A stretch of DNA of 61,205 nt from Clostridiales bacterium (GTDB lineage: Bacteria; Bacillota; Clostridia; Christensenellales; Pumilibacteraceae). Shown here piece by piece: positions 1 through 61,205 of the stretch. Both the position numbers and the translations under genes were made by a program. Below the pieces are notes generated by a model that searched no databases, was not told the DNA's origin, and saw only the letters and a list, made by a program, of their open reading frames with translations. The stretch covers positions 21,416 to 82,620 of the forward strand of contig JAFLVD010000007.1 in NCBI GenBank assembly GCA_022508485.1, written 5' to 3'. The stretch's first letter is position 1. Every line of letters begins with the position of its first letter.

Positions 1-2
1 AC

Positions 3-1988
3 TGCGAGGTGTGCGGCAAAAAGGTGCCGTCCACCGAGGCCGACCACGTCTTTACCTGGGTAACCGATACGGCGGCAACCGACGACACCCCGGGCAGCAA
101 GCACGAGGAATGCGAGTGCGGCGAAACGCGCAACGAAAATACCGAAATTCCGGCGCTCGGCGTTATTATTCACCACGAGCATAAGGACCCGACCTGCGAG
201 GAGGACGGCAACGAAGAATACTGGGAAAAGGGCGGATTGTATTACAGCGACGCCGAATGTACCGAGCCGTTCGAGGGCGAGGTTACTATTCCGGCAACCG
301 GGCACAGCTACGGCGAGCCGGAATGGACTTGGACTAAGGGCGACGACGGCAGTTATACCGCTACCGTAATGTTTACCTGCTCGGAGTGCGACGGCGAGCT
401 AGGACCGATTACGGCGGAAAACGTAAGGTACGAGATAGATGAAAACGGCGACAAGGTTTACAAGACGGACGCCGTGGAATTGGACGACGAGGAGTACGTC
501 GGACATTACAAGGTAACGCTCGAAGGCATAACGCTTGCAATAAGCGGCGTTCAGCAAAACTTTTACGAGGACACCGAGTTTAACTACGACAACCTTGTTG
601 TTACCGCATTGTACAGCGACGGAACGGACGGCGAGGTTATTCCCGACGACGTATCCACTCCCGATATGACGGGCAGCGGCGACAGAGAGGTTACGGTTAC
701 ATACAAGAGCGTAGCGCAAACGTATACGATACATATTATTTCCGCAGGAGTTTACGACGGCGACGATTTAACCATGCAGGCCGCGGAAACGGTTGTTAAG
801 GACTGCCACAGCCAAAGCACTGACAGCTTCGATTTTGTGGGCGGGATAAGCGTAGGCAGCACGCTTACCTTTATGTTCGAATCGACCGTTGACGACAAGG
901 TTTCGCTTAGGATTTACGGCAACGGCAACGGCGTCGGCCGCTTCGACGTTGCTATCGAAACCGATGGCGAGCAGATTGAATCCGGTGCCGTTACGCTTAA
1001 TACCGGCTCGTACGACTGGTGGAACAAATGGGAAGTGGGATTTTTCGTCTGCTATTTGGACGTTGAACAAGGCAAAACATATACCGTAGTATTTACAGCC
1101 GCAGGGGAAGGAATAGAAGCCAACATTAACTACATTAAAGTAGTTCCGGCAAACGGCTACAACGGCACGGACGGACTTATACTTAAAGGCGACAGCGCCG
1201 AAATGCTCGGCTGCGACTATCAGCCCAACACCGAGGACGGCATTATAGGCAACATAGGCGAAGGCAGCAGCTTCTCGTTTACCTTCGTGTCGGCGTACGA
1301 GGGCGAGCTTCCATTTATCGTAATGCTTGCCGGCGGAATTCGTAACGGATTTTGGTCGCCTGTAAACAAGGCGATAATCCATATTATCGTAAACGGACAA
1401 GAGATTGTCGAGGGCGGACAGCAGGTTCAGTCGAGAGGTCTAACCAACTACGACACGTTTACTTATACAATCGAGCTGGAAGCCGGTGTAAACGTGATAG
1501 AGTTTAAGGTAATAGCAGGCGACGTTACCATTAATCACGCGGCGGGCGAGGAAGCGGTGTTCTTTAATTTCAGCCGTGTTGTTTTCCCCAAGGCGTATCT
1601 CGGCGAGGAAATTAAGCTGGGCGCAAAGGAAGCCGCTCTTTCGGGAAGCGGAAACCTTCAAAACGGTTTCAGCACCTACGACGGCAGTCTTATCGGCGGA
1701 ACGGGCACCGATACCGTGCTTAGCTTTGTCGTTCTTTCTGAACAAGAGGAAGAGGCGAAGCTGTACGTGTCGGTAGACGGCGAAGACGGCAAAACCGTAT
1801 CCTTCGAGGTTTACGTAAACGGCGAGTCGGTTGGATTATGCTCGGCAGGTGCAAGCGGTTGGCTTAACTTTAACGAGATATTCGAAAGCGGCATAACTCT
1901 TACGGAAGGCGAAAACACAATCGAGATTCACTCCGTTAGCGGCGCATTTAACTTTAACTATCTTAGGCTTGCACCCGTAGCCGCATAG
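3..1988 (+). CDS. Secreted surface protein with Cys-pair repeats, Ig-like and CBM-like modules (5' end outside window)
   Basis: The reading frame is open to the first base of the window, so the start, and presumably the signal peptide, lie upstream; a GTG at 9 is only an internal codon. From the N-terminal side I see short repeats with paired cysteines (CEVCGKK, ECECGE, FTCSECD), a pattern frequent in clostridial surface proteins. A bacterial Ig-like (Big_3 type) domain follows at about residues 173-244 counted from base 9, and then three beta-sandwich-like stretches of 115-150 residues that resemble carbohydrate-binding modules (about 252-395, 397-545, 546-659). No catalytic domain is visible. 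The next gene, a GH3 glycosidase, starts 29 bases downstream and is probably co-transcribed. Inference: an extracellular glycan-binding or adhesive protein. The CBM reading rests on fold-like patterns only. Confidence 0.7.
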   Translation, partial: CEVCGKKVPSTEADHVFTWVTDTAATDDTPGSKHEECECGETRNENTEIPALGVIIHHEHKDPTCEEDGNEEYWEKGGLYYSDAECTEPFEGEVTIPATGHSYGEPEWTWTKGDDGSYTATVMFTCSECDGELGPITAENVRYEIDENGDKVYKTDAVELDDEEYVGHYKVTLEGITLAISGVQQNFYEDTEFNYDNLVVTALYSDGTDGEVIPDDVSTPDMTGSGDREVTVTYKSVAQTYTIHIISAGVYDGDDLTMQAAETVVKDCHSQSTDSFDFVGGISVGSTLTFMFESTVDDKVSLRIYGNGNGVGRFDVAIETDGEQIESGAVTLNTGSYDWWNKWEVGFFVCYLDVEQGKTYTVVFTAAGEGIEANINYIKVVPANGYNGTDGLILKGDSAEMLGCDYQPNTEDGIIGNIGEGSSFSFTFVSAYEGELPFIVMLAGGIRNGFWSPVNKAIIHIIVNGQEIVEGGQQVQSRGLTNYDTFTYTIELEAGVNVIEFKVIAGDVTINHAAGEEAVFFNFSRVVFPKAYLGEEIKLGAKEAALSGSGNLQNGFSTYDGSLIGGTGTDTVLSFVVLSEQEEEAKLYVSVDGEDGKTVSFEVYVNGESVGLCSAGASGWLNFNEIFESGITLTEGENTIEIHSVSGAFNFNYLRLAPVAA

Positions 1989-2017
1989 TAAAGCAATTAA
2001 ACGATTATAGGTTTTAT

Positions 2018-5000
2018 ATGGATAATAACAATTCGACAAAAAAGGAAAAGAAGAAAAAGGATAGGAAAATCCCCGTATGGTACAATATGATACGCGGATT
2101 TTCCGTACTGTGCGCGTTTTTGTGCGCGCTGCTAATCGGTGCGTATTCTATCGGAAACATAAGCGATTACACGGTGCTTATAAATAATGCGCTTGGCGTT
2201 AATACGTCGTCGGCAGGCAACGCCGACGCTTACGGCTTTACTTCCGACTACGAGAGCACCGTCGACATGCTGACAGAACGGCAGCGCATTGCCGAACAAA
2301 TCGGCGAGGAGGGGTGCGTTCTTCTTAAAAACGAGGGTAACGCGCTTCCTTTGCGGCAAGGGGACGGCGGCGGCGAGGTTAAGGTTACGGTGCTCGGTTC
2401 GCGCGCGTACACCTACGACAAAAGCGGCGGACTTCGCGACAGCTCGCTTGCGTTTTACGGCGGCATTGTTGGCAGTCCCATTCGCCGCCAAACCGTAACA
2501 ACAAAAAACGGCAAGATTTCCCTTCCCGTTACGATTGAAGCGGCGTTTAAAAATCAAAACATCATTATAAATCCGACGCTTATAAATACATACAGCGACA
2601 AGAATTTCCCTTCGCTCGTTTCGGGCAGCGAGGCTAACGGCAGCTCAGGCGCACCGTTTGCCATTAACGAGCCGAGTATTACGCTTAACGAATGCGGTCA
2701 GTATCAGGCGTATTCGGACGCGTGCTTTGTCGTGGTAGGAAGAAGCAGCGGCGAGGGGCGCGAGTATCTTCCCGGCCCGTACGGCGTGGGCAATAAATCG
2801 GACGGGTCCAAAAGCGCTATCGGTCTGTCGGACGGCGAGCGCAATCTTATTTCCGTCGCTTCGCAGATTTCGGATAAGGTTATAGTTCTCATAAATTCCG
2901 CCGTCGCAATGGAAATAGACGAGCTTAAATATAACGACAAGGTAGACGCGGTGCTTTGGATAGGGCTTCCCGGTTCGTACGGCATGAACGGCGTTGCGCG
3001 CGTTATAAGCGGCGCGGCTTCGCCGTCGGGCAAGCTTCCCGACACGTATGCGGTGGACGCTTCCGCGTCGCCTGCGGCGCAAAACTTCGGCATAACCTCG
3101 CCTAACGGCGGCGGCAGAGACAGTATGTTTATTTGGTCGGACACGTCGCGCTACGACAACGCCGACAACAGCCATTACGTCGTGCTTGCCGAGGGACTTT
3201 ACACCGGCTACTATTACTACGAAACGCGGTACGCCGACGCGGTGGAGGGGCGCGGCAACGCGTCCTCTGGCGTCGGGAAAGGGTACGGCGCGACGACCTC
3301 GAATTGGAAGTACGAGGACGAGGTTTCGTATACCTTCGGTTACGGATTGTCGTACTCGTCGTTTACCCAAGAGATTGTAGACGGTTCGCTTAAAGTCGAT
3401 TTGGAAAAGAAAACGGCGAGCGTGGACGTGCTCGTAAAAAACACCGGGAAGCGTACCGCCAAAACGGTGGTCGAGCTTTTCGCGCAGTCGCCGTACACCG
3501 ATTACGATATAGCTCACGGCGTGGAAAAGAGCGCGGTTCAGCTTGTAAGCTTTGAAAAGGCAGAGCTTGAGCCGGACGAAGAGCGTACCGTTACGGTGCC
3601 CGTTTCGCTTAAATATCTTGCAAGCTACGATAAAACGGTATCTAACGGCGGCGCGGTCGGCGGCTACATTCTCGAAAACGGAAATTATTATTTTGCGGTA
3701 GGAAACGGCGCGCACGACGCGCTTAACAGCATACTTCTTAAAAAGGGTGTGGAAAGGGATAAGCTGTACGTTGAGGACGGCGAGGACCCTTCGGTAAACC
3801 GCGCGGTCGTTTGGAACCCTTCGGAAAGCGGCGTCGGCTTCGACGGAAACGGCGTAAACGTTTCGCTATTTTCGGTAACGGACAGCGGAAAAACGGTGTC
3901 CAACAGACTTTCCGACGCGGACTATAACTTCTTTAACCCCAACACCGTAACGTACCTTTCGCGAAGCGACTGGGCAGGCACGTTCCCCAAGTCGTACGTC
4001 AGGTTGGACGTTCCCAATAACGCAACGTTTACGCTTTATCTCGACAGCCGCGTGTACCAGTTTACGACCGGCAAGTCGAACGTCGAGTTCGGCGTCGACC
4101 ACACGACGGAGGAGGACGACGAAGGCAATCCGCTCGAAAACCTTTCCGTTGCGGATATGAAGTTCGCTTCGTACGACGACGAGCGGTGGGATTACCTTAT
4201 AAGCCAGATAACGTTCGACGAGGCGTGGCGTTTCGCGCCGTACGGCGGTTCGAGCTGCAAGCTGTTTAAGTCGGTAAACGCCCCCGAGGTTTGGCAGATA
4301 GACGGACCCAACGGCAACGTTACGCGTTCTATCGGCAGCAAGTCGCCGTCGTCCGGCGTAATGGCGGTGCCGCAAAGCGATCCCAACTACGATTACATGT
4401 CGTGCGATATGTGCTGCGAGCCGATGACCGCCGCAACGTTTAACAAAGAGCTTCTCGAAGAGCAGGGTAAAATATACGGCGAAGATATGCTTTGGAGTCG
4501 TAACCCCATTATATGGGCGCCCGGCATGAACCTTCACCGCACGCCGTTTAACTCGCGCAATCACGAGTATTACAGCGAGGACCCGATGCTCACCAATATT
4601 TTGGGCGTAAGCTTTGTGCGCGGCGGACTGAGTAAGGGCGCAATGCTCTCGGCAAAACACTTTGCGTTTAACACGCAGGAATCGTACCGCGAGGGGCTTT
4701 GCCAGTTTATGGAAGAGCAGTCGGCACGGGAATTAGAGCTTCGCGCATTCCAGGGTTTAAGCGAGGACGTAAACTACGTCAACGCTTCGGGGAACACGGT
4801 AAACGCGATAGGGCTTATGTCGTCGTTCTCGCGCGTCGGCGCGTGCGGCGTTAACGCTCACACCGGGCTTATGAAAAACATTTTGAGAGGCGAGTGGGGC
4901 TACAAGGGCATGATTTCCACCGACATGGTAGTCGGCGGCAGGTTCTTTAATCCGCAGGACGCGGTTATAAACAACGTAACGTTTATGGCGACTTCCAATG

Positions 5001-5650
5001 CGGAAAGCCTTCTTACAAACTTCTGGCCGGACTACAACAACAAGAACAAGGTTAAAAACGACCCGGCGCTCTGCGAAGCGCTTTACGAAAATATGCACTA
5101 CTATATGTACTCGCTCGCAAACAGCAGCGCGCTTAACGGCTACGATTCCAACACCGTGGTAACCGAAGAAGTGTACTTCTGGCAAAAAGCGCTTTACGGC
5201 GGCGCTATTGCGCTCGGCGTAGTGTGCGGCGTCCTCGCGGTGCTTGCCGTGGTGCTTAGAATACTCCGTAACAACAAGCTTAAAAACGCCGTCGCGGCCG
5301 AAGAGCCGACGGATTCGGTTCAGGACGCGCTGGACGCTATCGAAAGCTCGCTCAATACCATCTCGGAGGCGTCGGCATATCTCGGAAGGTCGGCAAGCGG
5401 CAAAAAGAAAAAGTCGACGGACGAGGCGGATATATATGAGCCGGTGGGAGAGCCGACGACAAGGTATTCCGCCGAAGGAAGGGAAACCGGCGAGACGTTT
5501 TCCTCCGCCGGTCAATGCCCGGTAGAGCCGACAGCAGAGAGAGCGGCACCGCAAGAGGCGGAGATTAAGCCGGCCTCGACGCGCGGAAAAAAGAAAAACA
5601 AAAAGACGGCGGACACCGAAAACACTACAAACGAGGAGGAACGGATATGA
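2018..5650 (+). CDS. GH3 glycosidase with inverted domain order and a membrane anchor at each end
   Basis: This is a 1210-residue protein of glycoside hydrolase family 3 (beta-glucosidase/beta-xylosidase type). The domains run in the unusual order C-domain first: a GH3 C-terminal domain from about residue 86 (EEGCVLLKNEGNALPL), an FN3-like domain at about 440-560, then the catalytic TIM-barrel domain at about 700-1000. The barrel shows IDGPNG at 761-766, the HRTPFNSRNHEYYSEDP segment at 840-856, AKHFAFN at 879-885 and a nucleophile motif STDM with Asp969. A hydrophobic segment at 25-47 and another at 1059-1082 suggest that both ends cross the membrane, leaving an acidic, Lys-rich cytoplasmic tail of about 130 residues. 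Inverted GH3 enzymes are known from Ruminococcus and Butyrivibrio; the second anchor and tail are odd. The stop overlaps the next start (ATGA). Confidence 0.9.
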   Translation: MDNNNSTKKEKKKKDRKIPVWYNMIRGFSVLCAFLCALLIGAYSIGNISDYTVLINNALGVNTSSAGNADAYGFTSDYESTVDMLTERQRIAEQIGEEGCVLLKNEGNALPLRQGDGGGEVKVTVLGSRAYTYDKSGGLRDSSLAFYGGIVGSPIRRQTVTTKNGKISLPVTIEAAFKNQNIIINPTLINTYSDKNFPSLVSGSEANGSSGAPFAINEPSITLNECGQYQAYSDACFVVVGRSSGEGREYLPGPYGVGNKSDGSKSAIGLSDGERNLISVASQISDKVIVLINSAVAMEIDELKYNDKVDAVLWIGLPGSYGMNGVARVISGAASPSGKLPDTYAVDASASPAAQNFGITSPNGGGRDSMFIWSDTSRYDNADNSHYVVLAEGLYTGYYYYETRYADAVEGRGNASSGVGKGYGATTSNWKYEDEVSYTFGYGLSYSSFTQEIVDGSLKVDLEKKTASVDVLVKNTGKRTAKTVVELFAQSPYTDYDIAHGVEKSAVQLVSFEKAELEPDEERTVTVPVSLKYLASYDKTVSNGGAVGGYILENGNYYFAVGNGAHDALNSILLKKGVERDKLYVEDGEDPSVNRAVVWNPSESGVGFDGNGVNVSLFSVTDSGKTVSNRLSDADYNFFNPNTVTYLSRSDWAGTFPKSYVRLDVPNNATFTLYLDSRVYQFTTGKSNVEFGVDHTTEEDDEGNPLENLSVADMKFASYDDERWDYLISQITFDEAWRFAPYGGSSCKLFKSVNAPEVWQIDGPNGNVTRSIGSKSPSSGVMAVPQSDPNYDYMSCDMCCEPMTAATFNKELLEEQGKIYGEDMLWSRNPIIWAPGMNLHRTPFNSRNHEYYSEDPMLTNILGVSFVRGGLSKGAMLSAKHFAFNTQESYREGLCQFMEEQSARELELRAFQGLSEDVNYVNASGNTVNAIGLMSSFSRVGACGVNAHTGLMKNILRGEWGYKGMISTDMVVGGRFFNPQDAVINNVTFMATSNAESLLTNFWPDYNNKNKVKNDPALCEALYENMHYYMYSLANSSALNGYDSNTVVTEEVYFWQKALYGGAIALGVVCGVLAVLAVVLRILRNNKLKNAVAAEEPTDSVQDALDAIESSLNTISEASAYLGRSASGKKKKSTDEADIYEPVGEPTTRYSAEGRETGETFSSAGQCPVEPTAERAAPQEAEIKPASTRGKKKNKKTADTENTTNEEERI

Positions 5651-6159
5651 TAAAGATTAAACAACCGAGAGCCGGATTTATTCTTCTTGCGGTTACGCTT
5701 CACTTTGTCGTTGCCTCGTTTATTATGTATTCGGCGACGTTTAATGCGCTTCGTCTTCTGTCCGACAAGTGGGTAATTGCGCTTATGATTATAGCGATAT
5801 GGTCGATTGTCGCACTGCTTGTCAATTCGCTTATATCGGGGGACAGACCGCTGTTTGCGGACGCGCTGTATATAATAGCGATGTTTGCGCTTGTAATTGC
5901 GTTTATAAAATTCCTTACGCCCTGTCTTTCGCCGATAGGCATATACTTTACGGTTCACAATATGGGCGACGTGGAAGCCAACGCGATAGGCGTTCCGAGA
6001 AGTATCGCAGGCATTGTCCTTTTCGTTCTCACGTTTATTCTTTTAATAGTAAGCGCGTTCTTTATGCGGACCAAAAAGGAATACGTGGAAGTAAAAGAGC
6101 GCGAAAAACAAGCAGGCGGTGAAAGCGGTCAGGTCGTCGAGGAGGTTAATAATGGCTGA
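5647..6159 (+). CDS. Small four-helix integral membrane protein
   Basis: This 170-residue protein has four predicted membrane helices (about residues 11-31, 42-62, 70-92 and 115-138) and a charged cytoplasmic-type tail. I do not recognise a family. It is translationally coupled to the GH3 gene upstream (ATGA overlap, with a strong AGGAGG-type site at about 5635-5641) and its own stop overlaps the start of the next gene by 8 bases. Position and coupling suggest a membrane partner of the surrounding surface proteins. Its size and helix count would also suit a small channel-like or scaffold protein; nothing in the sequence decides this. Confidence 0.75.
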   Translation: MIKIKQPRAGFILLAVTLHFVVASFIMYSATFNALRLLSDKWVIALMIIAIWSIVALLVNSLISGDRPLFADALYIIAMFALVIAFIKFLTPCLSPIGIYFTVHNMGDVEANAIGVPRSIAGIVLFVLTFILLIVSAFFMRTKKEYVEVKEREKQAGGESGQVVEEVNNG

Positions 6160-7216
6160 TATCGAGTCCAAGCCCTCGTTTTGGGATAAAGTAAAAGGCT
6201 TTTTCGCGTCCCTCGGCGGCAAGATAAAATCGCTGGCTGTTTCGCTCGGCGAAAAAATAGACTTTAAAAAGAACAAGTGGAAGATAATCGGCTACGGCGG
6301 TGCGACAATAGCCACGGTAGTCGTGTTCTCTTCGCTTCTCGGCTGGGCGTCGAGCGGCGACGGCGAGGAGAAGATCGAAGTGCTTACGGTGTCTGCGCTT
6401 GCTAAGGAAAACGCACGCGTTGAATACATCGTAGGCGAGACGGTTATACCTTCCGGCTTTTCTCTTATAATAGACGGCAAGGTGCAGTCCGACTGCGCGG
6501 TCGACGTCGATACGACAACCGCCGGGATTAAGTCCGCGCGCGTTTATTACCAAGACGGCAACACCACTTACGAGGGATATTATCCCGTTACGGTGTTCGG
6601 CGTCAGACACCTCGACGTGCAAAAGGCGCCCTCCGGCGTTACGGAAAACGAGGACGGCTCGCTTGAATTAAAGGACATAGTTGTTTGGGCTGAGCTTAGC
6701 GGCGAGCCTAAACAGCTTCCGCTTACCGAAGAGCATCCCGACTGGAAGTCCACCGTCGTGCTTTCCGCTCAAAACTACACCGTTTGGCAGACCGAGGAAG
6801 CTAATGGCAAAACGGTTACGCTTAAATGCGGCGGAAGCTCGGTGTCGTTTGTCTTTGTTACGATAGGCGGAGAAAACTATGTTTTAAATTCCACCGCGCG
6901 GATACTAAGCTTTAATAACGCGTCGGGCGGCGACGAAAAGCTTACGCTGTACGTTTTCGAGACCGAGTCAAATAATTCTGACGGAGATAAAGGCGCGAGC
7001 GGAAAATATGTTTACGTCGATTCGTCGGGACAAGAGCGTGTTTACGATTTCGCTTACTACATTTCGGGTTGGGAAAGCCATTTTGTGTCCGGCGAAAAGT
7101 TCTCTAACGGTATTGTCGAAAAGCAGGTCGGCGACGACCTTCAAGTAACGATAAACGGCGTAGTATTTACCGCGTCGCACTCCGCCTGGACGGGCGCGAT
7201 ACTTACGCTTGGTTAA
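6152..7216 (+). CDS. Single-pass membrane protein with Ig-like repeat and unrecognised C-terminal domain
   Basis: The start is taken at the ATG at 6152, which has a GAGGAGGTTAAT ribosome-binding site just upstream; an upstream GTG at 6119 in the same frame has none. The 354-residue protein has a Lys-rich cytoplasmic N-terminus, one membrane helix at about 46-64 and an outside portion. That portion has a degenerate Big_3-like Ig domain at about 77-150, an unassigned middle, and a roughly 100-residue C-terminal domain at 251-354. The C-terminal domain has the pattern F-N-(x)-EKLTLYV, a GW-containing centre and a final VxFxA-(x)-W segment. The same domain occurs twice in the lipoprotein encoded at 7958. 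Function unknown; the context is an operon of envelope proteins. Confidence 0.75.
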   Translation: MADIESKPSFWDKVKGFFASLGGKIKSLAVSLGEKIDFKKNKWKIIGYGGATIATVVVFSSLLGWASSGDGEEKIEVLTVSALAKENARVEYIVGETVIPSGFSLIIDGKVQSDCAVDVDTTTAGIKSARVYYQDGNTTYEGYYPVTVFGVRHLDVQKAPSGVTENEDGSLELKDIVVWAELSGEPKQLPLTEEHPDWKSTVVLSAQNYTVWQTEEANGKTVTLKCGGSSVSFVFVTIGGENYVLNSTARILSFNNASGGDEKLTLYVFETESNNSDGDKGASGKYVYVDSSGQERVYDFAYYISGWESHFVSGEKFSNGIVEKQVGDDLQVTINGVVFTASHSAWTGAILTLG

Positions 7217-7226
7217 GGAGGCTGCC

Positions 7227-7931
7227 GTGAAAAAGATTACGCGTATTATAATAGCTATTTTGACAGCGCTTTCTCTTATTTGTTTTGCGGCGTGCGGCAG
7301 CGAGAGCACCGAAAAGCCCACTGCGCAAAAAAGCAAGCTTATAGGCACTTTTACATACCAGGAAACGGTGGGCGACTCGGCGGCAAGTCCGCTCGTTGTC
7401 GTTCACGAGGCGAGCATTATTCGTCCGGGCGACAGAAGCTATATGCTAAGCTCGGTGTTTCCTCTTAATTCGGGGCTTGCCTGGCAGCGCATTTCGTACA
7501 ATATCGACCAGCGGCTTATGCTTAAACGCGACTACACGTACGATTACGAATACACAATCGTGCTCGGCAACCCCGGCGATTGGGGCGGCAGGTTCGGGCA
7601 GATTACCGTTAACATGAAGGGCGAGTACACCTACGAGGAAATTGCGGACGAATTGTATTCGGTAACTCTCTCCGACCCGACGGACGGAAGCCAGACCGTT
7701 CGCTCGTTCCACATTGCGTACGTCGGAGTGTACGGACTTTCCATGCACAACGAGGACGACCTTGTGCTCGACTACTCGTATCTTTCGGGGCTTAACGGCT
7801 ACAAGTTCGACGAGTACAGCAGGGGCAGAACGGTCAGGGTGGATAAGTCGGAGGACGCGCAGCGGCAGTTTACCGACAACGTGTTTTACACCGGACTATT
7901 CGACTACGTGGCGCACTACGCAACGTACTGA
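7227..7931 (+). CDS. Small lipoprotein, family not recognised
   Basis: The GTG at 7227 is chosen as the start because an AAGGAGG site lies five bases upstream; an in-frame TTG at 7209 lies before that site. The 234-residue product begins with a basic N-region, a hydrophobic stretch and a lipobox ending at Cys23 (CFAAC), so it should be anchored to the outer face of the membrane. The mature part is rich in beta-type residues and tyrosine and has no motif I can name. It lies 10 bases after the previous gene and 26 before the next, in the same operon of envelope proteins. Confidence 0.75.
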   Translation: MKKITRIIIAILTALSLICFAACGSESTEKPTAQKSKLIGTFTYQETVGDSAASPLVVVHEASIIRPGDRSYMLSSVFPLNSGLAWQRISYNIDQRLMLKRDYTYDYEYTIVLGNPGDWGGRFGQITVNMKGEYTYEEIADELYSVTLSDPTDGSQTVRSFHIAYVGVYGLSMHNEDDLVLDYSYLSGLNGYKFDEYSRGRTVRVDKSEDAQRQFTDNVFYTGLFDYVAHYATY

Positions 7932-7957
7932 TATTTACGATTTTATACGGGGCTTAT

Positions 7958-10189
7958 ATGAACGATAAAATTAAGATAAACAAAATACTAAGGCTTTTTG
8001 CGGTAATTGCGGTAATGCTGTTATCCGTATTGGCGGTGGCGGCGTGCAATAAAGAGGACGGCGCGTCCGTAACGCTCGAGCTTGATACGAGCGAGGTTAA
8101 AACGGAATTTATCGTGGGCGACAGCTTTACCTCGGACGGGCTTAAAGTGATTGCCGTAATCGACGGCGAGCGTTTTGTCGCGACCTATGCCGAGTATACC
8201 GTGTCCTCGCCCGACATGAGTAAAGCCGGAGAAAAAAAGGTTACCGTAACGTTTATGGGCGCTTCCGCCTCGTACACGATAACGGTTACCGGTCCGTCGC
8301 CACAAGGTCTTACGTTTGGGCTTAACGGAGTAAAAACCGTCTATACGGTGGGCGATAAATTCGACGAAACAAATCTTACTGTATCCGTCCTGCTTAATAA
8401 CGGAGTCGTCCACAAAATGACGGAGTATAGCGTGGCCGACACGACCTTTACCGAGGTCGGAAACGCCGCGGTTAACGTTACTGCGACGTATGACGGGCAA
8501 GAGGTTTCGGGAAGCGTAAACGCCTGCGTTTTGCCTAAGGCGGAATCCGATTACGAGAAAAAAGAGGTGCTTGCCTTTACCAATACGGGCGAGGGCAACG
8601 AAAAGCTTACTCTTTACATAACCGATATCGACGGCGGCGGCTCTAACGCCGTTGCCGCGCACACCTACGGCTGGACGGTGCTCGTCGGCAGCGACGGTGC
8701 GTCCGTTATGGACGAGTTCGAATACACCTACAATCCGTCTGGCTGGGCGAGCACGTTCGTTAAGTGCGTGGGTTCGGTCGGGATTGCGGACGGCGGTGCG
8801 CTTCAAGTTTCCGCCGGCGGCGCGGTGTTCAGTGCGGTCGACAATCTGTGGCACTATGTTGTTATCGGCTGGGACGAGCTTAACTTTATTACAATAGATT
8901 ACAGCGGCGCCAAGACCGAATATTTTGTGGGCGAAGCGTTTAGCTATGCCGGCATTGTCGTCGTTCTCAACCGTATGAGCGGCGCGACCGAGCGCGTGGA
9001 GGCTACCGCCGCAAACGCGACGTTCAGCGGCTACGACGGGTCGAGCGCCGGCGAAAAGACAATAACCGTTACGTACGACGGTAAGACTGCGACCTATACC
9101 GTTACCGTTTCCGAGATTGCGCTTTCCTCTATCGAGCTTGACGATACCGGCGTTAAAAAGCAGTACCTTGTGGGCGACGAGTTCACCGCCTCGGGGCTTA
9201 TAGTTACCGCAGTCATGAATAACGGCACGAGAAGAAACGTAGATATATCGAGCTGCACGTTCTCCGGCTACGACCTTTCCGTCGCAGGCGAGTACAGCGT
9301 GTCCGTGTCGTACGAGGGCAAGTCCGCGACATACGATATCACGGTATCAGAGCCTGTCGGCATTCTTACCGAAATTACGCTTGACTACTCGGGCGCAGTA
9401 ACGGAGTTTGTAGCAGGCGATGCGTTCTCGGCGGCGGGGCTTATCGTTACCGCGCACTACGAGGACGGGTCGAGCGCGACGGTCGATTTAGACGCGTGCG
9501 CATTCTCCGGCTACGATATGAACACCGCCGGCACGCAGACCGTTACCGTTACCTACGGCGGCAAGACTGCGACCTATCAAATAACGGTAGGCGCGGCGCG
9601 GCTCGAAAGGATAGAGGTCGATTATTCCTCCGCAGAGCGACGCGAGTATGTTGTGGGTATGCAGTTTACCGCTAACGGCATTGTCGTTACGGCGCACTAC
9701 TCTAACGGCACGACAAGGTTGCTTAATAGCGACGAGTACGAGGTGTCCTCGCCCGATATGTCCACGGTTGGCGTTAAGACGGTTACCGTGTCGTTCGAGC
9801 AAAAGACGGCGCAGTACATGATTTACGCAATCCCCGACGTTAACTGGGATACGAGCAAGCTTGATTTTAGTAATCAGTCGGGTACGGGCGACACGCTCGA
9901 GCTGTACGTAACCGAGCTTATCGGCGGCGGCGAAGGCGGCGGACAGGCAACGACGAGCGGCTGGTACCTATTAAAGCGCACCGACGGCACGTACGAGATG
10001 TATGAATTCCACTTTACTTACATTCCGCAGAACGATCCGCAGTGTACGTTCATGACCGAGGGGCTTGACGCCGAGTATCTCGACAACAATCAAGGCGGAG
10101 ATATGTTCGTCGTGATAGGGAACCTTACCTTCCGCGCCGCCGCCAACGTATGGCATAACCGAATTATCGGCTGGCCTATATGGTGGTAA
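7958..10189 (+). CDS. Lipoprotein with six Ig-like (Big_3) repeats and two copies of an unrecognised domain
   Basis: The 743-residue protein starts with a lipoprotein signal peptide (lipobox AVAAC, Cys30). Six Ig-like repeats of about 73 residues follow the pattern Y-x-VGD-x-F-x-(A/S)-x-GL-x-V-x-A ... FSGYD ... AGE-x-x-VTV-x-Y-x-G-K-x-A-x-Y-x-ITV. They lie at about 39-111, 118-190, 311-384, 391-463, 472-544 and 550-624. Between repeats two and three (203-305) and at the very C-terminus (633-743) lies the same roughly 100-residue domain found at the end of the 6152 protein. Big_3 domains are common in surface adhesins and in carbohydrate-active surface proteins. This is the last gene of the operon, and a terminator follows at 10312. 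Confidence 0.8.
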   Translation: MNDKIKINKILRLFAVIAVMLLSVLAVAACNKEDGASVTLELDTSEVKTEFIVGDSFTSDGLKVIAVIDGERFVATYAEYTVSSPDMSKAGEKKVTVTFMGASASYTITVTGPSPQGLTFGLNGVKTVYTVGDKFDETNLTVSVLLNNGVVHKMTEYSVADTTFTEVGNAAVNVTATYDGQEVSGSVNACVLPKAESDYEKKEVLAFTNTGEGNEKLTLYITDIDGGGSNAVAAHTYGWTVLVGSDGASVMDEFEYTYNPSGWASTFVKCVGSVGIADGGALQVSAGGAVFSAVDNLWHYVVIGWDELNFITIDYSGAKTEYFVGEAFSYAGIVVVLNRMSGATERVEATAANATFSGYDGSSAGEKTITVTYDGKTATYTVTVSEIALSSIELDDTGVKKQYLVGDEFTASGLIVTAVMNNGTRRNVDISSCTFSGYDLSVAGEYSVSVSYEGKSATYDITVSEPVGILTEITLDYSGAVTEFVAGDAFSAAGLIVTAHYEDGSSATVDLDACAFSGYDMNTAGTQTVTVTYGGKTATYQITVGAARLERIEVDYSSAERREYVVGMQFTANGIVVTAHYSNGTTRLLNSDEYEVSSPDMSTVGVKTVTVSFEQKTAQYMIYAIPDVNWDTSKLDFSNQSGTGDTLELYVTELIGGGEGGGQATTSGWYLLKRTDGTYEMYEFHFTYIPQNDPQCTFMTEGLDAEYLDNNQGGDMFVVIGNLTFRAAANVWHNRIIGWPIWW
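8072..9829 (+). repeat. Six tandem or near-tandem Ig-like coding repeats
   Basis: These are the six Big_3-type repeats of the lipoprotein encoded at 7958, interrupted after the second by one copy of the unrecognised domain (8564-8872). Repeats three to five are the closest to each other; the FSGYD motif and the GKTATY or GKSATY ending recur with similar codons, which suggests fairly recent duplication. Confidence 0.75.
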
Positions 10190-10311
10190 CAAGCCAAAGG
10201 CTTGACATCTGTCGTGTGTAGACTTCTTAGCGTATTTGACTTTACACCCGACTAAGCGCCACTTTGTGGCTAAGATAAGATATAAGAGATAAAAGATAAG
10301 AGATAAGAATT
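10190..10311. other. Intergenic stretch with a small hairpin and a GATAA-rich tract
   Basis: No gene is visible. Just after the stop is a perfect small hairpin, AAGCC-AAA-GGCTT (10191-10203). The part at 10273-10310 is a purine-rich tract made of imperfect copies of AGATAAG/AGATAAA leading directly into the terminator stem. I see no promoter here. Confidence 0.5.
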
Positions 10312-10338
10312 AAGGACCGCCTACGGCGGTTCTTTTTT
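10312..10338 (+). terminator. Rho-independent terminator of the Ig-protein operon
   Basis: A ten-pair stem (AAGGACCGCC with GGCGGTTCTT, one G-U pair) closes a TAC loop and runs into six T. A very similar stem and sequence ends the last gene of the window at 61058. Confidence 0.9.
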
Positions 10339-10490
10339 ATAGCTGCTTCGTGGCATTGTGGCGGCGATACGTTCCAAAACGAAAGATATAACGCATACTC
10401 AATTACTTTGTCGCATAAAAAGAGTAATAGGGACGTAGGGAACGCTATTTTACTTTAATAGACAATTCGCAGAATAGATAGGTAAAACGC

Positions 10491-10519
10491 TTGACATAGC
10501 TTTTCATATACTGTATAAT
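10491..10519 (+). promoter_or_regulatory. Consensus sigma-A promoter of the FN3 lipoprotein/MoxR operon
   Basis: The -35 box TTGACA (10491-10496) and the -10 box TATAAT (10514-10519) are both perfect and separated by 17 bases. The expected start of transcription is near 10526. A 7-bp inverted repeat (CTTGACA at 10490, TGTCAAG at 10551) includes the -35 box and could be an operator. Confidence 0.85.
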
Positions 10520-10560
10520 ACGTACACTATACATACTTAGGTATTATATGTGTCAAGACA

Positions 10561-10616
10561 AGGGCGTCGAAAATATTTCGAATGCCCTTTTATATTTTAA
10601 GCGTAATTTATTACGC
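10561..10616 (+). promoter_or_regulatory. Structured leader: terminator-like hairpin plus hairpin next to the ribosome-binding site
   Basis: Within about 100 bases of untranslated leader there are two hairpins. The first (10561-10588) pairs AGGGC and TCGAAA with TTTCGA and GCCCT around an ATA loop, with a small internal loop, and is followed by a T-rich run, so it could terminate transcription. The second (10601-10616) pairs GCGTAA with TTACGC and directly abuts the AGGAGG site at 10617-10622. The arrangement resembles an attenuator, but I recognise no riboswitch family. Confidence 0.45.
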
Positions 10617-10629
10617 AGGAGGTTCGTTT

Positions 10630-13600
10630 ATGAAAGCAAACAGTAAAAGAGGATTACCGGTGCTCTTAGCGCTTGTCGTCGGTATCTTCGGCTTTACCGC
10701 ATTCGGTCTTACCGCATGCACCGAGGTCGAGATTCCCGAAGACTTGATAGAGCTTACCGCGCCGGTCGTCAAGCTTGACGGCAAGGTTCTCTCGTGGGAC
10801 CCTGTCGCAAACGCGACGCGTTACATAGTTTACGAGGGCGACGATGAAAACGGTACCAACGTAAGCGCGACGACTTACACCATCAATAAATCCGTCGCAG
10901 GCTCGTGGACGTATACGGTTGCCGCGTACAACGCGCTCGCCAACCCTAAGGTAGGTCCCAAGTCCGAGCCGATAACTTACACCCTTACCCAAGAGGATCT
11001 TGACAATCCGGATAATCCCGACGACCCGGACGACCCGGATGACCCCGACGATCCCAACACCGACAATAGGCCGGCAATTGCCTCTCCGCTTGTCGACATA
11101 GAGGGCAATGCGCTTAACTGGCAGCCCGTTTTAGACGCGGCTTCTTACGAAGTCTACAAAAACGGCGATAAAATCGATTCGGTGGAAAGCTTCCACTTTA
11201 ACATTCTTAACGCCGATATTCTTCCCACCACCTACACCGTAACGGGTGCGGTGCACGGCGATAAGTTTACGGTTGTTGCCGTCAGCGGCAGCACGGACAA
11301 AAAGGACAGCGCGCCGAGCGAGGAAGTAGAGTACGAAGCCGTTGCGACCACGCTTTCCAAAACGGCGTCCGTTCACGTTGTCAGCTCGGCGTCCACTATA
11401 ACCGTGCCCGTATCGAGCGCGGCGGCGTCCTCGCTGTACAAGGTTGTTATTAAGCAGAACAACAACCTTGCCGTTTCCACCAGCCTCAGCGGCACCGCCG
11501 AGATTTTCGTGCAGGGCAGCCCGTCGGAAAGCGAACCCCCTTACGGCGCTACGGCGGTGTACGACGAAGACAGCGGCGCTTGGGTCGCCAAAGTAATAGT
11601 TACCGGCGACAATACGCTGTATCTTAATATTACCGCTCAACTCGAGCAGGTTCCTCTCGGCTACACTGTATCGCTTGAGGATCCTTACATTACGGACGAG
11701 GACGACACCGGCGTTGTGCACAAGTACACGCTTAACGCGACCGGATCCGTGGACGTTGTTATCCCTTACAATATCGGCGGATACCGCATTAAGTTAGAGC
11801 TTGGCGACGACGTTCCGTCGACCGGCAACGTGCTGTACTTGGTACTCGAGGACGAAAGCGTCGACAAGACCATAAACATAAAGATCGGCAATAATACGAC
11901 CCTTCTTTCGCCTAAGGATAAGTACTACTCTTCCGGTTCCTTCTCGTATGCTCAGACGGGCGGCGCAATATACCTGAGTACCTCCTCGGTCGACTTAAAG
12001 GCGACTGTCTCTTTGGAAGTGCCCGATATCGTTTACGCCGACATTCCCGTGCTCGGCGTTGACGATCCCGCGTACGCCGTTGATATAAGCGGCTCGGCGG
12101 CTTCGGCTACCATGTTCAAAGTCGACGGCGTCGAAAACGGCGAATACATCCTTCTTGTCAATACGACCGTAGAAGGCGTCGACATATACGCCAAGCTTGA
12201 CGACGAGTCGTACACCAAGCTTAGCGCTTTGACGACCGTATACTATCTCAATCTGACCTTTAACGACAACGAAATACTCTATCTGTATACGACCGAAGGC
12301 GCCGACGGCGTGTCCGTACAATCTGTGTTCCTCTATGCAAAAGGACATCAGCACTACGAGCTTACGGAAGAAAAACCTGCGGAAGACGCATTTATCCAGG
12401 CAGGCGTAGACAACGCTACCGTGTTTAACCTTAACGACGTGGAAGAGGGTGAATACACGCTTACCATTAAAGCAAGCGTTAGCGCGCTTACGTTCGTAGT
12501 ATCCGTGGGCGGCGAAGAATACACCTTAAACGACTATGTGGATAGGTGGCCCAATTACTTCTATTCGAAAAAAGTAGCTCTTAAAGACGGAGACGCTATA
12601 TCGATTTACCTGTCGAGCGGCTTGTGCATCGTCGACGTATCCATCGTTTGGGTCGTCGAAGAGCCTACGCCCGAGCTTGGCGTCGGCCCGGACAACAGCG
12701 TAACGTTTAACATTTCGTCCGATGTTTCCGAGTACACGATTTTGTTGGTAGACGTACCTGCCGATACTTATAAGCTTAAATTTGAGACGGATTCGTATGT
12801 ATTCTGGCAAGCATGGACTGTCAGTGCCGGCGATAACAACGTAACGTTCGGTACGCTTAGCGGCTTCTTCGACGACGGAAGATTTGCGAGCGGCGGCACG
12901 GTAGAAATCGAGATACCGGAAGGTTGCACCGAATTGCTTCTTGAAAGACAGCAAGCGAGCAACGAAGAAGGTGCCGTAACCGTGTCCCTCTTGGAAAAGG
13001 GAGAGGACGAAGGCGAAACCTGGCTTTCGGTAACTGTTGACATCGAAATCGGCACGTTCGAGTCCATAGATATTTCCAATCTCGTTGCCGGAACGTACGA
13101 CGTAACCTTGTACGACGACGACTGGAAAGCTAACGACCCTCACTACGACCTGTTCTTTGAGCCGGGCGTCAACGAGATTTCCACCGACGGCTTCCCGAAT
13201 GCATACGCAACGATAGTTATCGACGGTCAGCCCACGCTTTATGTCCGTTTTAACGACGAGACCTCGTCGAAAAAAGCAAAGATAACGATTACCCTCGAGC
13301 TTGCAGCCGGCAGCGGCGGTCTCGAAGGCGGCGGCACGGATACTTCGGCCGACATTCAAGCGTATGCCTCGTGGATATCTTGGGTCGAGGTTGATGTTTC
13401 AAATCTTAAGTACGGTGAATATACCGTAACTTTGGAAGGTGAGGACGTTGATACAGGTTACTGGGCTCTCGGAAATTCCGCTAGCGGCGACGGGGAAGTT
13501 GCGTTTGTCGCAGGAGACGAAGTTACCGCTGTTTTCACGGTAAAGCAGGACACAATCTATCTGTATACCAGCACCTTCGGCGGTCCCGTAACCCTTCACT

Positions 13601-13914
13601 TTGCCATTAACGGTCCTAAGCCCGGCACGTCGTACGATAACCCCTTAGTGTTTGAATCGGCTGTCGGCACGTTCACCGCGGAGGGACTGCAAGAAGCGTG
13701 GTTTAGTTTACCCGCCGTCTTCACATTCGGCACGGTGTATGCCATAACCTTTGAACCGGGCGTTGTAGTTAAAGTTGCTTACTCCGACGGCGACGGCTGG
13801 CAGTCTTTTGAAAGCGGAGACGAAGCGCCGATAGGTTTTGATCCCGTTGTTCTTCACGTAACCGCCCCCGAAGGCGTTGCTTGCAGCTTTACGATTTCGG
13901 TGGTAGATGACTAA
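10630..13914 (+). CDS. Large lipoprotein with FN3 domains and serial beta-sandwich modules
   Basis: The ATG at 10630 follows a strong AGGAGG site; the frame extends upstream to 10582 but that part lies in the leader hairpins. The 1094-residue protein has a lipoprotein signal peptide (lipobox LTAC, Cys30). Two fibronectin type III-like domains (about 41-115 and 150-230) flank an Asp/Pro linker made of repeated DDP units. The rest consists of six to eight beta-rich modules of 100-120 residues with the recurrent pattern (F/V)-x-(V/I)-x-x-V-x-x-G-x-Y-x-(L/V), reminiscent of pre-peptidase C-terminal (PPC) domains. It is the first gene after a perfect promoter and precedes the MoxR module by 82 bases without a clear terminator, so it may be a surface client of that module. 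No enzyme motif is seen. Confidence 0.75.
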   Translation: MKANSKRGLPVLLALVVGIFGFTAFGLTACTEVEIPEDLIELTAPVVKLDGKVLSWDPVANATRYIVYEGDDENGTNVSATTYTINKSVAGSWTYTVAAYNALANPKVGPKSEPITYTLTQEDLDNPDNPDDPDDPDDPDDPNTDNRPAIASPLVDIEGNALNWQPVLDAASYEVYKNGDKIDSVESFHFNILNADILPTTYTVTGAVHGDKFTVVAVSGSTDKKDSAPSEEVEYEAVATTLSKTASVHVVSSASTITVPVSSAAASSLYKVVIKQNNNLAVSTSLSGTAEIFVQGSPSESEPPYGATAVYDEDSGAWVAKVIVTGDNTLYLNITAQLEQVPLGYTVSLEDPYITDEDDTGVVHKYTLNATGSVDVVIPYNIGGYRIKLELGDDVPSTGNVLYLVLEDESVDKTINIKIGNNTTLLSPKDKYYSSGSFSYAQTGGAIYLSTSSVDLKATVSLEVPDIVYADIPVLGVDDPAYAVDISGSAASATMFKVDGVENGEYILLVNTTVEGVDIYAKLDDESYTKLSALTTVYYLNLTFNDNEILYLYTTEGADGVSVQSVFLYAKGHQHYELTEEKPAEDAFIQAGVDNATVFNLNDVEEGEYTLTIKASVSALTFVVSVGGEEYTLNDYVDRWPNYFYSKKVALKDGDAISIYLSSGLCIVDVSIVWVVEEPTPELGVGPDNSVTFNISSDVSEYTILLVDVPADTYKLKFETDSYVFWQAWTVSAGDNNVTFGTLSGFFDDGRFASGGTVEIEIPEGCTELLLERQQASNEEGAVTVSLLEKGEDEGETWLSVTVDIEIGTFESIDISNLVAGTYDVTLYDDDWKANDPHYDLFFEPGVNEISTDGFPNAYATIVIDGQPTLYVRFNDETSSKKAKITITLELAAGSGGLEGGGTDTSADIQAYASWISWVEVDVSNLKYGEYTVTLEGEDVDTGYWALGNSASGDGEVAFVAGDEVTAVFTVKQDTIYLYTSTFGGPVTLHFAINGPKPGTSYDNPLVFESAVGTFTAEGLQEAWFSLPAVFTFGTVYAITFEPGVVVKVAYSDGDGWQSFESGDEAPIGFDPVVLHVTAPEGVACSFTISVVDD
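11002..11062 (+). repeat. Asp-Pro codon repeat (linker)
   Basis: Imperfect tandem repeats of GAY-GAY-CCS and GAY-AAT-CCS codons encode the acidic Asp/Pro linker between the two FN3-like domains of the lipoprotein encoded at 10630. Length changes by whole units would keep the frame. Confidence 0.7.
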
Positions 13915-13944
13915 TAATTCTTAATACAACAACACATTTTAGCA

Positions 13945-13972
13945 GTGCGGAGGTGGGTATCTGCCTCCGCAC
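13945..13972 (+). other. Intergenic hairpin without a T-run
   Basis: A perfect nine-pair stem (GTGCGGAGG with CCTCCGCAC) closes a ten-base loop between the FN3 lipoprotein gene and the MoxR module. It is followed by AAAGCTATTT rather than a T-run, so it looks more like an mRNA processing or stabilising element, or a weak terminator, than a full stop. Readthrough would join the two units. Confidence 0.5.
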
Positions 13973-13996
13973 AAAGCTATTTAAGAGAGAAACATA

Positions 13997-15505
13997 ATGG
14001 GTGAAGGCTTTAAGAAAAAGAAAAGTAAATTTATACGGACGGCTATTGTAAAAAGCGCGGTCTGTGGGGTTTCCTTTGGGCTTTTCGCTTTCGGCGTCGT
14101 TTTTTTGGCTTTGAAACTTTCGGACGTAGCACTTAACGGCGCGATATATGCCGTTATTGCCGTAGGAGTAGCGCTTTTAAGCGGCGGCTCCGCGTTTTTG
14201 CTACTTAGACCGAGCGACAAAAAGATTGCCGCCGAGCTTGATAACAGATACGGCCTTAACGAAAAGGTGCAAACCGCGCTCGCATACAGCGGCGCGGATG
14301 GTGCGGTTATAGAAATGCTTCAAGCGGACACCGACGCGCGTCTGCTCGCGCTTCCAAAAGACAAATTCGAGTTTAAACGGATTTGGAAGGTCTTTTTAAT
14401 CGCGGTTTTATCGGTTGCGATGTTCGTATCGTCGCTTGTGGTGCCGTCCAAGCTTACACTTGCCGAAGGGAACGAAGGCGGCGGCGAAACGGTTAACCCC
14501 ACCGCGCAGTTCGTTTTTACCGAGGACCAGATGGAGGCTCTTCAAGAGCTTATCGATAACGTAGGTAAATCGAGTTTAAACGCGAGCATTAAAGCGGACG
14601 CCGTAGCTGAGCTTGACAAGCTGATGAACAACCTTATGTTCGCAGAGTATAACAGCGAGATGATAGAATACGTAGGTTTTGCGACGACCGGCATCGATAA
14701 GATTATCAAGCAGCCGCTTACCTTTAAGGCCATAGCCAACGCGCTCGGCAGCTCGGGACAAAACGAGCTTGCCAAGATGATTGCGGAAGGCGTTCAGACC
14801 GCTTACACCAAAGTCGCTATCGGAAACTACACAAGCGTAACTGATTTCTATGCTAACAGGGTAACCATTGTCGGTCAGACGATCGACGAGACATTATCCG
14901 CATTTTTCGACTACCTTTTAACCGACGACGGCACGTCTCCCGAGGACGACGAGCCAACGGTAGGGGTCGTCGGAAAAACCTTTGCCGATATATACCTCGC
15001 GCTCAGTATTTCGGGCGCGGACGAAGAGGATGGGCTTAGAACGGTGCTGTTCGACTTTGCAAAGGGTCTTGCGCAAAACGGCGTTCTTACCAACGACACT
15101 TCGTTTATATTCGACGTCAAGTTTAAGGCAGAGCTTTCCGGTCAGGCGTATAAGCTTGCCGTTAACAAGTACGTTACAAACAGAATAAGAGAGATTTTCA
15201 AGCTGAAAATACCCTCCGACGAAATCTTCGTTCCTACCTATTCGCAGCCCCCCAATCTCGGGGATGCCACCGACGAGCCTATTCAGGGCGGATACGGCAA
15301 GGGCGATATGCTTTACGGAAGCGATGACGCGGTGTACGACCCAATAACGGGCGAGTACAGAAAGTACGGAGAACTATTCAACGACTACTACGCCGCAATA
15401 GAAGCGATGCTGAGAGACGGAAGCACTCTTACCGAAGAACAGAAAGCCGTTATACGCGCATACTTCGATATATTATTGAGCGGAATTAAGGAACCGCAGG
15501 AGTAA
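13997..15505 (+). CDS. Large membrane protein of MoxR module 1 (DUF4175-like)
   Basis: This 502-residue protein has a basic N-terminus, two membrane helices at about 18-38 and 49-69 and a third at about 130-150. A long, mainly helical, probably outside region follows, ending in a Gly/Tyr/Asp-rich stretch. Membrane proteins with this layout often precede MoxR-DUF58-VWA genes, and the N-terminal part resembles the DUF4175 type known from such clusters; this is a pattern-level assignment. It ends two bases before the MoxR ATPase gene, so the two are surely co-expressed. A role as membrane partner of the ATPase module is inferred. Confidence 0.65.
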   Translation: MGEGFKKKKSKFIRTAIVKSAVCGVSFGLFAFGVVFLALKLSDVALNGAIYAVIAVGVALLSGGSAFLLLRPSDKKIAAELDNRYGLNEKVQTALAYSGADGAVIEMLQADTDARLLALPKDKFEFKRIWKVFLIAVLSVAMFVSSLVVPSKLTLAEGNEGGGETVNPTAQFVFTEDQMEALQELIDNVGKSSLNASIKADAVAELDKLMNNLMFAEYNSEMIEYVGFATTGIDKIIKQPLTFKAIANALGSSGQNELAKMIAEGVQTAYTKVAIGNYTSVTDFYANRVTIVGQTIDETLSAFFDYLLTDDGTSPEDDEPTVGVVGKTFADIYLALSISGADEEDGLRTVLFDFAKGLAQNGVLTNDTSFIFDVKFKAELSGQAYKLAVNKYVTNRIREIFKLKIPSDEIFVPTYSQPPNLGDATDEPIQGGYGKGDMLYGSDDAVYDPITGEYRKYGELFNDYYAAIEAMLRDGSTLTEEQKAVIRAYFDILLSGIKEPQE

Positions 15506-15507
15506 AT

Positions 15508-16485
15508 ATGGATAATACCGAAAAAGTAAAAAAGTTCAGTCAGTCGATAGACAAAATCCGCGCCGAACTGCGTAAGGACGTAGTCGGTCAAGAGGATATT
15601 ATCGACAACGTTATCTGCGCCATTATCGCGGGCGGCAACGTTCTTTTGGAGGGTGTGCCCGGCGTAGGTAAAACGAGGCTTGTTCGCTCGCTCGGCAAAA
15701 CGCTGTCGCTGCCTTTCTCGCGTATACAGTTTACGCCCGACTTGATGCCGTCCGACGTTACGGGTACCAACGTAATCGAAAAGGACGACAAGGGCAAGAT
15801 GAATACGGTCTTTCAAAAAGGACCTATCTTTGCCAACCTCGTTTTGGCGGACGAGATTAACCGCGCCACGCCCAAAACGCAGTCGGCGATGCTCGAAGTT
15901 ATGCAAGAGCATAAGGTTACCGTCGCCAAGCAGACGTACGTTCTGGAAGAGCCGTTCTTTGTTCTCGCAACCGAAAACCCCATCGAGCAGGACGGAACCT
16001 ATCCGCTTCCCGAAGCGCAGATGGACCGCTTTATGTTTAAGCTTGTCGTTTCATTCCCCTCCGAGGACGAGCTTGCCGGCATAGTTACCATGACGCAGGT
16101 TACAATGGACGAAACGGCGACGGCGGTCGTAGACGGCAAGACCATTCTCGAAATGCGCGCGCTCGCTAAGGAAGTGCCGGTAATCGACGAGGTATTGCAG
16201 TTTGCGGTTAAGCTTGTTTCGGGCACTCATCCCGAGCTTTCTTCCGCGCCCGAGACCACGAAGAAGTACGTTAAGTACGGCGCGTCGCCCCGTGCGGCGC
16301 AGGCGCTTATTACTTGCGCCAAAGTCCGCGCGCTTATGAACGGTAATTATAACGTTTCTTATGACGACGTTAAGGCGCTTGCTTACCCCGTGCTTCGCCA
16401 CAGGGTAAAAACCAACTACAACGCCATCAGTAATCACTTGACGGTTGACGACGTAATTAAAGAGATTATCAAAGAAATAAAATAA
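15508..16485 (+). CDS. MoxR-family AAA+ ATPase (module 1)
   Basis: The 325-residue length is typical of MoxR ATPases. The P-loop is GVPGVGKT (49-56), the Walker B is LVLADEINR (Asp115-Glu116), and the sensor-1 segment is LATENPIEQDGTYPLPEAQ with Asn157 after the usual spacing; a C-terminal lid domain follows. MoxR proteins act as ATP-driven chaperones for the maturation or activation of partner proteins and are nearly always encoded with DUF58 and VWA-domain proteins, as here. The protein has no signal peptide and should be cytoplasmic. A second MoxR is encoded at 49358, with a different set of partners. Confidence 0.95.
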   Translation: MDNTEKVKKFSQSIDKIRAELRKDVVGQEDIIDNVICAIIAGGNVLLEGVPGVGKTRLVRSLGKTLSLPFSRIQFTPDLMPSDVTGTNVIEKDDKGKMNTVFQKGPIFANLVLADEINRATPKTQSAMLEVMQEHKVTVAKQTYVLEEPFFVLATENPIEQDGTYPLPEAQMDRFMFKLVVSFPSEDELAGIVTMTQVTMDETATAVVDGKTILEMRALAKEVPVIDEVLQFAVKLVSGTHPELSSAPETTKKYVKYGASPRAAQALITCAKVRALMNGNYNVSYDDVKALAYPVLRHRVKTNYNAISNHLTVDDVIKEIIKEIK

Positions 16486-16490
16486 CTTAA

Positions 16491-17375
16491 ATGGGTGCAT
16501 TGGTAGTAAACGAAGAGCTTTTGTCGCAAGTGGAACTTCTTCAAATGCTCGTAAAAAATAATGTTGCGGGGCTGTTCGGCGGAAACCACAGGTCTAAGAC
16601 CTACGGGTCCTCCTGCGAATTTGTCGACTACCGCGACTATATTCCGGGCGACGATATAACCAAGATCGACTGGAACGCCTTTGCACGCTTTGAAAAACTT
16701 TATCTTAAACTCTATCTCGACGAAAGGCAGCTTCACACCCGTATCTATGTAGACGCAAGTTATTCCATGACCTACGGCAAGGGTGGAAAGGACGCGCAGG
16801 CGATAAGGCTTGCCGCGGCGCTTGCGTATCTTTCGATAAGCGAGATGGATAAGGTGTCTATCTACACCATTCACGGAAACCGCGTCGAGGCCGTCATTGA
16901 AAACATACTCGGCAAGGAAACCTATTACAACAACATAGGCAAGCTTAACGACATCGTGTTTGACGGCGACTGCGCCATTTCCGAGGCGATACTGCCTTCT
17001 ACCGTAGGCTACGGCGACGGCATGTCAATTATCATATCCGACTTTTTAACAGACAACGACTACGAGGCCGCGATAGACCATCTCGCCGGTAAAAAGCGCG
17101 ATATACTTTGCGTTCAGGTTTTGGCGGAGGACGAGCTTAATCCTAACGCTCGCGGCAAAATGCACTTTTTCGACAGCGAGGATAATCAAAAGTTTTACCG
17201 CAGGAATATCAACAAAGAGATTATCCGAGCGTACAAGGAAGCGCTCGATTACATTACGGGCAGAGTGGAGTCTTGCAGCAGGTCCCGGGGCGGAGAATAT
17301 ATCCTCGTTTCCGCACAGGATTCAATCGGCGGCGTGTTCTACGATAAGCTTATGGGCTTGGGGGTGGTGAAATGA
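16491..17375 (+). CDS. DUF58-domain protein (module 1)
   Basis: The 294-residue protein has the DUF58 signature YRDYIPGDDITKIDWNAFA at about 47-65, followed by a VWA-like fold with IYVDASYSMTYG in place of a MIDAS-type motif. It lacks the N-terminal membrane helices found in many DUF58 proteins and in its counterpart at 50306, so it is probably cytoplasmic or peripheral. DUF58 proteins are regular partners of MoxR ATPases. The start at 16491 has no strong ribosome-binding site but lies five bases after the MoxR stop. Its end overlaps the start of the BatA-like gene (ATGA). Confidence 0.9.
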   Translation: MGALVVNEELLSQVELLQMLVKNNVAGLFGGNHRSKTYGSSCEFVDYRDYIPGDDITKIDWNAFARFEKLYLKLYLDERQLHTRIYVDASYSMTYGKGGKDAQAIRLAAALAYLSISEMDKVSIYTIHGNRVEAVIENILGKETYYNNIGKLNDIVFDGDCAISEAILPSTVGYGDGMSIIISDFLTDNDYEAAIDHLAGKKRDILCVQVLAEDELNPNARGKMHFFDSEDNQKFYRRNINKEIIRAYKEALDYITGRVESCSRSRGGEYILVSAQDSIGGVFYDKLMGLGVVK

Positions 17376-19237
17376 GATTTTTATATCCCCTCGGGTTTTT
17401 GGGGCTTATCGGTATCCCTGTTCTCGTCCTCGTATACATCATAAAAAACAGGTACACCGAAAAGATTATTTCCTCGACCTATATCTGGACGATGAGCGAG
17501 AGGTTTTTAAAACGCCGTGTGCCGATTAGCAAAATCGCCAACATTATAAGCTTGATTTTGCAGATCCTTGCCGTAATTTTTATTTCGTTTGCCATTACTC
17601 AGCCCGTTATAGTTATTCCGGGCGCGGCGCACTCGTACTGCTTTGTGATCGACGCGTCGGGAAGCATGAATATTACTCAAAACGGCAAAACGCGCTTCGA
17701 TATTGCCAAAGAGCGTATCGATGAAATGATAGACAAGTCCAAAAACGGAAGCGATTACACGCTTATCTGTATGGGCGGATCCGATCAGATGTACGAGAAT
17801 ATCCTCGACAAAAAGACGGCTAAGCAAAAATTAAGCGAGCTTAACGTCGGCTACGAATCGCCGGACGCCGCGCACGCGCTCGAAAAAGCGCAGGTTAAAT
17901 TCAACAAAAACCCGTCCATGCTGATTTATCTGTTTACCGACAAGGACTATACGCAGTCCGACAACGTAACAGTAGTAAACGTGGCGAAGGACGTAGACAA
18001 CTATGCTATTAAGGACGTTTCCTACGAGCATTCGGGAAGTAAGCTGAGGATTACCGGCACTGCGGTGTCGTACCTCGGCGAAAGCGACGTTACCGTCCAA
18101 TTGTACTTTGACGGCGAGAGCGAGAAGTACGACTCCAAAGAGGTCAAGGCGGACGGCGCCGGTGCCCAATTCGAGTTTGTATGCGACAAGGCGAGCTTCG
18201 GGTTCTTTACCGTTGCGCTCGAGGGTAAGGACGCGCTTGTGCTTGACGACGAGATTGTGGTTTACGACGTCGCGTATCAGAATATCTCGGATATTTTGCT
18301 TGTAAGCGACAGCCCGTTCTTTATGCGTGCCGCGCTCGCTTCCGTCGGCATAAACAAGGTCGACTTTAAAACGACGGACGAGTACGAGGGCAACACCGGC
18401 TACGGTCTTTATATCTTCGACACGTTCATGCCCGAAAAGCTGCCCGAGGACGGCGCCGTGTGGTTTATCGATCCCAAGAGTACGCTTGCCGGCACCAATT
18501 TCAGCTTTCAGGGCGAGGTTGCGCCGCGCACCGACGCCAACTACTCGACTTCCACCGAGAGCATGGTTATGACGCTTTTGGACGGCATTGTGGACGCGAC
18601 CGACAAGATTCACGCCTACAAGAGCTTTACCGTTAACAGATACGACAAGTGCCGATTAAACGGCAAGTTCTACGAGCTTGCGTACTGCGACGGCGACACT
18701 CCGATTTTGTTTGCCGGCACCAACGCCTACGGCAATAGGGAAGCGGTGTTCGCATTTGATATTCACAACGCGCAGCTTGCGCTTTTGGGCGATTTGCCGT
18801 TGCTCGTAAAAAACCTTATTAATTTTTCGTTCCCCACGACTATCATTGCCGAGACCAACTATTACTGCGGCGACACCGTTCTCATAAACGCATTTGCGGC
18901 CTGCACCGATATACGTATCGAGCTGCCGAGCGGCGCACGCGACGGAATTATACCGAGTGAAACGATTTGCGAGTACAAGCTCACCGAGGTGGGCGTTTAC
19001 AAAATCGTACTCGTTATGAAGGATAAATCCGAGCGCTCGATAAACGTGTTTGCCTCTCTTCCCGAGACCGAGCGTTCGCCCTTTACGATGGGTAGCGTAT
19101 TTTCCATTACCGGCACGCCCGAGACCGAGTTTACCGATGGGCTTGTGGACATTCTGCTCTATATCTTTATAATCCTCGCCGTTTTGGCGGTTGCGGATTA
19201 CGGACTGTACTGCTATGAACAATATCAGCTTAGATAA
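17372..19237 (+). CDS. BatA-type membrane VWA protein (module 1)
   Basis: The 621-residue protein begins with the BatA/aerotolerance N-terminal layout: helices at about 6-24 and 55-77. A von Willebrand A domain follows with an intact metal-ion motif, DASGSMN, at 94-100. A long beta-rich region and a C-terminal membrane helix at about 590-610 complete it. In known Bat operons such proteins sit in the membrane with the VWA domain outside and work with MoxR and DUF58 proteins. Start and stop overlap both neighbours. The helix pattern and the MIDAS are visible; the partnership is from family knowledge. Confidence 0.85.
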   Translation: MRFLYPLGFLGLIGIPVLVLVYIIKNRYTEKIISSTYIWTMSERFLKRRVPISKIANIISLILQILAVIFISFAITQPVIVIPGAAHSYCFVIDASGSMNITQNGKTRFDIAKERIDEMIDKSKNGSDYTLICMGGSDQMYENILDKKTAKQKLSELNVGYESPDAAHALEKAQVKFNKNPSMLIYLFTDKDYTQSDNVTVVNVAKDVDNYAIKDVSYEHSGSKLRITGTAVSYLGESDVTVQLYFDGESEKYDSKEVKADGAGAQFEFVCDKASFGFFTVALEGKDALVLDDEIVVYDVAYQNISDILLVSDSPFFMRAALASVGINKVDFKTTDEYEGNTGYGLYIFDTFMPEKLPEDGAVWFIDPKSTLAGTNFSFQGEVAPRTDANYSTSTESMVMTLLDGIVDATDKIHAYKSFTVNRYDKCRLNGKFYELAYCDGDTPILFAGTNAYGNREAVFAFDIHNAQLALLGDLPLLVKNLINFSFPTTIIAETNYYCGDTVLINAFAACTDIRIELPSGARDGIIPSETICEYKLTEVGVYKIVLVMKDKSERSINVFASLPETERSPFTMGSVFSITGTPETEFTDGLVDILLYIFIILAVLAVADYGLYCYEQYQLR

Positions 19238-22007
19238 TCCATATCTCTTACTGATCGCACTGCCTTTAATCGTACTTTTTACGATTCCGTTTGCGATTGC
19301 AGTCAGAAAGTCGAACAGGAACTGGCATAACGTCGTTTCCCAGATTTTGCATGTCCTAATGGCAATTATTATCGGCTTTGCGGCGGCAAGGCCGAGCTAT
19401 ACCACCGTTCTTACCGAAACGGATATTTACGTAGTGGCGGACGTTTCCTATTCCGCAAAAAGAAATCTCGACACAATAGACAGCTATATTAAAAATCTTA
19501 CCTTGCCGTCAAATGCCAAGCTCGGGCTTGTTTGCTTCGGCAAGGATTACGAGCTTGTCAGCGAGCTTGGCAATCCCAAAAAGGTCGCGAGCGTAAAAAA
19601 GGCGACGGTTGACGACACCGAAACGAATATCGCCGAGGCGCTTACCTATACCGGCACGCTTTTCGGCGCGGAATCGGAAAAGAGTATTAAGCGCATCGTA
19701 CTTATAACCGACGGCAAACAGTCCGACCGTAGCGACAACACCGCACTCCGCCGCGCCGTGGACGAGCTTATCGACGTTCGCGGAATCAAGGTGGACGCCA
19801 TCTTCCTCGACGACAACCCCAGTCTCGACAGCAAGGAAGTGCAAATTACGGGCGTAAGGTACACCCAAACAGCCTACCTCGACAGCGTTCAAGAGGCGGT
19901 AATCGAAATTGACTCGAGCTACGACACAGCCGCGGTTATCTCCGTAAAACGCGGCGATGAGGTTTTACCTCAGTTAAACGCAGACCTTACCGTCGGCCGC
20001 AACAACGTAGGCTTTGCGCTCGACACGTCCGTGCCGGGCGCGTACGACTACGAGGTTACGGTATTCGCCGAGCGCGACATTAACCAAAACAACAACACAT
20101 ACTCGTTTACGCAGACCGTTTCGGACGAGATGAACGTGCTCGTTCTTACTCACAGCTTCGACGACGTTATGGCGGCGGTAAACCGCTACGGCGATAAGGG
20201 TAGGGTGGACATCTACGAAAACGACACAAGCTATCTCACGTCGTTAAAGGAACTGTACGTAGGCTTTCAGTCGAGCAAGACTAATATTACATTCCACCTC
20301 GACAACGACGACGTTCCGTACACCGTGGAAGAGCTTTGCAAGTACGATCAAATCGTGCTTGCGGACGTCGACCTTAATAAGCTTAAAAACGGCTCGTCGT
20401 TTGTCAGCAGTCTCGACGCGGCGGTCGCGGTGCTTGGCAAGAGCCTCGTAACGTACGGCAACCTGCATATCCAAAACGCCGAGGACGTCGGTATAGCCGC
20501 GCTCGGCGACATGCTACCCGTCAACTTCGGCAACACCGATTCCAAGCTGTATACCATTATTATGGACACGTCGAGAAGCATGAATCAGCTCGACCACCTT
20601 AACATAACCAAACAGCTCGTAAAGCGGCTTGTTAACACTCTTCCCGACGACACGTACGTTACGCTTATCACATTTAACAGCGACGCGGAGGTTATTCAGG
20701 CGGTAACGCCGCTCACCGAGCGCGAGGAAATACTAAGCAAAATCGAAAACTTCGAGGTTGTTCAGGGCACGGTACTGGGTTCCGGACTTAAAAGAACGGC
20801 CGAATATATCACCCCGCTTGAGTTCGACGAAAAACAAGTGCTTCTTATAACCGACGGACTGTCGTACTCGGTTAACGTAGAGGACAATCCTGTAACCGTC
20901 GCGCAGCAAATGTATGCGTCCGGCATAATAACTTCGGTATTCGACGTGGGTAGACCGGGCGACGAGCCGGACGGATCCAACCGTTACAACGAGGGCTACG
21001 CCGCGGCTTTCCGCTTGCTTACAGAGGTTGCCGAAGCCGGCAGGGGCAGTCATTATTATTCGAGAAACCTCGAAAACCTCGACGACGTTACGTTCGGCGA
21101 GCTGTCCGACGACCTTACCCTTACCGTAGTAGAGCGCGATACCACGGTCAGCGTTCAGCGCTTACAGCAAAACGACCCCGTTCTCGACGGGCTTAGCGAA
21201 GAGGATAAGCTTTCTATCCCCAACGTTAAAGGTTATATGTACTGCGGAAGCAAGTCGAGCGCCACAACAGTGCTTACCGTAAACCACAAACGCACCGATA
21301 GTAGCGAGTTTACGACCGAAAAGCCGCTTTACGCATATCAAAACTACGGCAACGGCAAGGTGTCCACATTTACAAGCTCGCTCGGCGGCGACTGGGTAAG
21401 CGACTGGAACAGCGGTATCGGTCTGTCCCTTCTCGAAAACGTGTTCGAGCTTAATATCCCGAGCGAGAGAATAGACACGCCGTACGTCGTCAACGTTATA
21501 AGAGAGGGTAAGGCTACGCGCGTGGAGGTTACGCCCACTGAGCCTCAGCCCGGCTCGATTGCGACGATATCCGTAACAAAGCCGAACGGCGAGACGGAAA
21601 GCAAAGAGATGGGCTTTACCGGCAGTACGTACTACTATGAATTCCAAACCGCGGACGTAGGCAAGTACGACGTCGGTATAAAATACACTTTCCGGGAAGA
21701 CTATATTACCAACAGGGCGGTTTACGTCTGCTACCTCGACGAATACGACGCGTTCGACGTGTTCGAGCCGTCGCCGCTCGATAGGGCGATAAGCAACCGT
21801 CGCGGCGGCGGTACAGTCAGCAGGAACGGTAAACTGAATCTCGAAAGCGACAGAAACGAAGTCGATAAATACGTGCAGGATTTAACCGTTCCGCTACTCA
21901 TTGTCGCGGTTGCAATGTTCGTCGTAGATATTATAATTCGTAAGCTTAAGTGGGACGATATTAAGAGCTTCTTCGGCTTCGGAAAGAAAAAGGAGGTTAA
22001 AAAATGA
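19215..22007 (+). CDS. Membrane protein with two VWA domains and an amidotransferase-like insert (module 1)
   Basis: The ATG at 19215, inside the end of the previous gene, is preferred over a TTG at 19191. The 930-residue protein has a BatA-like N-terminus with helices at about 8-28 and 43-58. A first VWA domain has DVSYSAK at 76-82 (DxSxS kept). A beta-rich region and a segment resembling a glutamine amidotransferase fold (about 300-435) follow, then a second VWA domain with DTSRSMN at 451-457, a second beta region and a C-terminal helix at about 893-915. Proteins with this VWA/amidotransferase-like mixture are known beside MoxR genes. The next gene overlaps by four bases. Confidence 0.8.
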   Translation: MNNISLDNPYLLLIALPLIVLFTIPFAIAVRKSNRNWHNVVSQILHVLMAIIIGFAAARPSYTTVLTETDIYVVADVSYSAKRNLDTIDSYIKNLTLPSNAKLGLVCFGKDYELVSELGNPKKVASVKKATVDDTETNIAEALTYTGTLFGAESEKSIKRIVLITDGKQSDRSDNTALRRAVDELIDVRGIKVDAIFLDDNPSLDSKEVQITGVRYTQTAYLDSVQEAVIEIDSSYDTAAVISVKRGDEVLPQLNADLTVGRNNVGFALDTSVPGAYDYEVTVFAERDINQNNNTYSFTQTVSDEMNVLVLTHSFDDVMAAVNRYGDKGRVDIYENDTSYLTSLKELYVGFQSSKTNITFHLDNDDVPYTVEELCKYDQIVLADVDLNKLKNGSSFVSSLDAAVAVLGKSLVTYGNLHIQNAEDVGIAALGDMLPVNFGNTDSKLYTIIMDTSRSMNQLDHLNITKQLVKRLVNTLPDDTYVTLITFNSDAEVIQAVTPLTEREEILSKIENFEVVQGTVLGSGLKRTAEYITPLEFDEKQVLLITDGLSYSVNVEDNPVTVAQQMYASGIITSVFDVGRPGDEPDGSNRYNEGYAAAFRLLTEVAEAGRGSHYYSRNLENLDDVTFGELSDDLTLTVVERDTTVSVQRLQQNDPVLDGLSEEDKLSIPNVKGYMYCGSKSSATTVLTVNHKRTDSSEFTTEKPLYAYQNYGNGKVSTFTSSLGGDWVSDWNSGIGLSLLENVFELNIPSERIDTPYVVNVIREGKATRVEVTPTEPQPGSIATISVTKPNGETESKEMGFTGSTYYYEFQTADVGKYDVGIKYTFREDYITNRAVYVCYLDEYDAFDVFEPSPLDRAISNRRGGGTVSRNGKLNLESDRNEVDKYVQDLTVPLLIVAVAMFVVDIIIRKLKWDDIKSFFGFGKKKEVKK

Positions 22008-23455
22008 TTAAAAGAATATTGATAGTCATTTTAACTCTTTTGCTTGCCATCACGTTTGCCGGCTGCGGTACGTTTGTCTCGTCGGGCGGAACGGGTAGAC
22101 CGGTAACCGACACGTCGGGAAGCGGAAGCGGCGGCGGAGGCGGCGGAAGCGGCGGCGGAGGCGGCGGCGGAGGCGGAAACCCCGGGGAGGGGCCGGGCGA
22201 CGAGCCGGAAGTCGAGGCGCGCATATTTACGGTAACACTTATCAACGCGCCGAGTAAGCTGCCGGAAGGCATGCAGGCTATTTGGACCAAAAACAAAGAG
22301 GTTCACTACGCCGAATTTGTGGACGGCGTGGCGAAGATCGAGGGGCTGGACGGCGAATATCACGTTACGCTCTCCGCGCTTCCAAACGGATATACCTACG
22401 ACTGCAACGGCTACAACGTGGACAACTTCGACAGAGATATAGAGATTGAGCTCCTCGAGCTGATAAATTTAAGGGATTATTTCACCCTCGCGCCCAACGG
22501 CGAATCAAACGTTAACTGGTACAGAATAACCAAATACGGCACGTACCGCGCCACATTAAAAAACAAGAACGACACAATGGGCTTTTCGTTTAAGCCTACC
22601 CAAAACGGCAGCTTTTCCATAACATCCTGGTGCGACGTAACTGCAAACGAAATTAACCCCAAGCTCAGGCGGTACAACGGTACCGAGGTGTACTGCAACT
22701 TCGCCGGAGAAACCAACGACGGCGGTTCAACCGGCACGTTTACCAAAAACTTCAGGTATGAGTCCGACTTCGGCGACGAAAACGTCGGCGCCGTGCTAAT
22801 GTTTCTTGTAAAGGCGGACGTAAACGGCATTCAGTACCCCGTTACAGTCGATTTTACCTTAAAGCGCGAAGCGGACTACGTTTCACCCGACATTTCGGGC
22901 GAACCCACGTACTCCACCGGCCCGTATTTTAAGGGCAACGAGTCGGGCGCGTGGCGTTATATCTACGAGGACAATATAAGCGTCGCAAACGGAAAAACAT
23001 ACCACATTCAGGACGAGACGAAAGTCGTATTTAACAATAATGACGGGTTCTATCACGTAGGCACCGTAGACGGACCGCTTCTGTACGCAAGGCTCACAAA
23101 GGATTGTCAGGTTTTCGTAACCGCAACCATACCCGGCGGGGCGTGGGTAAACAAAGGCTTTTTCTGGAACGAGCTTGACGATGGAATGGTTAACCTTGCC
23201 GTAGACGGCTTAAACTACAGCTATATGATAAACAAAGGCTACGCGTCTTACTGTGACAGCAACGGTGCGCACCCTGTTAACAAGCAGATTAAAACGTTCC
23301 TTCAAGGCTATGCTTCGAGGGAAGGCTATTTCAGAGACGGCGAGGGCTGGGCAGAGGAAGCCTCGCAGAATGCAAACGAATTTAACAACTCGGGGTTGAA
23401 TCTCCAATCGGACGAGGACAGCATGTGGCTCTTCGCCTGCGGATACTATAAATAA
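22004..23455 (+). CDS. Lipoprotein with poly-glycine linker (module 1)
   Basis: The start overlaps the previous stop (ATGA). The 483-residue product has a lipoprotein signal peptide (lipobox FAGC, Cys21), then a Gly/Ser spacer at about 40-65 with two long glycine runs, and a mature domain of about 410 residues that is beta-rich with many aromatic and Asn residues. I do not recognise the domain. As the last gene of the module, followed by a strong terminator, it is likely to be an outer-face component or a client of the MoxR/VWA machinery. Confidence 0.75.
   Translation: MIKRILIVILTLLLAITFAGCGTFVSSGGTGRPVTDTSGSGSGGGGGGSGGGGGGGGGNPGEGPGDEPEVEARIFTVTLINAPSKLPEGMQAIWTKNKEVHYAEFVDGVAKIEGLDGEYHVTLSALPNGYTYDCNGYNVDNFDRDIEIELLELINLRDYFTLAPNGESNVNWYRITKYGTYRATLKNKNDTMGFSFKPTQNGSFSITSWCDVTANEINPKLRRYNGTEVYCNFAGETNDGGSTGTFTKNFRYESDFGDENVGAVLMFLVKADVNGIQYPVTVDFTLKREADYVSPDISGEPTYSTGPYFKGNESGAWRYIYEDNISVANGKTYHIQDETKVVFNNNDGFYHVGTVDGPLLYARLTKDCQVFVTATIPGGAWVNKGFFWNELDDGMVNLAVDGLNYSYMINKGYASYCDSNGAHPVNKQIKTFLQGYASREGYFRDGEGWAEEASQNANEFNNSGLNLQSDEDSMWLFACGYYK
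22117..22182 (+). repeat. GGC/GGA triplet tract
   Basis: An almost pure run of GGC, GGA and AGC codons encodes the Gly/Ser linker of the lipoprotein at 22004. Slippage in whole triplets would alter linker length without shifting frame. Confidence 0.8.
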
Positions 23456-23478
23456 CCGTTCAAACAGTACCAAAAAAC

Positions 23479-23505
23479 TCGACCGCTTTCCGCGGTCGAT
23501 TTTTT
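23479..23505 (+). terminator. Rho-independent terminator of MoxR module 1
   Basis: An eight-pair perfect stem (TCGACCGC with GCGGTCGA) with a five-base loop is followed by TTTTTT. Confidence 0.9.
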
Positions 23506-23555
23506 GTATGTAAAAAAGCAATTTTTAAAAAAATAAAAGTTTTTTCGGAAAGGTA

Positions 23556-23584
23556 TTGACAAAGCGGCTTTTATGTGTTATATT
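23556..23584 (+). promoter_or_regulatory. Promoter of the lacI-type regulator
   Basis: The -35 box TTGACA (23556-23561) and the -10 box TATATT (23579-23584) are separated by 17 bases. Transcription should begin near 23591, just upstream of two operator-like palindromes, an arrangement that fits repression of the regulator's own gene. Confidence 0.8.
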
Positions 23585-23597
23585 TGTCGTAGATATA

Positions 23598-23611
23598 TGT
23601 TAACGTTCACT
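23598..23611. promoter_or_regulatory. LacI-type operator O1
   Basis: TGTTAACGTTCACT is an imperfect copy of the palindrome seen at 23648 and 24725. It lies immediately downstream of the predicted transcription start, and its centre is exactly 50 bp from that of O2. Confidence 0.7.
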
Positions 23612-23647
23612 TATCGGGGAAATGTGAACTTGATTAAAGATTAAGTG

Positions 23648-23661
23648 TGTTAACGTTAACA
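23648..23661. promoter_or_regulatory. LacI-type operator O2
   Basis: TGTTAACGTTAACA is a perfect 14-bp palindrome with the central CG typical of LacI-family operators. It lies in the leader, 32 bases before the regulator's start codon. Confidence 0.8.
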
Positions 23662-23693
23662 TATTTTCGGATATAACGGCAGATAGGGGGAAC

Positions 23694-24662
23694 ATGAAGA
23701 GCAAGAGGGTAACAATAAAAGACGTTGCGTCCGAAATCGGGGTTACTCCGCAGACGGTATCGCGCGTATTCCGCGGCAACGGTTATGTGTCGGCGGACAC
23801 TCGGCTTAGGGTACTCGACGCGGCGGAGAGGCTTCGCTACGTGCCCAACAGCGCCGCAATACGCCTGCGCACCGGCGGAACCAAAAGCGTTGCCGTCGTG
23901 TTCGACTCGCTCATTAACGTTTACTTTGCCGTTATGGTCGACTATCTGCAAAAAGAGCTTCAAGCCAACGGATACGAGATTGTTACGATCTTTCTTCATT
24001 CGCACACGATTACGGAAGCCGTTTACCGCGAGGCGATTTCGGGCGGCGCGTCGGCTATAATCAGCTTTTTGGAGCCTGACGACGCGCTCGACGGCGTCGT
24101 TAAGTCGTTCGGCGTTCCGCTCATGATACTGGGCAGGCGCAGCGAGATAGACGTTATCGACTACATGACGACGGACGACCATACGGGCGGCGCGCTCGCC
24201 GCGCAAAGGCTGATAGACAGCGGCTGCAAGAGTTTTGCGTATCTGTCCGTATCGTTCGGCATAACGTGCGTTCAGGACAGGTACAACGGTTTTGTGTCGG
24301 TGCTTAATAAGTACGGATACGAAGCGTACACGCTCGACAGCACTTACGGCGTTTACAAGGCGATATCCGAGTTTAAAGAGAAAAACGGCTCGCTTCCCGA
24401 CGGAATATTCTGTTTCAGCGACATGCTCGCGTATGACACGGTTAAGTGCGTAAGAAGCATGGGCGAGAGCGTAAAGGTAGTAGGCTACGACAACATTCAA
24501 GCGGACATTTCCATGCCCATAGACCTTACCACGGTGGGCGCGGACAAACCGCAGTTTGTACAAACGGTTGTAAAATTGCTTCTCGATAAAATCGAGGGCA
24601 GGACGAACGACAGAATCGCGAACTGCTTCGCGGTAACACTCCACGGCGGCGAAACGGCATAA
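23694..24662 (+). CDS. LacI-family transcriptional regulator of the polysaccharide locus
   Basis: The 322-residue protein has the LacI helix-turn-helix at 6-30 (VTIKDVASEIGVTPQTVSRV), a hinge region at about 50-60 (NSAAIRLRTG) and a periplasmic-binding-protein-like sugar-binding domain to the end. The ATG at 23694 follows a GGGGGAA site. Such regulators bind palindromes in the absence of sugar and leave them when the inducing sugar binds. The palindromes before its own gene and before the next gene share the core GTTAACGTTAAC, which supports both autoregulation and control of the downstream nine-gene operon. The inducer is not readable from the sequence; the GH36 and GH43 genes suggest a galactose- or arabinose-containing oligosaccharide. 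Confidence 0.93.
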   Translation: MKSKRVTIKDVASEIGVTPQTVSRVFRGNGYVSADTRLRVLDAAERLRYVPNSAAIRLRTGGTKSVAVVFDSLINVYFAVMVDYLQKELQANGYEIVTIFLHSHTITEAVYREAISGGASAIISFLEPDDALDGVVKSFGVPLMILGRRSEIDVIDYMTTDDHTGGALAAQRLIDSGCKSFAYLSVSFGITCVQDRYNGFVSVLNKYGYEAYTLDSTYGVYKAISEFKEKNGSLPDGIFCFSDMLAYDTVKCVRSMGESVKVVGYDNIQADISMPIDLTTVGADKPQFVQTVVKLLLDKIEGRTNDRIANCFAVTLHGGETA

Positions 24663-24724
24663 CCTCTTTTCCGCACCGTTAAACGGGGAAAACCAAACGA
24701 CGAAACAAGTAAACGACGAAAACG

Positions 24725-24752
24725 GTAAATGTGTTAACGTTAACACATTTAC
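24725..24752. promoter_or_regulatory. LacI-type operator O3, a 28-bp perfect palindrome
   Basis: All 14 base pairs on each side of the central CG (24738/24739) match. The core is the same GTTAACGTTAAC as in O2, with perfectly paired flanks (GTAAAT and ATTTAC outermost). It lies between the regulator and the first structural gene. I see no canonical promoter next to it; a weak TTAACA (24740) with TTAAAA (24763) at a 17-bp spacing would place the operator over the -35 region. Confidence 0.85.
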
Positions 24753-24903
24753 TTTCGGCATTTTAAAAACAAAAACGAGGTAGGCATTTATTGTTAAGCC
24801 GCGACCGAAAAGCCGAGTGGGGTATAAAACAAAACGTCAAATACAGTTTGCCGGACTGAGTAAAACGGCGACGATATTGTAATTTATTTTTCCGGAGGGA
24901 ATG

Positions 24904-27900
24904 ATGAAAAAGAAAATCAAGGCACTGATTGCAACACTGCTTGCGACGACCTGCGCGACGTCCGTATTTGCGCTTACTGCTTGCGAAGGTAAGAATAATC
25001 CTCCGCCGCAAAAAACGGAATGCACGCAGCACGTTGACAAGGACGACAACGGACTCTGCGACAACTGCGGAGAGAAGATGCCGGAGGACGAGCCGCCGCA
25101 GGACGACGCATACGAGATTTCGATAAGCGGCAACACGAGCGTCGACCTCGACATCGGCGCGAGTCAAAAGCTGGAATGGTCGGTATACAAAAACGGCTCG
25201 GTCGTAACAAACGAAAAGGTAAACGTTACGCTTAACAACGACAACGTAAGCTACAACGAGCAAACTCAAATGCTTACCGGCGTTAAGAAAGGGCAGACGA
25301 CCGTTACGCTTACCCTCGAGCGCGACGAGGACGTTAAAAAGACGCTGCGCGTAACGGTTCGCAATTTCTTCTTTAACCACGAAATGAACCGCGGCAGCTG
25401 GAACAGCGCGCTCGAGGACAACGAGACCAATCCCAAGATTTCCGTTATCGGCGGACAGGCGGCGATACCCGTAAAAAATTCAGCCACCCGGTTTGTGTTT
25501 AAGTACACGCTCGACATGGCGGCGACGGACGTAGCAACCAATCAGTCGTTCGGTATCGCGTCGTACATTCCCAAGTCCGGCGAAGTGGGCGACAACGCGA
25601 TGTGGTTCGGACTTCGCGGCACGGGCGTTCGCGGCGTGTTCGGTCTGTACGTCAAGCAGTTCTACCCGGGCTGGGGTGTGGAAGGCGGCTACGAGACTAT
25701 ACCCACAGGCTACGCCAACCTCGGCACGGGCTTTACCGACGTCGAGTTTGTCATAATTCGCGACGGGCTTGATTACTACTGCTCGATAGGCGGCTACTAC
25801 TACAAATACACCGTGTCCGACTCGAGCTATGAGGACGTCGAGTCGTACGCCGGCATTTACAGCCAAGAGCTTGCCTTTGACGTCAGCAAGTATTCCTACT
25901 CGAGCGAGCAGGCGGACGTTGATGCGGCGATCGAAGAATACTACACCAACCGCGGCGTTGCGGTAATAAGCATTAACGAAACGTACCAGAACGAAATGGT
26001 TAAGGGCGAGTCGACCACATTTACCGCGGCGGCGTACCCCACCGACAGAGCGGCTGGCGTTAACCTCGTTTGGACGGTAGACAAGGCGGAGATGACCGCC
26101 GGCGACGCGACGGTAACGGGAAGCGGCGGCAGTGCGACGCTTGCGCTTTCCGAGGACGCGGCAGGGTATGTAACGCTTGTTTGCGCCACCGAGGACGGCG
26201 ACGTAGAGCAAAGACTGCGCATCGAGATTTTAGAGCACAGCCTTAATAATGAAAACGATTACGTCAATACATACGGCGGCGTGCTTATAGGCGGCGAGGG
26301 CGAAAACTACACGCTTACTTTTCCCGAGTCGCGCATCAATAAAAACGGAATAAGCCTTGCCGGCGGCAACGACGAAGAGATTTACCGCCAGACCAATTAC
26401 TGCGCGGTATTCAAGACCAATCCGAGCAAGGACTACACCGTAGAGTTTAAATTCTCTAATTATAGGGCCAACACCAACACGCCCAAATTGCAGGTTTCGC
26501 TGGGCGCCGACAAGAACAACTTCTACCTCGTATACAACAATGCCGGACAGTTCCGCGTAGAGTCGTTTACTCAAGGCACCGAAAGCAACGGCTTCACTAC
26601 GGCCACCTGGCACAATACGCAGTGGATTAACAACTTTAATCCGAGCGCACCCCACTCGTTTAAGCTTACCGTAAGCGACCGCGGCGTTTACAACGTTTAC
26701 ATCGACGGCACTATCTATCCCTTCTACGCGACGGACGCTCAGCAGCAGCTTGCCAACCAGACAACCGTCGTCCGTCAGTACGCCAACTACGACAGGGCGC
26801 TTCCCGTAAAGCTTGCGACAAGCGGCTGCTCGGTCGAGCTTAGCGAAATAAAAATTACCGACGGCACACACGAGAGCATAGAGCACACTTTCTGGAGTAT
26901 GCACCAGAGCTACACCTTCCAGGGCGAGGACGGCTTTACTATGGTTACCCCGGTTATAACCGACCCCAACGCCGACGGCTGGCAGTACGGACAGTGGAGT
27001 GATTACAAGATGTACTACACCGGTGCGCTCGACGACGGCGGCTATGCGCTCGAATACGACGTAAACTTCGGCGACCTCATGAACGACGCCAAGTTCATCA
27101 TGCGCGTGGGCAGCGAGGAAAACTGCGGCAACGCAAATTCGGGCGCGTACGAATTGCAGTTTACGAGTAAGCCGAGCGGCGTGGGCTTAACGCTTCGCCG
27201 CGGCGGCAACTGGCAGGACGGCAAGCTTAAAATCGACCCGACCGACAATCTCAAAATTAAGGTGCGCGTCGAGCTTAAAGGCGGCAACCTGCGCGTAATA
27301 GCAAACGGCAGAATTATCTTTAACGAAAACCACCCGGCAAACAAGATTGCCGACAACGCAAATATCGAATTCTACATGTTCAATAAAACCGCGGACGACG
27401 TGTGGAGTACGAGTAATCCCAATAAGTACGCCAAGCTGTCGCACTTTACGGTAGAGGGCAGCGACTTTACCGCGGCGGACGTTTACGAGCTTAACAGCAC
27501 CGTCGACAACAACATTCTCGTCGTATTTGCGGGCGGCACCGGCGATCCCATACCCGTACAGATTAAGCATAACGGTCAGGTGATTTCCGCCAACGACGAA
27601 TACACTCTTACGTACACGCTCGACGGCGACGACGCGGATAAATTCGAGCTTAGCGAGAACGGCACCATAAAAGGCAAGAGCAGTGCGGCGCTCGGCACTT
27701 ACGACGCTACGGTAACGGTATCGCTCAAAAAGGGCGATGAAGTTATCGACACGATGGACTTTATCGTAACCTTTATCAATAAGCCCACGACCAACAACTT
27801 TGTGGAAGTTACGGGCGGCGTTATTCTCGACACCGAGGGGGACGACGACGAAAACTACTCGATAACCTTCCCCGAAAGCAGAATAGGTACCAACGGTATC

Positions 27901-28938
27901 GGTAACGAGGCTCGCTACGAGGAAAACGCGTACTCGGCTAACCTTAAACAAAAGGTTCAAGGCGATACGACGGTCGAGTTTACCGTATCCAACCTTGTTA
28001 CGCAGGGCGAATCGCCTAAGCTGATGGTTTCGCTCGGCGGAGAACATAACCAACTCTACTTTGTTTACAAAACGGGTGTGGGCTTCAGACTCGAGGTAGT
28101 AATACCGCGCGTTAACACGGGTCACGGCATTTGGGAGGACGACGGCTGGCTTACGTCCGATTGGCAAAGCGACTTCAATCCGAGCGTACCCAACACGTTT
28201 AAAATCGAGCTTAAAGGCGGCAAATACACAGTGTACCGCAAGGTAGGCGACAGCTACAACGCGATTATAGTCGGCGAAAACGGCAACTTCGGTTCGCACA
28301 CTATGGCGGCAAGCTACGAGAGCTACATGGCGGAAAAGCCGGTCAGAATTTCCACAAGCAACAGCGCCTGCGTCGTAAGCGGTATAAAGATTACGACGGG
28401 TACATTCGCCCCTTACTATTCCACTACTTCCGTAGTTAACTACACCGACGGCAAACTTGTTATAAATGCGCTCAGAGAAGGCTGGAACAACGAAGGCGGT
28501 CAGCAAAAAGGCAATCCCGACAAAACCCGTGCAAGGTACACCGCAGGCTATGCGGACGGAAAGACCCTGGAATTCGACCTCGACTTTAACAAGGCTATGA
28601 GGGACGGTAAATTCGCCGTCAACATTGCCGGGGTAAACCTCTATATCGAAAACAAGCTCGCCGATAACGGTAAAATAAACCTTTGCGGCAACGGCGACTG
28701 GGGCGACAGAAGCACTACAATCAACGATACCGACGGCGTTTACAAGCTTCACGTCAAGGTTGTAAGAAACGGCAACGGCATATCCATTAACGTTACCGGC
28801 GGCGCTTCCGAGATGAATTTCGAGACGTCCGGGGACAATATTTCGGGCAACGACTCGTTGTATTTCTGGATATTCAACCAAGACGACGACGGCGCTGCGG
28901 TTACGGTTTCCAACCTTTCCATAACGAACAACGCATAA
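24904..28938 (+). CDS. Large glycan-binding-type lipoprotein with internal duplication
   Basis: Two ATG codons stand in tandem at 24901 and 24904; the second is better spaced from the GGAGGG site. The 1344-residue protein has a lipobox LTAC (Cys27), a short paired-cysteine motif (LCDNCGEKM) and a Big_2-like Ig domain at about 75-155. A concanavalin/laminin-G-like domain and a second Ig-like domain follow. Then comes a large unit that occurs twice (beginning at about 445 and 965) with shared marks such as YxxTFPESRI, LxVSLGxxxNxxYxVY and FNPSxPxxFK. A cadherin- or Ig-like domain separates the copies. It is the first structural gene after the LacI operator. Inferred role: binding of the target polysaccharide at the cell surface; a catalytic role is not excluded. 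Confidence 0.75.
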   Translation: MKKKIKALIATLLATTCATSVFALTACEGKNNPPPQKTECTQHVDKDDNGLCDNCGEKMPEDEPPQDDAYEISISGNTSVDLDIGASQKLEWSVYKNGSVVTNEKVNVTLNNDNVSYNEQTQMLTGVKKGQTTVTLTLERDEDVKKTLRVTVRNFFFNHEMNRGSWNSALEDNETNPKISVIGGQAAIPVKNSATRFVFKYTLDMAATDVATNQSFGIASYIPKSGEVGDNAMWFGLRGTGVRGVFGLYVKQFYPGWGVEGGYETIPTGYANLGTGFTDVEFVIIRDGLDYYCSIGGYYYKYTVSDSSYEDVESYAGIYSQELAFDVSKYSYSSEQADVDAAIEEYYTNRGVAVISINETYQNEMVKGESTTFTAAAYPTDRAAGVNLVWTVDKAEMTAGDATVTGSGGSATLALSEDAAGYVTLVCATEDGDVEQRLRIEILEHSLNNENDYVNTYGGVLIGGEGENYTLTFPESRINKNGISLAGGNDEEIYRQTNYCAVFKTNPSKDYTVEFKFSNYRANTNTPKLQVSLGADKNNFYLVYNNAGQFRVESFTQGTESNGFTTATWHNTQWINNFNPSAPHSFKLTVSDRGVYNVYIDGTIYPFYATDAQQQLANQTTVVRQYANYDRALPVKLATSGCSVELSEIKITDGTHESIEHTFWSMHQSYTFQGEDGFTMVTPVITDPNADGWQYGQWSDYKMYYTGALDDGGYALEYDVNFGDLMNDAKFIMRVGSEENCGNANSGAYELQFTSKPSGVGLTLRRGGNWQDGKLKIDPTDNLKIKVRVELKGGNLRVIANGRIIFNENHPANKIADNANIEFYMFNKTADDVWSTSNPNKYAKLSHFTVEGSDFTAADVYELNSTVDNNILVVFAGGTGDPIPVQIKHNGQVISANDEYTLTYTLDGDDADKFELSENGTIKGKSSAALGTYDATVTVSLKKGDEVIDTMDFIVTFINKPTTNNFVEVTGGVILDTEGDDDENYSITFPESRIGTNGIGNEARYEENAYSANLKQKVQGDTTVEFTVSNLVTQGESPKLMVSLGGEHNQLYFVYKTGVGFRLEVVIPRVNTGHGIWEDDGWLTSDWQSDFNPSVPNTFKIELKGGKYTVYRKVGDSYNAIIVGENGNFGSHTMAASYESYMAEKPVRISTSNSACVVSGIKITTGTFAPYYSTTSVVNYTDGKLVINALREGWNNEGGQQKGNPDKTRARYTAGYADGKTLEFDLDFNKAMRDGKFAVNIAGVNLYIENKLADNGKINLCGNGDWGDRSTTINDTDGVYKLHVKVVRNGNGISINVTGGASEMNFETSGDNISGNDSLYFWIFNQDDDGAAVTVSNLSITNNA

Positions 28939-28955
28939 TAATTTAAGAGGATTAA

Positions 28956-31313
28956 ATGAAAAACAAAAAATTATTTTCGGTAATTGCGTGCGTGCTCGCC
29001 GCCGTAATGAGTGTGCTTGTATTCGGGTGCACCGACGGCGGCGGCAGTACGCCCACTAAAACGCGGCAGCCGTCAATCGAGCTGAGAAGCGACAGCTACT
29101 ACGACATTTTGGTAGGCGCCAGGCTTACGCTTATGTACGCAAAGTACCCGGCTAACGCGGAGGTGGAATGCGTATCCGACAATCCCGACGTCGTTGTCGT
29201 AGACAAGTATGCGACGGTCGACGCGGTCGGCGCCGGCGAGGCGACGGTTACTATTTCGCTTAAAGACTATCCCGATAAGAGCATTAAGGTCAGGTTTAAG
29301 GTTTCGCGCAATAACTTTATGACCCGGCTCGGGCTTTACGGCGGCGTTATCAACTTCGGCGAGCAGGCGACGGGCGGACCGGTAAAAATAGAGACCGGGC
29401 AGGCGCAGCTTCTTGCAAACGCGCTCGGGCAGAACTGGTACTTTAAAACGCACATCGAGCGCACCGGCTATACCGACGGCGACAGCTACGGCATGTGGGG
29501 CGTTGGATCGTTCCTCGTCGACGCCGGACATCCTATCGGCGACACCATGTTCTGGTACATTCTGCGCGAGCACGGCGACGGCAGGGTAAACGCGTTGTAC
29601 GGCGGCTGGAAGTACGCGACGACCGTTCCCAATCACAATGAAACGCCTATAACCGACGAGGCGTATTCCATAGAGAGCGGCGTGGACTTTACAATTATTC
29701 GCCGCGGAATAACACATTACGTTATCGCAACCTTCGCCGCCGGTACCGAAAACGAACAAAGCTTTAAGTACGTGTACGACGTTCCGCTGTTTGAGGAAAC
29801 AAACACGTACCCCGGCGTGTTCGGGCAAAACCAAAAGCTTACCGTAAGCGACTACTCGATGAGTAACGACGAAACGGAAGTTTTAAAAGAGCTTAGCAAC
29901 TTCCAAAAAGCGGAAGGCATAAGCATTAACGGTCTTACCGACGCTCTTACGCCCGGAAATTATCGGCTTACGAGCACGGTAGAGCCGCTGTTTACAATCG
30001 ATAAATCGGCAACGTACGCGCTTAAAGACGCGGTGGACGGCGTTTCGGTTACGCAGGCCGGCGACCTTACCGTAAACGCTTCCGCGATTGGCGAAAGCTT
30101 TACCGTGGTCGCGACGGCGGAGAGCAATACCGAAGTAAAGGGCGAAAAGACTTACACCGTTATCGAAAAAACCGAAAGCTCTTCCGAGCTTTTCGATATC
30201 GGTCAAGAGTTTACGGTTAAAGGCGCTACCGGCTCGGCGCGCGAGGTTCAGTTTGACGACGCAAACAAAAAAGCGACCGTTACGGCAAGATCGAGCGAGA
30301 GCGGCGACGCATACATTCCGCTTGCCGTTAACGCCGATAAGTGGTACGTTACCGCGTCCGTACAAAACCGCGCTACGGCGCCGCTTAACACCGAGCTTGG
30401 CATTATGTCTGCCACCGGCGGATATATGGACTACGTTAAGCTCGGCATTTCCTACGGTTCTTCGGCTAAGAGCGGCGTTAACTTTACACGTCAGGGCGGA
30501 ACCCCTATCGAGTTTAACGAAAGCGCGTCGACGACGGGAATAAACACGCTCGGACTTATAAAGACCGGAAACGTTTACTACCTCGAAATTAACGGCAAGT
30601 TCACCAGGCGCATTACCTGCGACCTTACCGGCTCGACCATGCCCGTGCTTTATTCTATCGGCGCCGGCGCGTACTTTACAAACGTTACGCTTATTACGGA
30701 CGGCGACGAGATAGACGAGTACGTTTCGAGTAAGCCGTTCTATGTGGGAAGCTACGTGGACGTCGACGGCGATAACTACACGCTGCGTGGGGTAGACCTC
30801 GGCGCGCCCGGCGGCGGCGGAGACACGCTCGACTGGCCGCCCGACAACGAGTACATTAACGGCATTAAAAGTTCTAAGTCGTTTAGCGGAAGCTATTCTA
30901 TCGAGTTTACAATGTCGCAAATCGCGCCGCTTAGCCTAAGCGGATACTACGACGCAAAAATACTTATCTACCTTAAAAGCGAGCGCGTAACCTCGTCGTT
31001 GCAGTTTGTAATTAAAAACAGCGGCTCGGGTACGCCCACGACGGTCAAGTTTACGCCCAACCTCGACGACGCGACCTGGACGGAATACGATCTTCCCGAC
31101 GGCGTAAATCTTTTCGGCGGAGAAACTTCCGTCAAGGTAGTTAAAAAAGCCGACTGCGTGGAATTGTACCTTAACGGCGTTCAGGTTTACGCAGGCGAGG
31201 AATTTATGAATAACCGCGGCTACTGGAACGGCGACACCGTCGCAACGCCCGGTATAGGTGCGTTCCTCTGCTCGGTAAAAATCTCTAACCCCGTATTCAC
31301 CCAAATAGTTTAG
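28956..31313 (+). CDS. Lipoprotein with Big_2 Ig domain and laminin-G-like domains, partial paralogue of the preceding gene product
   Basis: The 785-residue protein has a lipobox VFGC (Cys25) and a Big_2-like Ig domain at about 40-120. A domain at about 125-310 clearly parallels the N-terminal part of the previous protein: VDFTIIRRG matches VEFVIIRDG, and YPGVFGQ with SDYSMSNDETEV matches YAGIYSQ with SKYSYSSEQADV. Two further beta-sandwich regions follow (about 400-590 and 600-785). It starts 17 bases after the preceding stop. Together the two look like the surface glycan-capture proteins of this locus. I see no clear catalytic motif. Confidence 0.72.
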   Translation: MKNKKLFSVIACVLAAVMSVLVFGCTDGGGSTPTKTRQPSIELRSDSYYDILVGARLTLMYAKYPANAEVECVSDNPDVVVVDKYATVDAVGAGEATVTISLKDYPDKSIKVRFKVSRNNFMTRLGLYGGVINFGEQATGGPVKIETGQAQLLANALGQNWYFKTHIERTGYTDGDSYGMWGVGSFLVDAGHPIGDTMFWYILREHGDGRVNALYGGWKYATTVPNHNETPITDEAYSIESGVDFTIIRRGITHYVIATFAAGTENEQSFKYVYDVPLFEETNTYPGVFGQNQKLTVSDYSMSNDETEVLKELSNFQKAEGISINGLTDALTPGNYRLTSTVEPLFTIDKSATYALKDAVDGVSVTQAGDLTVNASAIGESFTVVATAESNTEVKGEKTYTVIEKTESSSELFDIGQEFTVKGATGSAREVQFDDANKKATVTARSSESGDAYIPLAVNADKWYVTASVQNRATAPLNTELGIMSATGGYMDYVKLGISYGSSAKSGVNFTRQGGTPIEFNESASTTGINTLGLIKTGNVYYLEINGKFTRRITCDLTGSTMPVLYSIGAGAYFTNVTLITDGDEIDEYVSSKPFYVGSYVDVDGDNYTLRGVDLGAPGGGGDTLDWPPDNEYINGIKSSKSFSGSYSIEFTMSQIAPLSLSGYYDAKILIYLKSERVTSSLQFVIKNSGSGTPTTVKFTPNLDDATWTEYDLPDGVNLFGGETSVKVVKKADCVELYLNGVQVYAGEEFMNNRGYWNGDTVATPGIGAFLCSVKISNPVFTQIV

Positions 31314-31321
31314 GAGTAACA

Positions 31322-33148
31322 ATGAAAAGCAAAATATCTAAGTTAATGACGGCTCTTTGCGCCGCGACCGCCGCAATCTCGGTCGGGGCATGTACGGGCG
31401 GCCCGGGCGACGGACCGGTTACGCCAAATCCCGATAATCCGCCGCCTCCGCCGCCTAAGGAAGCCGAGCTTATCACCACGGTTACCGACAACTCTAAATC
31501 CAACGACGGCACGGGCTTTAACAAATCGCTGTGGTACCGCAACGACCTTAAACTCGACATGGGCGACCCTATGCTCGTGTACGACGAGGAAAACGAGATT
31601 TTCTATGCGCTCGGCACGCGCGGCGGCACCCAGTTCGAAATCTTTTCTTCCGACAATCTTACGGACTGGGCGGAAGAGAGCACGGGCGGATTTGTGCCCG
31701 GGCAGAACAGCTGGGGAAGAACCAATCTTTGGGCGCCCGACGTTCAAAAGATAGGCGATAAGTGGTATCTTTACTACACCGCCAACTACGTTAACCCCAC
31801 GGCAAGCGCGCTGTATAACGGCGAAAACCACTGCCAGATAGGCGTTGCGGTCGCCGACAATCCGCGCGGACCGTACGTGCAGTGGACAGGGCAAAACGGA
31901 TATGGTAAAATGATAAGCGAAAGCGATCTTCCGTTCTACGGTATGGAACACCAGACCGTTCTCGACCAGCACGTTTTCGAGGACGACGACGGTCAGCTTT
32001 ACATGTACTTTTCTTACGACACGCAGTACAGCCCCGATGGCGAGCGTTACACCGAAACCGCCGAAATCTGGGGCGTTAAAATGCTCGACCCCGTAACCTG
32101 GGAAATGGACGAGGCGACGGGCAGGCCCAAAATCGAACGGCTTATAATCGCAGGCTACAAGGACCTTAACGGCAGAAAGACCGATATTCCGTGGGAAGTA
32201 ATGTCGCCGTCGTTTAGCGAGACAATGGAATGTGTGGAAGGCCCGTACATGATTAAAAACAACGGCAAGTATTATCTTACTTACTGCGCCAACAGCTTTG
32301 TCGATATGGAATACGCCGTCGGTTTTGCGGAATCGAACAGTCCGCTCGGACCGTTCGTTAAGCCAAACGACACGTACCTTCAAAACATGATTTGCGGCGT
32401 TCCTACCGAAAACCCCGGCGACTACATCTCCAACCGTTACCGCGGCTTCCAGACGGGCACCGGCCATGCGTCTATATGCAAGGTCGGGGACGAGCTTTTG
32501 CTTGCGTACCACGCGCATCTTAACCGCGACGCTTGGGGCGTCGACAGCCCCTTTGCCAACGGCGGATACACGCAGTGGCGCGCGCTCGGCATGGACTATC
32601 TGTATTTCGGTGCCGACGGCAGACCGTACTGTAACGGTCCTACGTTTACCCTTCAAAAGCTGCCCGACGTTATTACCGGCTACACCAACCTCGCACCGTC
32701 CGCCGCCGTTACAATCGACGGCAAGACGAACAGCGACTGCGTGTACATTAACGACAGATACACCAACCGCGCGGTAAGAACGAACGAGGTCAATAAGGAA
32801 GCGCAGTTTACGGCAGGCACTCACACAATTACGCTTAAACTGCCTGCGGAAAAGCTTATAAAGGCGGTTAACGTTTACAATTCCTACGACAGGGAAAAGA
32901 GCACGACCGTTATCGACAGAATAGAATTCGGTTCTACGGCGTATGTCAACAGCCTCAAATTTAATCCCAACTACCTTATCGACACGTACACCAACGCTAC
33001 GCAAACCTACAACATGAACTTTATCTACCCCCACGCCGCATACAACGTCGAGCTTACCAATAAGGGCGTAACCACCGATACAATCACGATCGTCATATCG
33101 TGCGACCACGATTTTGCTATCGGCGAAATAGAAATATTAGGCAAATAG
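31322..33148 (+). CDS. Secreted GH43 glycosidase lipoprotein
   Basis: The 608-residue protein has a lipobox VGAC (Cys24) and a Pro-rich spacer. A five-bladed beta-propeller of glycoside hydrolase family 43 type spans about 65-440. The three expected acidic residues are visible: Asp82 in GDPMLVYD, Asp215 in VLDQHVFEDDDG and Glu306 in VEGPYM. The C-terminal 160 residues form a beta-sandwich resembling a carbohydrate-binding module. GH43 enzymes cleave arabinan, xylan, galactan or their side chains; the exact specificity cannot be read here. The anchor places it on the outer face, upstream of uptake. It follows the paralogous lipoproteins by eight bases and precedes the sugar-binding protein by eleven. 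Confidence 0.9.
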   Translation: MKSKISKLMTALCAATAAISVGACTGGPGDGPVTPNPDNPPPPPPKEAELITTVTDNSKSNDGTGFNKSLWYRNDLKLDMGDPMLVYDEENEIFYALGTRGGTQFEIFSSDNLTDWAEESTGGFVPGQNSWGRTNLWAPDVQKIGDKWYLYYTANYVNPTASALYNGENHCQIGVAVADNPRGPYVQWTGQNGYGKMISESDLPFYGMEHQTVLDQHVFEDDDGQLYMYFSYDTQYSPDGERYTETAEIWGVKMLDPVTWEMDEATGRPKIERLIIAGYKDLNGRKTDIPWEVMSPSFSETMECVEGPYMIKNNGKYYLTYCANSFVDMEYAVGFAESNSPLGPFVKPNDTYLQNMICGVPTENPGDYISNRYRGFQTGTGHASICKVGDELLLAYHAHLNRDAWGVDSPFANGGYTQWRALGMDYLYFGADGRPYCNGPTFTLQKLPDVITGYTNLAPSAAVTIDGKTNSDCVYINDRYTNRAVRTNEVNKEAQFTAGTHTITLKLPAEKLIKAVNVYNSYDREKSTTVIDRIEFGSTAYVNSLKFNPNYLIDTYTNATQTYNMNFIYPHAAYNVELTNKGVTTDTITIVISCDHDFAIGEIEILGK

Positions 33149-33159
33149 GAGATACGAAT

Positions 33160-34689
33160 ATGAAATTTAAAAAGTTACTTACCGTTATGCTTTCCGCCGT
33201 TATGATGACGGTGCCGGCGTTTGCGACGGTCGCCTGCACGAACGGCGGCGGAGGCGGAAACGCGCTCGACAATGTGGTTAACGACCTCGAGTTCAACGAG
33301 TACGGCGAGCCGATATTCAATAACGTTCAGCTTAAAGTATGGTCTATTATCGGCAATCCCGACGACACGTACTTTGCGCAGGTTAACACGATGTTTAACG
33401 ACTACTACCGCGGAAACGGCGTTACCGCGACGGTAAGCCCTATTGCAAACGCCGACTTTTATACCCAGCTTTCCAACACCATTAACACCGATATAGAAAA
33501 CGCGCCCGACGTCGTTATCTTCCACAGCGAGCGCCTTCCCATGCTTGCGGCGTCCGACGTGATTTTGCCTATGGACACATTCTACTCGGCGCTCGGCGAG
33601 GGTAGCACGTTCAGCGTTGACAACTACGTTAAAACGGTTATGGACGAGTGCTACTACAAAGGCAAGATTTACGGCGTTCCGCTCGATATGCACGCAGGCG
33701 TGTGGTACTGCCGTCAGGATATTCTCGAAAAGAACGGTCTTGAAGTGCCGCACACTCTCAGCGAGTTTGTCGAGGTTAACAACGAGCTTATTAAGCTTTA
33801 TAACGCCGGTAACCTTTGGTACCGCGGCCTCGAAAAAACGTCCTGGACAAAGGCTAAGGACTTCGGCAGCGAATACACCCCCGTCGTTATGAGCGCGGCA
33901 GGCGGCATAGAAACGGGCTGGATTCCGCAGACCGCGGTGCTGCAAAACGGCGGCAAGCTCACTAAGGCTAACGGTTATCCCGACTGGAAAACCGAAGGAC
34001 TGCAAAACGTTATGGAAATGTTCCGCGACTGGCAAAACGGTACGGGCGATTTTAAAGGCACTCCGTACGCCGGCAAGTTCGTCGATCCGCTGAGCAGTCC
34101 CGAAACGGTGTGGAGTAACCTTTCATCCGGAAAGTCCGTTTTCAGCTTTGAGGGAACGTGGTGGACGGAGAGCAGACTTAACGAGTACGAGAGCGTTCTT
34201 TTAAACAAGACCGACGACGCCGGAAATACCTATAATCCGCTCACCATAATCAGCCCGTCCAAGATGTTTGCACTGGACGAGAGCAAGGACTACGCCTCCA
34301 ACGTCTACGGCGTAGGGCACTGCGTGTCTATATGCCGCTCGGTAACGAGTAAGACTAAGTGCGTTGCGGCGGCGCTTTACGCGCAGTTCGTAACCGAAAA
34401 CTCGGAGGAATACACTCGCGGCGGACACCTTCCGGCAAACAAGAGCGTATTAAACTCGGACAAATTAAAGAGTATGTCGCACTACGAGCGCTACCTTAAC
34501 AAAATGGGCAATCCCGACGATTTCGTTATGCTCGGCGGCACCGAGTATTACAGCGCGGTGTACGAATGCCTTAAAAACGTTTACGCCGACGTGTTCCTTT
34601 CCACCAAAAAGACGACGAGCGTAAGTCAGCTTATAAATTCCAGATACAACGAGGCGCTTAATATGATAAGCGCGGAAGAAGGTTTGTAA
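33160..34689 (+). CDS. ABC transporter sugar-binding lipoprotein
   Basis: The ATG at 33160 has an AGGAGA site upstream; the longer frame from 33100 runs back into the GH43 gene. The 509-residue product has a lipobox (FATVAC, Cys26) and a poly-Gly spacer, followed by an extracellular solute-binding protein family 1 fold, with VPLDMHAGVWYCRQDILEKNG-like and SGKSVFSFEGTWW segments typical of oligosaccharide-binding proteins. It should deliver oligosaccharides to the permease pair encoded directly downstream. Confidence 0.92.
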   Translation: MKFKKLLTVMLSAVMMTVPAFATVACTNGGGGGNALDNVVNDLEFNEYGEPIFNNVQLKVWSIIGNPDDTYFAQVNTMFNDYYRGNGVTATVSPIANADFYTQLSNTINTDIENAPDVVIFHSERLPMLAASDVILPMDTFYSALGEGSTFSVDNYVKTVMDECYYKGKIYGVPLDMHAGVWYCRQDILEKNGLEVPHTLSEFVEVNNELIKLYNAGNLWYRGLEKTSWTKAKDFGSEYTPVVMSAAGGIETGWIPQTAVLQNGGKLTKANGYPDWKTEGLQNVMEMFRDWQNGTGDFKGTPYAGKFVDPLSSPETVWSNLSSGKSVFSFEGTWWTESRLNEYESVLLNKTDDAGNTYNPLTIISPSKMFALDESKDYASNVYGVGHCVSICRSVTSKTKCVAAALYAQFVTENSEEYTRGGHLPANKSVLNSDKLKSMSHYERYLNKMGNPDDFVMLGGTEYYSAVYECLKNVYADVFLSTKKTTSVSQLINSRYNEALNMISAEEGL

Positions 34690-34737
34690 TATCCGCCGAA
34701 AAAAACTTTTAAAAGGTTTATTAAAGGTTTTCGATCT

Positions 34738-35823
34738 ATGAGTCAGCTAACTACCGTAAGCGATTATGCATTAAAACGCAGTAAACGCATAGAGTTCTTC
34801 AAGCGTTACGGGCTTGTGATTTTGTTCCTTGCGCCGTACCTTGTGTTCTTTTTGGTGTTCTGTATTTATCCGCTTTTTTACGGCATTTACATGTCGCTTA
34901 TGAAGTATTCCATCGGCAATCCCTCCCTTAACGAGTGGCGCGGCTTCCAAAACTTTTTTACCATTCTGTTCGACAGCGGCAACTACTACCACGACCAGTT
35001 CTGGTACGCTATGGGCAATACGGTAAAGGCCGCGCTTATACTCGTTCCGCTCGGCATAATAGTGCCGCTCGTTTTTGCGATACTCGTAAACGCAAAGCCT
35101 AAGGGTTACAAGGTTTTCCGCGCACTTATCTACCTTCCGTCAATCTTCCCGGTATCCGCAAGCGGCGTCATGTTCGCCGCGCTTTTCGGTCAGCATTTCG
35201 GCTACATAAACCAGTGGATAGGCGAAAATATCGACTGGCTGGGCGGCAGCGCGACAAGCGCTTGGTTTGTAATAATCCTGCTCTGTATGTGGGGCGGCTG
35301 GGGCGGCAACTTTATGATTCTGTCCGCCGGGCTTAAAAACATAGACAAGAGTCTTTACGAGGCGGCGAGCGTCGACGGCTGTACCGGCATTAAGCGCACG
35401 TTTGCGGTTACGCTTCCGGCGATACGCCACCAGCTTATACTATGTCTGTTTACCACGATAATAGGGTACTTCGGCTTGTACGGTCAGGTGTACGTTTTGA
35501 CTAACGGCGGACCGAGTATTTTTAACCCCGCCGACGAAAAAAACTATAACACCACAATGACTATAATGTGGTTTTTGCAAAACCAAATAAGCAGCTCGGG
35601 TCGGCTCGACGTCTACGGCATGGTAAGCGCAATGGGCTTAACGCTCGGCGTTATTATCGGCGCGATTGCCGGACTTCAGCTTTTTATCACGCGCGAGCGG
35701 AAAAGCGGAACCAAAATTTCCAAAGAGTTTTTCGAGCGTAAAAAGGTTAAGGAAAGTGCGGATAATAAAAGCGTAACAGTCGATACGGAAACCTCGTCCG
35801 ATACGGAGGTGCAAAATGAATAG
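34738..35823 (+). CDS. Sugar ABC transporter permease, MalF/UgpA type
   Basis: The 361-residue protein has about six membrane helices (first at about 27-47) and an EAASVDG loop, the cytoplasmic EAA motif that contacts the ATPase. The C-terminal tail of about 35 residues is charged. It is the first permease of the importer and overlaps the second permease gene by eight bases, with that gene's GGAGG site inside its own end. Confidence 0.93.
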   Translation: MSQLTTVSDYALKRSKRIEFFKRYGLVILFLAPYLVFFLVFCIYPLFYGIYMSLMKYSIGNPSLNEWRGFQNFFTILFDSGNYYHDQFWYAMGNTVKAALILVPLGIIVPLVFAILVNAKPKGYKVFRALIYLPSIFPVSASGVMFAALFGQHFGYINQWIGENIDWLGGSATSAWFVIILLCMWGGWGGNFMILSAGLKNIDKSLYEAASVDGCTGIKRTFAVTLPAIRHQLILCLFTTIIGYFGLYGQVYVLTNGGPSIFNPADEKNYNTTMTIMWFLQNQISSSGRLDVYGMVSAMGLTLGVIIGAIAGLQLFITRERKSGTKISKEFFERKKVKESADNKSVTVDTETSSDTEVQNE

Positions 35824-36799
35824 CTGGATTAAAGCGGCGATTTCGCTTATTGCCGCGGTGTTTTGCATACTCGTTGCAATCGACGTCGCAGTAATAGTGT
35901 TAAAGCGCAAAAAAGCGATGCCCACCAACTTTTTGGGCAGGTATTTTTCCAAGCGGCTCGTGCAGTTTAACGCGTTTGTAATACTTGTCGTATTTTGCAT
36001 AATCTGGCTTGTTCCGCTCGTAATAGGGCTTATAGGCTCGCTCACGTCAAGGTACGCATTCGAGAACCACCCCGGACAGCTTATTCCGTCGGACGGACTT
36101 ACCTTCGACAACTTTAAGGCGCTGTTTAACACGCTCGACACGGACGGATCGCGCCTTCCCGTAGAGCGGTGGATACTTAACAGCTTTGTTGTGTCTATCG
36201 CTTCCACTCTTCTGTATCTTATAATCGCCGGACTCGCCGCGTACGCGTTTGTTTTTATGCGGTTTAAATTCAGAAACGTACTGTTTATGTTTCTCATATT
36301 TACTATGGTAATTCCCGGCGTCGCCACGCTTACTCCGCAGATGTCCAACATCGCAAGACTGGGCATTGCGAGAAGCCTTTGGGCGCTTATTCTTCCCGGA
36401 CTGGGCGGCGTGGGCGGACTGTATCTTATACGGCAGTTTATGCTGGGTATACCGAAGGACCTTATCGACTCGGCAAAGATGGACGGAATGAACAACTTTC
36501 AAATTCTGTTCAAGATAGTTTTGCCGCTTAGTAAGTCGGTGTTTTTCGTGCAGGGGCTGTTCTGCTTTATGGGCGCCTGGAACGATCTGTTGTGGCCGCA
36601 GATTATACTCGGCACAGCCGACAAGGCGCTGTGGACGCTTCAAGTGGGCATAGCGTACATTTCGGGCAGCAAGACCGCCAACACGATAGGACTGGGGCTT
36701 GCCGGCGCGGTGTTCAGCGCGCTGCCTATAATAGTGCTTTACATATTCACTCAAAATAAAATTATTGAGGGCGTCGCCGCGTCGGGCGTTAAAGGATAA
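35816..36799 (+). CDS. Sugar ABC transporter permease, MalG/UgpE type
   Basis: The 327-residue protein has an extra N-terminal helix (about 6-27) before the usual six, and an EAA-type loop with DSAKMDGMNNFQILFKIVLP near the C-terminus. Its end (EGVAASGVKG) is the classic C-terminus of MalG-type permeases. It pairs with the permease encoded just upstream and the ATPase two bases downstream. Confidence 0.93.
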   Translation: MNSWIKAAISLIAAVFCILVAIDVAVIVLKRKKAMPTNFLGRYFSKRLVQFNAFVILVVFCIIWLVPLVIGLIGSLTSRYAFENHPGQLIPSDGLTFDNFKALFNTLDTDGSRLPVERWILNSFVVSIASTLLYLIIAGLAAYAFVFMRFKFRNVLFMFLIFTMVIPGVATLTPQMSNIARLGIARSLWALILPGLGGVGGLYLIRQFMLGIPKDLIDSAKMDGMNNFQILFKIVLPLSKSVFFVQGLFCFMGAWNDLLWPQIILGTADKALWTLQVGIAYISGSKTANTIGLGLAGAVFSALPIIVLYIFTQNKIIEGVAASGVKG

Positions 36800-36801
36800 T
36801 T

Positions 36802-38520
36802 ATGGAAAAGAAAGTTACTAAAAAGGAAGCGGCGGAAATTTACCGCCGCAACAACAATAGGGTAATCGACGAGGAAGTAAACGGGTTTGTAGTCCTTAAA
36901 AACGTAAACAAGGTGTACGATAACCGCGTTCAGGCCGTGTTCGACTTTAACCTGTCTATCGCGCAAAACGAGTTTATCGTGCTCGTAGGTCCGAGCGGCT
37001 GCGGCAAGAGCACCACGCTCAGAATGATTGCCGGCCTCGAAGAAATTACAAACGGATATCTTTATATCGACAAAATCCTTTCCAACTACCTCGAAAGCAA
37101 GGACCGCGATATAGCGATGGTTTTTCAGAGCTATGCGCTGTATCCCAATATGACGGTGTACGACAATATCGGGTTCGGACTTAAAGCGCGCGGCGTGCCT
37201 AAGGACGTTATTAAGCAAAAGGTTTTCGACGTGGCGGAAATACTCGACCTCGGACCGCTTCTCGACCGCAAGCCTCGCGAGCTGTCGGGCGGACAAATGC
37301 AGCGCGTCGCGCTCGGCAGGGCGATAGTAAGAAACGCAAAGCTGTTTTTAATGGACGAGCCGCTCAGTAACCTCGACGCCAAGCTTCGCGTGCAGATGCG
37401 AAGCGAGATAGTAAAGCTGCACAAAAACATTCACGCGACGACGATTTACGTTACGCACGACCAGACCGAAGCCATGACTATGGCGGACAGGATTGTAATA
37501 ATGAACAAGGGCGTCGTTCAGCAGATAGGCGCACCCATGGATATTTACAGCCATCCTCGCAATATGTTTGTCGCCACCTTTATAGGCAATCCGCCGATGA
37601 ACGTTTTCCGCGCGAATATCGCCGGCGGAAAAATGTGCGACGGCAACGCCGCGATAACGCTCTCGAAGGACGCCGTGCAAAAATACAAGCAGTTCATTTC
37701 GGGAAGAAGGGCGTTTTTCGAAGAGTTTAAGCAAAAGGCCGACCTTACGGCGGAAAACGAGCTTATTAATAAAATAAACGAGTTTTTGGATAAGAACAAA
37801 AAAGCGGTTCTTTCTTACCCGGAAAGTGTAAAGACCGCCGCCGACACGAGCAAGCATGGCGGCGAAAACGGTAAAACGGTTGCGGACGAGCTGGAAGAGA
37901 TTATATCCTCCGCAATCGCGCTTACAAACTACAAGCATTTTATACGGTTCGACGAGGACCGCGCAAGCGTGCTGAGGGACGACTTAAAACAGGGCGATTA
38001 CGGCTGGATTAAGGAAGATTTGCACGTTCTTTCGGACGAGCTGAAAAACGTCGATCTCGTAATAGCCGGCATACTTAAAAAGTTCGATTCCGCCGGTGCG
38101 AACAATCAAAAGAGCAAGGACGCGCCGCCCGTCGAAGAGAAAAAGTCCAAAAAGAAAGAGCCCGAAAAAACTCTTACCGAAAAGAACAACGAGCTTATAG
38201 ATAGGTACTTAGAGCTGTACGGCGCGGCGGACGCGGAAGACTACGCATATATTGGTATTCGTCCCGAGGACGTCCACTTTGCGGACGAGTTTAATGGCAA
38301 CAAGAGCGAGGCGTTTAAAGCGGAAGCGGCGTTTGTGGAAATGCTCGGCAGCGATTTTAACGTGTATATCGATCTGTTCGACAGCAAGATTATAATGAAG
38401 TCGTCGCTCATTAGGCCTGTAAAAACGGGCGACGTCGTAGAGCTTTGCTTCGATATGGATAAAATCAGAATTTTCGATACTATCAGCAACGAATGCGTTT
38501 ATTGGGGTGATTGGAAATGA
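36802..38520 (+). CDS. Sugar ABC transporter ATPase, MsmK/UgpC type, with a 190-residue insertion
   Basis: The ATP-binding domain is complete: Walker A GPSGCGKST (63-71), Q-loop VFQS (107-110), signature LSGGQ (161-165), Walker B LFLMDEP (181-187) and His219. The regulatory OB/TOBE region begins with GNPPMNVFRA at 262 and ends with YIGIRPEDV at 483 to WGDWK at 572. Between about 293 and 482 lies an insertion, mostly helical, rich in Lys and Glu, including an EEKKSKKKEPEK-like linker. Usual members are about 370 residues; this one has 572, and also an N-terminal extension of about 24 residues. The insertion sits where regulators are known to contact MalK-type proteins, so it may give this transporter its own control. 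The stop overlaps the next start. Confidence 0.93.
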   Translation: MEKKVTKKEAAEIYRRNNNRVIDEEVNGFVVLKNVNKVYDNRVQAVFDFNLSIAQNEFIVLVGPSGCGKSTTLRMIAGLEEITNGYLYIDKILSNYLESKDRDIAMVFQSYALYPNMTVYDNIGFGLKARGVPKDVIKQKVFDVAEILDLGPLLDRKPRELSGGQMQRVALGRAIVRNAKLFLMDEPLSNLDAKLRVQMRSEIVKLHKNIHATTIYVTHDQTEAMTMADRIVIMNKGVVQQIGAPMDIYSHPRNMFVATFIGNPPMNVFRANIAGGKMCDGNAAITLSKDAVQKYKQFISGRRAFFEEFKQKADLTAENELINKINEFLDKNKKAVLSYPESVKTAADTSKHGGENGKTVADELEEIISSAIALTNYKHFIRFDEDRASVLRDDLKQGDYGWIKEDLHVLSDELKNVDLVIAGILKKFDSAGANNQKSKDAPPVEEKKSKKKEPEKTLTEKNNELIDRYLELYGAADAEDYAYIGIRPEDVHFADEFNGNKSEAFKAEAAFVEMLGSDFNVYIDLFDSKIIMKSSLIRPVKTGDVVELCFDMDKIRIFDTISNECVYWGDWK

Positions 38521-39557
38521 AAAAGATACTCTCTGTGTTTTTGGCAGCGGCGACCGCAATAGCGTTTGCGGCGTGTACGGGCGGCGGCGCGCCAGTCGTC
38601 CCCGACGACCCTACGGGCGAAACGGATAACGATTACGGCACGCTTACTGTAAGCGATACCTACGCTTGGCTTGCAGATTACGATTCGACCGAATATCCGC
38701 CTTTGTACGACTATCCGGCAACCGAGTTCGTGCTTAATTTTTCCAAGCCCGAAAAGGCGGAAACCGTAACGTACGAGTACGACGACACCGTTATCGAGCT
38801 TGACGAAAAGAACCGTACGGTTAAGGCGCTTCAAAACGGCACGACGGAGGTTAAGGTATCGTCCGAGCATTTTAACGCCACCTTTAACGTTATTTGCGAG
38901 ACCGTCGATAAGGATAGGGCGGACAGAGCGTATTCGCTTACGCGGCATGCCAACGGCGATATGAAGGGCTGGGACGGGCGCGTGAGAAACTTTCAAAACG
39001 CGTGGGAAGTAAGCGGACACAACGACGTTACGACGGTGTTTATAGGCGACTCGTTTTTCGATACGAGCGGGTTTTGGACTACCTTTTACAGCGACTACGA
39101 GGGTAAGGACGCGCTGTGCTTCGGCATAGGCGCAACCACAACGTGTTCGTGGGAAACGATTATCTACGACTTTATGTCGCGCATCTCGCCCAAAAACGTA
39201 GTTATGCACTGCGGCACCAACGACGTGTACGATTTGGGCAGGTCGGCGGACGAGATAACATCGTCGCTCGAGCGCATATTTTCGGTAATGCACGACTTTA
39301 TGCCGGACACGACGTTGTACTGGTTTAATATCCCCAAGCGCTACCCGGGCGACGCGACAAAGGAAGCGGTGTCGGAAGCGGTTAACGCGCGGTTTGCCGA
39401 ATGGGCGCAAGGGCGCAAATGGCTTACCGTTATGAACACTCGCGCAACGCTTACCATAGACAAGGTTAAAGAGGACGGACTTCACCCCAACGCCGCCGGA
39501 TACAAAATGTTTATGGATGCGCTTGCCAAAGCGAACATAAAGATGTACAATTCCTAA
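38517..39557 (+). CDS. SGNH/GDSL-family esterase lipoprotein
   Basis: The ATG at 38517 overlaps the ATPase stop (ATGA); a TTG six bases earlier is less likely. The 346-residue protein has a lipobox FAAC (Cys20) and a Big_2-like domain at about 65-130. An SGNH hydrolase domain follows with block I IGDSFF (Ser179), block III HCGTNDVYD (Asn235) and block V DGLHPN (Asp320, His323). SGNH enzymes of such loci usually remove acetyl or other acyl groups from plant glycans. Its anchoring outside the cell fits removal of esters before or during GH43 action. Confidence 0.9.
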   Translation: MKKILSVFLAAATAIAFAACTGGGAPVVPDDPTGETDNDYGTLTVSDTYAWLADYDSTEYPPLYDYPATEFVLNFSKPEKAETVTYEYDDTVIELDEKNRTVKALQNGTTEVKVSSEHFNATFNVICETVDKDRADRAYSLTRHANGDMKGWDGRVRNFQNAWEVSGHNDVTTVFIGDSFFDTSGFWTTFYSDYEGKDALCFGIGATTTCSWETIIYDFMSRISPKNVVMHCGTNDVYDLGRSADEITSSLERIFSVMHDFMPDTTLYWFNIPKRYPGDATKEAVSEAVNARFAEWAQGRKWLTVMNTRATLTIDKVKEDGLHPNAAGYKMFMDALAKANIKMYNS

Positions 39558-39600
39558 GTGGAGTTTTCGGCTTAAATAGCTTTTAATAAAAGAGGTTTTT

Positions 39601-41712
39601 ATGATAAATATTTGCGACGACATTTACCACCTTACGGACGGCAGGATTTCGTATGCGTTTTTTGTTAAGGACGGCAAGCTCGTTCACTCGTACTTCGGCA
39701 AGGCGCTTTATGTCGACCCGTCGAGAATGAATGCAAGCGTTTTGTCGGCGCTTAAAAAACACTCGTTCGGCTTTGACTGGCTGCCGTTTGAGATAGGCGA
39801 AACGGGCAGAGGCGATTTTCGCATTCCTTCCGTCGCCGTAACGGGGGAAGGGTTCGCTTCCACCGATTTCAGGTTCGTGTCGGCAGAGGTGCTTGATGAT
39901 AAGCCAAAGCTTAATATGCCGTCGCTTCGCGGCAAGGCGGAAACGCTTGCGGTAACGCTTAAAGACGAGGTGGCTTGCCTCGAACTTAAATTGTATTACA
40001 CCTTGTACGACGGCGCGCTCGCACGCCATACCGAAATTATAAACAAAGCCGATAAGAGCGTAACGCTTTCCGTACTCGACTCCGCCTGTACCGAGCTTGA
40101 TATAGGCAATTACGATTACATATCGCTTGACGGAAGATGGGGCGCGGAATGCGGCGTTAACAGACAGAGCGTTCCGTACGGAATAGTAACGCTGTCGTCT
40201 ATGCGCGGCGTTACAAGCCACCAGCACAATCCTTTTGTCGCGGTTGTGGATAAAAACGCGACGGAGGAAAGCGGCGAAGTCTACGGATTTAATCTTATTT
40301 ACAGCGGCAACTTTGCGGTAAACTTAGAGCGCGACGAAAAATCTCGCGTTCGCGTTAATATCGGAATGAAATTGAACGGCGGCGGCATATCGCTCGAGCC
40401 GGGCGAAACGCTTATATCCCCCGAGCTTGTATGCGTGTACACCGACGAGGGCGTAGGCGGCATGAGCAGGATTTTTCACAAGCTTTACCGCGCTCGGCTT
40501 ATCGACCCGAGATTTGCCGACCTTCCCCGTCCCGTTGTCGTTAACAGCTGGGAAAGCGTGTACTTCGACTTTGACGAGGCCAAGCTGAAAAGGTTTATAA
40601 GCGGCGCAAAGGGTCTCGGCATAGACACCGTCGTTCTCGACGACGGCTGGTTCGGAAAGCGCGACGCAGACAACTGCTCGCTCGGCGATTGGGTGATAGA
40701 CAGGCGCAAGCTTCCGAACGGACTTACCGCCGTTATCGACTGCTGTAAGCAAAACGGAATGAAGTTCGGTATTTGGTTCGAGCCGGAGGCTGTAAGCCCG
40801 GACAGCGACCTTTACCGCGCTCACCCCGACTGGGCGATTGGTACGGCAGGGCGCAAGGGCATAGAAATGCGCAATCAGTACGTTCTCGATTTTTCCAAGC
40901 CGGTTGTCGTCGATTATATCTTCGAGTCGATGAGTAAGATTCTGTCCGAGCACGATATTTCGTACGTTAAGTGGGATATGAACAGAGGCATCTCGGACGT
41001 AACCGATAACAAGCTGTACGTCGGCTATGTTCGCGGCGTGTACGAGCTTTACGAGCGGCTTAGCAAAGCTTTTCCGCACGTTCTTATAGAAGGCTGTTCG
41101 TCGGGCGGCGGACGGTTTGACCCGGCTATACTTTATTACAGCCCGATGATTTGGTCGAGCGACGATACCGACGCGCACGAGCGCACCAAAATACAATACG
41201 GTCTGTCGCTATGCTATCCGCTTCAAACGCTGTCCAACCACGTTTCGGTGTGCCCCAACCACCAGACGGGAAGAACGGTTCCGCTCGAAACGCGCGGCGC
41301 GGTCGCGTCGCTCGGCTCTCTCGGCTACGAGCTTAACGTCGCAGAGCTTTCCGAAAAGGACCGTGCGATAATCAAAAAGCAGGTCGCCGCATACAAGTCG
41401 GACAGAAGCGTTATTCTTACCGGCGATTTGTACAGACTTGTAAGCCCGTTCGAGACCGATATGTTCTGCGAGGAAATAGTGTCGGCGGATAAGAAAAAGG
41501 CGTACGTCGTCGCGGTCAATACGCTTAACAAGGTAAACCTTCCCATCGGAAGAATCAAGCTGAAAGGGCTGATAGAGGACGCGCTGTACTTAGTGGAAGA
41601 GAGCGGAGAAGTAATGTCCGGCGCCGAGCTTATGCACTTCGGCTTACAGCCCGAGTTTGGATGCGACTTTGCCGCCAACGTTTGGCACATAAAAAAGTGT
41701 TCGAAAAAATAA
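39601..41712 (+). CDS. Cytoplasmic GH36 alpha-galactosidase
   Basis: The 703-residue protein matches the usual length of bacterial GH36 alpha-galactosidases (about 720-750) and has no signal peptide. The N-terminal beta domain spans about 1-290 and the TIM barrel starts near 310, with VVLDDGWFGKRD at 344-355. The nucleophile motif is YVKWDMNRG (Asp459), and the acid/base segment is WSSDDTDAHER with Asp521 or Asp522. A small C-terminal beta domain ends the protein. It should release galactose from imported alpha-galactosides such as raffinose-type or galactomannan-derived oligosaccharides. Its place at the end of the operon, before a terminator, fits the last step of the pathway. A GH36 alpha-N-acetylgalactosaminidase is a less likely alternative. 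Confidence 0.93.
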   Translation: MINICDDIYHLTDGRISYAFFVKDGKLVHSYFGKALYVDPSRMNASVLSALKKHSFGFDWLPFEIGETGRGDFRIPSVAVTGEGFASTDFRFVSAEVLDDKPKLNMPSLRGKAETLAVTLKDEVACLELKLYYTLYDGALARHTEIINKADKSVTLSVLDSACTELDIGNYDYISLDGRWGAECGVNRQSVPYGIVTLSSMRGVTSHQHNPFVAVVDKNATEESGEVYGFNLIYSGNFAVNLERDEKSRVRVNIGMKLNGGGISLEPGETLISPELVCVYTDEGVGGMSRIFHKLYRARLIDPRFADLPRPVVVNSWESVYFDFDEAKLKRFISGAKGLGIDTVVLDDGWFGKRDADNCSLGDWVIDRRKLPNGLTAVIDCCKQNGMKFGIWFEPEAVSPDSDLYRAHPDWAIGTAGRKGIEMRNQYVLDFSKPVVVDYIFESMSKILSEHDISYVKWDMNRGISDVTDNKLYVGYVRGVYELYERLSKAFPHVLIEGCSSGGGRFDPAILYYSPMIWSSDDTDAHERTKIQYGLSLCYPLQTLSNHVSVCPNHQTGRTVPLETRGAVASLGSLGYELNVAELSEKDRAIIKKQVAAYKSDRSVILTGDLYRLVSPFETDMFCEEIVSADKKKAYVVAVNTLNKVNLPIGRIKLKGLIEDALYLVEESGEVMSGAELMHFGLQPEFGCDFAANVWHIKKCSKK

Positions 41713-41734
41713 TATATCCGCGCTAAATAACGCT

Positions 41735-41767
41735 AAGCCCGATGAAATAAACCCGTCGGGCTTTTTA
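41735..41767 (+). terminator. Rho-independent terminator of the polysaccharide operon
   Basis: An eight-pair stem (AAGCCCGA with TCGGGCTT) with a 13-base loop is followed by a T-run. Confidence 0.88.
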
Positions 41768-41789
41768 ATTTTGTCCGTCATTCGGTCGG

Positions 41790-41818
41790 TTGACAGTAAG
41801 GAGAAAGCGCGGTATAAT
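41790..41818 (+). promoter_or_regulatory. Consensus sigma-A promoter of the exonuclease-pyrB operon
   Basis: Perfect TTGACA (41790-41795) and TATAAT (41813-41818) boxes lie 17 bases apart, 38 bases before the exonuclease start. Confidence 0.88.
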
Positions 41819-41856
41819 ATACTCCGTATAGACAAAAGAGAATCAGAGACGAATAT

Positions 41857-42969
41857 ATGAAGTATTTATTTTTCGATATAGAGTGCGCCAACTGCTTTAA
41901 CGGAGTCGCAAAAATCTGCGAATTCGGTTACGTATTGACGGACGAAAACTTTAACGTAATACAAAAAGAGATATTTTTGATAAACCCCAACGACGAGTTC
42001 GACTGGTACGTAGCAAAAAAGCTGCTTAATTACAGCGTTAATTCGTACAGGCGTTCGCCTATATATACGCACTACTACAAAAAGATCAAAGCGCTCATAA
42101 CGGACGACGACGTAATGATTTTCGGGCATACGGTAGACTCCGACTTCAAGTTTTTAAACGACGAGGCGCGGCGGTACTCGCTCTCGTTTTTCTCGTGCAA
42201 GTTTTACGACGCAAAGTATATGTACGATACGTACGCAAGGACGACAAGCGAGGGCGGCGACAATAATTCCCTGTCGGTGTCCAAAATCTGCGTCGCGCTC
42301 GGCATAGAGCTTCCCGAAAACGTACATAAAAGCGTGGACGACGCCTACGCCACAATGCTCATAGTAAAAGAGTTGACAAAACGAATGAACGTAGACGTTA
42401 ACGGCTTAATAGAGCTGTGTCCCGACTGCAAGGGCGAGACGGCGGACGGCGTAATTAAAACGGTTATAACCGAGCGCGCGCGGCTGAAACGCGAGGCGAC
42501 CGCAAAAAGCAATTATATGAAGGGCGTAAACAAGTGCAGGTTTTTCCGCTTCCTCGGCGGAGTTAGACCGCAGGGTCCCATTCGCATAAACGAGCTGACC
42601 GGCAAAAAGATTTGCTTTTCCCTGAACTACGAGCGCGACCACTTTAAACAGCTTTTGTCGCTCGTTCAGCTTTTAAAAAATTGCGGCTGTACGTATAGGC
42701 GCGGTACGGCAATCGACTACTTCGTGTCGTATGCCGCGTGCGACGAGGACGGAAACGAAACAATCTGCCAAAGAGAGAGCGCGGTGCGGTCGGCTAACGA
42801 AGAAGGCGCGAACATAAAAATCTTAACGCTTAGCGAGCTGCTTAAAATCCTATCGGTTACGGACGACGAGCTTAACGCAATGCCGTTCCCCGACGAGTCG
42901 AGCTTTGCTAAAAGCCGAGTTTCGGGAAAAAATTTTCGAAACGGAAATAATACAAGTTGTAAGGGGTAA
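41857..42969 (+). CDS. DEDDh 3'-5' exonuclease (DnaQ-like) with C-terminal BRCT-like domain
   Basis: The 370-residue protein begins with an RNase-T/DnaQ-type exonuclease fold. Exo I is FFDIECAN (Asp7, Glu9), Exo II is HTVDSDFKFL (Asp94 or Asp96), and Exo III is NVHKSVDDA with His157 and Asp162 in the H-x4-D spacing of the DEDDh class. A CPDC pair follows at about 190. The C-terminal part (about 230-350) contains ELTGKKICFS and a later DYFVSY, the pattern of a BRCT domain, which usually binds DNA ends or phosphoproteins. A role in DNA repair or proofreading is likely. Pairing with pyrB in one operon is unusual. Confidence 0.85.
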   Translation: MKYLFFDIECANCFNGVAKICEFGYVLTDENFNVIQKEIFLINPNDEFDWYVAKKLLNYSVNSYRRSPIYTHYYKKIKALITDDDVMIFGHTVDSDFKFLNDEARRYSLSFFSCKFYDAKYMYDTYARTTSEGGDNNSLSVSKICVALGIELPENVHKSVDDAYATMLIVKELTKRMNVDVNGLIELCPDCKGETADGVIKTVITERARLKREATAKSNYMKGVNKCRFFRFLGGVRPQGPIRINELTGKKICFSLNYERDHFKQLLSLVQLLKNCGCTYRRGTAIDYFVSYAACDEDGNETICQRESAVRSANEEGANIKILTLSELLKILSVTDDELNAMPFPDESSFAKSRVSGKNFRNGNNTSCKG

Positions 42970-42975
42970 ACGAAC

Positions 42976-43920
42976 ATGAAAAACTTTATTACGGCGGAAA
43001 AAATTACTCGCGGAGAGCTTGAGGACATTTACACGATTGCCGACGACATAAAGCGCGACAAAAATAAATACCGCACAGCGCTTTCCGGCTACGTTATAGC
43101 GACGCTGTTCTACGAGCCGTCGACACGGACGAGGCTGTCGTTTGAAAGCTCTATTCAGCGGCTCGGCGCCGCGGTTATATCCACCGAAAACGCGCGCGAA
43201 AACGCTTCCGCCAAAAAGGGCGAAAGTCTCGAGGATACGATACGAATCGTTCAGGGCTATTCCGACATGATAATTCTTCGCCACTTCGACGTCCATTCCG
43301 CCGAGCGCGCTCTCTCCGTTGCCAAAGTGCCTATTATAAACGCCGGTTCGGGCGGCGGCGAGCACCCTACGCAGGGGCTTCTCGACATCTACACGATAAG
43401 AGAATACCGCGGAAAGGTGGACGGGACGAGCATTGCGGTAATGGGCGATCTCAAATACGGCAGGACTGCGCATTCCATGTTAAAGCTCATCAGCCTTTAC
43501 GACGGAATTACGGTTTACGGGTTTTCGGTAAAGGGGTTAGAGCTTCCCGATTACTACAAGGATTTTTTGGCGGCCAAAAAGGTTAAGTATATCGAGTGCA
43601 AGGCGTTTACCGATATTCCGACGGACGTTAACTTTATCTACCAAACGCGAGTTCAGACCGAAAGAATAGAGGACGCCGACTTAAAGATAGAGGAAATGAT
43701 TTTAAACAAAGAGAATTTTGCGCGCTTTTCGGACAGTACCTATCTTCTTCACCCGTTGCCGCGCGTCGACAAGATAGCAAGCGACCTCGACGACGACAAG
43801 CGAAGTATTTACTTTAATCAGGCGCACAACGGAATCCCTACGAGAATGGCGCTTATATATTACATATTCAACGATTTCTACAATCTCGGCGTTATACATG
43901 CCGATAAAAGAACGAAATGA
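42976..43920 (+). CDS. pyrB: Aspartate carbamoyltransferase, catalytic chain
   Basis: The 314-residue protein carries the carbamoyl-phosphate site FYEPSTRTRLSFE (45-57), the KKGESLEDT loop at about 80, GEHPTQGLLD at 128-137, GDLKYGRTAHS at about 157-167 and HPLPR near the C-terminus. It catalyses the first committed step of pyrimidine synthesis, the joining of carbamoyl phosphate and aspartate to N-carbamoyl aspartate. No pyrI regulatory chain or other pyr gene is next to it; it stands six bases behind the exonuclease gene and is followed by a terminator. Confidence 0.96.
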   Translation: MKNFITAEKITRGELEDIYTIADDIKRDKNKYRTALSGYVIATLFYEPSTRTRLSFESSIQRLGAAVISTENARENASAKKGESLEDTIRIVQGYSDMIILRHFDVHSAERALSVAKVPIINAGSGGGEHPTQGLLDIYTIREYRGKVDGTSIAVMGDLKYGRTAHSMLKLISLYDGITVYGFSVKGLELPDYYKDFLAAKKVKYIECKAFTDIPTDVNFIYQTRVQTERIEDADLKIEEMILNKENFARFSDSTYLLHPLPRVDKIASDLDDDKRSIYFNQAHNGIPTRMALIYYIFNDFYNLGVIHADKRTK

Positions 43921-43933
43921 TACCGCGTTTTAA

Positions 43934-43966
43934 GCCGAGCTTTTTAAACCTAAAAGCTCGGTTTTT
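43934..43966 (+). terminator. Rho-independent terminator after pyrB
   Basis: A ten-pair stem (CCGAGCTTTT with AAAAGCTCGG) is followed by TTTTT. Confidence 0.9.
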
Positions 43967-43999
43967 GCGTCTTTAACGGTGAAAAGATTTTGTAAGATA

Positions 44000-44028
44000 T
44001 TGACAAAATACTATATGTAAAGTATAAT
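44000..44028 (+). promoter_or_regulatory. Consensus sigma-A promoter of the kinase-LRR-MoxR operon
   Basis: Perfect TTGACA (44000-44005) and TATAAT (44023-44028) boxes lie 17 bases apart. The next promoter-like signal on this strand is more than 10 kb away, after the terminator at 53830. Confidence 0.88.
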
Positions 44029-44080
44029 AAAATCGGTATGTAATAAGTGCATATCTGCGTATAAAAATCGGAGAATAGTC

Positions 44081-45778
44081 ATGACGGCGTATATCGTAGC
44101 GTATAGCGTAATATTGTTCTTTATCGCGGCGGCGGTTGTGTCGTTTGCGCTGATTTGGGTGCGGACGCAAAAAAATAAAATGGGCGACCGCGCCAAGCTA
44201 AACACCACGCTTAAAAGCAACGATAAGCTGTTTGCCGATATTTTCGGCTCGTCCGAGAACGCGGCGTTTATTATAGTCGACGCCAAAACCCACTCGCCGA
44301 GCTACGTCAGTAAAAACGCGTCAGACTTTTTCGGTACCGAAGCCTCCAAAATTCTCATGGATATAACGCTCGTCGGTGGGGCGGTGGGAAAAAAAGCATG
44401 GCGCAACTTTAAGCAGAGCTACTTCGAGTGGAACGGACAAAGCGCCTTCTCGTTTGAATTTTCCTACGGTAAGGATAAGCGCGCGCTCGCTCGCGCGGCG
44501 CGAACAAAGCGCATGGGCGTAGAGTACGACGCGTTTATGATTTACGACGTTACCGAGCAGTCGAAGGAAATGGACACCCTTCGCGACGACCTCGACAGGG
44601 CGCTCGGCGAGGCGGCCGGTAAACTGACCTTCCTATCGAGCATGAGCCACGAAATCCGCACGCCCATGAACGGCGTTATGGGCATGATGGAGTTGGCGCG
44701 GAAAAATATCAATAATCCGCAAAAGGCCGGCGACTACCTTTCGCGCGCCGGAGAGCTGAGTAAATTTTTGCTCAGCATGATTAACGATATTTTGGATATT
44801 TCCAAGCTCGAAAGCGGAAAGATGCTTTTGTACAATACCACTTTCGATATTTTCGCGTTTGCCGACAAGATTAAGAACATGTTTAACGGCATGGTAACCG
44901 GCAAGGGTATAAACTTTAAAGTTGAGACCGTCGATTTTACCACACGTTACTTCCTTGCCGACGAAATGCGTCTTACCCAGGTCGTAACCAACTTTATATC
45001 CAACGCCAACAAGTTTACGCCGGTCGGCGGCAACATCGACGTTACGTTTAAGCAGCTCGACAACATCGGCGGAAAGGCGCAAATACTTATTCGAGTCCGC
45101 GATACCGGTAAAGGCATTGCGCCCGAAAACATTCGTAAAATAATGCGCCCCTTCGAGCAGGAAGAGGCGTCCACCGCGCACCATTACGGCGGCACCGGTC
45201 TCGGTCTTGCAATCTGCGACCAGATAGTAACGCTTATGGGCGGCAACATAGTGGTAGACAGCGTGCTCGGCAAGGGCACCGACTTTAACGTGTTTCTCTC
45301 CCTCGAGGTCGCGGACGTAGAGCAGGATCTTAACAGTCCCGTCAGTAACGAGGAAGAGGGCGGCGGCGATGACTTCGCTTACGACGGTTGCAGAATTCTT
45401 CTTGCCGAGGATAACGAGGTTAACGCCGAGATTGCGATTGAAATTCTCACCGACGAGGGCGCGGTCGTAACTCACGCCAAAGACGGTCAGGAAGCGCTCG
45501 ACTTCTACATGGATAAGCCCGAAAACTCGTTCGACCTTATTCTTCTCGATATTCACATGCCCAAGCTTAACGGCAGAGAGGTTGCGCGTAAAATCCGCGC
45601 GAGCGGAAAGGGCGACGCGGAGAGCGTCGCGCTATTGGCGCTGTCCGCAGACGCGTTCGTCGAGGACGTAAAGCTTTCCAAGCAGGCAGGCATGGACGAC
45701 CACGTATCCAAGCCGATAGATTTCGACGCGCTGAGAAAGACGGCCGGCGCCGTTCTCAAAAAAAAGCGCGGCAAGTAG
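44081..45778 (+). CDS. Hybrid histidine kinase with one receiver
   Basis: The 565-residue protein has a single N-terminal membrane helix (5-27) and then a PAS-like domain at about 48-160 that should be cytoplasmic. A dimerisation domain follows with phospho-acceptor His190 in SSMSHEIRTPMNG. The ATP-binding domain has the N-box FISNANKF and G-boxes DTGKGI and GGTGLGL. The C-terminal receiver has phospho-acceptor Asp490 in LILLDIHMP. There is no large extracellular sensor and no DNA-binding output, so the final effector must be elsewhere. It starts an operon with an LRR lipoprotein and a MoxR module, which suggests that it monitors or controls that machinery; this is inference from position. 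Confidence 0.93.
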   Translation: MTAYIVAYSVILFFIAAAVVSFALIWVRTQKNKMGDRAKLNTTLKSNDKLFADIFGSSENAAFIIVDAKTHSPSYVSKNASDFFGTEASKILMDITLVGGAVGKKAWRNFKQSYFEWNGQSAFSFEFSYGKDKRALARAARTKRMGVEYDAFMIYDVTEQSKEMDTLRDDLDRALGEAAGKLTFLSSMSHEIRTPMNGVMGMMELARKNINNPQKAGDYLSRAGELSKFLLSMINDILDISKLESGKMLLYNTTFDIFAFADKIKNMFNGMVTGKGINFKVETVDFTTRYFLADEMRLTQVVTNFISNANKFTPVGGNIDVTFKQLDNIGGKAQILIRVRDTGKGIAPENIRKIMRPFEQEEASTAHHYGGTGLGLAICDQIVTLMGGNIVVDSVLGKGTDFNVFLSLEVADVEQDLNSPVSNEEEGGGDDFAYDGCRILLAEDNEVNAEIAIEILTDEGAVVTHAKDGQEALDFYMDKPENSFDLILLDIHMPKLNGREVARKIRASGKGDAESVALLALSADAFVEDVKLSKQAGMDDHVSKPIDFDALRKTAGAVLKKKRGK

Positions 45779-45785
45779 GATTTAC

Positions 45786-48700
45786 ATGAAGCGGAAAGGG
45801 ATTTTAATTTTATTCGTTTGTTTGGCGGCGGCATGTTTTGCCCTCGCGTTTTCCGCGTGCGCTACGGACGGTTACACGGGCGGCAAGCCTATTCCCGAAA
45901 CCAACCAAAACGAGGTTCTGTTTATAGAGCACAACAGACTGAGCTTTGCGCTCGGCATGGATATCGACGAAACGAAGGTGCTCGAAAACTGCAACATCAC
46001 TTTTTCGGATAACGGCGGCAACGAGTTTAAAGTAACCGCCGAGTCTCTTGCGGACGGAACGGTCGGCTACGACAGCTTCGATTTGTCCGAGGTCGGGTCC
46101 GACAAGCAGATAGCGATATCGTATAACGGCGCGGTCAATTACATTTACTACGACGTTAACGATTACACCGCGCATTTCTACCTTGACGAGGATCAGACCG
46201 AGCTGTATAAGACGGTAAAGGCCCAGGCGGCTATTACGGACACGCTCGGGCTTGCGGTGTGGGTCAATCTTATAGAATACAACTACTCGACGGACGAGGA
46301 CGCGCGCGGTATGGACGAGTACCGAGCCGAGCGGTTCGACGGCTGGTACGACTCGTCGAGTAACCGTGCGACGGGGCTGTATTCGCTCTCGCCGCCGCTT
46401 AACGGCAACGAGCGCGAGATAAGCTTCCACGCGCACTACATTTCGGACGACGAATTTTCCAATCTTATTCTCTCGTACGACCCTGCCGGCAGGCGAGTGT
46501 TTTCGGGCTACAAGGGCGACGCCGATCGCGTGCGCATTCCCGAAGGCGTAACGTACGTTGACCTTGCGGAAACGTTTAAAAACGGAAGTCCGTTTAAGAG
46601 CATACACATTCCGTCCACGGCGAGCATAGACGTTCCGTTCGTATCGGGCATTCGTTCGACCGGGCTTGAATCGGTAACCGTGGACAGGGGTAACCTAAGA
46701 TATTCCTCGTACAACGGCGCGCTCTATTCCAAAGACTATTCGCGGCTGTACTTTATGCCTAACGACTGCATGGAAACTTCGTTCCACTCGCAGCTGTCCG
46801 TGGTGGAAAGCTACGCGTGCGCGTATTGGCACGTTACCGATTTGACTATTCCCGATGGGATTGTTACGCTTAACCACTACTGCTTTTCGCACTCGCTTAT
46901 CGAGACGGTAACCGGGCTTGAAAACGTTAAAACCATTATGGCCGGCGTGTTTTTCGACTCGGCGTTAAAGACGGTAAGAGACGGCGTCGCCGAGTATCTC
47001 GTGCTGACTGGCGAGAACGAGGGTAAGCTTATTTTAAGCATGATATTGGACACCTCTATCACCGAGTACGCGCTTCTTCCCGGCACGGTGGGCATTTCCG
47101 GCGACGCGTTTACGCGCTGCGCCGCGCTTAAAACCATCGATTTCGGCACCGAGCTGAAAAGCATAGGCGGCTCTGCGTTTGCCGGCTGCGTTTCGCTCGA
47201 AAGCGTTACCTTCCCGTCGTCGCTCGAAAAAATGGGACCGAGCGTGTTTTACGGCTGTTCGGCGCTCGCTTCCGCAAAAGGACTTCCCGTCGTAACGTAC
47301 GTGGACAATTCGGGACGAGAGCACGCAGGCACCGTGCCGTACGGAATTTTTTATAACTGCTCGGCGCTTAGCGAGGTCGACGTTGCAAGAGGGTTTACTT
47401 CGATTGGGCAGAGCGCGTTTTATAATTGCGCTTCGCTTAAACAAATCGAAGTTCCCGATACCGTAACCGTTATCAACGCCTACGGTTTTTACGGCTGTTC
47501 GGCTTTGACTGGTATAGAGCTTCCCGAAGGGCTTAGAGCGCTCGGCACATACGCGTTCGGTTCGTCAGGTCTTAAAACAATCGATTTATCGGTATGTAAA
47601 GGCTTAACGGTTATACCCGATTACTGCTTCCGCAATTCCAAGCTTGTAACCATAACTATCCCCGATTGGATAACGACCATTCCGTACAGATGCTTTTACA
47701 CGGCGTCCTCGCTTACCACAATCAACTTTAACAACATAAAGATTATCGAGGACGAGGCGTTCGCCGGATGCACCGCGCTTAGCGGCTTCGACTTTGACGG
47801 GGTGGAGGAAATAGGGTACCAGGCGTTTTTGCAGTGCAACGGCCTTACCGAAGTGGTACTTCCCGATTCGGTCCGCGTTGTCGGCGGCTATGCCTTCCGC
47901 TCGTGTGCGAATTTAGCTACGATCGAGGTAGGCAAAAACGTAGAACAGTTCGGCTATTACAGCTATCTCGCCGACGGGCTGACCTTCGACGCGGCGCAAG
48001 TACCCGTTTACTCGTGCAGCAGGATAAAAGCGATAAACGTGGACGAGGATAATCCGTACTTTACCTCTATCGATGGCGTTATTTACGGCAGGTCGATTTG
48101 CGGCATAGAATACGGCGAAGCGAGCGTACTGTACTGCCTGCCTCGCGCCAAAACGGGCACGTACTTCGAGTCGGCGCCTACTACGCGAATTGTCGCGCCG
48201 TACGCGCTTCACTACCAGGCGTACATGACCACGTGCGTATTTAACGAGGGTGTGGAAAACATAGGTAAAGCGGCGTTCTATAACGCGACGAAGCTAACCT
48301 CCGTTTCGCTCTCGTCGACCGTATCGTTTATCGGCGCCGGAATACTTCTTAACTGCGCCAACGTTACGTCGTTCACGATTGCCGAGGGCAATAAGGTTTA
48401 TTCCACAGACGGCAACCTTGTGTACAAGGGTAGTGCGCTTTCCATGTACCTCGGTTTAAGCACCGATATAAACATAAAAGAAGGCACGACCGAGATAGAA
48501 TCCGCCGTGTTTATGGATAACAAGAACATAACCGAAATCACCATTCCCGACAGCGTTACTACGATAGGCGTCAAGGCGTTTAGCGGCTGTTCGAATATAA
48601 CCGCGCTTCATATAGGCAGCGGACTTAGGTTTATCGACCCTACGGCGTTCGCGCTGCTTTCCTCGCTCGAAACGATAACGGTAAGCGAGAACAATCCGTA

Positions 48701-49328
48701 CTTTACCGTCGAGAACAACATTCTGTATTCGAGCGATTATAAGTCGCTCGTGCTTGTCGCGGCCAATAACGGCATGACAGATCTTGCTATAAGAGATACG
48801 GTAACCGAGATAAGGGATTACGCGTTTTCGTATCATAAAACGCTTTCCTCGGTTATTATGCCGAGCGGCTTAAAGACCGTCGGTAACTACGCGTTTTACG
48901 AGTGCCGCAAGATTACCGTGCTTCATACCTCGGAGGCGCTCGAAAGCATAGGAAACTACGCGTTCGCGTTCGATTCCTCGTCCTCTTTAAATGTGGACGG
49001 AAGAAGGTGCTGCGACGCGCTCAGGTCGATTATATTCTACGGCAACTTAAAGACGGTGGGCGACTTTGCGTTTAACGGTCAGTTCGGCATAGAACACGTG
49101 TTCTACAAGATGACCATTGCCGAGCTGGAAACGGCGCGGCGCGGCTTTGGCGCAAACAGCGTGTTCTTTACGCTCGGTTGCAGAAACGACGAAACGGGCG
49201 GATATTACAACAACGACGGCGAGGGCATTATCCGCGCTCTGTACAGCGCCGCGCAGCCTACTATCGACTATAACGGCTACGAGTGGTTCTACTTCGACGA
49301 AGACGGAACCCCCACGCTCTATAAATAA
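45786..49328 (+). CDS. Giant BspA-type leucine-rich-repeat lipoprotein
   Basis: The 1180-residue protein has a lipobox FSAC (Cys25) and an N-terminal beta domain of about 220 residues. From about residue 235 it carries many LRR_5 (BspA/Treponema type) repeats with motifs such as IGxxAFxxCxxLxxVxIPxS and YAFYGCSAL. A short capped C-terminus ends in Tyr- and Asp-rich sequence. BspA-type LRR proteins bind host matrix proteins, other bacteria or glycans at the cell surface. It is encoded seven bases after the histidine kinase and 29 bases before a MoxR ATPase, a rare neighbourhood that makes it a likely client or sensor element of the module. Confidence 0.9.
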   Translation: MKRKGILILFVCLAAACFALAFSACATDGYTGGKPIPETNQNEVLFIEHNRLSFALGMDIDETKVLENCNITFSDNGGNEFKVTAESLADGTVGYDSFDLSEVGSDKQIAISYNGAVNYIYYDVNDYTAHFYLDEDQTELYKTVKAQAAITDTLGLAVWVNLIEYNYSTDEDARGMDEYRAERFDGWYDSSSNRATGLYSLSPPLNGNEREISFHAHYISDDEFSNLILSYDPAGRRVFSGYKGDADRVRIPEGVTYVDLAETFKNGSPFKSIHIPSTASIDVPFVSGIRSTGLESVTVDRGNLRYSSYNGALYSKDYSRLYFMPNDCMETSFHSQLSVVESYACAYWHVTDLTIPDGIVTLNHYCFSHSLIETVTGLENVKTIMAGVFFDSALKTVRDGVAEYLVLTGENEGKLILSMILDTSITEYALLPGTVGISGDAFTRCAALKTIDFGTELKSIGGSAFAGCVSLESVTFPSSLEKMGPSVFYGCSALASAKGLPVVTYVDNSGREHAGTVPYGIFYNCSALSEVDVARGFTSIGQSAFYNCASLKQIEVPDTVTVINAYGFYGCSALTGIELPEGLRALGTYAFGSSGLKTIDLSVCKGLTVIPDYCFRNSKLVTITIPDWITTIPYRCFYTASSLTTINFNNIKIIEDEAFAGCTALSGFDFDGVEEIGYQAFLQCNGLTEVVLPDSVRVVGGYAFRSCANLATIEVGKNVEQFGYYSYLADGLTFDAAQVPVYSCSRIKAINVDEDNPYFTSIDGVIYGRSICGIEYGEASVLYCLPRAKTGTYFESAPTTRIVAPYALHYQAYMTTCVFNEGVENIGKAAFYNATKLTSVSLSSTVSFIGAGILLNCANVTSFTIAEGNKVYSTDGNLVYKGSALSMYLGLSTDINIKEGTTEIESAVFMDNKNITEITIPDSVTTIGVKAFSGCSNITALHIGSGLRFIDPTAFALLSSLETITVSENNPYFTVENNILYSSDYKSLVLVAANNGMTDLAIRDTVTEIRDYAFSYHKTLSSVIMPSGLKTVGNYAFYECRKITVLHTSEALESIGNYAFAFDSSSSLNVDGRRCCDALRSIIFYGNLKTVGDFAFNGQFGIEHVFYKMTIAELETARRGFGANSVFFTLGCRNDETGGYYNNDGEGIIRALYSAAQPTIDYNGYEWFYFDEDGTPTLYK

Positions 49329-49357
49329 ACGGAAAAAACTCAAAGGAGTTAAGTAAT

Positions 49358-50293
49358 ATGATTATAGAAAAATCGGAAGAAATAATCGAGGCCATATCGG
49401 GCGTCCTCATCGGCAAGACCAACGTAATCAAAAAGGTGCTGATGGCGGTGTACGCTAAGGGTAACGTTCTGCTCGAGGACACGCCGGGCGTAGGTAAAAC
49501 CACGCTCGCCTTAGCCTTTGCCAAGTCGCTCGGGCTTGATTTTAAGCGCGTGCAGTTTACGCCGGACACCATGCCTTCCGATATAACCGGCTTTTCCGTT
49601 TTTAACAGCGAGACGGGCGAGTTCGATTACCAGCAGGGCGCGATTGTGTGTAACCTGTTTATGGGCGACGAGATAAACCGCGCGTCCGCAAAAACGCAGT
49701 CGGCGCTTTTGGAGGCGATGGAAGAAAACTCGGTAACGGTCGACGGCGTTACGCACAGATTGCCCAATCCGTTTATCTGTATCGCAACCCAAAACCCGAT
49801 AGGCTCTATCGGTACTCAGCCGCTGCCCGAGTCGCAGCTCGACCGCTTTATGATTAAAATGTCGATAGGCTATCCCGACGGGGCGGAACAGGTGGAAATT
49901 CTCAAACGCCACCAAAAGAGCGAGCCGATAGAGGCGTTGCAGCAGATTGTAGACCGCGACAGCCTCGTCGAGATACAAAACTACATCGGTCAGATTAACG
50001 TGTCCGACGATATTTTGTCTTACATGGTGGCGCTTTGCGAAAATACGCGCAATCATCCCCTTATCGAGCTTGGCGTAAGTCCGCGCGGACTGCTTGCGCT
50101 GTCCCGTATGGTGCGTGCGTGCGCGGTTATATCCGAGCGCGACTACGTTGTGCCGAGCGACGTCCGGGAAGTGTTCTGCGACGTCTGCGCGCACAGAATT
50201 ATCCTTCGTCCGCGTGCAAAGCTCGAGGGAATGACCGCTCGCGGCATTCTGGAAGGCGTGCTTAACGACACAAAGGTTCCGACTATTGCGTAA
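49358..50293 (+). CDS. MoxR-family AAA+ ATPase (module 2)
   Basis: The 311-residue protein has a P-loop DTPGVGKT (41-48), Walker B LFMGDEINR (Asp104, Glu105) and sensor segment IATQNPIGSIGTQPLPESQ, all canonical for MoxR ATPases. It differs clearly from the ATPase encoded at 15508 and is followed by a DUF58 protein with membrane helices and a transglutaminase-like protein. That is the set-up of the widespread MoxR-DUF58-TgpA clusters. It should be the ATP-driven part of module 2. Confidence 0.95.
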   Translation: MIIEKSEEIIEAISGVLIGKTNVIKKVLMAVYAKGNVLLEDTPGVGKTTLALAFAKSLGLDFKRVQFTPDTMPSDITGFSVFNSETGEFDYQQGAIVCNLFMGDEINRASAKTQSALLEAMEENSVTVDGVTHRLPNPFICIATQNPIGSIGTQPLPESQLDRFMIKMSIGYPDGAEQVEILKRHQKSEPIEALQQIVDRDSLVEIQNYIGQINVSDDILSYMVALCENTRNHPLIELGVSPRGLLALSRMVRACAVISERDYVVPSDVREVFCDVCAHRIILRPRAKLEGMTARGILEGVLNDTKVPTIA

Positions 50294-50305
50294 TAGGTGA
50301 AGTAA

Positions 50306-51460
50306 GTGGCGGTTAAGCGGATTATTTATGCAATACTTCTTCTTGCGACTTCGGCGGCGTTTATCGTTTCCAATAACGGTGTGGCGCTGTTCGTACTCGT
50401 GTGCCTTTTGGCTTTTCCGCTTATCTCGCTCGTTCTGCTTATTATAGCGCGTAAATCGGTGCGCTTCGAGCTTTCGGTACGCGATTCGTGTATACGCGGC
50501 GGCAAGCTTTCGCTCACCATGCGCGGCGGCGCAAAGCCGAGAATTTTTCTCGGCGGAATAAAGGTTTTTCTCACCGTGGAAAACACTACGTTCGGAAAAT
50601 CGGAATACAAAAGCTTTATTATAAACGACCTTTCGTACGCCCCTCACACCTTTAATTACGACGGCGGCGATTCGGGAAGAATAGTCGTTAAAAGCGACGA
50701 AGTTAGGCTTATAGATATTTTCGGCGTGTTTTCGGTGGGCGTTAAGTACCCGATATACGCCGAGGCGATCGTATCGCCGCGACTGTACGACGACGTTAAG
50801 GTTACCGCGCAAGACCGCGGCAGCGATACCGTTTTCGGCGACACCTCGCTTCCGCGCAAAGGCTCGGACATTACCGAGGTTTATAACGTGCGCGATTATA
50901 TCCCGGGCGACGCGCCCAATACCGTGCACTGGAAGCTTTCGGGCAAGTTCGGAAGCTTAAAGTCCAAAGAGTTCGGCGCGACCGACGACAGACGAATGCT
51001 TATCCTCGTCGATTTGAGCCGAGTTAAGTACGATAGGACCGCATCCGACAATCAGCTTAACGGCGTCCTGGACGTTGCGGTGTCGCTTTCCAACGCGCTT
51101 AAAAGCATAGGGTACAACCACAGTGTCGGCTGGTTCGACGGCGGCGTGTTCGAAAGCTCGGAGGTGGGCGACGGCGACTCGTTTGTGCGTACCGTCGGCA
51201 AGCTTATGAGTATTAAGGTTAACGATGGTAACGAGGAAACGCTGTTCTACCTCGCGAGAACGCCCGAGTGCGCGGTGTTTACCAAAATCATTTACATTTC
51301 GTCGTTTATAAACAGCGACGAGTTTAAGCAGCCAATCGACGCGGCGTTCACCGCAATAGAGGTGAATAGCGCAATGGGCGAGACCACGCACGAGGGTCTC
51401 CGCGTTATCAACATTCCTTACGACAAAATTCACGACGCGCTTTCTTCAATCAGCATTTAA
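50306..51460 (+). CDS. Membrane-anchored DUF58 protein (module 2)
   Basis: The GTG at 50306 starts a 384-residue protein with two close N-terminal membrane helices (about 3-22 and 25-47). A beta-rich domain outside or at the membrane follows, and then the DUF58 signature YNVRDYIPGDAPNTVHWKL near residues 193-211. A VWA-like part begins with ILVDLSRV. It thus has the full-length DUF58 form that the module 1 counterpart lacks. It lies 12 bases after the MoxR gene and 14 before the transglutaminase-like gene. Confidence 0.9.
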   Translation: MAVKRIIYAILLLATSAAFIVSNNGVALFVLVCLLAFPLISLVLLIIARKSVRFELSVRDSCIRGGKLSLTMRGGAKPRIFLGGIKVFLTVENTTFGKSEYKSFIINDLSYAPHTFNYDGGDSGRIVVKSDEVRLIDIFGVFSVGVKYPIYAEAIVSPRLYDDVKVTAQDRGSDTVFGDTSLPRKGSDITEVYNVRDYIPGDAPNTVHWKLSGKFGSLKSKEFGATDDRRMLILVDLSRVKYDRTASDNQLNGVLDVAVSLSNALKSIGYNHSVGWFDGGVFESSEVGDGDSFVRTVGKLMSIKVNDGNEETLFYLARTPECAVFTKIIYISSFINSDEFKQPIDAAFTAIEVNSAMGETTHEGLRVINIPYDKIHDALSSISI

Positions 51461-51474
51461 TCGATAGGTACGGC

Positions 51475-53823
51475 ATGAAAAAAACGGTTAAAACAATAAT
51501 AATAAAGTCCGACGTCAAGTCGCGGAATATTGTTTTGGAAATAGTGTTTGCTATTGCCGCTTTTTGCGCGCTGTATCTTATGCTTGTTTCGGCGCTGCCG
51601 TTTTATGCCGCGTACTACGTCGCGCTTCCGATAGGCGCGGTCGCATGCTTTGCGGCGGTCTTTTTCCTCGATAAAAAACGCGCGTGGATATTTATACTCG
51701 GCGGTGCGCTTGCGTTTACCGTTATTTGTATCGCCGTGTTCCATCCGTTTAAGAACGGGTTTTTGACGTTTTTGAACGGCGCGGTAAAATCGATAAATTC
51801 CACGCGCCACACCGGCTACGCCACGTTTACCACAGACAAGAGCTTTGGCGCAACCCTCCTTTTCGGCTCGCTCGTCGCGGTTTGGCTCGCCGTGCTTTCG
51901 GCGTTTTCCGTTAAGTACCGCTATCTGTATATAGGCGCGGTCGCGGCGGCGCTTTTCGTGCTTCTGTTTATCGGGCTGTACCCCAAGTACTACACCGTCA
52001 TTTTGCTCGTCCTTGTGTTTATAGGGCTTATCGCCATTCATAAAGGCTTAAAGCTGAAAGCGTTTGCGTTCTATTTGGCGTGCGGCGGCGCGATTGCGCT
52101 TGCAACGCTTCCGTGCTACTTTTTTAAAGGCAGCGCCGCGGTCGACAGTTTTAGGGACGGAATTGCAGACTCTGCCGCAAACGCGGTGTACGGCACGAGC
52201 ATACCGGGTGGTAAGCTCGCTTCTTCCGTGGGTATGCGCGAGTACGAGGGCGTAAGGCTAAACGTAACCTTGTCGCGGCTGACCCCCACGCTGTACCTTA
52301 GGGGATACGTCGGAAGCGAGCTTAACGGAACAATCTGGTCGCAGACCGACAAAAACAGCTATGTGGAAAACGGCTACCAGGGCTTGCTCGATTACGTCGG
52401 CGAGGGCGGAATCCCCACCGTTCAGTATTCCAAATATTCGGGCTTCACAAAGCGCAACAACAAGTACACCGTTACGGTGGAAAACGTTTCCGCCGACAAG
52501 CGGTACGTCTATACCCCGTACACGCTCAGCGAGTACACGACTGGGTCGCAGTACTACGACCTGGGGCTTCGCGGCGACGCATACACCCGTTCGTACACCT
52601 ACATAGTGTTCGCAGGCGACGAGAGCGGCGAGCGCGTTACGCAGGCCGACTGGATAATGACAGACGCCAACCGTTCCGAGGCGATGAATAAGTACGTCGA
52701 GCTTGAAGGCCAGTACCGCGCGTTTGTATACGACAACTACCTGCACCTGGACGACAATGCGGAAAGCGTTATTCACGGCGCGGTGGGTGATTTTAACACC
52801 AAGTCGATAAACACCGCCACGCAGTATATCCGCGCGTATTTCCTCGACGGATATTCGTACGCGGACAAAAGCGACGAATTAAACGGCAGCTTTATTAAAG
52901 AATTTTTCGACGGTTCTATCCGCCGTGCAAACGCCGCGTACTTTGCTTCCGCCGCGACGTACATGTTCCGCGCTTTGGGCTTTCCGGCGCGCTACGCGGA
53001 AGGGTATCTCATAAAGGCCGACGACGACGGGGAAAACGAAACTCTTACCGTCGCGGTAACGGGGGCAAACACTCACGCATGGACGGAAGTGTACTTCGAC
53101 GGTATCGGCTGGCTGCCTATCGAGGTTACGCCTACATTCTTTGTCGAACAGCCGCCCGACGTTACCGTAGACCCCAACGATCCCGAAATAGGCGGCGCGG
53201 TGCCGTCCGACCCGAGCGTGGACACACCGGGTACGCCCGAAGAGGAAGATCCGGAGACGCCGGACGTTCCGCCCGATATTCCGCCCGATATTCCGCCCGA
53301 AAAACAGCCTAAGCAAAAGGCCGCGCTTTTAGTGGCGCTCGAAATTCTCGTACCCATACTCGCCGTTATCGCCGGGCTTGTCGCGCTTGCGTTTGCGTTT
53401 GCGCTGCGCAGCCACTTTGTGCGAGTTAAGCGGCACGACGCGCTTAGTAAGAGCGGCGCCGAGTTCGGGCGCGAGGCGTACAAAATAATGGTGCGCGACT
53501 GCAATGTTATGCGTAGCCGTTTTATCCGTAGTGAAGACAAGACAGCGGAAAACGTAAACGGTAAGGATAGCGTCGAGGAAAAGCAGACGTATAACCACAA
53601 TGAATTAAACATCAAAACGCTCGAAAGTATGGGCGTGGATCCGAGAAGCACGGCGCGCTTTATCCGAATCTGCGAGCAGTGCGTGTACGGCGAGCGCGAC
53701 CCCAACGACAACGAGCGCACGTTTGTGCTGTGGTATATCGAGAGCACGCAAAAAGCTCTTCTCGAAAAATGCGGATTCTTCCGAAAGCTATACTACAAGT
53801 ATATAAGGTGCGTTGTTATTTAA
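51475..53823 (+). CDS. TgpA-like membrane protein with transglutaminase fold lacking the catalytic Cys (module 2)
   Basis: The 782-residue protein has five to seven membrane helices in the first 230 residues and an extracellular region. The transglutaminase-like domain lies at about 470-560, and a Pro/Asp-rich linker with DIPPDIPPEK-type repeats follows. A further helix lies near 620-642 and a cytoplasmic tail resembling DUF4129 ends the protein. In active members the core reads G-x-C-x-x-F-A-S, followed later by a His and an Asp. Here the aligned positions are Ala487 (ANAAYFASA), His534 (NTHAWTEVYF) and Glu550 (GWLPIEVTP). The nucleophile is therefore missing and the acid is changed, so catalysis is unlikely while the fold seems kept. 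A binding or structural role in the MoxR module is inferred. Confidence 0.88.
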   Translation: MKKTVKTIIIKSDVKSRNIVLEIVFAIAAFCALYLMLVSALPFYAAYYVALPIGAVACFAAVFFLDKKRAWIFILGGALAFTVICIAVFHPFKNGFLTFLNGAVKSINSTRHTGYATFTTDKSFGATLLFGSLVAVWLAVLSAFSVKYRYLYIGAVAAALFVLLFIGLYPKYYTVILLVLVFIGLIAIHKGLKLKAFAFYLACGGAIALATLPCYFFKGSAAVDSFRDGIADSAANAVYGTSIPGGKLASSVGMREYEGVRLNVTLSRLTPTLYLRGYVGSELNGTIWSQTDKNSYVENGYQGLLDYVGEGGIPTVQYSKYSGFTKRNNKYTVTVENVSADKRYVYTPYTLSEYTTGSQYYDLGLRGDAYTRSYTYIVFAGDESGERVTQADWIMTDANRSEAMNKYVELEGQYRAFVYDNYLHLDDNAESVIHGAVGDFNTKSINTATQYIRAYFLDGYSYADKSDELNGSFIKEFFDGSIRRANAAYFASAATYMFRALGFPARYAEGYLIKADDDGENETLTVAVTGANTHAWTEVYFDGIGWLPIEVTPTFFVEQPPDVTVDPNDPEIGGAVPSDPSVDTPGTPEEEDPETPDVPPDIPPDIPPEKQPKQKAALLVALEILVPILAVIAGLVALAFAFALRSHFVRVKRHDALSKSGAEFGREAYKIMVRDCNVMRSRFIRSEDKTAENVNGKDSVEEKQTYNHNELNIKTLESMGVDPRSTARFIRICEQCVYGERDPNDNERTFVLWYIESTQKALLEKCGFFRKLYYKYIRCVVI

Positions 53824-53829
53824 AAAAAT

Positions 53830-53862
53830 ACCGAGTCGAATTTGCGTTCGGCTCGGTTTTTT
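53830..53862 (+). terminator. Bidirectional terminator between the MoxR module 2 operon and the ArsB-type permease gene
   Basis: An eleven-pair stem (ACCGAGTCGAA with TTCGGCTCGGT, one G-T pair) is followed by T-rich sequence on the + strand and preceded by AAAAAAA (53823-53829), which gives a T-run on the minus strand. It can serve both convergent genes. Confidence 0.9.
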
Positions 53863-53907
53863 GTTTTAGGCGGACGGCTTGCGCCGCGGAAGGCGGTTAA
53901 AGGAAAA

Positions 53908-55206
53908 TCAAATAAGCAGCACCAGGTACAGCACGCCGAGCGCGGCGGCGAGCGCCGGAACGGCGACGGTAACTCCCAGCTTTAAAAAGTCGCGGTATCC
54001 GAATTTAATTTCGTGCTCTGATAAAATCGAACCGAACATAAGCCCGGCGAGCGCGCCTATCGGCGTAAAGAACGCACCGAGGTTAGAGCCTATTACCGTA
54101 GCGTACATCGCACCGACGCCGGAGGAAGCGGAAGAAATCATCGACGAGAGGAAAATGCTCATCGGAATATTGTTGATAAGGTTCGACCCGACAAACGAAA
54201 GCGCGCCGTATTTAAGTACGGTTAGGTCGCTTCCGAGCGCTTTTCCTATTGCGGCGGTCGTGCCTTGTTCGCTAAGCGCCTCGGTCATAACGAACATGGC
54301 GAGCAGAAACGGCACTAACTGCCACGGCGCGCGTTTTAGGCATCTTAACAGCGTGCACGGCTTTTGCCGTCTTACCGCCGAGCTTATCAGCGTAAAAAGG
54401 AAAAGACTTGCTACGGCGCACAGCGCCGCAATCCACATTTCAAGACCTATGTACGAGCTTACCGCAAGAAGCACAGTACATACCGAAACGTGCGCAATCC
54501 CAACCCACAGCGACAGCTTGTCGGTTATTACCGGCTGCTCGCAGTAACCTTCGACGGGTGCGGCGAGTTTTTTTCTGAACAGCAGCCATAGCGCCAGCAG
54601 CGATACGCCGCCGGCCGCAACCGTCGGCAGAATGCTTACCGTAAGATACGATACAAAATCGACGCCGTAAGCCGTCGCGAGATATATGTTCGTCGGGTTG
54701 CCGATTACAAGCGCCATACTCCAAGTGTTTGCCGCAACGAATTCCGCGGCGAGGTAGGGCATGGGGTCTATCTTGGCGTCCTTTGCAAAGTAGCATATAA
54801 ACGGCGTAAACGACAGCACTATAACGTCGTTGGAAGTAAACACGGTAAGAATCGCAACGACTATGTACAGCAAAAAGAAAAGGCGCTTTTGTCCGTTACG
54901 CGAGTGTCTCAGAACAAGCGCGGCAAGATATCCGAAAAATCCAAGTTCGTCCAAAAAGACGGAAAGAATAGTCATCGACAAAAACAGCGCGAGTATTTTA
55001 AGCGGATTTACGGGCGTGTCCGCAATCAACGCTTTTCCTATTGCGGAGGCGTCCGTTTGTCCGCAGCACAGTATAATAATTGCGCCGAGCAGAACGGGTA
55101 AAAAGTATGTATCGAGTTTTATCTTCCCGATACGCAGTTTTGGCAGAAAGAGCACGGCAAGGATCATCAGTAAGCATGCCGCGCAGCAAACAATAATATT
55201 AAGCAT
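53908..55206 (-). CDS. ArsB/NhaD-type (ion transporter superfamily) anion permease
   Basis: This 432-residue protein is the only minus-strand gene. It has 10-12 membrane helices and the marks of the ArsB/citrate-type permeases: TSNDVIVLSFTP at about 127, MALVIGNPTNIYLA at about 170, SNLINNIPMS and VIGSNLGAFFTPIGALAG. Such proteins move arsenite, anions or carboxylates, or exchange Na+ and H+. No ars genes are nearby, so arsenite export is not supported by context and the substrate stays open. It is transcribed away from the methyltransferase gene and shares a terminator with module 2. Confidence 0.88.
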   Translation of the reverse strand: MLNIIVCCAACLLMILAVLFLPKLRIGKIKLDTYFLPVLLGAIIILCCGQTDASAIGKALIADTPVNPLKILALFLSMTILSVFLDELGFFGYLAALVLRHSRNGQKRLFFLLYIVVAILTVFTSNDVIVLSFTPFICYFAKDAKIDPMPYLAAEFVAANTWSMALVIGNPTNIYLATAYGVDFVSYLTVSILPTVAAGGVSLLALWLLFRKKLAAPVEGYCEQPVITDKLSLWVGIAHVSVCTVLLAVSSYIGLEMWIAALCAVASLFLFTLISSAVRRQKPCTLLRCLKRAPWQLVPFLLAMFVMTEALSEQGTTAAIGKALGSDLTVLKYGALSFVGSNLINNIPMSIFLSSMISSASSGVGAMYATVIGSNLGAFFTPIGALAGLMFGSILSEHEIKFGYRDFLKLGVTVAVPALAAALGVLYLVLLI

Positions 55207-55235
55207 ATTTCATCGCCGGTAAGAAAATCCGATAT

Positions 55236-55264
55236 AGGTTAGCACTTCCCACAAACAAAGTCAA
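55236..55264 (-). promoter_or_regulatory. Likely promoter of the ArsB-type permease gene
   Basis: Read on the minus strand, TTGACT (55264-55259) and TAACCT (55241-55236) are separated by 17 bases, 30 bases before the start codon. The -35 box is strong, the -10 box weak. Confidence 0.5.
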
Positions 55265-55301
55265 CGCTACGAAAGGGAATTAAATAAACTTTTAATAATA
55301 T

Positions 55302-55330
55302 TTGCGTGATAACGGCGGTTGTGATATAAT
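55302..55330 (+). promoter_or_regulatory. Promoter of the methyltransferase gene
   Basis: A perfect TATAAT (55325-55330) is preceded by TG-A, an extended -10, and at 17 bases by TTGCGT (55302-55307). A second TATAAT stands at 55336-55341. Confidence 0.7.
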
Positions 55331-55359
55331 AGCCGTATAATATTCCGAAGGTGATAATC

Positions 55360-55992
55360 GTGTTCTGGGATAAAGTGGCTAAGTTTTACGACTTGTTCGA
55401 AAAAGTCTATAACGGCAGGGTGTATAAAAAACTGGGCGTCGTCGCCGCGCGGTCGGTGGAAAAGACCGATACCGTCCTCGAATGCGCGTGCGGAACGGGC
55501 ATGATTACCCGTGCCGTCGCGGAAAAGTGTGGCGCTCTTACCGCAACCGACTTTTCGGAAGAAATGTTAAAGCGCGCCCGAAAAAAATGCAAAAAGCTGA
55601 GTAACGTAGAGTTCAAAACGGCGGATATAATGAAACTGCCGTTTGAGGACGGGGAATTCGACAAGGTTATAGCCGGCAATGTAATTCACCTTGTGGACGA
55701 CGCGGTAGGCGCGGTTCGCGAGTTAGAGCGCGTGTGCAAAACGGGCGGCAAGCTGATAATTTTAACATACGTCAACATGATTAAAAACGGCAAGACCGGC
55801 TTTTTTGTAAGCAAAATAGACAAGGCAGGCGCAAGCATGAAGCGGCACTTTACCTACGATTCGTACAAAAAGTTTTTTAATGGCGCAGGGTACGGCGCGG
55901 TCGAGTTTAGCTTAATCGACGGAAAAATGCCGTGCGCCGTCGCCGTTATCACAAAGACGGGCGAGAGCGCTAAGACCGAAAACAACGAATAA
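55360..55992 (+). CDS. Class I SAM-dependent methyltransferase
   Basis: The GTG at 55360 is preferred because the GAAGG site at 55347-55351 is eight bases upstream; the frame opens at another GTG at 55351, which overlaps that site. The 210-residue protein has the SAM-binding motif I VLECACGTGM at about 40-49, an acidic TDFSEEM loop after strand 2, and the later ADIMKLPFEDGEFDKVIAGNV segment of UbiE-like methyltransferases. The substrate is not readable. It heads a two-gene unit with the NADAR-like gene, which follows 12 bases later. Confidence 0.88.
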   Translation: MFWDKVAKFYDLFEKVYNGRVYKKLGVVAARSVEKTDTVLECACGTGMITRAVAEKCGALTATDFSEEMLKRARKKCKKLSNVEFKTADIMKLPFEDGEFDKVIAGNVIHLVDDAVGAVRELERVCKTGGKLIILTYVNMIKNGKTGFFVSKIDKAGASMKRHFTYDSYKKFFNGAGYGAVEFSLIDGKMPCAVAVITKTGESAKTENNE

Positions 55993-56004
55993 ACGGATAA
56001 AGCT

Positions 56005-56457
56005 ATGGACGAAATAGATATTTACAGTAAGGGCGAATATCCGGCAAACGTGCTGTCTAACTTCTACTCGAACGACTTTACGTTCGACGGCGTGGAAATT
56101 TCGAGCATGGAAGGATTTTTGCAGTCGCTTAAATTTAAAAATGCAAAAAAGCAGGTCAAAGTGTGCGCCATGTCGGGAAAAAATGCCAAAGCCGCCGGCA
56201 GTAAAAAGTTTCTGTGGAAGTTGACGGGCAATCTTTTCTGGAAGGGGAAACGTTACAAGCGAAAAAGCGCGGAGTTCGACGAGCTTAGATTAAATGCGTA
56301 CAGGGCGATGATGAATAACGACGACTTTCGCGCCGCGCTTACCGCCGCAAAGGGCAAAACATTAAAGCACTCGATAGGCAAGCACGACAAGCGCAAAACA
56401 ATCCTCACCGAGGAAGAGTTTATCGAATACCTAAACGAGCTTATAAAACTGCTGTGA
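56005..56457 (+). CDS. NADAR/YbiA-like small protein
   Basis: This 150-residue cytoplasmic protein has the start YPANVLSNFYSNDFTFDGVE followed by MEGFLQSLKF. That resembles the LSNF-(x)-F-x-x-DG-(x)-E-(x)-Q-x-x-K pattern of NADAR (YbiA/DUF1768) proteins, and it ends with a conserved HSIGKHDKRKTILTE segment. NADAR proteins act on ADP-ribose or riboflavin-pathway intermediates. This type is widespread in gut Clostridia as a hypothetical protein, so the assignment is by distant resemblance. It is co-transcribed with the methyltransferase gene. Confidence 0.65.
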   Translation: MDEIDIYSKGEYPANVLSNFYSNDFTFDGVEISSMEGFLQSLKFKNAKKQVKVCAMSGKNAKAAGSKKFLWKLTGNLFWKGKRYKRKSAEFDELRLNAYRAMMNNDDFRAALTAAKGKTLKHSIGKHDKRKTILTEEEFIEYLNELIKLL

Positions 56458-56540
56458 GATAAAAACGACCCGAAATTAAAACTTACTTCTCATAGGAAAT
56501 TAAAAAACGAAATTATTTAAGAGCCGTGCTTTTAAACGAC

Positions 56541-56575
56541 AAGGCTCTCGGACAAATCAGCCCGAGAGCCTTTTA
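56541..56575 (+). terminator. Rho-independent terminator
   Basis: An eleven-pair perfect stem (AAGGCTCTCGG with CCGAGAGCCTT) is followed by TTTTACTT. It ends the methyltransferase/NADAR-like unit. Confidence 0.88.
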
Positions 56576-56594
56576 CTTACTTTATAATATACTC

Positions 56595-56623
56595 TTGACA
56601 TTGATTTTGTAATTTAGTACAAT
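56595..56623 (+). promoter_or_regulatory. Promoter of the second hybrid kinase gene
   Basis: TTGACA (56595-56600) and TACAAT (56618-56623) are separated by 17 bases. Confidence 0.8.
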
Positions 56624-56668
56624 ATACTCGGAACAAAAGGCTAACTATACTTTACTATGGAGAGACGT

Positions 56669-59407
56669 ATGGCGGACAGTGAAGTTCAACCCAAGAAAAA
56701 AGGTTTTTTAAAGGAAAAAAGTCAGCGCGTTATACTGATTACTATTTTAATCGGTATTCTTATTGCCGCTGCGGTATTCAGCCTGCTCGGCGTAAATATA
56801 TCCAATAACACTAAGAATACGGTCGACGATATCGGCGACACGTATATGTCGCGTATGGGCAACCAGATTAAACAGCGCTTCGAGGCGGTTATGGAACAGC
56901 GCCTCACTATGGTGCGCGGTATTATTAACGTTCGCGACGACGACGACGGCACTCATGAATCGGATAATCCGGATAATCTGCTGTCTATCGAAAAAACGCG
57001 GCAAAGACTTATCGCGAGCGCCGAGGCGCGAGACTTCCAGTTTCTTGCGCTGTACCGCGTCGACGAGGATAATCTCACCGATTCCGAGGGCGGACGAATT
57101 ATAAACATGCTTATAGGCGACGACCTGTACGCCACCGACCATATTCCGTTTAGACGGTCGGTTTTAGCCGGCGAGGAAAAGGTCGCCGTAGGTACCGCAA
57201 AAGACGACGGCGGCATTCCGCACGAGAACATGGTTATTATAAGCGTGCCTACGCACGGTAAGTTTACTATGGACGACGGGGAAAAGAGCATGTCCGTTCT
57301 TGCCGGCGTTACCAACTCGACGCTCGTTTCCATGCTTAATATCGGCACTTCGGAGAGCACTACCGCGAACGAAGCGCACGGCTACGACTACAACACGAGC
57401 ACGCTTCTTGTTCGCCGCGACCAGACCGTTATACTAATGCAGCAGCGCGAGGAAAACGATCCGCACTACGGCGATAACGCGTACAAGAACAGGCCGTTAA
57501 ATGAATGGCTCGACTATATGTTCGGCAAAGACCTCGAGGACACCACCCCCGAGGAGATTGTAAAAGAGCTTGCCGTAAAGATGAAAAAAGGCGAGGCGTA
57601 TACCAATATAATTCATGCCGGTGCCGAGCACTTGCATATCTATTGCGGACCCATCGTAAAAACCGAGTGGTACGTTGTCGTTGTCATGAACAACAGCGAG
57701 TTAAACAATCTCGTCAACAATCTCGGCAATCAGTGGACGACGCTTATTATTGTCGCTATCGTTATGATTGCGGTTGTAATTGCGGTGCTGTTTGTCGAGT
57801 ACTGGTACTTTAACAAGCAGAATATGCATAAGCTGGAAGAAGCGCACGCCGCGGCGATACATGCGAGCAAGGCAAAGAGTGAGTTCCTGTCCAACATGTC
57901 GCATGATATCCGTACGCCTATGAACGCTATCGTGGGTATGACGACCATTGCGCGCGCCAACATCAATAATCCGGATACGGTTGCCGACTGTCTCAAAAAG
58001 ATTAACATTTCGAGTAAGCACCTGTTGGGACTTATAAACGACGTACTCGACATGTCCAAAATCGAGAGCGGAAAGATGACGCTTAACTTAGAGCAGATAT
58101 CTCTCCGCGAGGTTATCGACGGCATTACGACAATCGTTCAGCCGCAGATTAAAACCAAGCGTCAAAACTTTAACGTAACCGTCGAAAACGTCGAGCAGGA
58201 AAAGGTCTACTGCGACGGCGTAAGGCTTAACCAGGTGCTTATAAACCTTCTCTCCAACTCGATTAAGTTTACTGCCGACGAAGGCACGATAGAATTCCAC
58301 CTCGATCAGTCAAAATCGCCGCTCGGCGACAACTACGTGCGTAACCATATCCGCGTAAAAGACAACGGTATCGGTATGAGCGAGGAATTCCAAAAGAAGA
58401 TTTTCGAATCGTTCTCGCGCGAGGACAATTTACGCGTTCACCGCACCGAGGGTACCGGTCTCGGTATGGCGATTACCAAGTATATCGTCGACGCCATGAA
58501 GGGCACGATTGAAGTTAAGAGTAAGCTGGGCGAGGGTACGCAGTTCGACATTACGCTCGACCTCGAGCGCGTTATGATCCCCGAAGAGGAAATGGTGCTT
58601 CCGTCCTGGAAGATGCTCGTAGTCGACGACGACGAGCAGACCTGTGAAACAACGCTCTCGGCTCTCGGCGATCTCGGTATTCAGGCGGAGAGCGCGTTCG
58701 ACGGCGAGTCCGCTATCGAAAAGGCGGTTGCCGCACACGACGGCGGCGCGCCGTACGATATAATGGTAATCGACTGGAAGCTGCCCGGAATCGACGGCGT
58801 GGAAACCGCGCGCCGCATCCGCAAGCATCTCGGCGATGAAGTCCCGATTTTGCTTATGTCCGCTTACGACAGCTCAGAGGTCGACGCCCCGGCGCGCTCT
58901 GCCGGTATCTGCGGATTCCTTAATAAGCCGCTGTTTAAGTCGACGCTCTATTACGGACTTAAATCGATTTCAGATTCCGTCAAGGCGACCGGCGCCGTTC
59001 CCACTAAAAAGGAAGAGGTCAGCCTCGAAGGACTCCACGTTCTTCTCGCCGAGGATAACGAGCTTAACTGGGAAATTGCGGAAGTGTTGCTCGACAGCGT
59101 AGGCATTACCTGCGACCATGCCGAAAACGGCCAAATCTGCGTCGACATGTTTAAGAACGCCGCGCCCGGCACGTACAGAGCAATCCTTATGGATATCCGT
59201 ATGCCGGTCATGAACGGCCTCGAAGCCGCAATGGAAATCCGTAAGCTCGACCACCCCGATCACAACCTGCCTATTATCGCCATGACCGCCGACGCGTTCA
59301 CCGACGATATGAAGCGGTGCCTCGACGCCGGCATGAACGCGCATATCGCTAAGCCAATCGATATAGAAACCGTCCAAAAAACGTTAAAGAAGTATATCAA
59401 AGCATAA
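56669..59407 (+). CDS. Hybrid histidine kinase with extracellular Cache-like sensor and two receivers
   Basis: The ATG at 56669 is chosen because a GGAGAG site precedes it; an ATG at 56657 lies before that site. The 912-residue protein has helices at 20-42 and 358-381 enclosing a sensor domain of about 315 residues of Cache type. His412 lies in EFLSNMSHDIRTPMN; the ATP-binding domain has LINLLSNSIKF, DNGIGM and GTGLGM. Two receivers follow, with Asp702 (MVIDWKLPG) and Asp842 (ILMDIRMPV). Both receivers keep the acidic pocket and the Lys. No DNA-binding or cyclic-di-GMP output domain is present or encoded nearby. It stands alone, between its own promoter and terminator. Confidence 0.94.
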   Translation: MADSEVQPKKKGFLKEKSQRVILITILIGILIAAAVFSLLGVNISNNTKNTVDDIGDTYMSRMGNQIKQRFEAVMEQRLTMVRGIINVRDDDDGTHESDNPDNLLSIEKTRQRLIASAEARDFQFLALYRVDEDNLTDSEGGRIINMLIGDDLYATDHIPFRRSVLAGEEKVAVGTAKDDGGIPHENMVIISVPTHGKFTMDDGEKSMSVLAGVTNSTLVSMLNIGTSESTTANEAHGYDYNTSTLLVRRDQTVILMQQREENDPHYGDNAYKNRPLNEWLDYMFGKDLEDTTPEEIVKELAVKMKKGEAYTNIIHAGAEHLHIYCGPIVKTEWYVVVVMNNSELNNLVNNLGNQWTTLIIVAIVMIAVVIAVLFVEYWYFNKQNMHKLEEAHAAAIHASKAKSEFLSNMSHDIRTPMNAIVGMTTIARANINNPDTVADCLKKINISSKHLLGLINDVLDMSKIESGKMTLNLEQISLREVIDGITTIVQPQIKTKRQNFNVTVENVEQEKVYCDGVRLNQVLINLLSNSIKFTADEGTIEFHLDQSKSPLGDNYVRNHIRVKDNGIGMSEEFQKKIFESFSREDNLRVHRTEGTGLGMAITKYIVDAMKGTIEVKSKLGEGTQFDITLDLERVMIPEEEMVLPSWKMLVVDDDEQTCETTLSALGDLGIQAESAFDGESAIEKAVAAHDGGAPYDIMVIDWKLPGIDGVETARRIRKHLGDEVPILLMSAYDSSEVDAPARSAGICGFLNKPLFKSTLYYGLKSISDSVKATGAVPTKKEEVSLEGLHVLLAEDNELNWEIAEVLLDSVGITCDHAENGQICVDMFKNAAPGTYRAILMDIRMPVMNGLEAAMEIRKLDHPDHNLPIIAMTADAFTDDMKRCLDAGMNAHIAKPIDIETVQKTLKKYIKA

Positions 59408-59420
59408 AACAAAAAGCGGC

Positions 59421-59462
59421 GTGGGACTTGTGATAGGGAATCATAAGTCCCACAGTTATTTT
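59421..59462 (+). terminator. Likely terminator of the second kinase gene
   Basis: A 14-pair stem (GTGGGACTTGTGAT with ATCATAAGTCCCAC, one G-U pair) with a five-base loop is followed by AGTTATTTTT. Confidence 0.75.
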
Positions 59463-59758
59463 TGCCTTACGGCGAGTGAAATTTCGCTGTCGCGAAGTTA
59501 TAGGCAAATGCAATATCACTAATAATAGGTATCTGTATTTAAAGTATATCCCACTATACTTCGTTTCCGAAGTGTAGTGGGCTTTTTTCGTCCACAGGTA
59601 AATCCATATAAAATGCGCCACTTGTGCCGTTTTTTGTTGGAGGGTGAAGCGGACTTATCGTTTCGGCGACAACTCTCGCGGTAGCAATCATAAATAAGTC
59701 AAAACGCGACATATATTATAGCATACCATTATCGTACACGGTAAAAAAGGTGTGGTTT
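59463..59758. other. Intergenic region with stacked hairpins
   Basis: No gene is visible. Besides the long hairpin at 59550 there is a small stem at about 59485-59498 (TTCGC-TGTC-GCGAA) and the imperfect palindrome AGTGAAATTTCGCT. I find no convincing promoter for the gene at 59759. Confidence 0.5.
59550..59588 (+). terminator. Second strong hairpin terminator
   Basis: A 14-pair stem (CCCACTATACTTCG with CGAAGTGTAGTGGG, one G-U pair) with a TTTC loop is followed by CTTTTTT. It comes after the likely kinase terminator, so it may stop readthrough or end a short independent transcript. Confidence 0.8.
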
Positions 59759-61033
59759 ATGCTGTTCGAAAAGAAAATGATAATTCTGTCCGGCTCGACG
59801 GGGAAGGGCGTAGTCCTAATCGAAAAAAACGGGCTTGGCGTAAAGTTTGCGCTTCGCACGTTCGGTATTCGCGGCGAGCTTATGGCAGGGATTGTTACGC
59901 CCGAGCGCGTTATAATCCGCGACCTTCCGTCGTCGCCCGATCCCGCGGTCGTGTTCTACGTCGATCAAATCGAGCTTAGTAATCTGCACTTTGCGGTTTT
60001 CGGCAGCGAGCTTGTTTTGTACGGCGCGATTGGGAACCGAATGTGGCCGTCCAACCTTTTGGATATATTACATAGGCACTGCGCTAAGCCTGCGGTCGCC
60101 GAGCGCGTTTCTCTCGCGCCGTTAAAGCCGATTGCGGATAAACCCAAAACTCTGCCGCTTCCCGACGGAAGCGGTAAGGTTCAGTCGCGGCTGTCGTTGT
60201 ACGGCGACGACGCAATCGCTTCGGACAACTTTTACACCGGGCTGGATATAGCCTCGACGGTGCCGAAAATCGACGCATTTCTCGACGGCGCGCGACTGCT
60301 CACCGACGTTAATCCGCCGCAGCAGCCCGTAGGCTTTTCCGTCGGAATGAGCGAGGACGCGGCAAATAGACAAGGCGAAGCGCTTGACGGCACTGTAAAT
60401 GCGGCCGAGAGTCGCGCGGCAGTCGAACCGGAGGTAAACGATATGAACGACGAACACGATATAAACTTCGACGTAGACCGGCGCGCAGAGCGCGAGGTTG
60501 ACTCGCTCGATTATGAGGTTGCGTCGGCATCTTCGGAAGCCTATTCGGCGGAGGCGCGGCCGGACGAAAATACTTTCTCGGCGCCTGCTTTCGAAGCGCG
60601 GCCCGACCGAGAAAGAATTCCGTGGTGGGTGCGCGAGGCCGAGTATTTACGCAGTCTGTCGACGCGCGAGCCGGTAACGGAAGTGCCGCAAATAAAAAAG
60701 AGCGCGCCGACTTCTATACGAAAGCTGCGCGAGGTTACGTTTTTCGAGCGCACCAAGCCCGACATCGATAAGCTGTTTGCAGGCGCGCCGCGCGACGAGG
60801 AAATTACAAAGCTTCTCGGCGGCGAGTGGGTGAGAGTGGACCTCGGCGGCGGCGCCGTGTCGGTAGGGCGGCTCGACGGCGGCGTGCTGTGCTACGCCGT
60901 GCCCGGCACGTACGAAAAGGTTTCGCCGCTCGGCGATAATGCGCAGTGGGTTCCCAAAACGGCGGAATCTCCCACCGGCAAAGGCTACTATCTTATTTTC
61001 CAAAACCTCACCACCGGCGAAATTATAAAGTAA
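59759..61033 (+). CDS. Unrecognised clostridial-type protein
   Basis: The ATG at 59759 lies eight bases after an AAAAGG site; a GTG at 59750 overlaps it. The 424-residue protein has no signal peptide. Its first 110 residues form a compact alpha/beta domain (FEKKMIILSG, GVKFALRTFG). An acidic, low-complexity middle of about 200 residues follows, and the C-terminal domain of about 110 residues contains LLGGEWVRVDLGGG, CYAVPGTYEK and GYYLIFQNLTTGE. I have seen this C-terminal pattern in clostridial proteins of unknown function. Nothing suggests an enzyme. Confidence 0.7.
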   Translation: MLFEKKMIILSGSTGKGVVLIEKNGLGVKFALRTFGIRGELMAGIVTPERVIIRDLPSSPDPAVVFYVDQIELSNLHFAVFGSELVLYGAIGNRMWPSNLLDILHRHCAKPAVAERVSLAPLKPIADKPKTLPLPDGSGKVQSRLSLYGDDAIASDNFYTGLDIASTVPKIDAFLDGARLLTDVNPPQQPVGFSVGMSEDAANRQGEALDGTVNAAESRAAVEPEVNDMNDEHDINFDVDRRAEREVDSLDYEVASASSEAYSAEARPDENTFSAPAFEARPDRERIPWWVREAEYLRSLSTREPVTEVPQIKKSAPTSIRKLREVTFFERTKPDIDKLFAGAPRDEEITKLLGGEWVRVDLGGGAVSVGRLDGGVLCYAVPGTYEKVSPLGDNAQWVPKTAESPTGKGYYLIFQNLTTGEIIK

Positions 61034-61057
61034 TAGGTAAAAGTGAAAAAGTATAAT

Positions 61058-61087
61058 AAGGACCGCAGTGCGGTTCTTTTTATTTTT
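61058..61087 (+). terminator. Rho-independent terminator of the last gene
   Basis: A nine-pair stem (AAGGACCGC with GCGGTTCTT, one G-T pair) closes an AGT loop and runs into TTTTATTTTT. It is nearly the same element as at 10312. Confidence 0.88.
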
Positions 61088-61094
61088 CATTTTT

Positions 61095-61205
61095 TATCGG
61101 TCGCCCCTCATTCACCGCAAGCGGTCCCCATTCCCCCACGGGGAAGGCGATGTGCGGCTACGCCTAGATTTCTCCGCTTCGCTCGCAAGCTCGCTTCGGT
61201 CGAAA
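61095..61205. repeat. Probable dispersed intergenic repeat, cut by the window edge
   Basis: The non-coding tail is made of short stems (CCGC-AA-GCGG at 61118-61127; TCCCC-CAC-GGGGA at 61132-61144) and then the segment AGATTTCTCCGCTTCGCTCG. This resembles the reverse complement of the dispersed 'CGAGCGAAGCGAAGCAATCT' intergenic motif known from many bacterial genomes. Its direct repeats (GCTCGC) and hairpins fit a REP- or MITE-like element. Only one edge is visible. Confidence 0.5.

Follow-up and report, generated by a model that had tools for sequence, protein, structure and literature searches.

A co-inherited five-gene cassette of a hybrid histidine kinase, an LRR lipoprotein, and a MoxR–DUF58–TgpA-like module in Clostridia

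The stretch of Clostridiales DNA analyzed here (61,205 nucleotides; hereafter, the window) contains five adjacent genes that were shown, with high confidence for the linkage, to be one co-inherited unit. They encode a hybrid histidine kinase, an LRR lipoprotein, a MoxR ATPase, a DUF58 protein, and a TgpA-like protein, an arrangement that is the plan of the PFNA operon of bifidobacteria with other parts. We propose, at a probability of about 50% and by analogy with that operon, that the genes constitute a dedicated, mobile, PFNA-like cassette in which a MoxR-driven machine would serve the LRR protein and be coupled to a kinase of its own.

Organization of the cassette and its products

The five open reading frames lie on the + strand between one promoter and one terminator, and the gaps between them are 7, 29, 12, and 14 bases from 5′ to 3′. 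The sigma-70-type promoter (TTGACA-17-TATAAT; 44000–44028, + strand) carries 12 of 12 consensus bases, and the intrinsic terminator predicted from the sequence (53830–53857, + strand) comprises 12 pairs and a T tail, the longest stem among the terminator-like sites of the window. An earlier note on this DNA had described the run with these gaps, a perfect promoter, and a strong terminator, all of which were recovered. The short gaps (7–29 bases), with the promoter ahead of the run and the terminator behind it, are indirect signs of co-transcription. In the window as a whole, promoter-like sites (14 versus 10.6 ± 3.4 expected) and terminator-like sites (28 versus 22.0 ± 5.1 expected) occurred at frequencies near chance, and perfect promoters, with three in 61 kb, were not rare. 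A promoter site with at least 10 of 12 consensus bases and a spacer of 17, located no more than 200 bases 5′ of the kinase gene, was found in 11 of 13 cassette loci, and a 12/12 site in seven of the 13. The perfect promoter was therefore a weak hallmark of the cassette, given its three occurrences in the window and the two loci without any 10/12 site. Neither was the terminator a constant feature; when the 90 bases 3′ of the last gene were folded for eight loci and inspected by eye, a T-run hairpin was present only in the window, G013, and G004. The base composition of the cassette (52.8% G+C; rest of the window, 51.4%) gave no sign of recent foreign DNA.

The first gene (44081–45778, + strand) encodes a membrane-anchored hybrid histidine kinase of 565 residues with HisKA, HATPase_c, and Response_reg domains in Pfam. 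A transmembrane helix (residues 5–23) is followed by a PAS domain (approximately residues 58–157), HisKA with the phospho-acceptor His190, HATPase_c, and a receiver domain with Asp490. About four residues precede this sole N-terminal membrane helix, and we infer an inner-side location for the PAS domain. With almost no outside part and an inner PAS domain, the kinase itself could not read much outside the cell. The phospho-acceptor His, the N and G boxes, and the receiver Asp were invariant in all eight aligned cassette kinases, and these conserved residues point to a functional-type hybrid histidine kinase. Hydropathy analysis also flagged residues 374–392, which were taken as part of the ATPase domain rather than a membrane helix. 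A PDB sequence search with the sensor part gave no convincing match. Stand-alone HPt proteins were present in all 12 cassette genomes searched, and an HPt protein is encoded at G000:C14:28041–28211; as this search covered cassette genomes only, it does not tie HPt to the cassette.

The second gene (45786–49328, + strand) encodes a BspA-type LRR lipoprotein of 1180 residues, classified as such by its LRR_5 repeats (391.6 bits in Pfam) together with an export signal. LRR families were the only Pfam families in this protein, and no fibronectin type III (FN3) domain was found. The window protein has a lipobox-like Cys25, and such a lipobox-like Cys near residue 25 was seen by eye in all 13 loci, in which the length of the protein is nearly fixed (1179–1213 residues). 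It has its own N-terminal stretch ahead of the repeats, for which the PDB match was confined to the repeat end. Residues 837–855, also flagged by hydropathy, were taken as part of the repeats and not as a membrane helix.

The MoxR AAA+ ATPase (49358–50293, + strand; 311 residues) matched AAA_3 (188 bits) and AAA_lid_2 in Pfam and PDB entry 2r44 (E 2.7e-86). The following gene (50306–51460, + strand) encodes a divergent DUF58 protein of 384 residues, which scored 20.9 bits against Pfam DUF58. Since this is just under the cut-off of 23.4 bits, the protein was identified by its relatives, as it resembles other MoxR-linked DUF58 proteins, and by gene order. It has two N-terminal transmembrane helices and an HWK motif invariant in the eight aligned sequences, and the PDB sequence search gave no match. 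The last gene (51475–53823, + strand) encodes a TgpA-like protein of 782 residues with eight hydrophobic stretches, namely seven N-terminal transmembrane helices and an eighth that follows a pseudo-transglutaminase domain and precedes a tail; by analogy, this domain is predicted to face the outside of the cell. The protein matched Transglut_core (60.5 bits), and its best PDB match was the TgpA structure 6g49 (E 1.6e-5). Where transglutaminases have the catalytic Cys, the window protein has Ala487 (52933–52935, + strand), and Ala or Ser occupied this position in 12 of 12 readable cassettes, so that the term pseudo-transglutaminase used in the earlier note was right as to the Cys. The Cys-less domain is nonetheless the best-conserved part of the protein (mean identity, 63.5%; other segments, 39–53%).

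Several other genes in the window were recorded. Close downstream of the cassette lies another hybrid histidine kinase (56657–59407), which carries two receiver domains and also adjoins the cassette in G015. A second MoxR cluster (10582–23455; perfect promoter at 10491) begins with proteins of 1110 and 502 residues belonging to no Pfam family and continues with a MoxR protein 38% identical to that of the cassette (15508–16485), a typical DUF58 protein (16491–17375; 93.7 bits), a BatA/vWA protein (17372–19237), and a double-vWA protein (19191–22007). Other large proteins included a glycoside hydrolase family 3 protein of 1210 residues with the C-terminal-type domain before the N-terminal-type domain (2018–5650), a 743-residue protein with six Big_3 Ig-like stretches (7958–10189), and a lipoprotein-like protein of 1345 residues and no Pfam family (24901–28938), encoded upstream of genes for glycoside hydrolase 43 and an ABC importer.

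Co-inheritance and distribution of the five genes

Related loci were recruited by DUF58 searches alone, which took no account of the kinase and LRR genes. The 12 loci with a close DUF58 protein (G015, G013, G004, G009, G003, G014, G045, G255, G809, G810, G234, and G373) all matched the window in the identity, order, and strand of the five genes, including that of G810, where the contig end falls inside the last cassette gene. The loci of G255, G809, G810, and G234 correspond to L032, L033, L037, and L038, with L032 assigned to G255 and L038 to G234 by identical coordinates. The adjacency of the five families, which the earlier note had proposed to examine across clostridial genomes, was accordingly found at every related locus. 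The cassette loci come from a single order and, within it, from no fewer than three families (f1, f15, and f20).

The DUF58 type, the kinase sensor, and the N-terminal domain of the LRR protein were then searched one by one in the 74 genomes of the family. Each was found in eight genomes, and these were the same eight; the three parts are all-or-none in the family. Kinase sensor matches scored at least 232.6 bits in these eight genomes, and no other match, whether in four further genomes or at another place in G009, exceeded 34.5 bits. Among 396 genomes sampled from the order, the DUF58 type (at least 562 bits; next best, 89) and the LRR N-terminal stretch occurred in the same six. In a sample of 391 genomes from the class, the only close DUF58 copy was the window's own, and the best other match was in G509 (146 bits). 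The claim of the earlier note that the genes form a single coupled system withstood this comparison, as the kinase sensor, LRR domain, and DUF58 type occurred in the same genomes and side by side.

Pairwise distances of the five proteins correlated at 0.93–0.97 across 12 loci (66 pairs). Their correlations with rpoB distances were 0.29–0.41, and the mutual correlations remained at 0.92–0.97 when rpoB was taken out. In each of the five single-gene trees, G255, which belongs to a family other than that of the window (rpoB 61% to the window), and its near twin G809 (rpoB 99%) clustered with five of the seven genomes from the window's genus (support 0.995–1.0). Two members of that genus, G003 and G014, fell outside this group, and G234, from the same genus as G255 (rpoB 86%), has a distant version of the cassette. 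Eight flanking-gene contexts were distinguished among the 12 loci after exclusion of weak matches of 52–90 bits. On this reading of trees and flanks, the whole set appears to have been transferred jointly between bacteria. Ancient duplicate sets followed by losses may also account for the pattern, likewise with inheritance as one unit.

In a tree of MoxR and DUF58 from 77 loci, the 13 cassettes formed one branch (support 1.0), and G509, from another order, was its sister (support 1.0). The MoxR–DUF58–TgpA genes of G509 lie at a contig end (L095). A second contig (L187) encodes a kinase with the sensor type of the cassette (61.7 bits), followed by an LRR_5 protein running off the contig. A similar Ser/Pro/Glu/Thr-rich repeat is encoded in frame at the two contig ends, which have 23 identical bases in common, with no end-to-end overlap. 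We infer that the two contigs represent one locus split at the repeat. By eye, the ATP-binding boxes of the G509 kinase (L187:6166–7818) are degenerate, the His and the receiver domain remaining, and HATPase_c still scored 44 bits. The G509 protein is a possible pseudokinase, in which case kinase activity may be dispensable there. Its LRR protein starts with a hydrophobic stretch in which no lipobox was evident by eye.

Comparison with PFNA and other MoxR–DUF58 loci

As described in the available text of the reports, the PFNA operon of Bifidobacterium has the invariable order pkb2-fn3-aaa-atp-duf58-tgm, has been demonstrated to form a single operon in B. longum GT15, and has five co-evolving core genes, and its Ser/Thr kinase Pkb2 phosphorylates the MoxR protein (PMC8430577, PMC6803598). 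Its genome site is described as differing between groups (PMC8430577, PMC6803598, PMC10688814), and it has been reported as restricted to bifidobacteria (PMC10688814) and set beside the mycobacterial moxR operon (PMC12067865). To judge from these descriptions, the cassette resembles PFNA in gene order, with a kinase, a large surface protein, MoxR, DUF58, and a membrane transglutaminase, in the co-evolution of its five genes, and in its differing genome sites, but its first gene encodes a PAS hybrid histidine kinase (HisKA-HATPase_c-receiver) instead of Pkb2, and its surface protein is a BspA-type LRR lipoprotein instead of an FN3 protein. Because these two defining parts of PFNA were not found in it, the cassette was not filed as PFNA. 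The loss of the catalytic Cys is stated as a difference for the cassette side only. By analogy, the cassette probably works like PFNA.

The PA2875-PA2874-tgpA genes of Pseudomonas aeruginosa are described as three co-transcribed genes (PMC3507681). In the available description, TgpA keeps its catalytic triad and has been tested for activity, and the unit has no gene for a kinase or surface protein, in contrast to the cassette. With PA2875 presumably the MoxR protein and PA2874 the DUF58 protein, the three families would be the same as in the cassette, whose TgpA-like protein has the TgpA structure as its best PDB match. The RavA–ViaA and NorQ–NorD pairs, as described, likewise consist of a MoxR ATPase and a partner acting on a client protein, but the partner is a vWA protein rather than DUF58 with a TgpA-like protein, and we know of no kinase or surface protein in either pair. 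In PMC7159879, no histidine kinase domain is reported among the vWA-linked effectors covered there. The earlier note had held that no described system joins such parts to a kinase. This does not stand in kind, as PFNA has one. As to the particular pairing, no description was found in the open-access literature, as far as its text was available, that joins the MoxR–DUF58–transglutaminase genes to either a histidine kinase or an LRR protein.

We compared the cassettes with 64 other MoxR–DUF58 loci without the cassette kinase, comprising 52 chosen from 88 genomes (at most three per genus) and 12 collected earlier. Sequence searches of the module's run detected neither a histidine kinase nor an LRR protein at any of the 64, indicating that clostridial machines of this type do not generally include a kinase. 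While the first three ordinary loci were seen to keep the catalytic Cys, its loss was considered a hallmark of the cassette, but this was rejected because the residue was lost in seven of 12 ordinary loci. Among the 62 readable loci (two of the 64 were unreadable), it was kept in 51 and lost in 11.

Secreted neighbors were defined as proteins of at least 600 residues, encoded in the same run, with no more than two hydrophobic stretches, the first starting by residue 45. In the resulting table, such a protein accompanied seven of the 11 Cys-less loci and none of the 51 Cys-bearing loci; a looser limit gave 8/11 and 1/51 by adding L132 (stretch at residue 54) and L135 (at residue 46, five genes away). 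The three remaining Cys-less loci comprised L144 and L178, where the rule found no secreted neighbor, and L095, which is cut by the contig end. Cys-less modules in Clostridia therefore tend to accompany large surface proteins. Loci L074, L075, L096, L097, L098, L099, L132, and L138 share large secreted neighbors and loss of the Cys with the cassette but differ from it in that their runs contain neither a histidine kinase nor an LRR protein. In five such loci that were scanned, the secreted neighbors contained dockerin, cell-wall-binding 2, DUF4430, or cadherin-like domains, some below cut-off. These client-bearing loci and the cassettes possibly form a single branch of 22 tips, with a support of only 0.20, and as they may be one branch, the losses of the Cys are not to be counted as independent events.

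A separate observation concerned L162, where a 536-residue protein with a Ser/Thr-kinase motif is encoded on the same strand two genes behind a Cys-bearing TgpA (L162:3132–4742). The gene lies outside the run, after a gap of approximately 365 bases following TgpA, and is followed by a gene for a 412-residue protein with a likely signal peptide; this is perhaps another kinase linked to a MoxR–DUF58–TgpA module.

Proposed mechanism and alternatives

In the proposed mechanism, the LRR protein would be exported and lipid-anchored on the outside of the cell, where the TgpA-like protein, through its Cys-less transglutaminase domain, would hold it or its partner. MoxR and DUF58, positioned on the inner side, would link ATP hydrolysis across the membrane to the assembly or remodeling of this complex. 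Held beside them by its one-helix anchor, the PAS hybrid kinase could be tuned by the state of the machine or by a cytosolic signal, and its output might be phosphate passed from the receiver to a stand-alone HPt protein, or feedback on MoxR as exerted by Pkb2 in PFNA. The earlier idea of a kinase reporting on assembly is plausible in this setting.

A broader reading, which we advance more tentatively and below even odds, is that MoxR–DUF58–TgpA serves large surface proteins generally as an ATP-driven machine with exchangeable clients and kinases (Ser/Thr kinase and FN3 in bifidobacteria; hybrid histidine kinase and LRR here), that the transglutaminase of one clostridial branch has become a binding domain, and that kinase and machine form one transmembrane signaling complex here. 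A second set on this five-part plan, with another kinase and another surface protein, suggests a principle and not a peculiarity of bifidobacteria. The plan, discussed in bifidobacteria as a sensor of host immunity, now extends to other bacteria, and its presence with an LRR client argues against explanations tied to FN3 alone. In its available text, the literature on these operons gives no role for DUF58 and no settled one for membrane transglutaminases beside MoxR; the cassette names a likely client, and what MoxR–DUF58–TgpA acts on becomes directly testable.

The same parts could instead make up a split receptor, in which ligand binding falls to the LRR lipoprotein and its state reaches the kinase, and through it gene expression, by way of the pseudo-transglutaminase, DUF58, and MoxR, with the ATPase resetting the receptor and not assembling it. 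A kinase with almost no outside part that is nevertheless encoded with a surface protein in 13 of 13 loci fits such a receptor, as do the intact receiver domain and the transmembrane stretch of the kinase, with a conservation close to that of the DUF58 stretch (52% each). For a PAS domain on the inner side, however, a cytosolic signal would suffice, and open reading frames and Pfam revealed no separate response regulator among the five genes. We regard the receptor as possible but rather unlikely. Kinases are often genetically linked to the genes they regulate, and the kinase might accordingly control the operon or other genes with no physical tie to the MoxR machine, its linkage reflecting co-transcription with its target. 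A hybrid kinase without its regulator would be odd for local control, though, and the roughly equal co-variation of all five proteins and the lack of a histidine kinase in the runs of the 64 other loci also speak against regulation as its only role, which we consider distinctly improbable.

Chance proximity of the genes, without any system, is the least credible reading of all and was refuted at the level of gene linkage by 13 loci in eight flank contexts with joint inheritance; nothing was found in its favor. A MoxR-based defense or conflict system would suit the patchy presence of the cassette and its spread between families, but no effector domain was found by Pfam in the five proteins, and we give this explanation hardly more weight than chance. 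The PADLOC matches were weak only (22.2 and 19.7 bits) and arose through the receiver and AAA parts, which are common domains.
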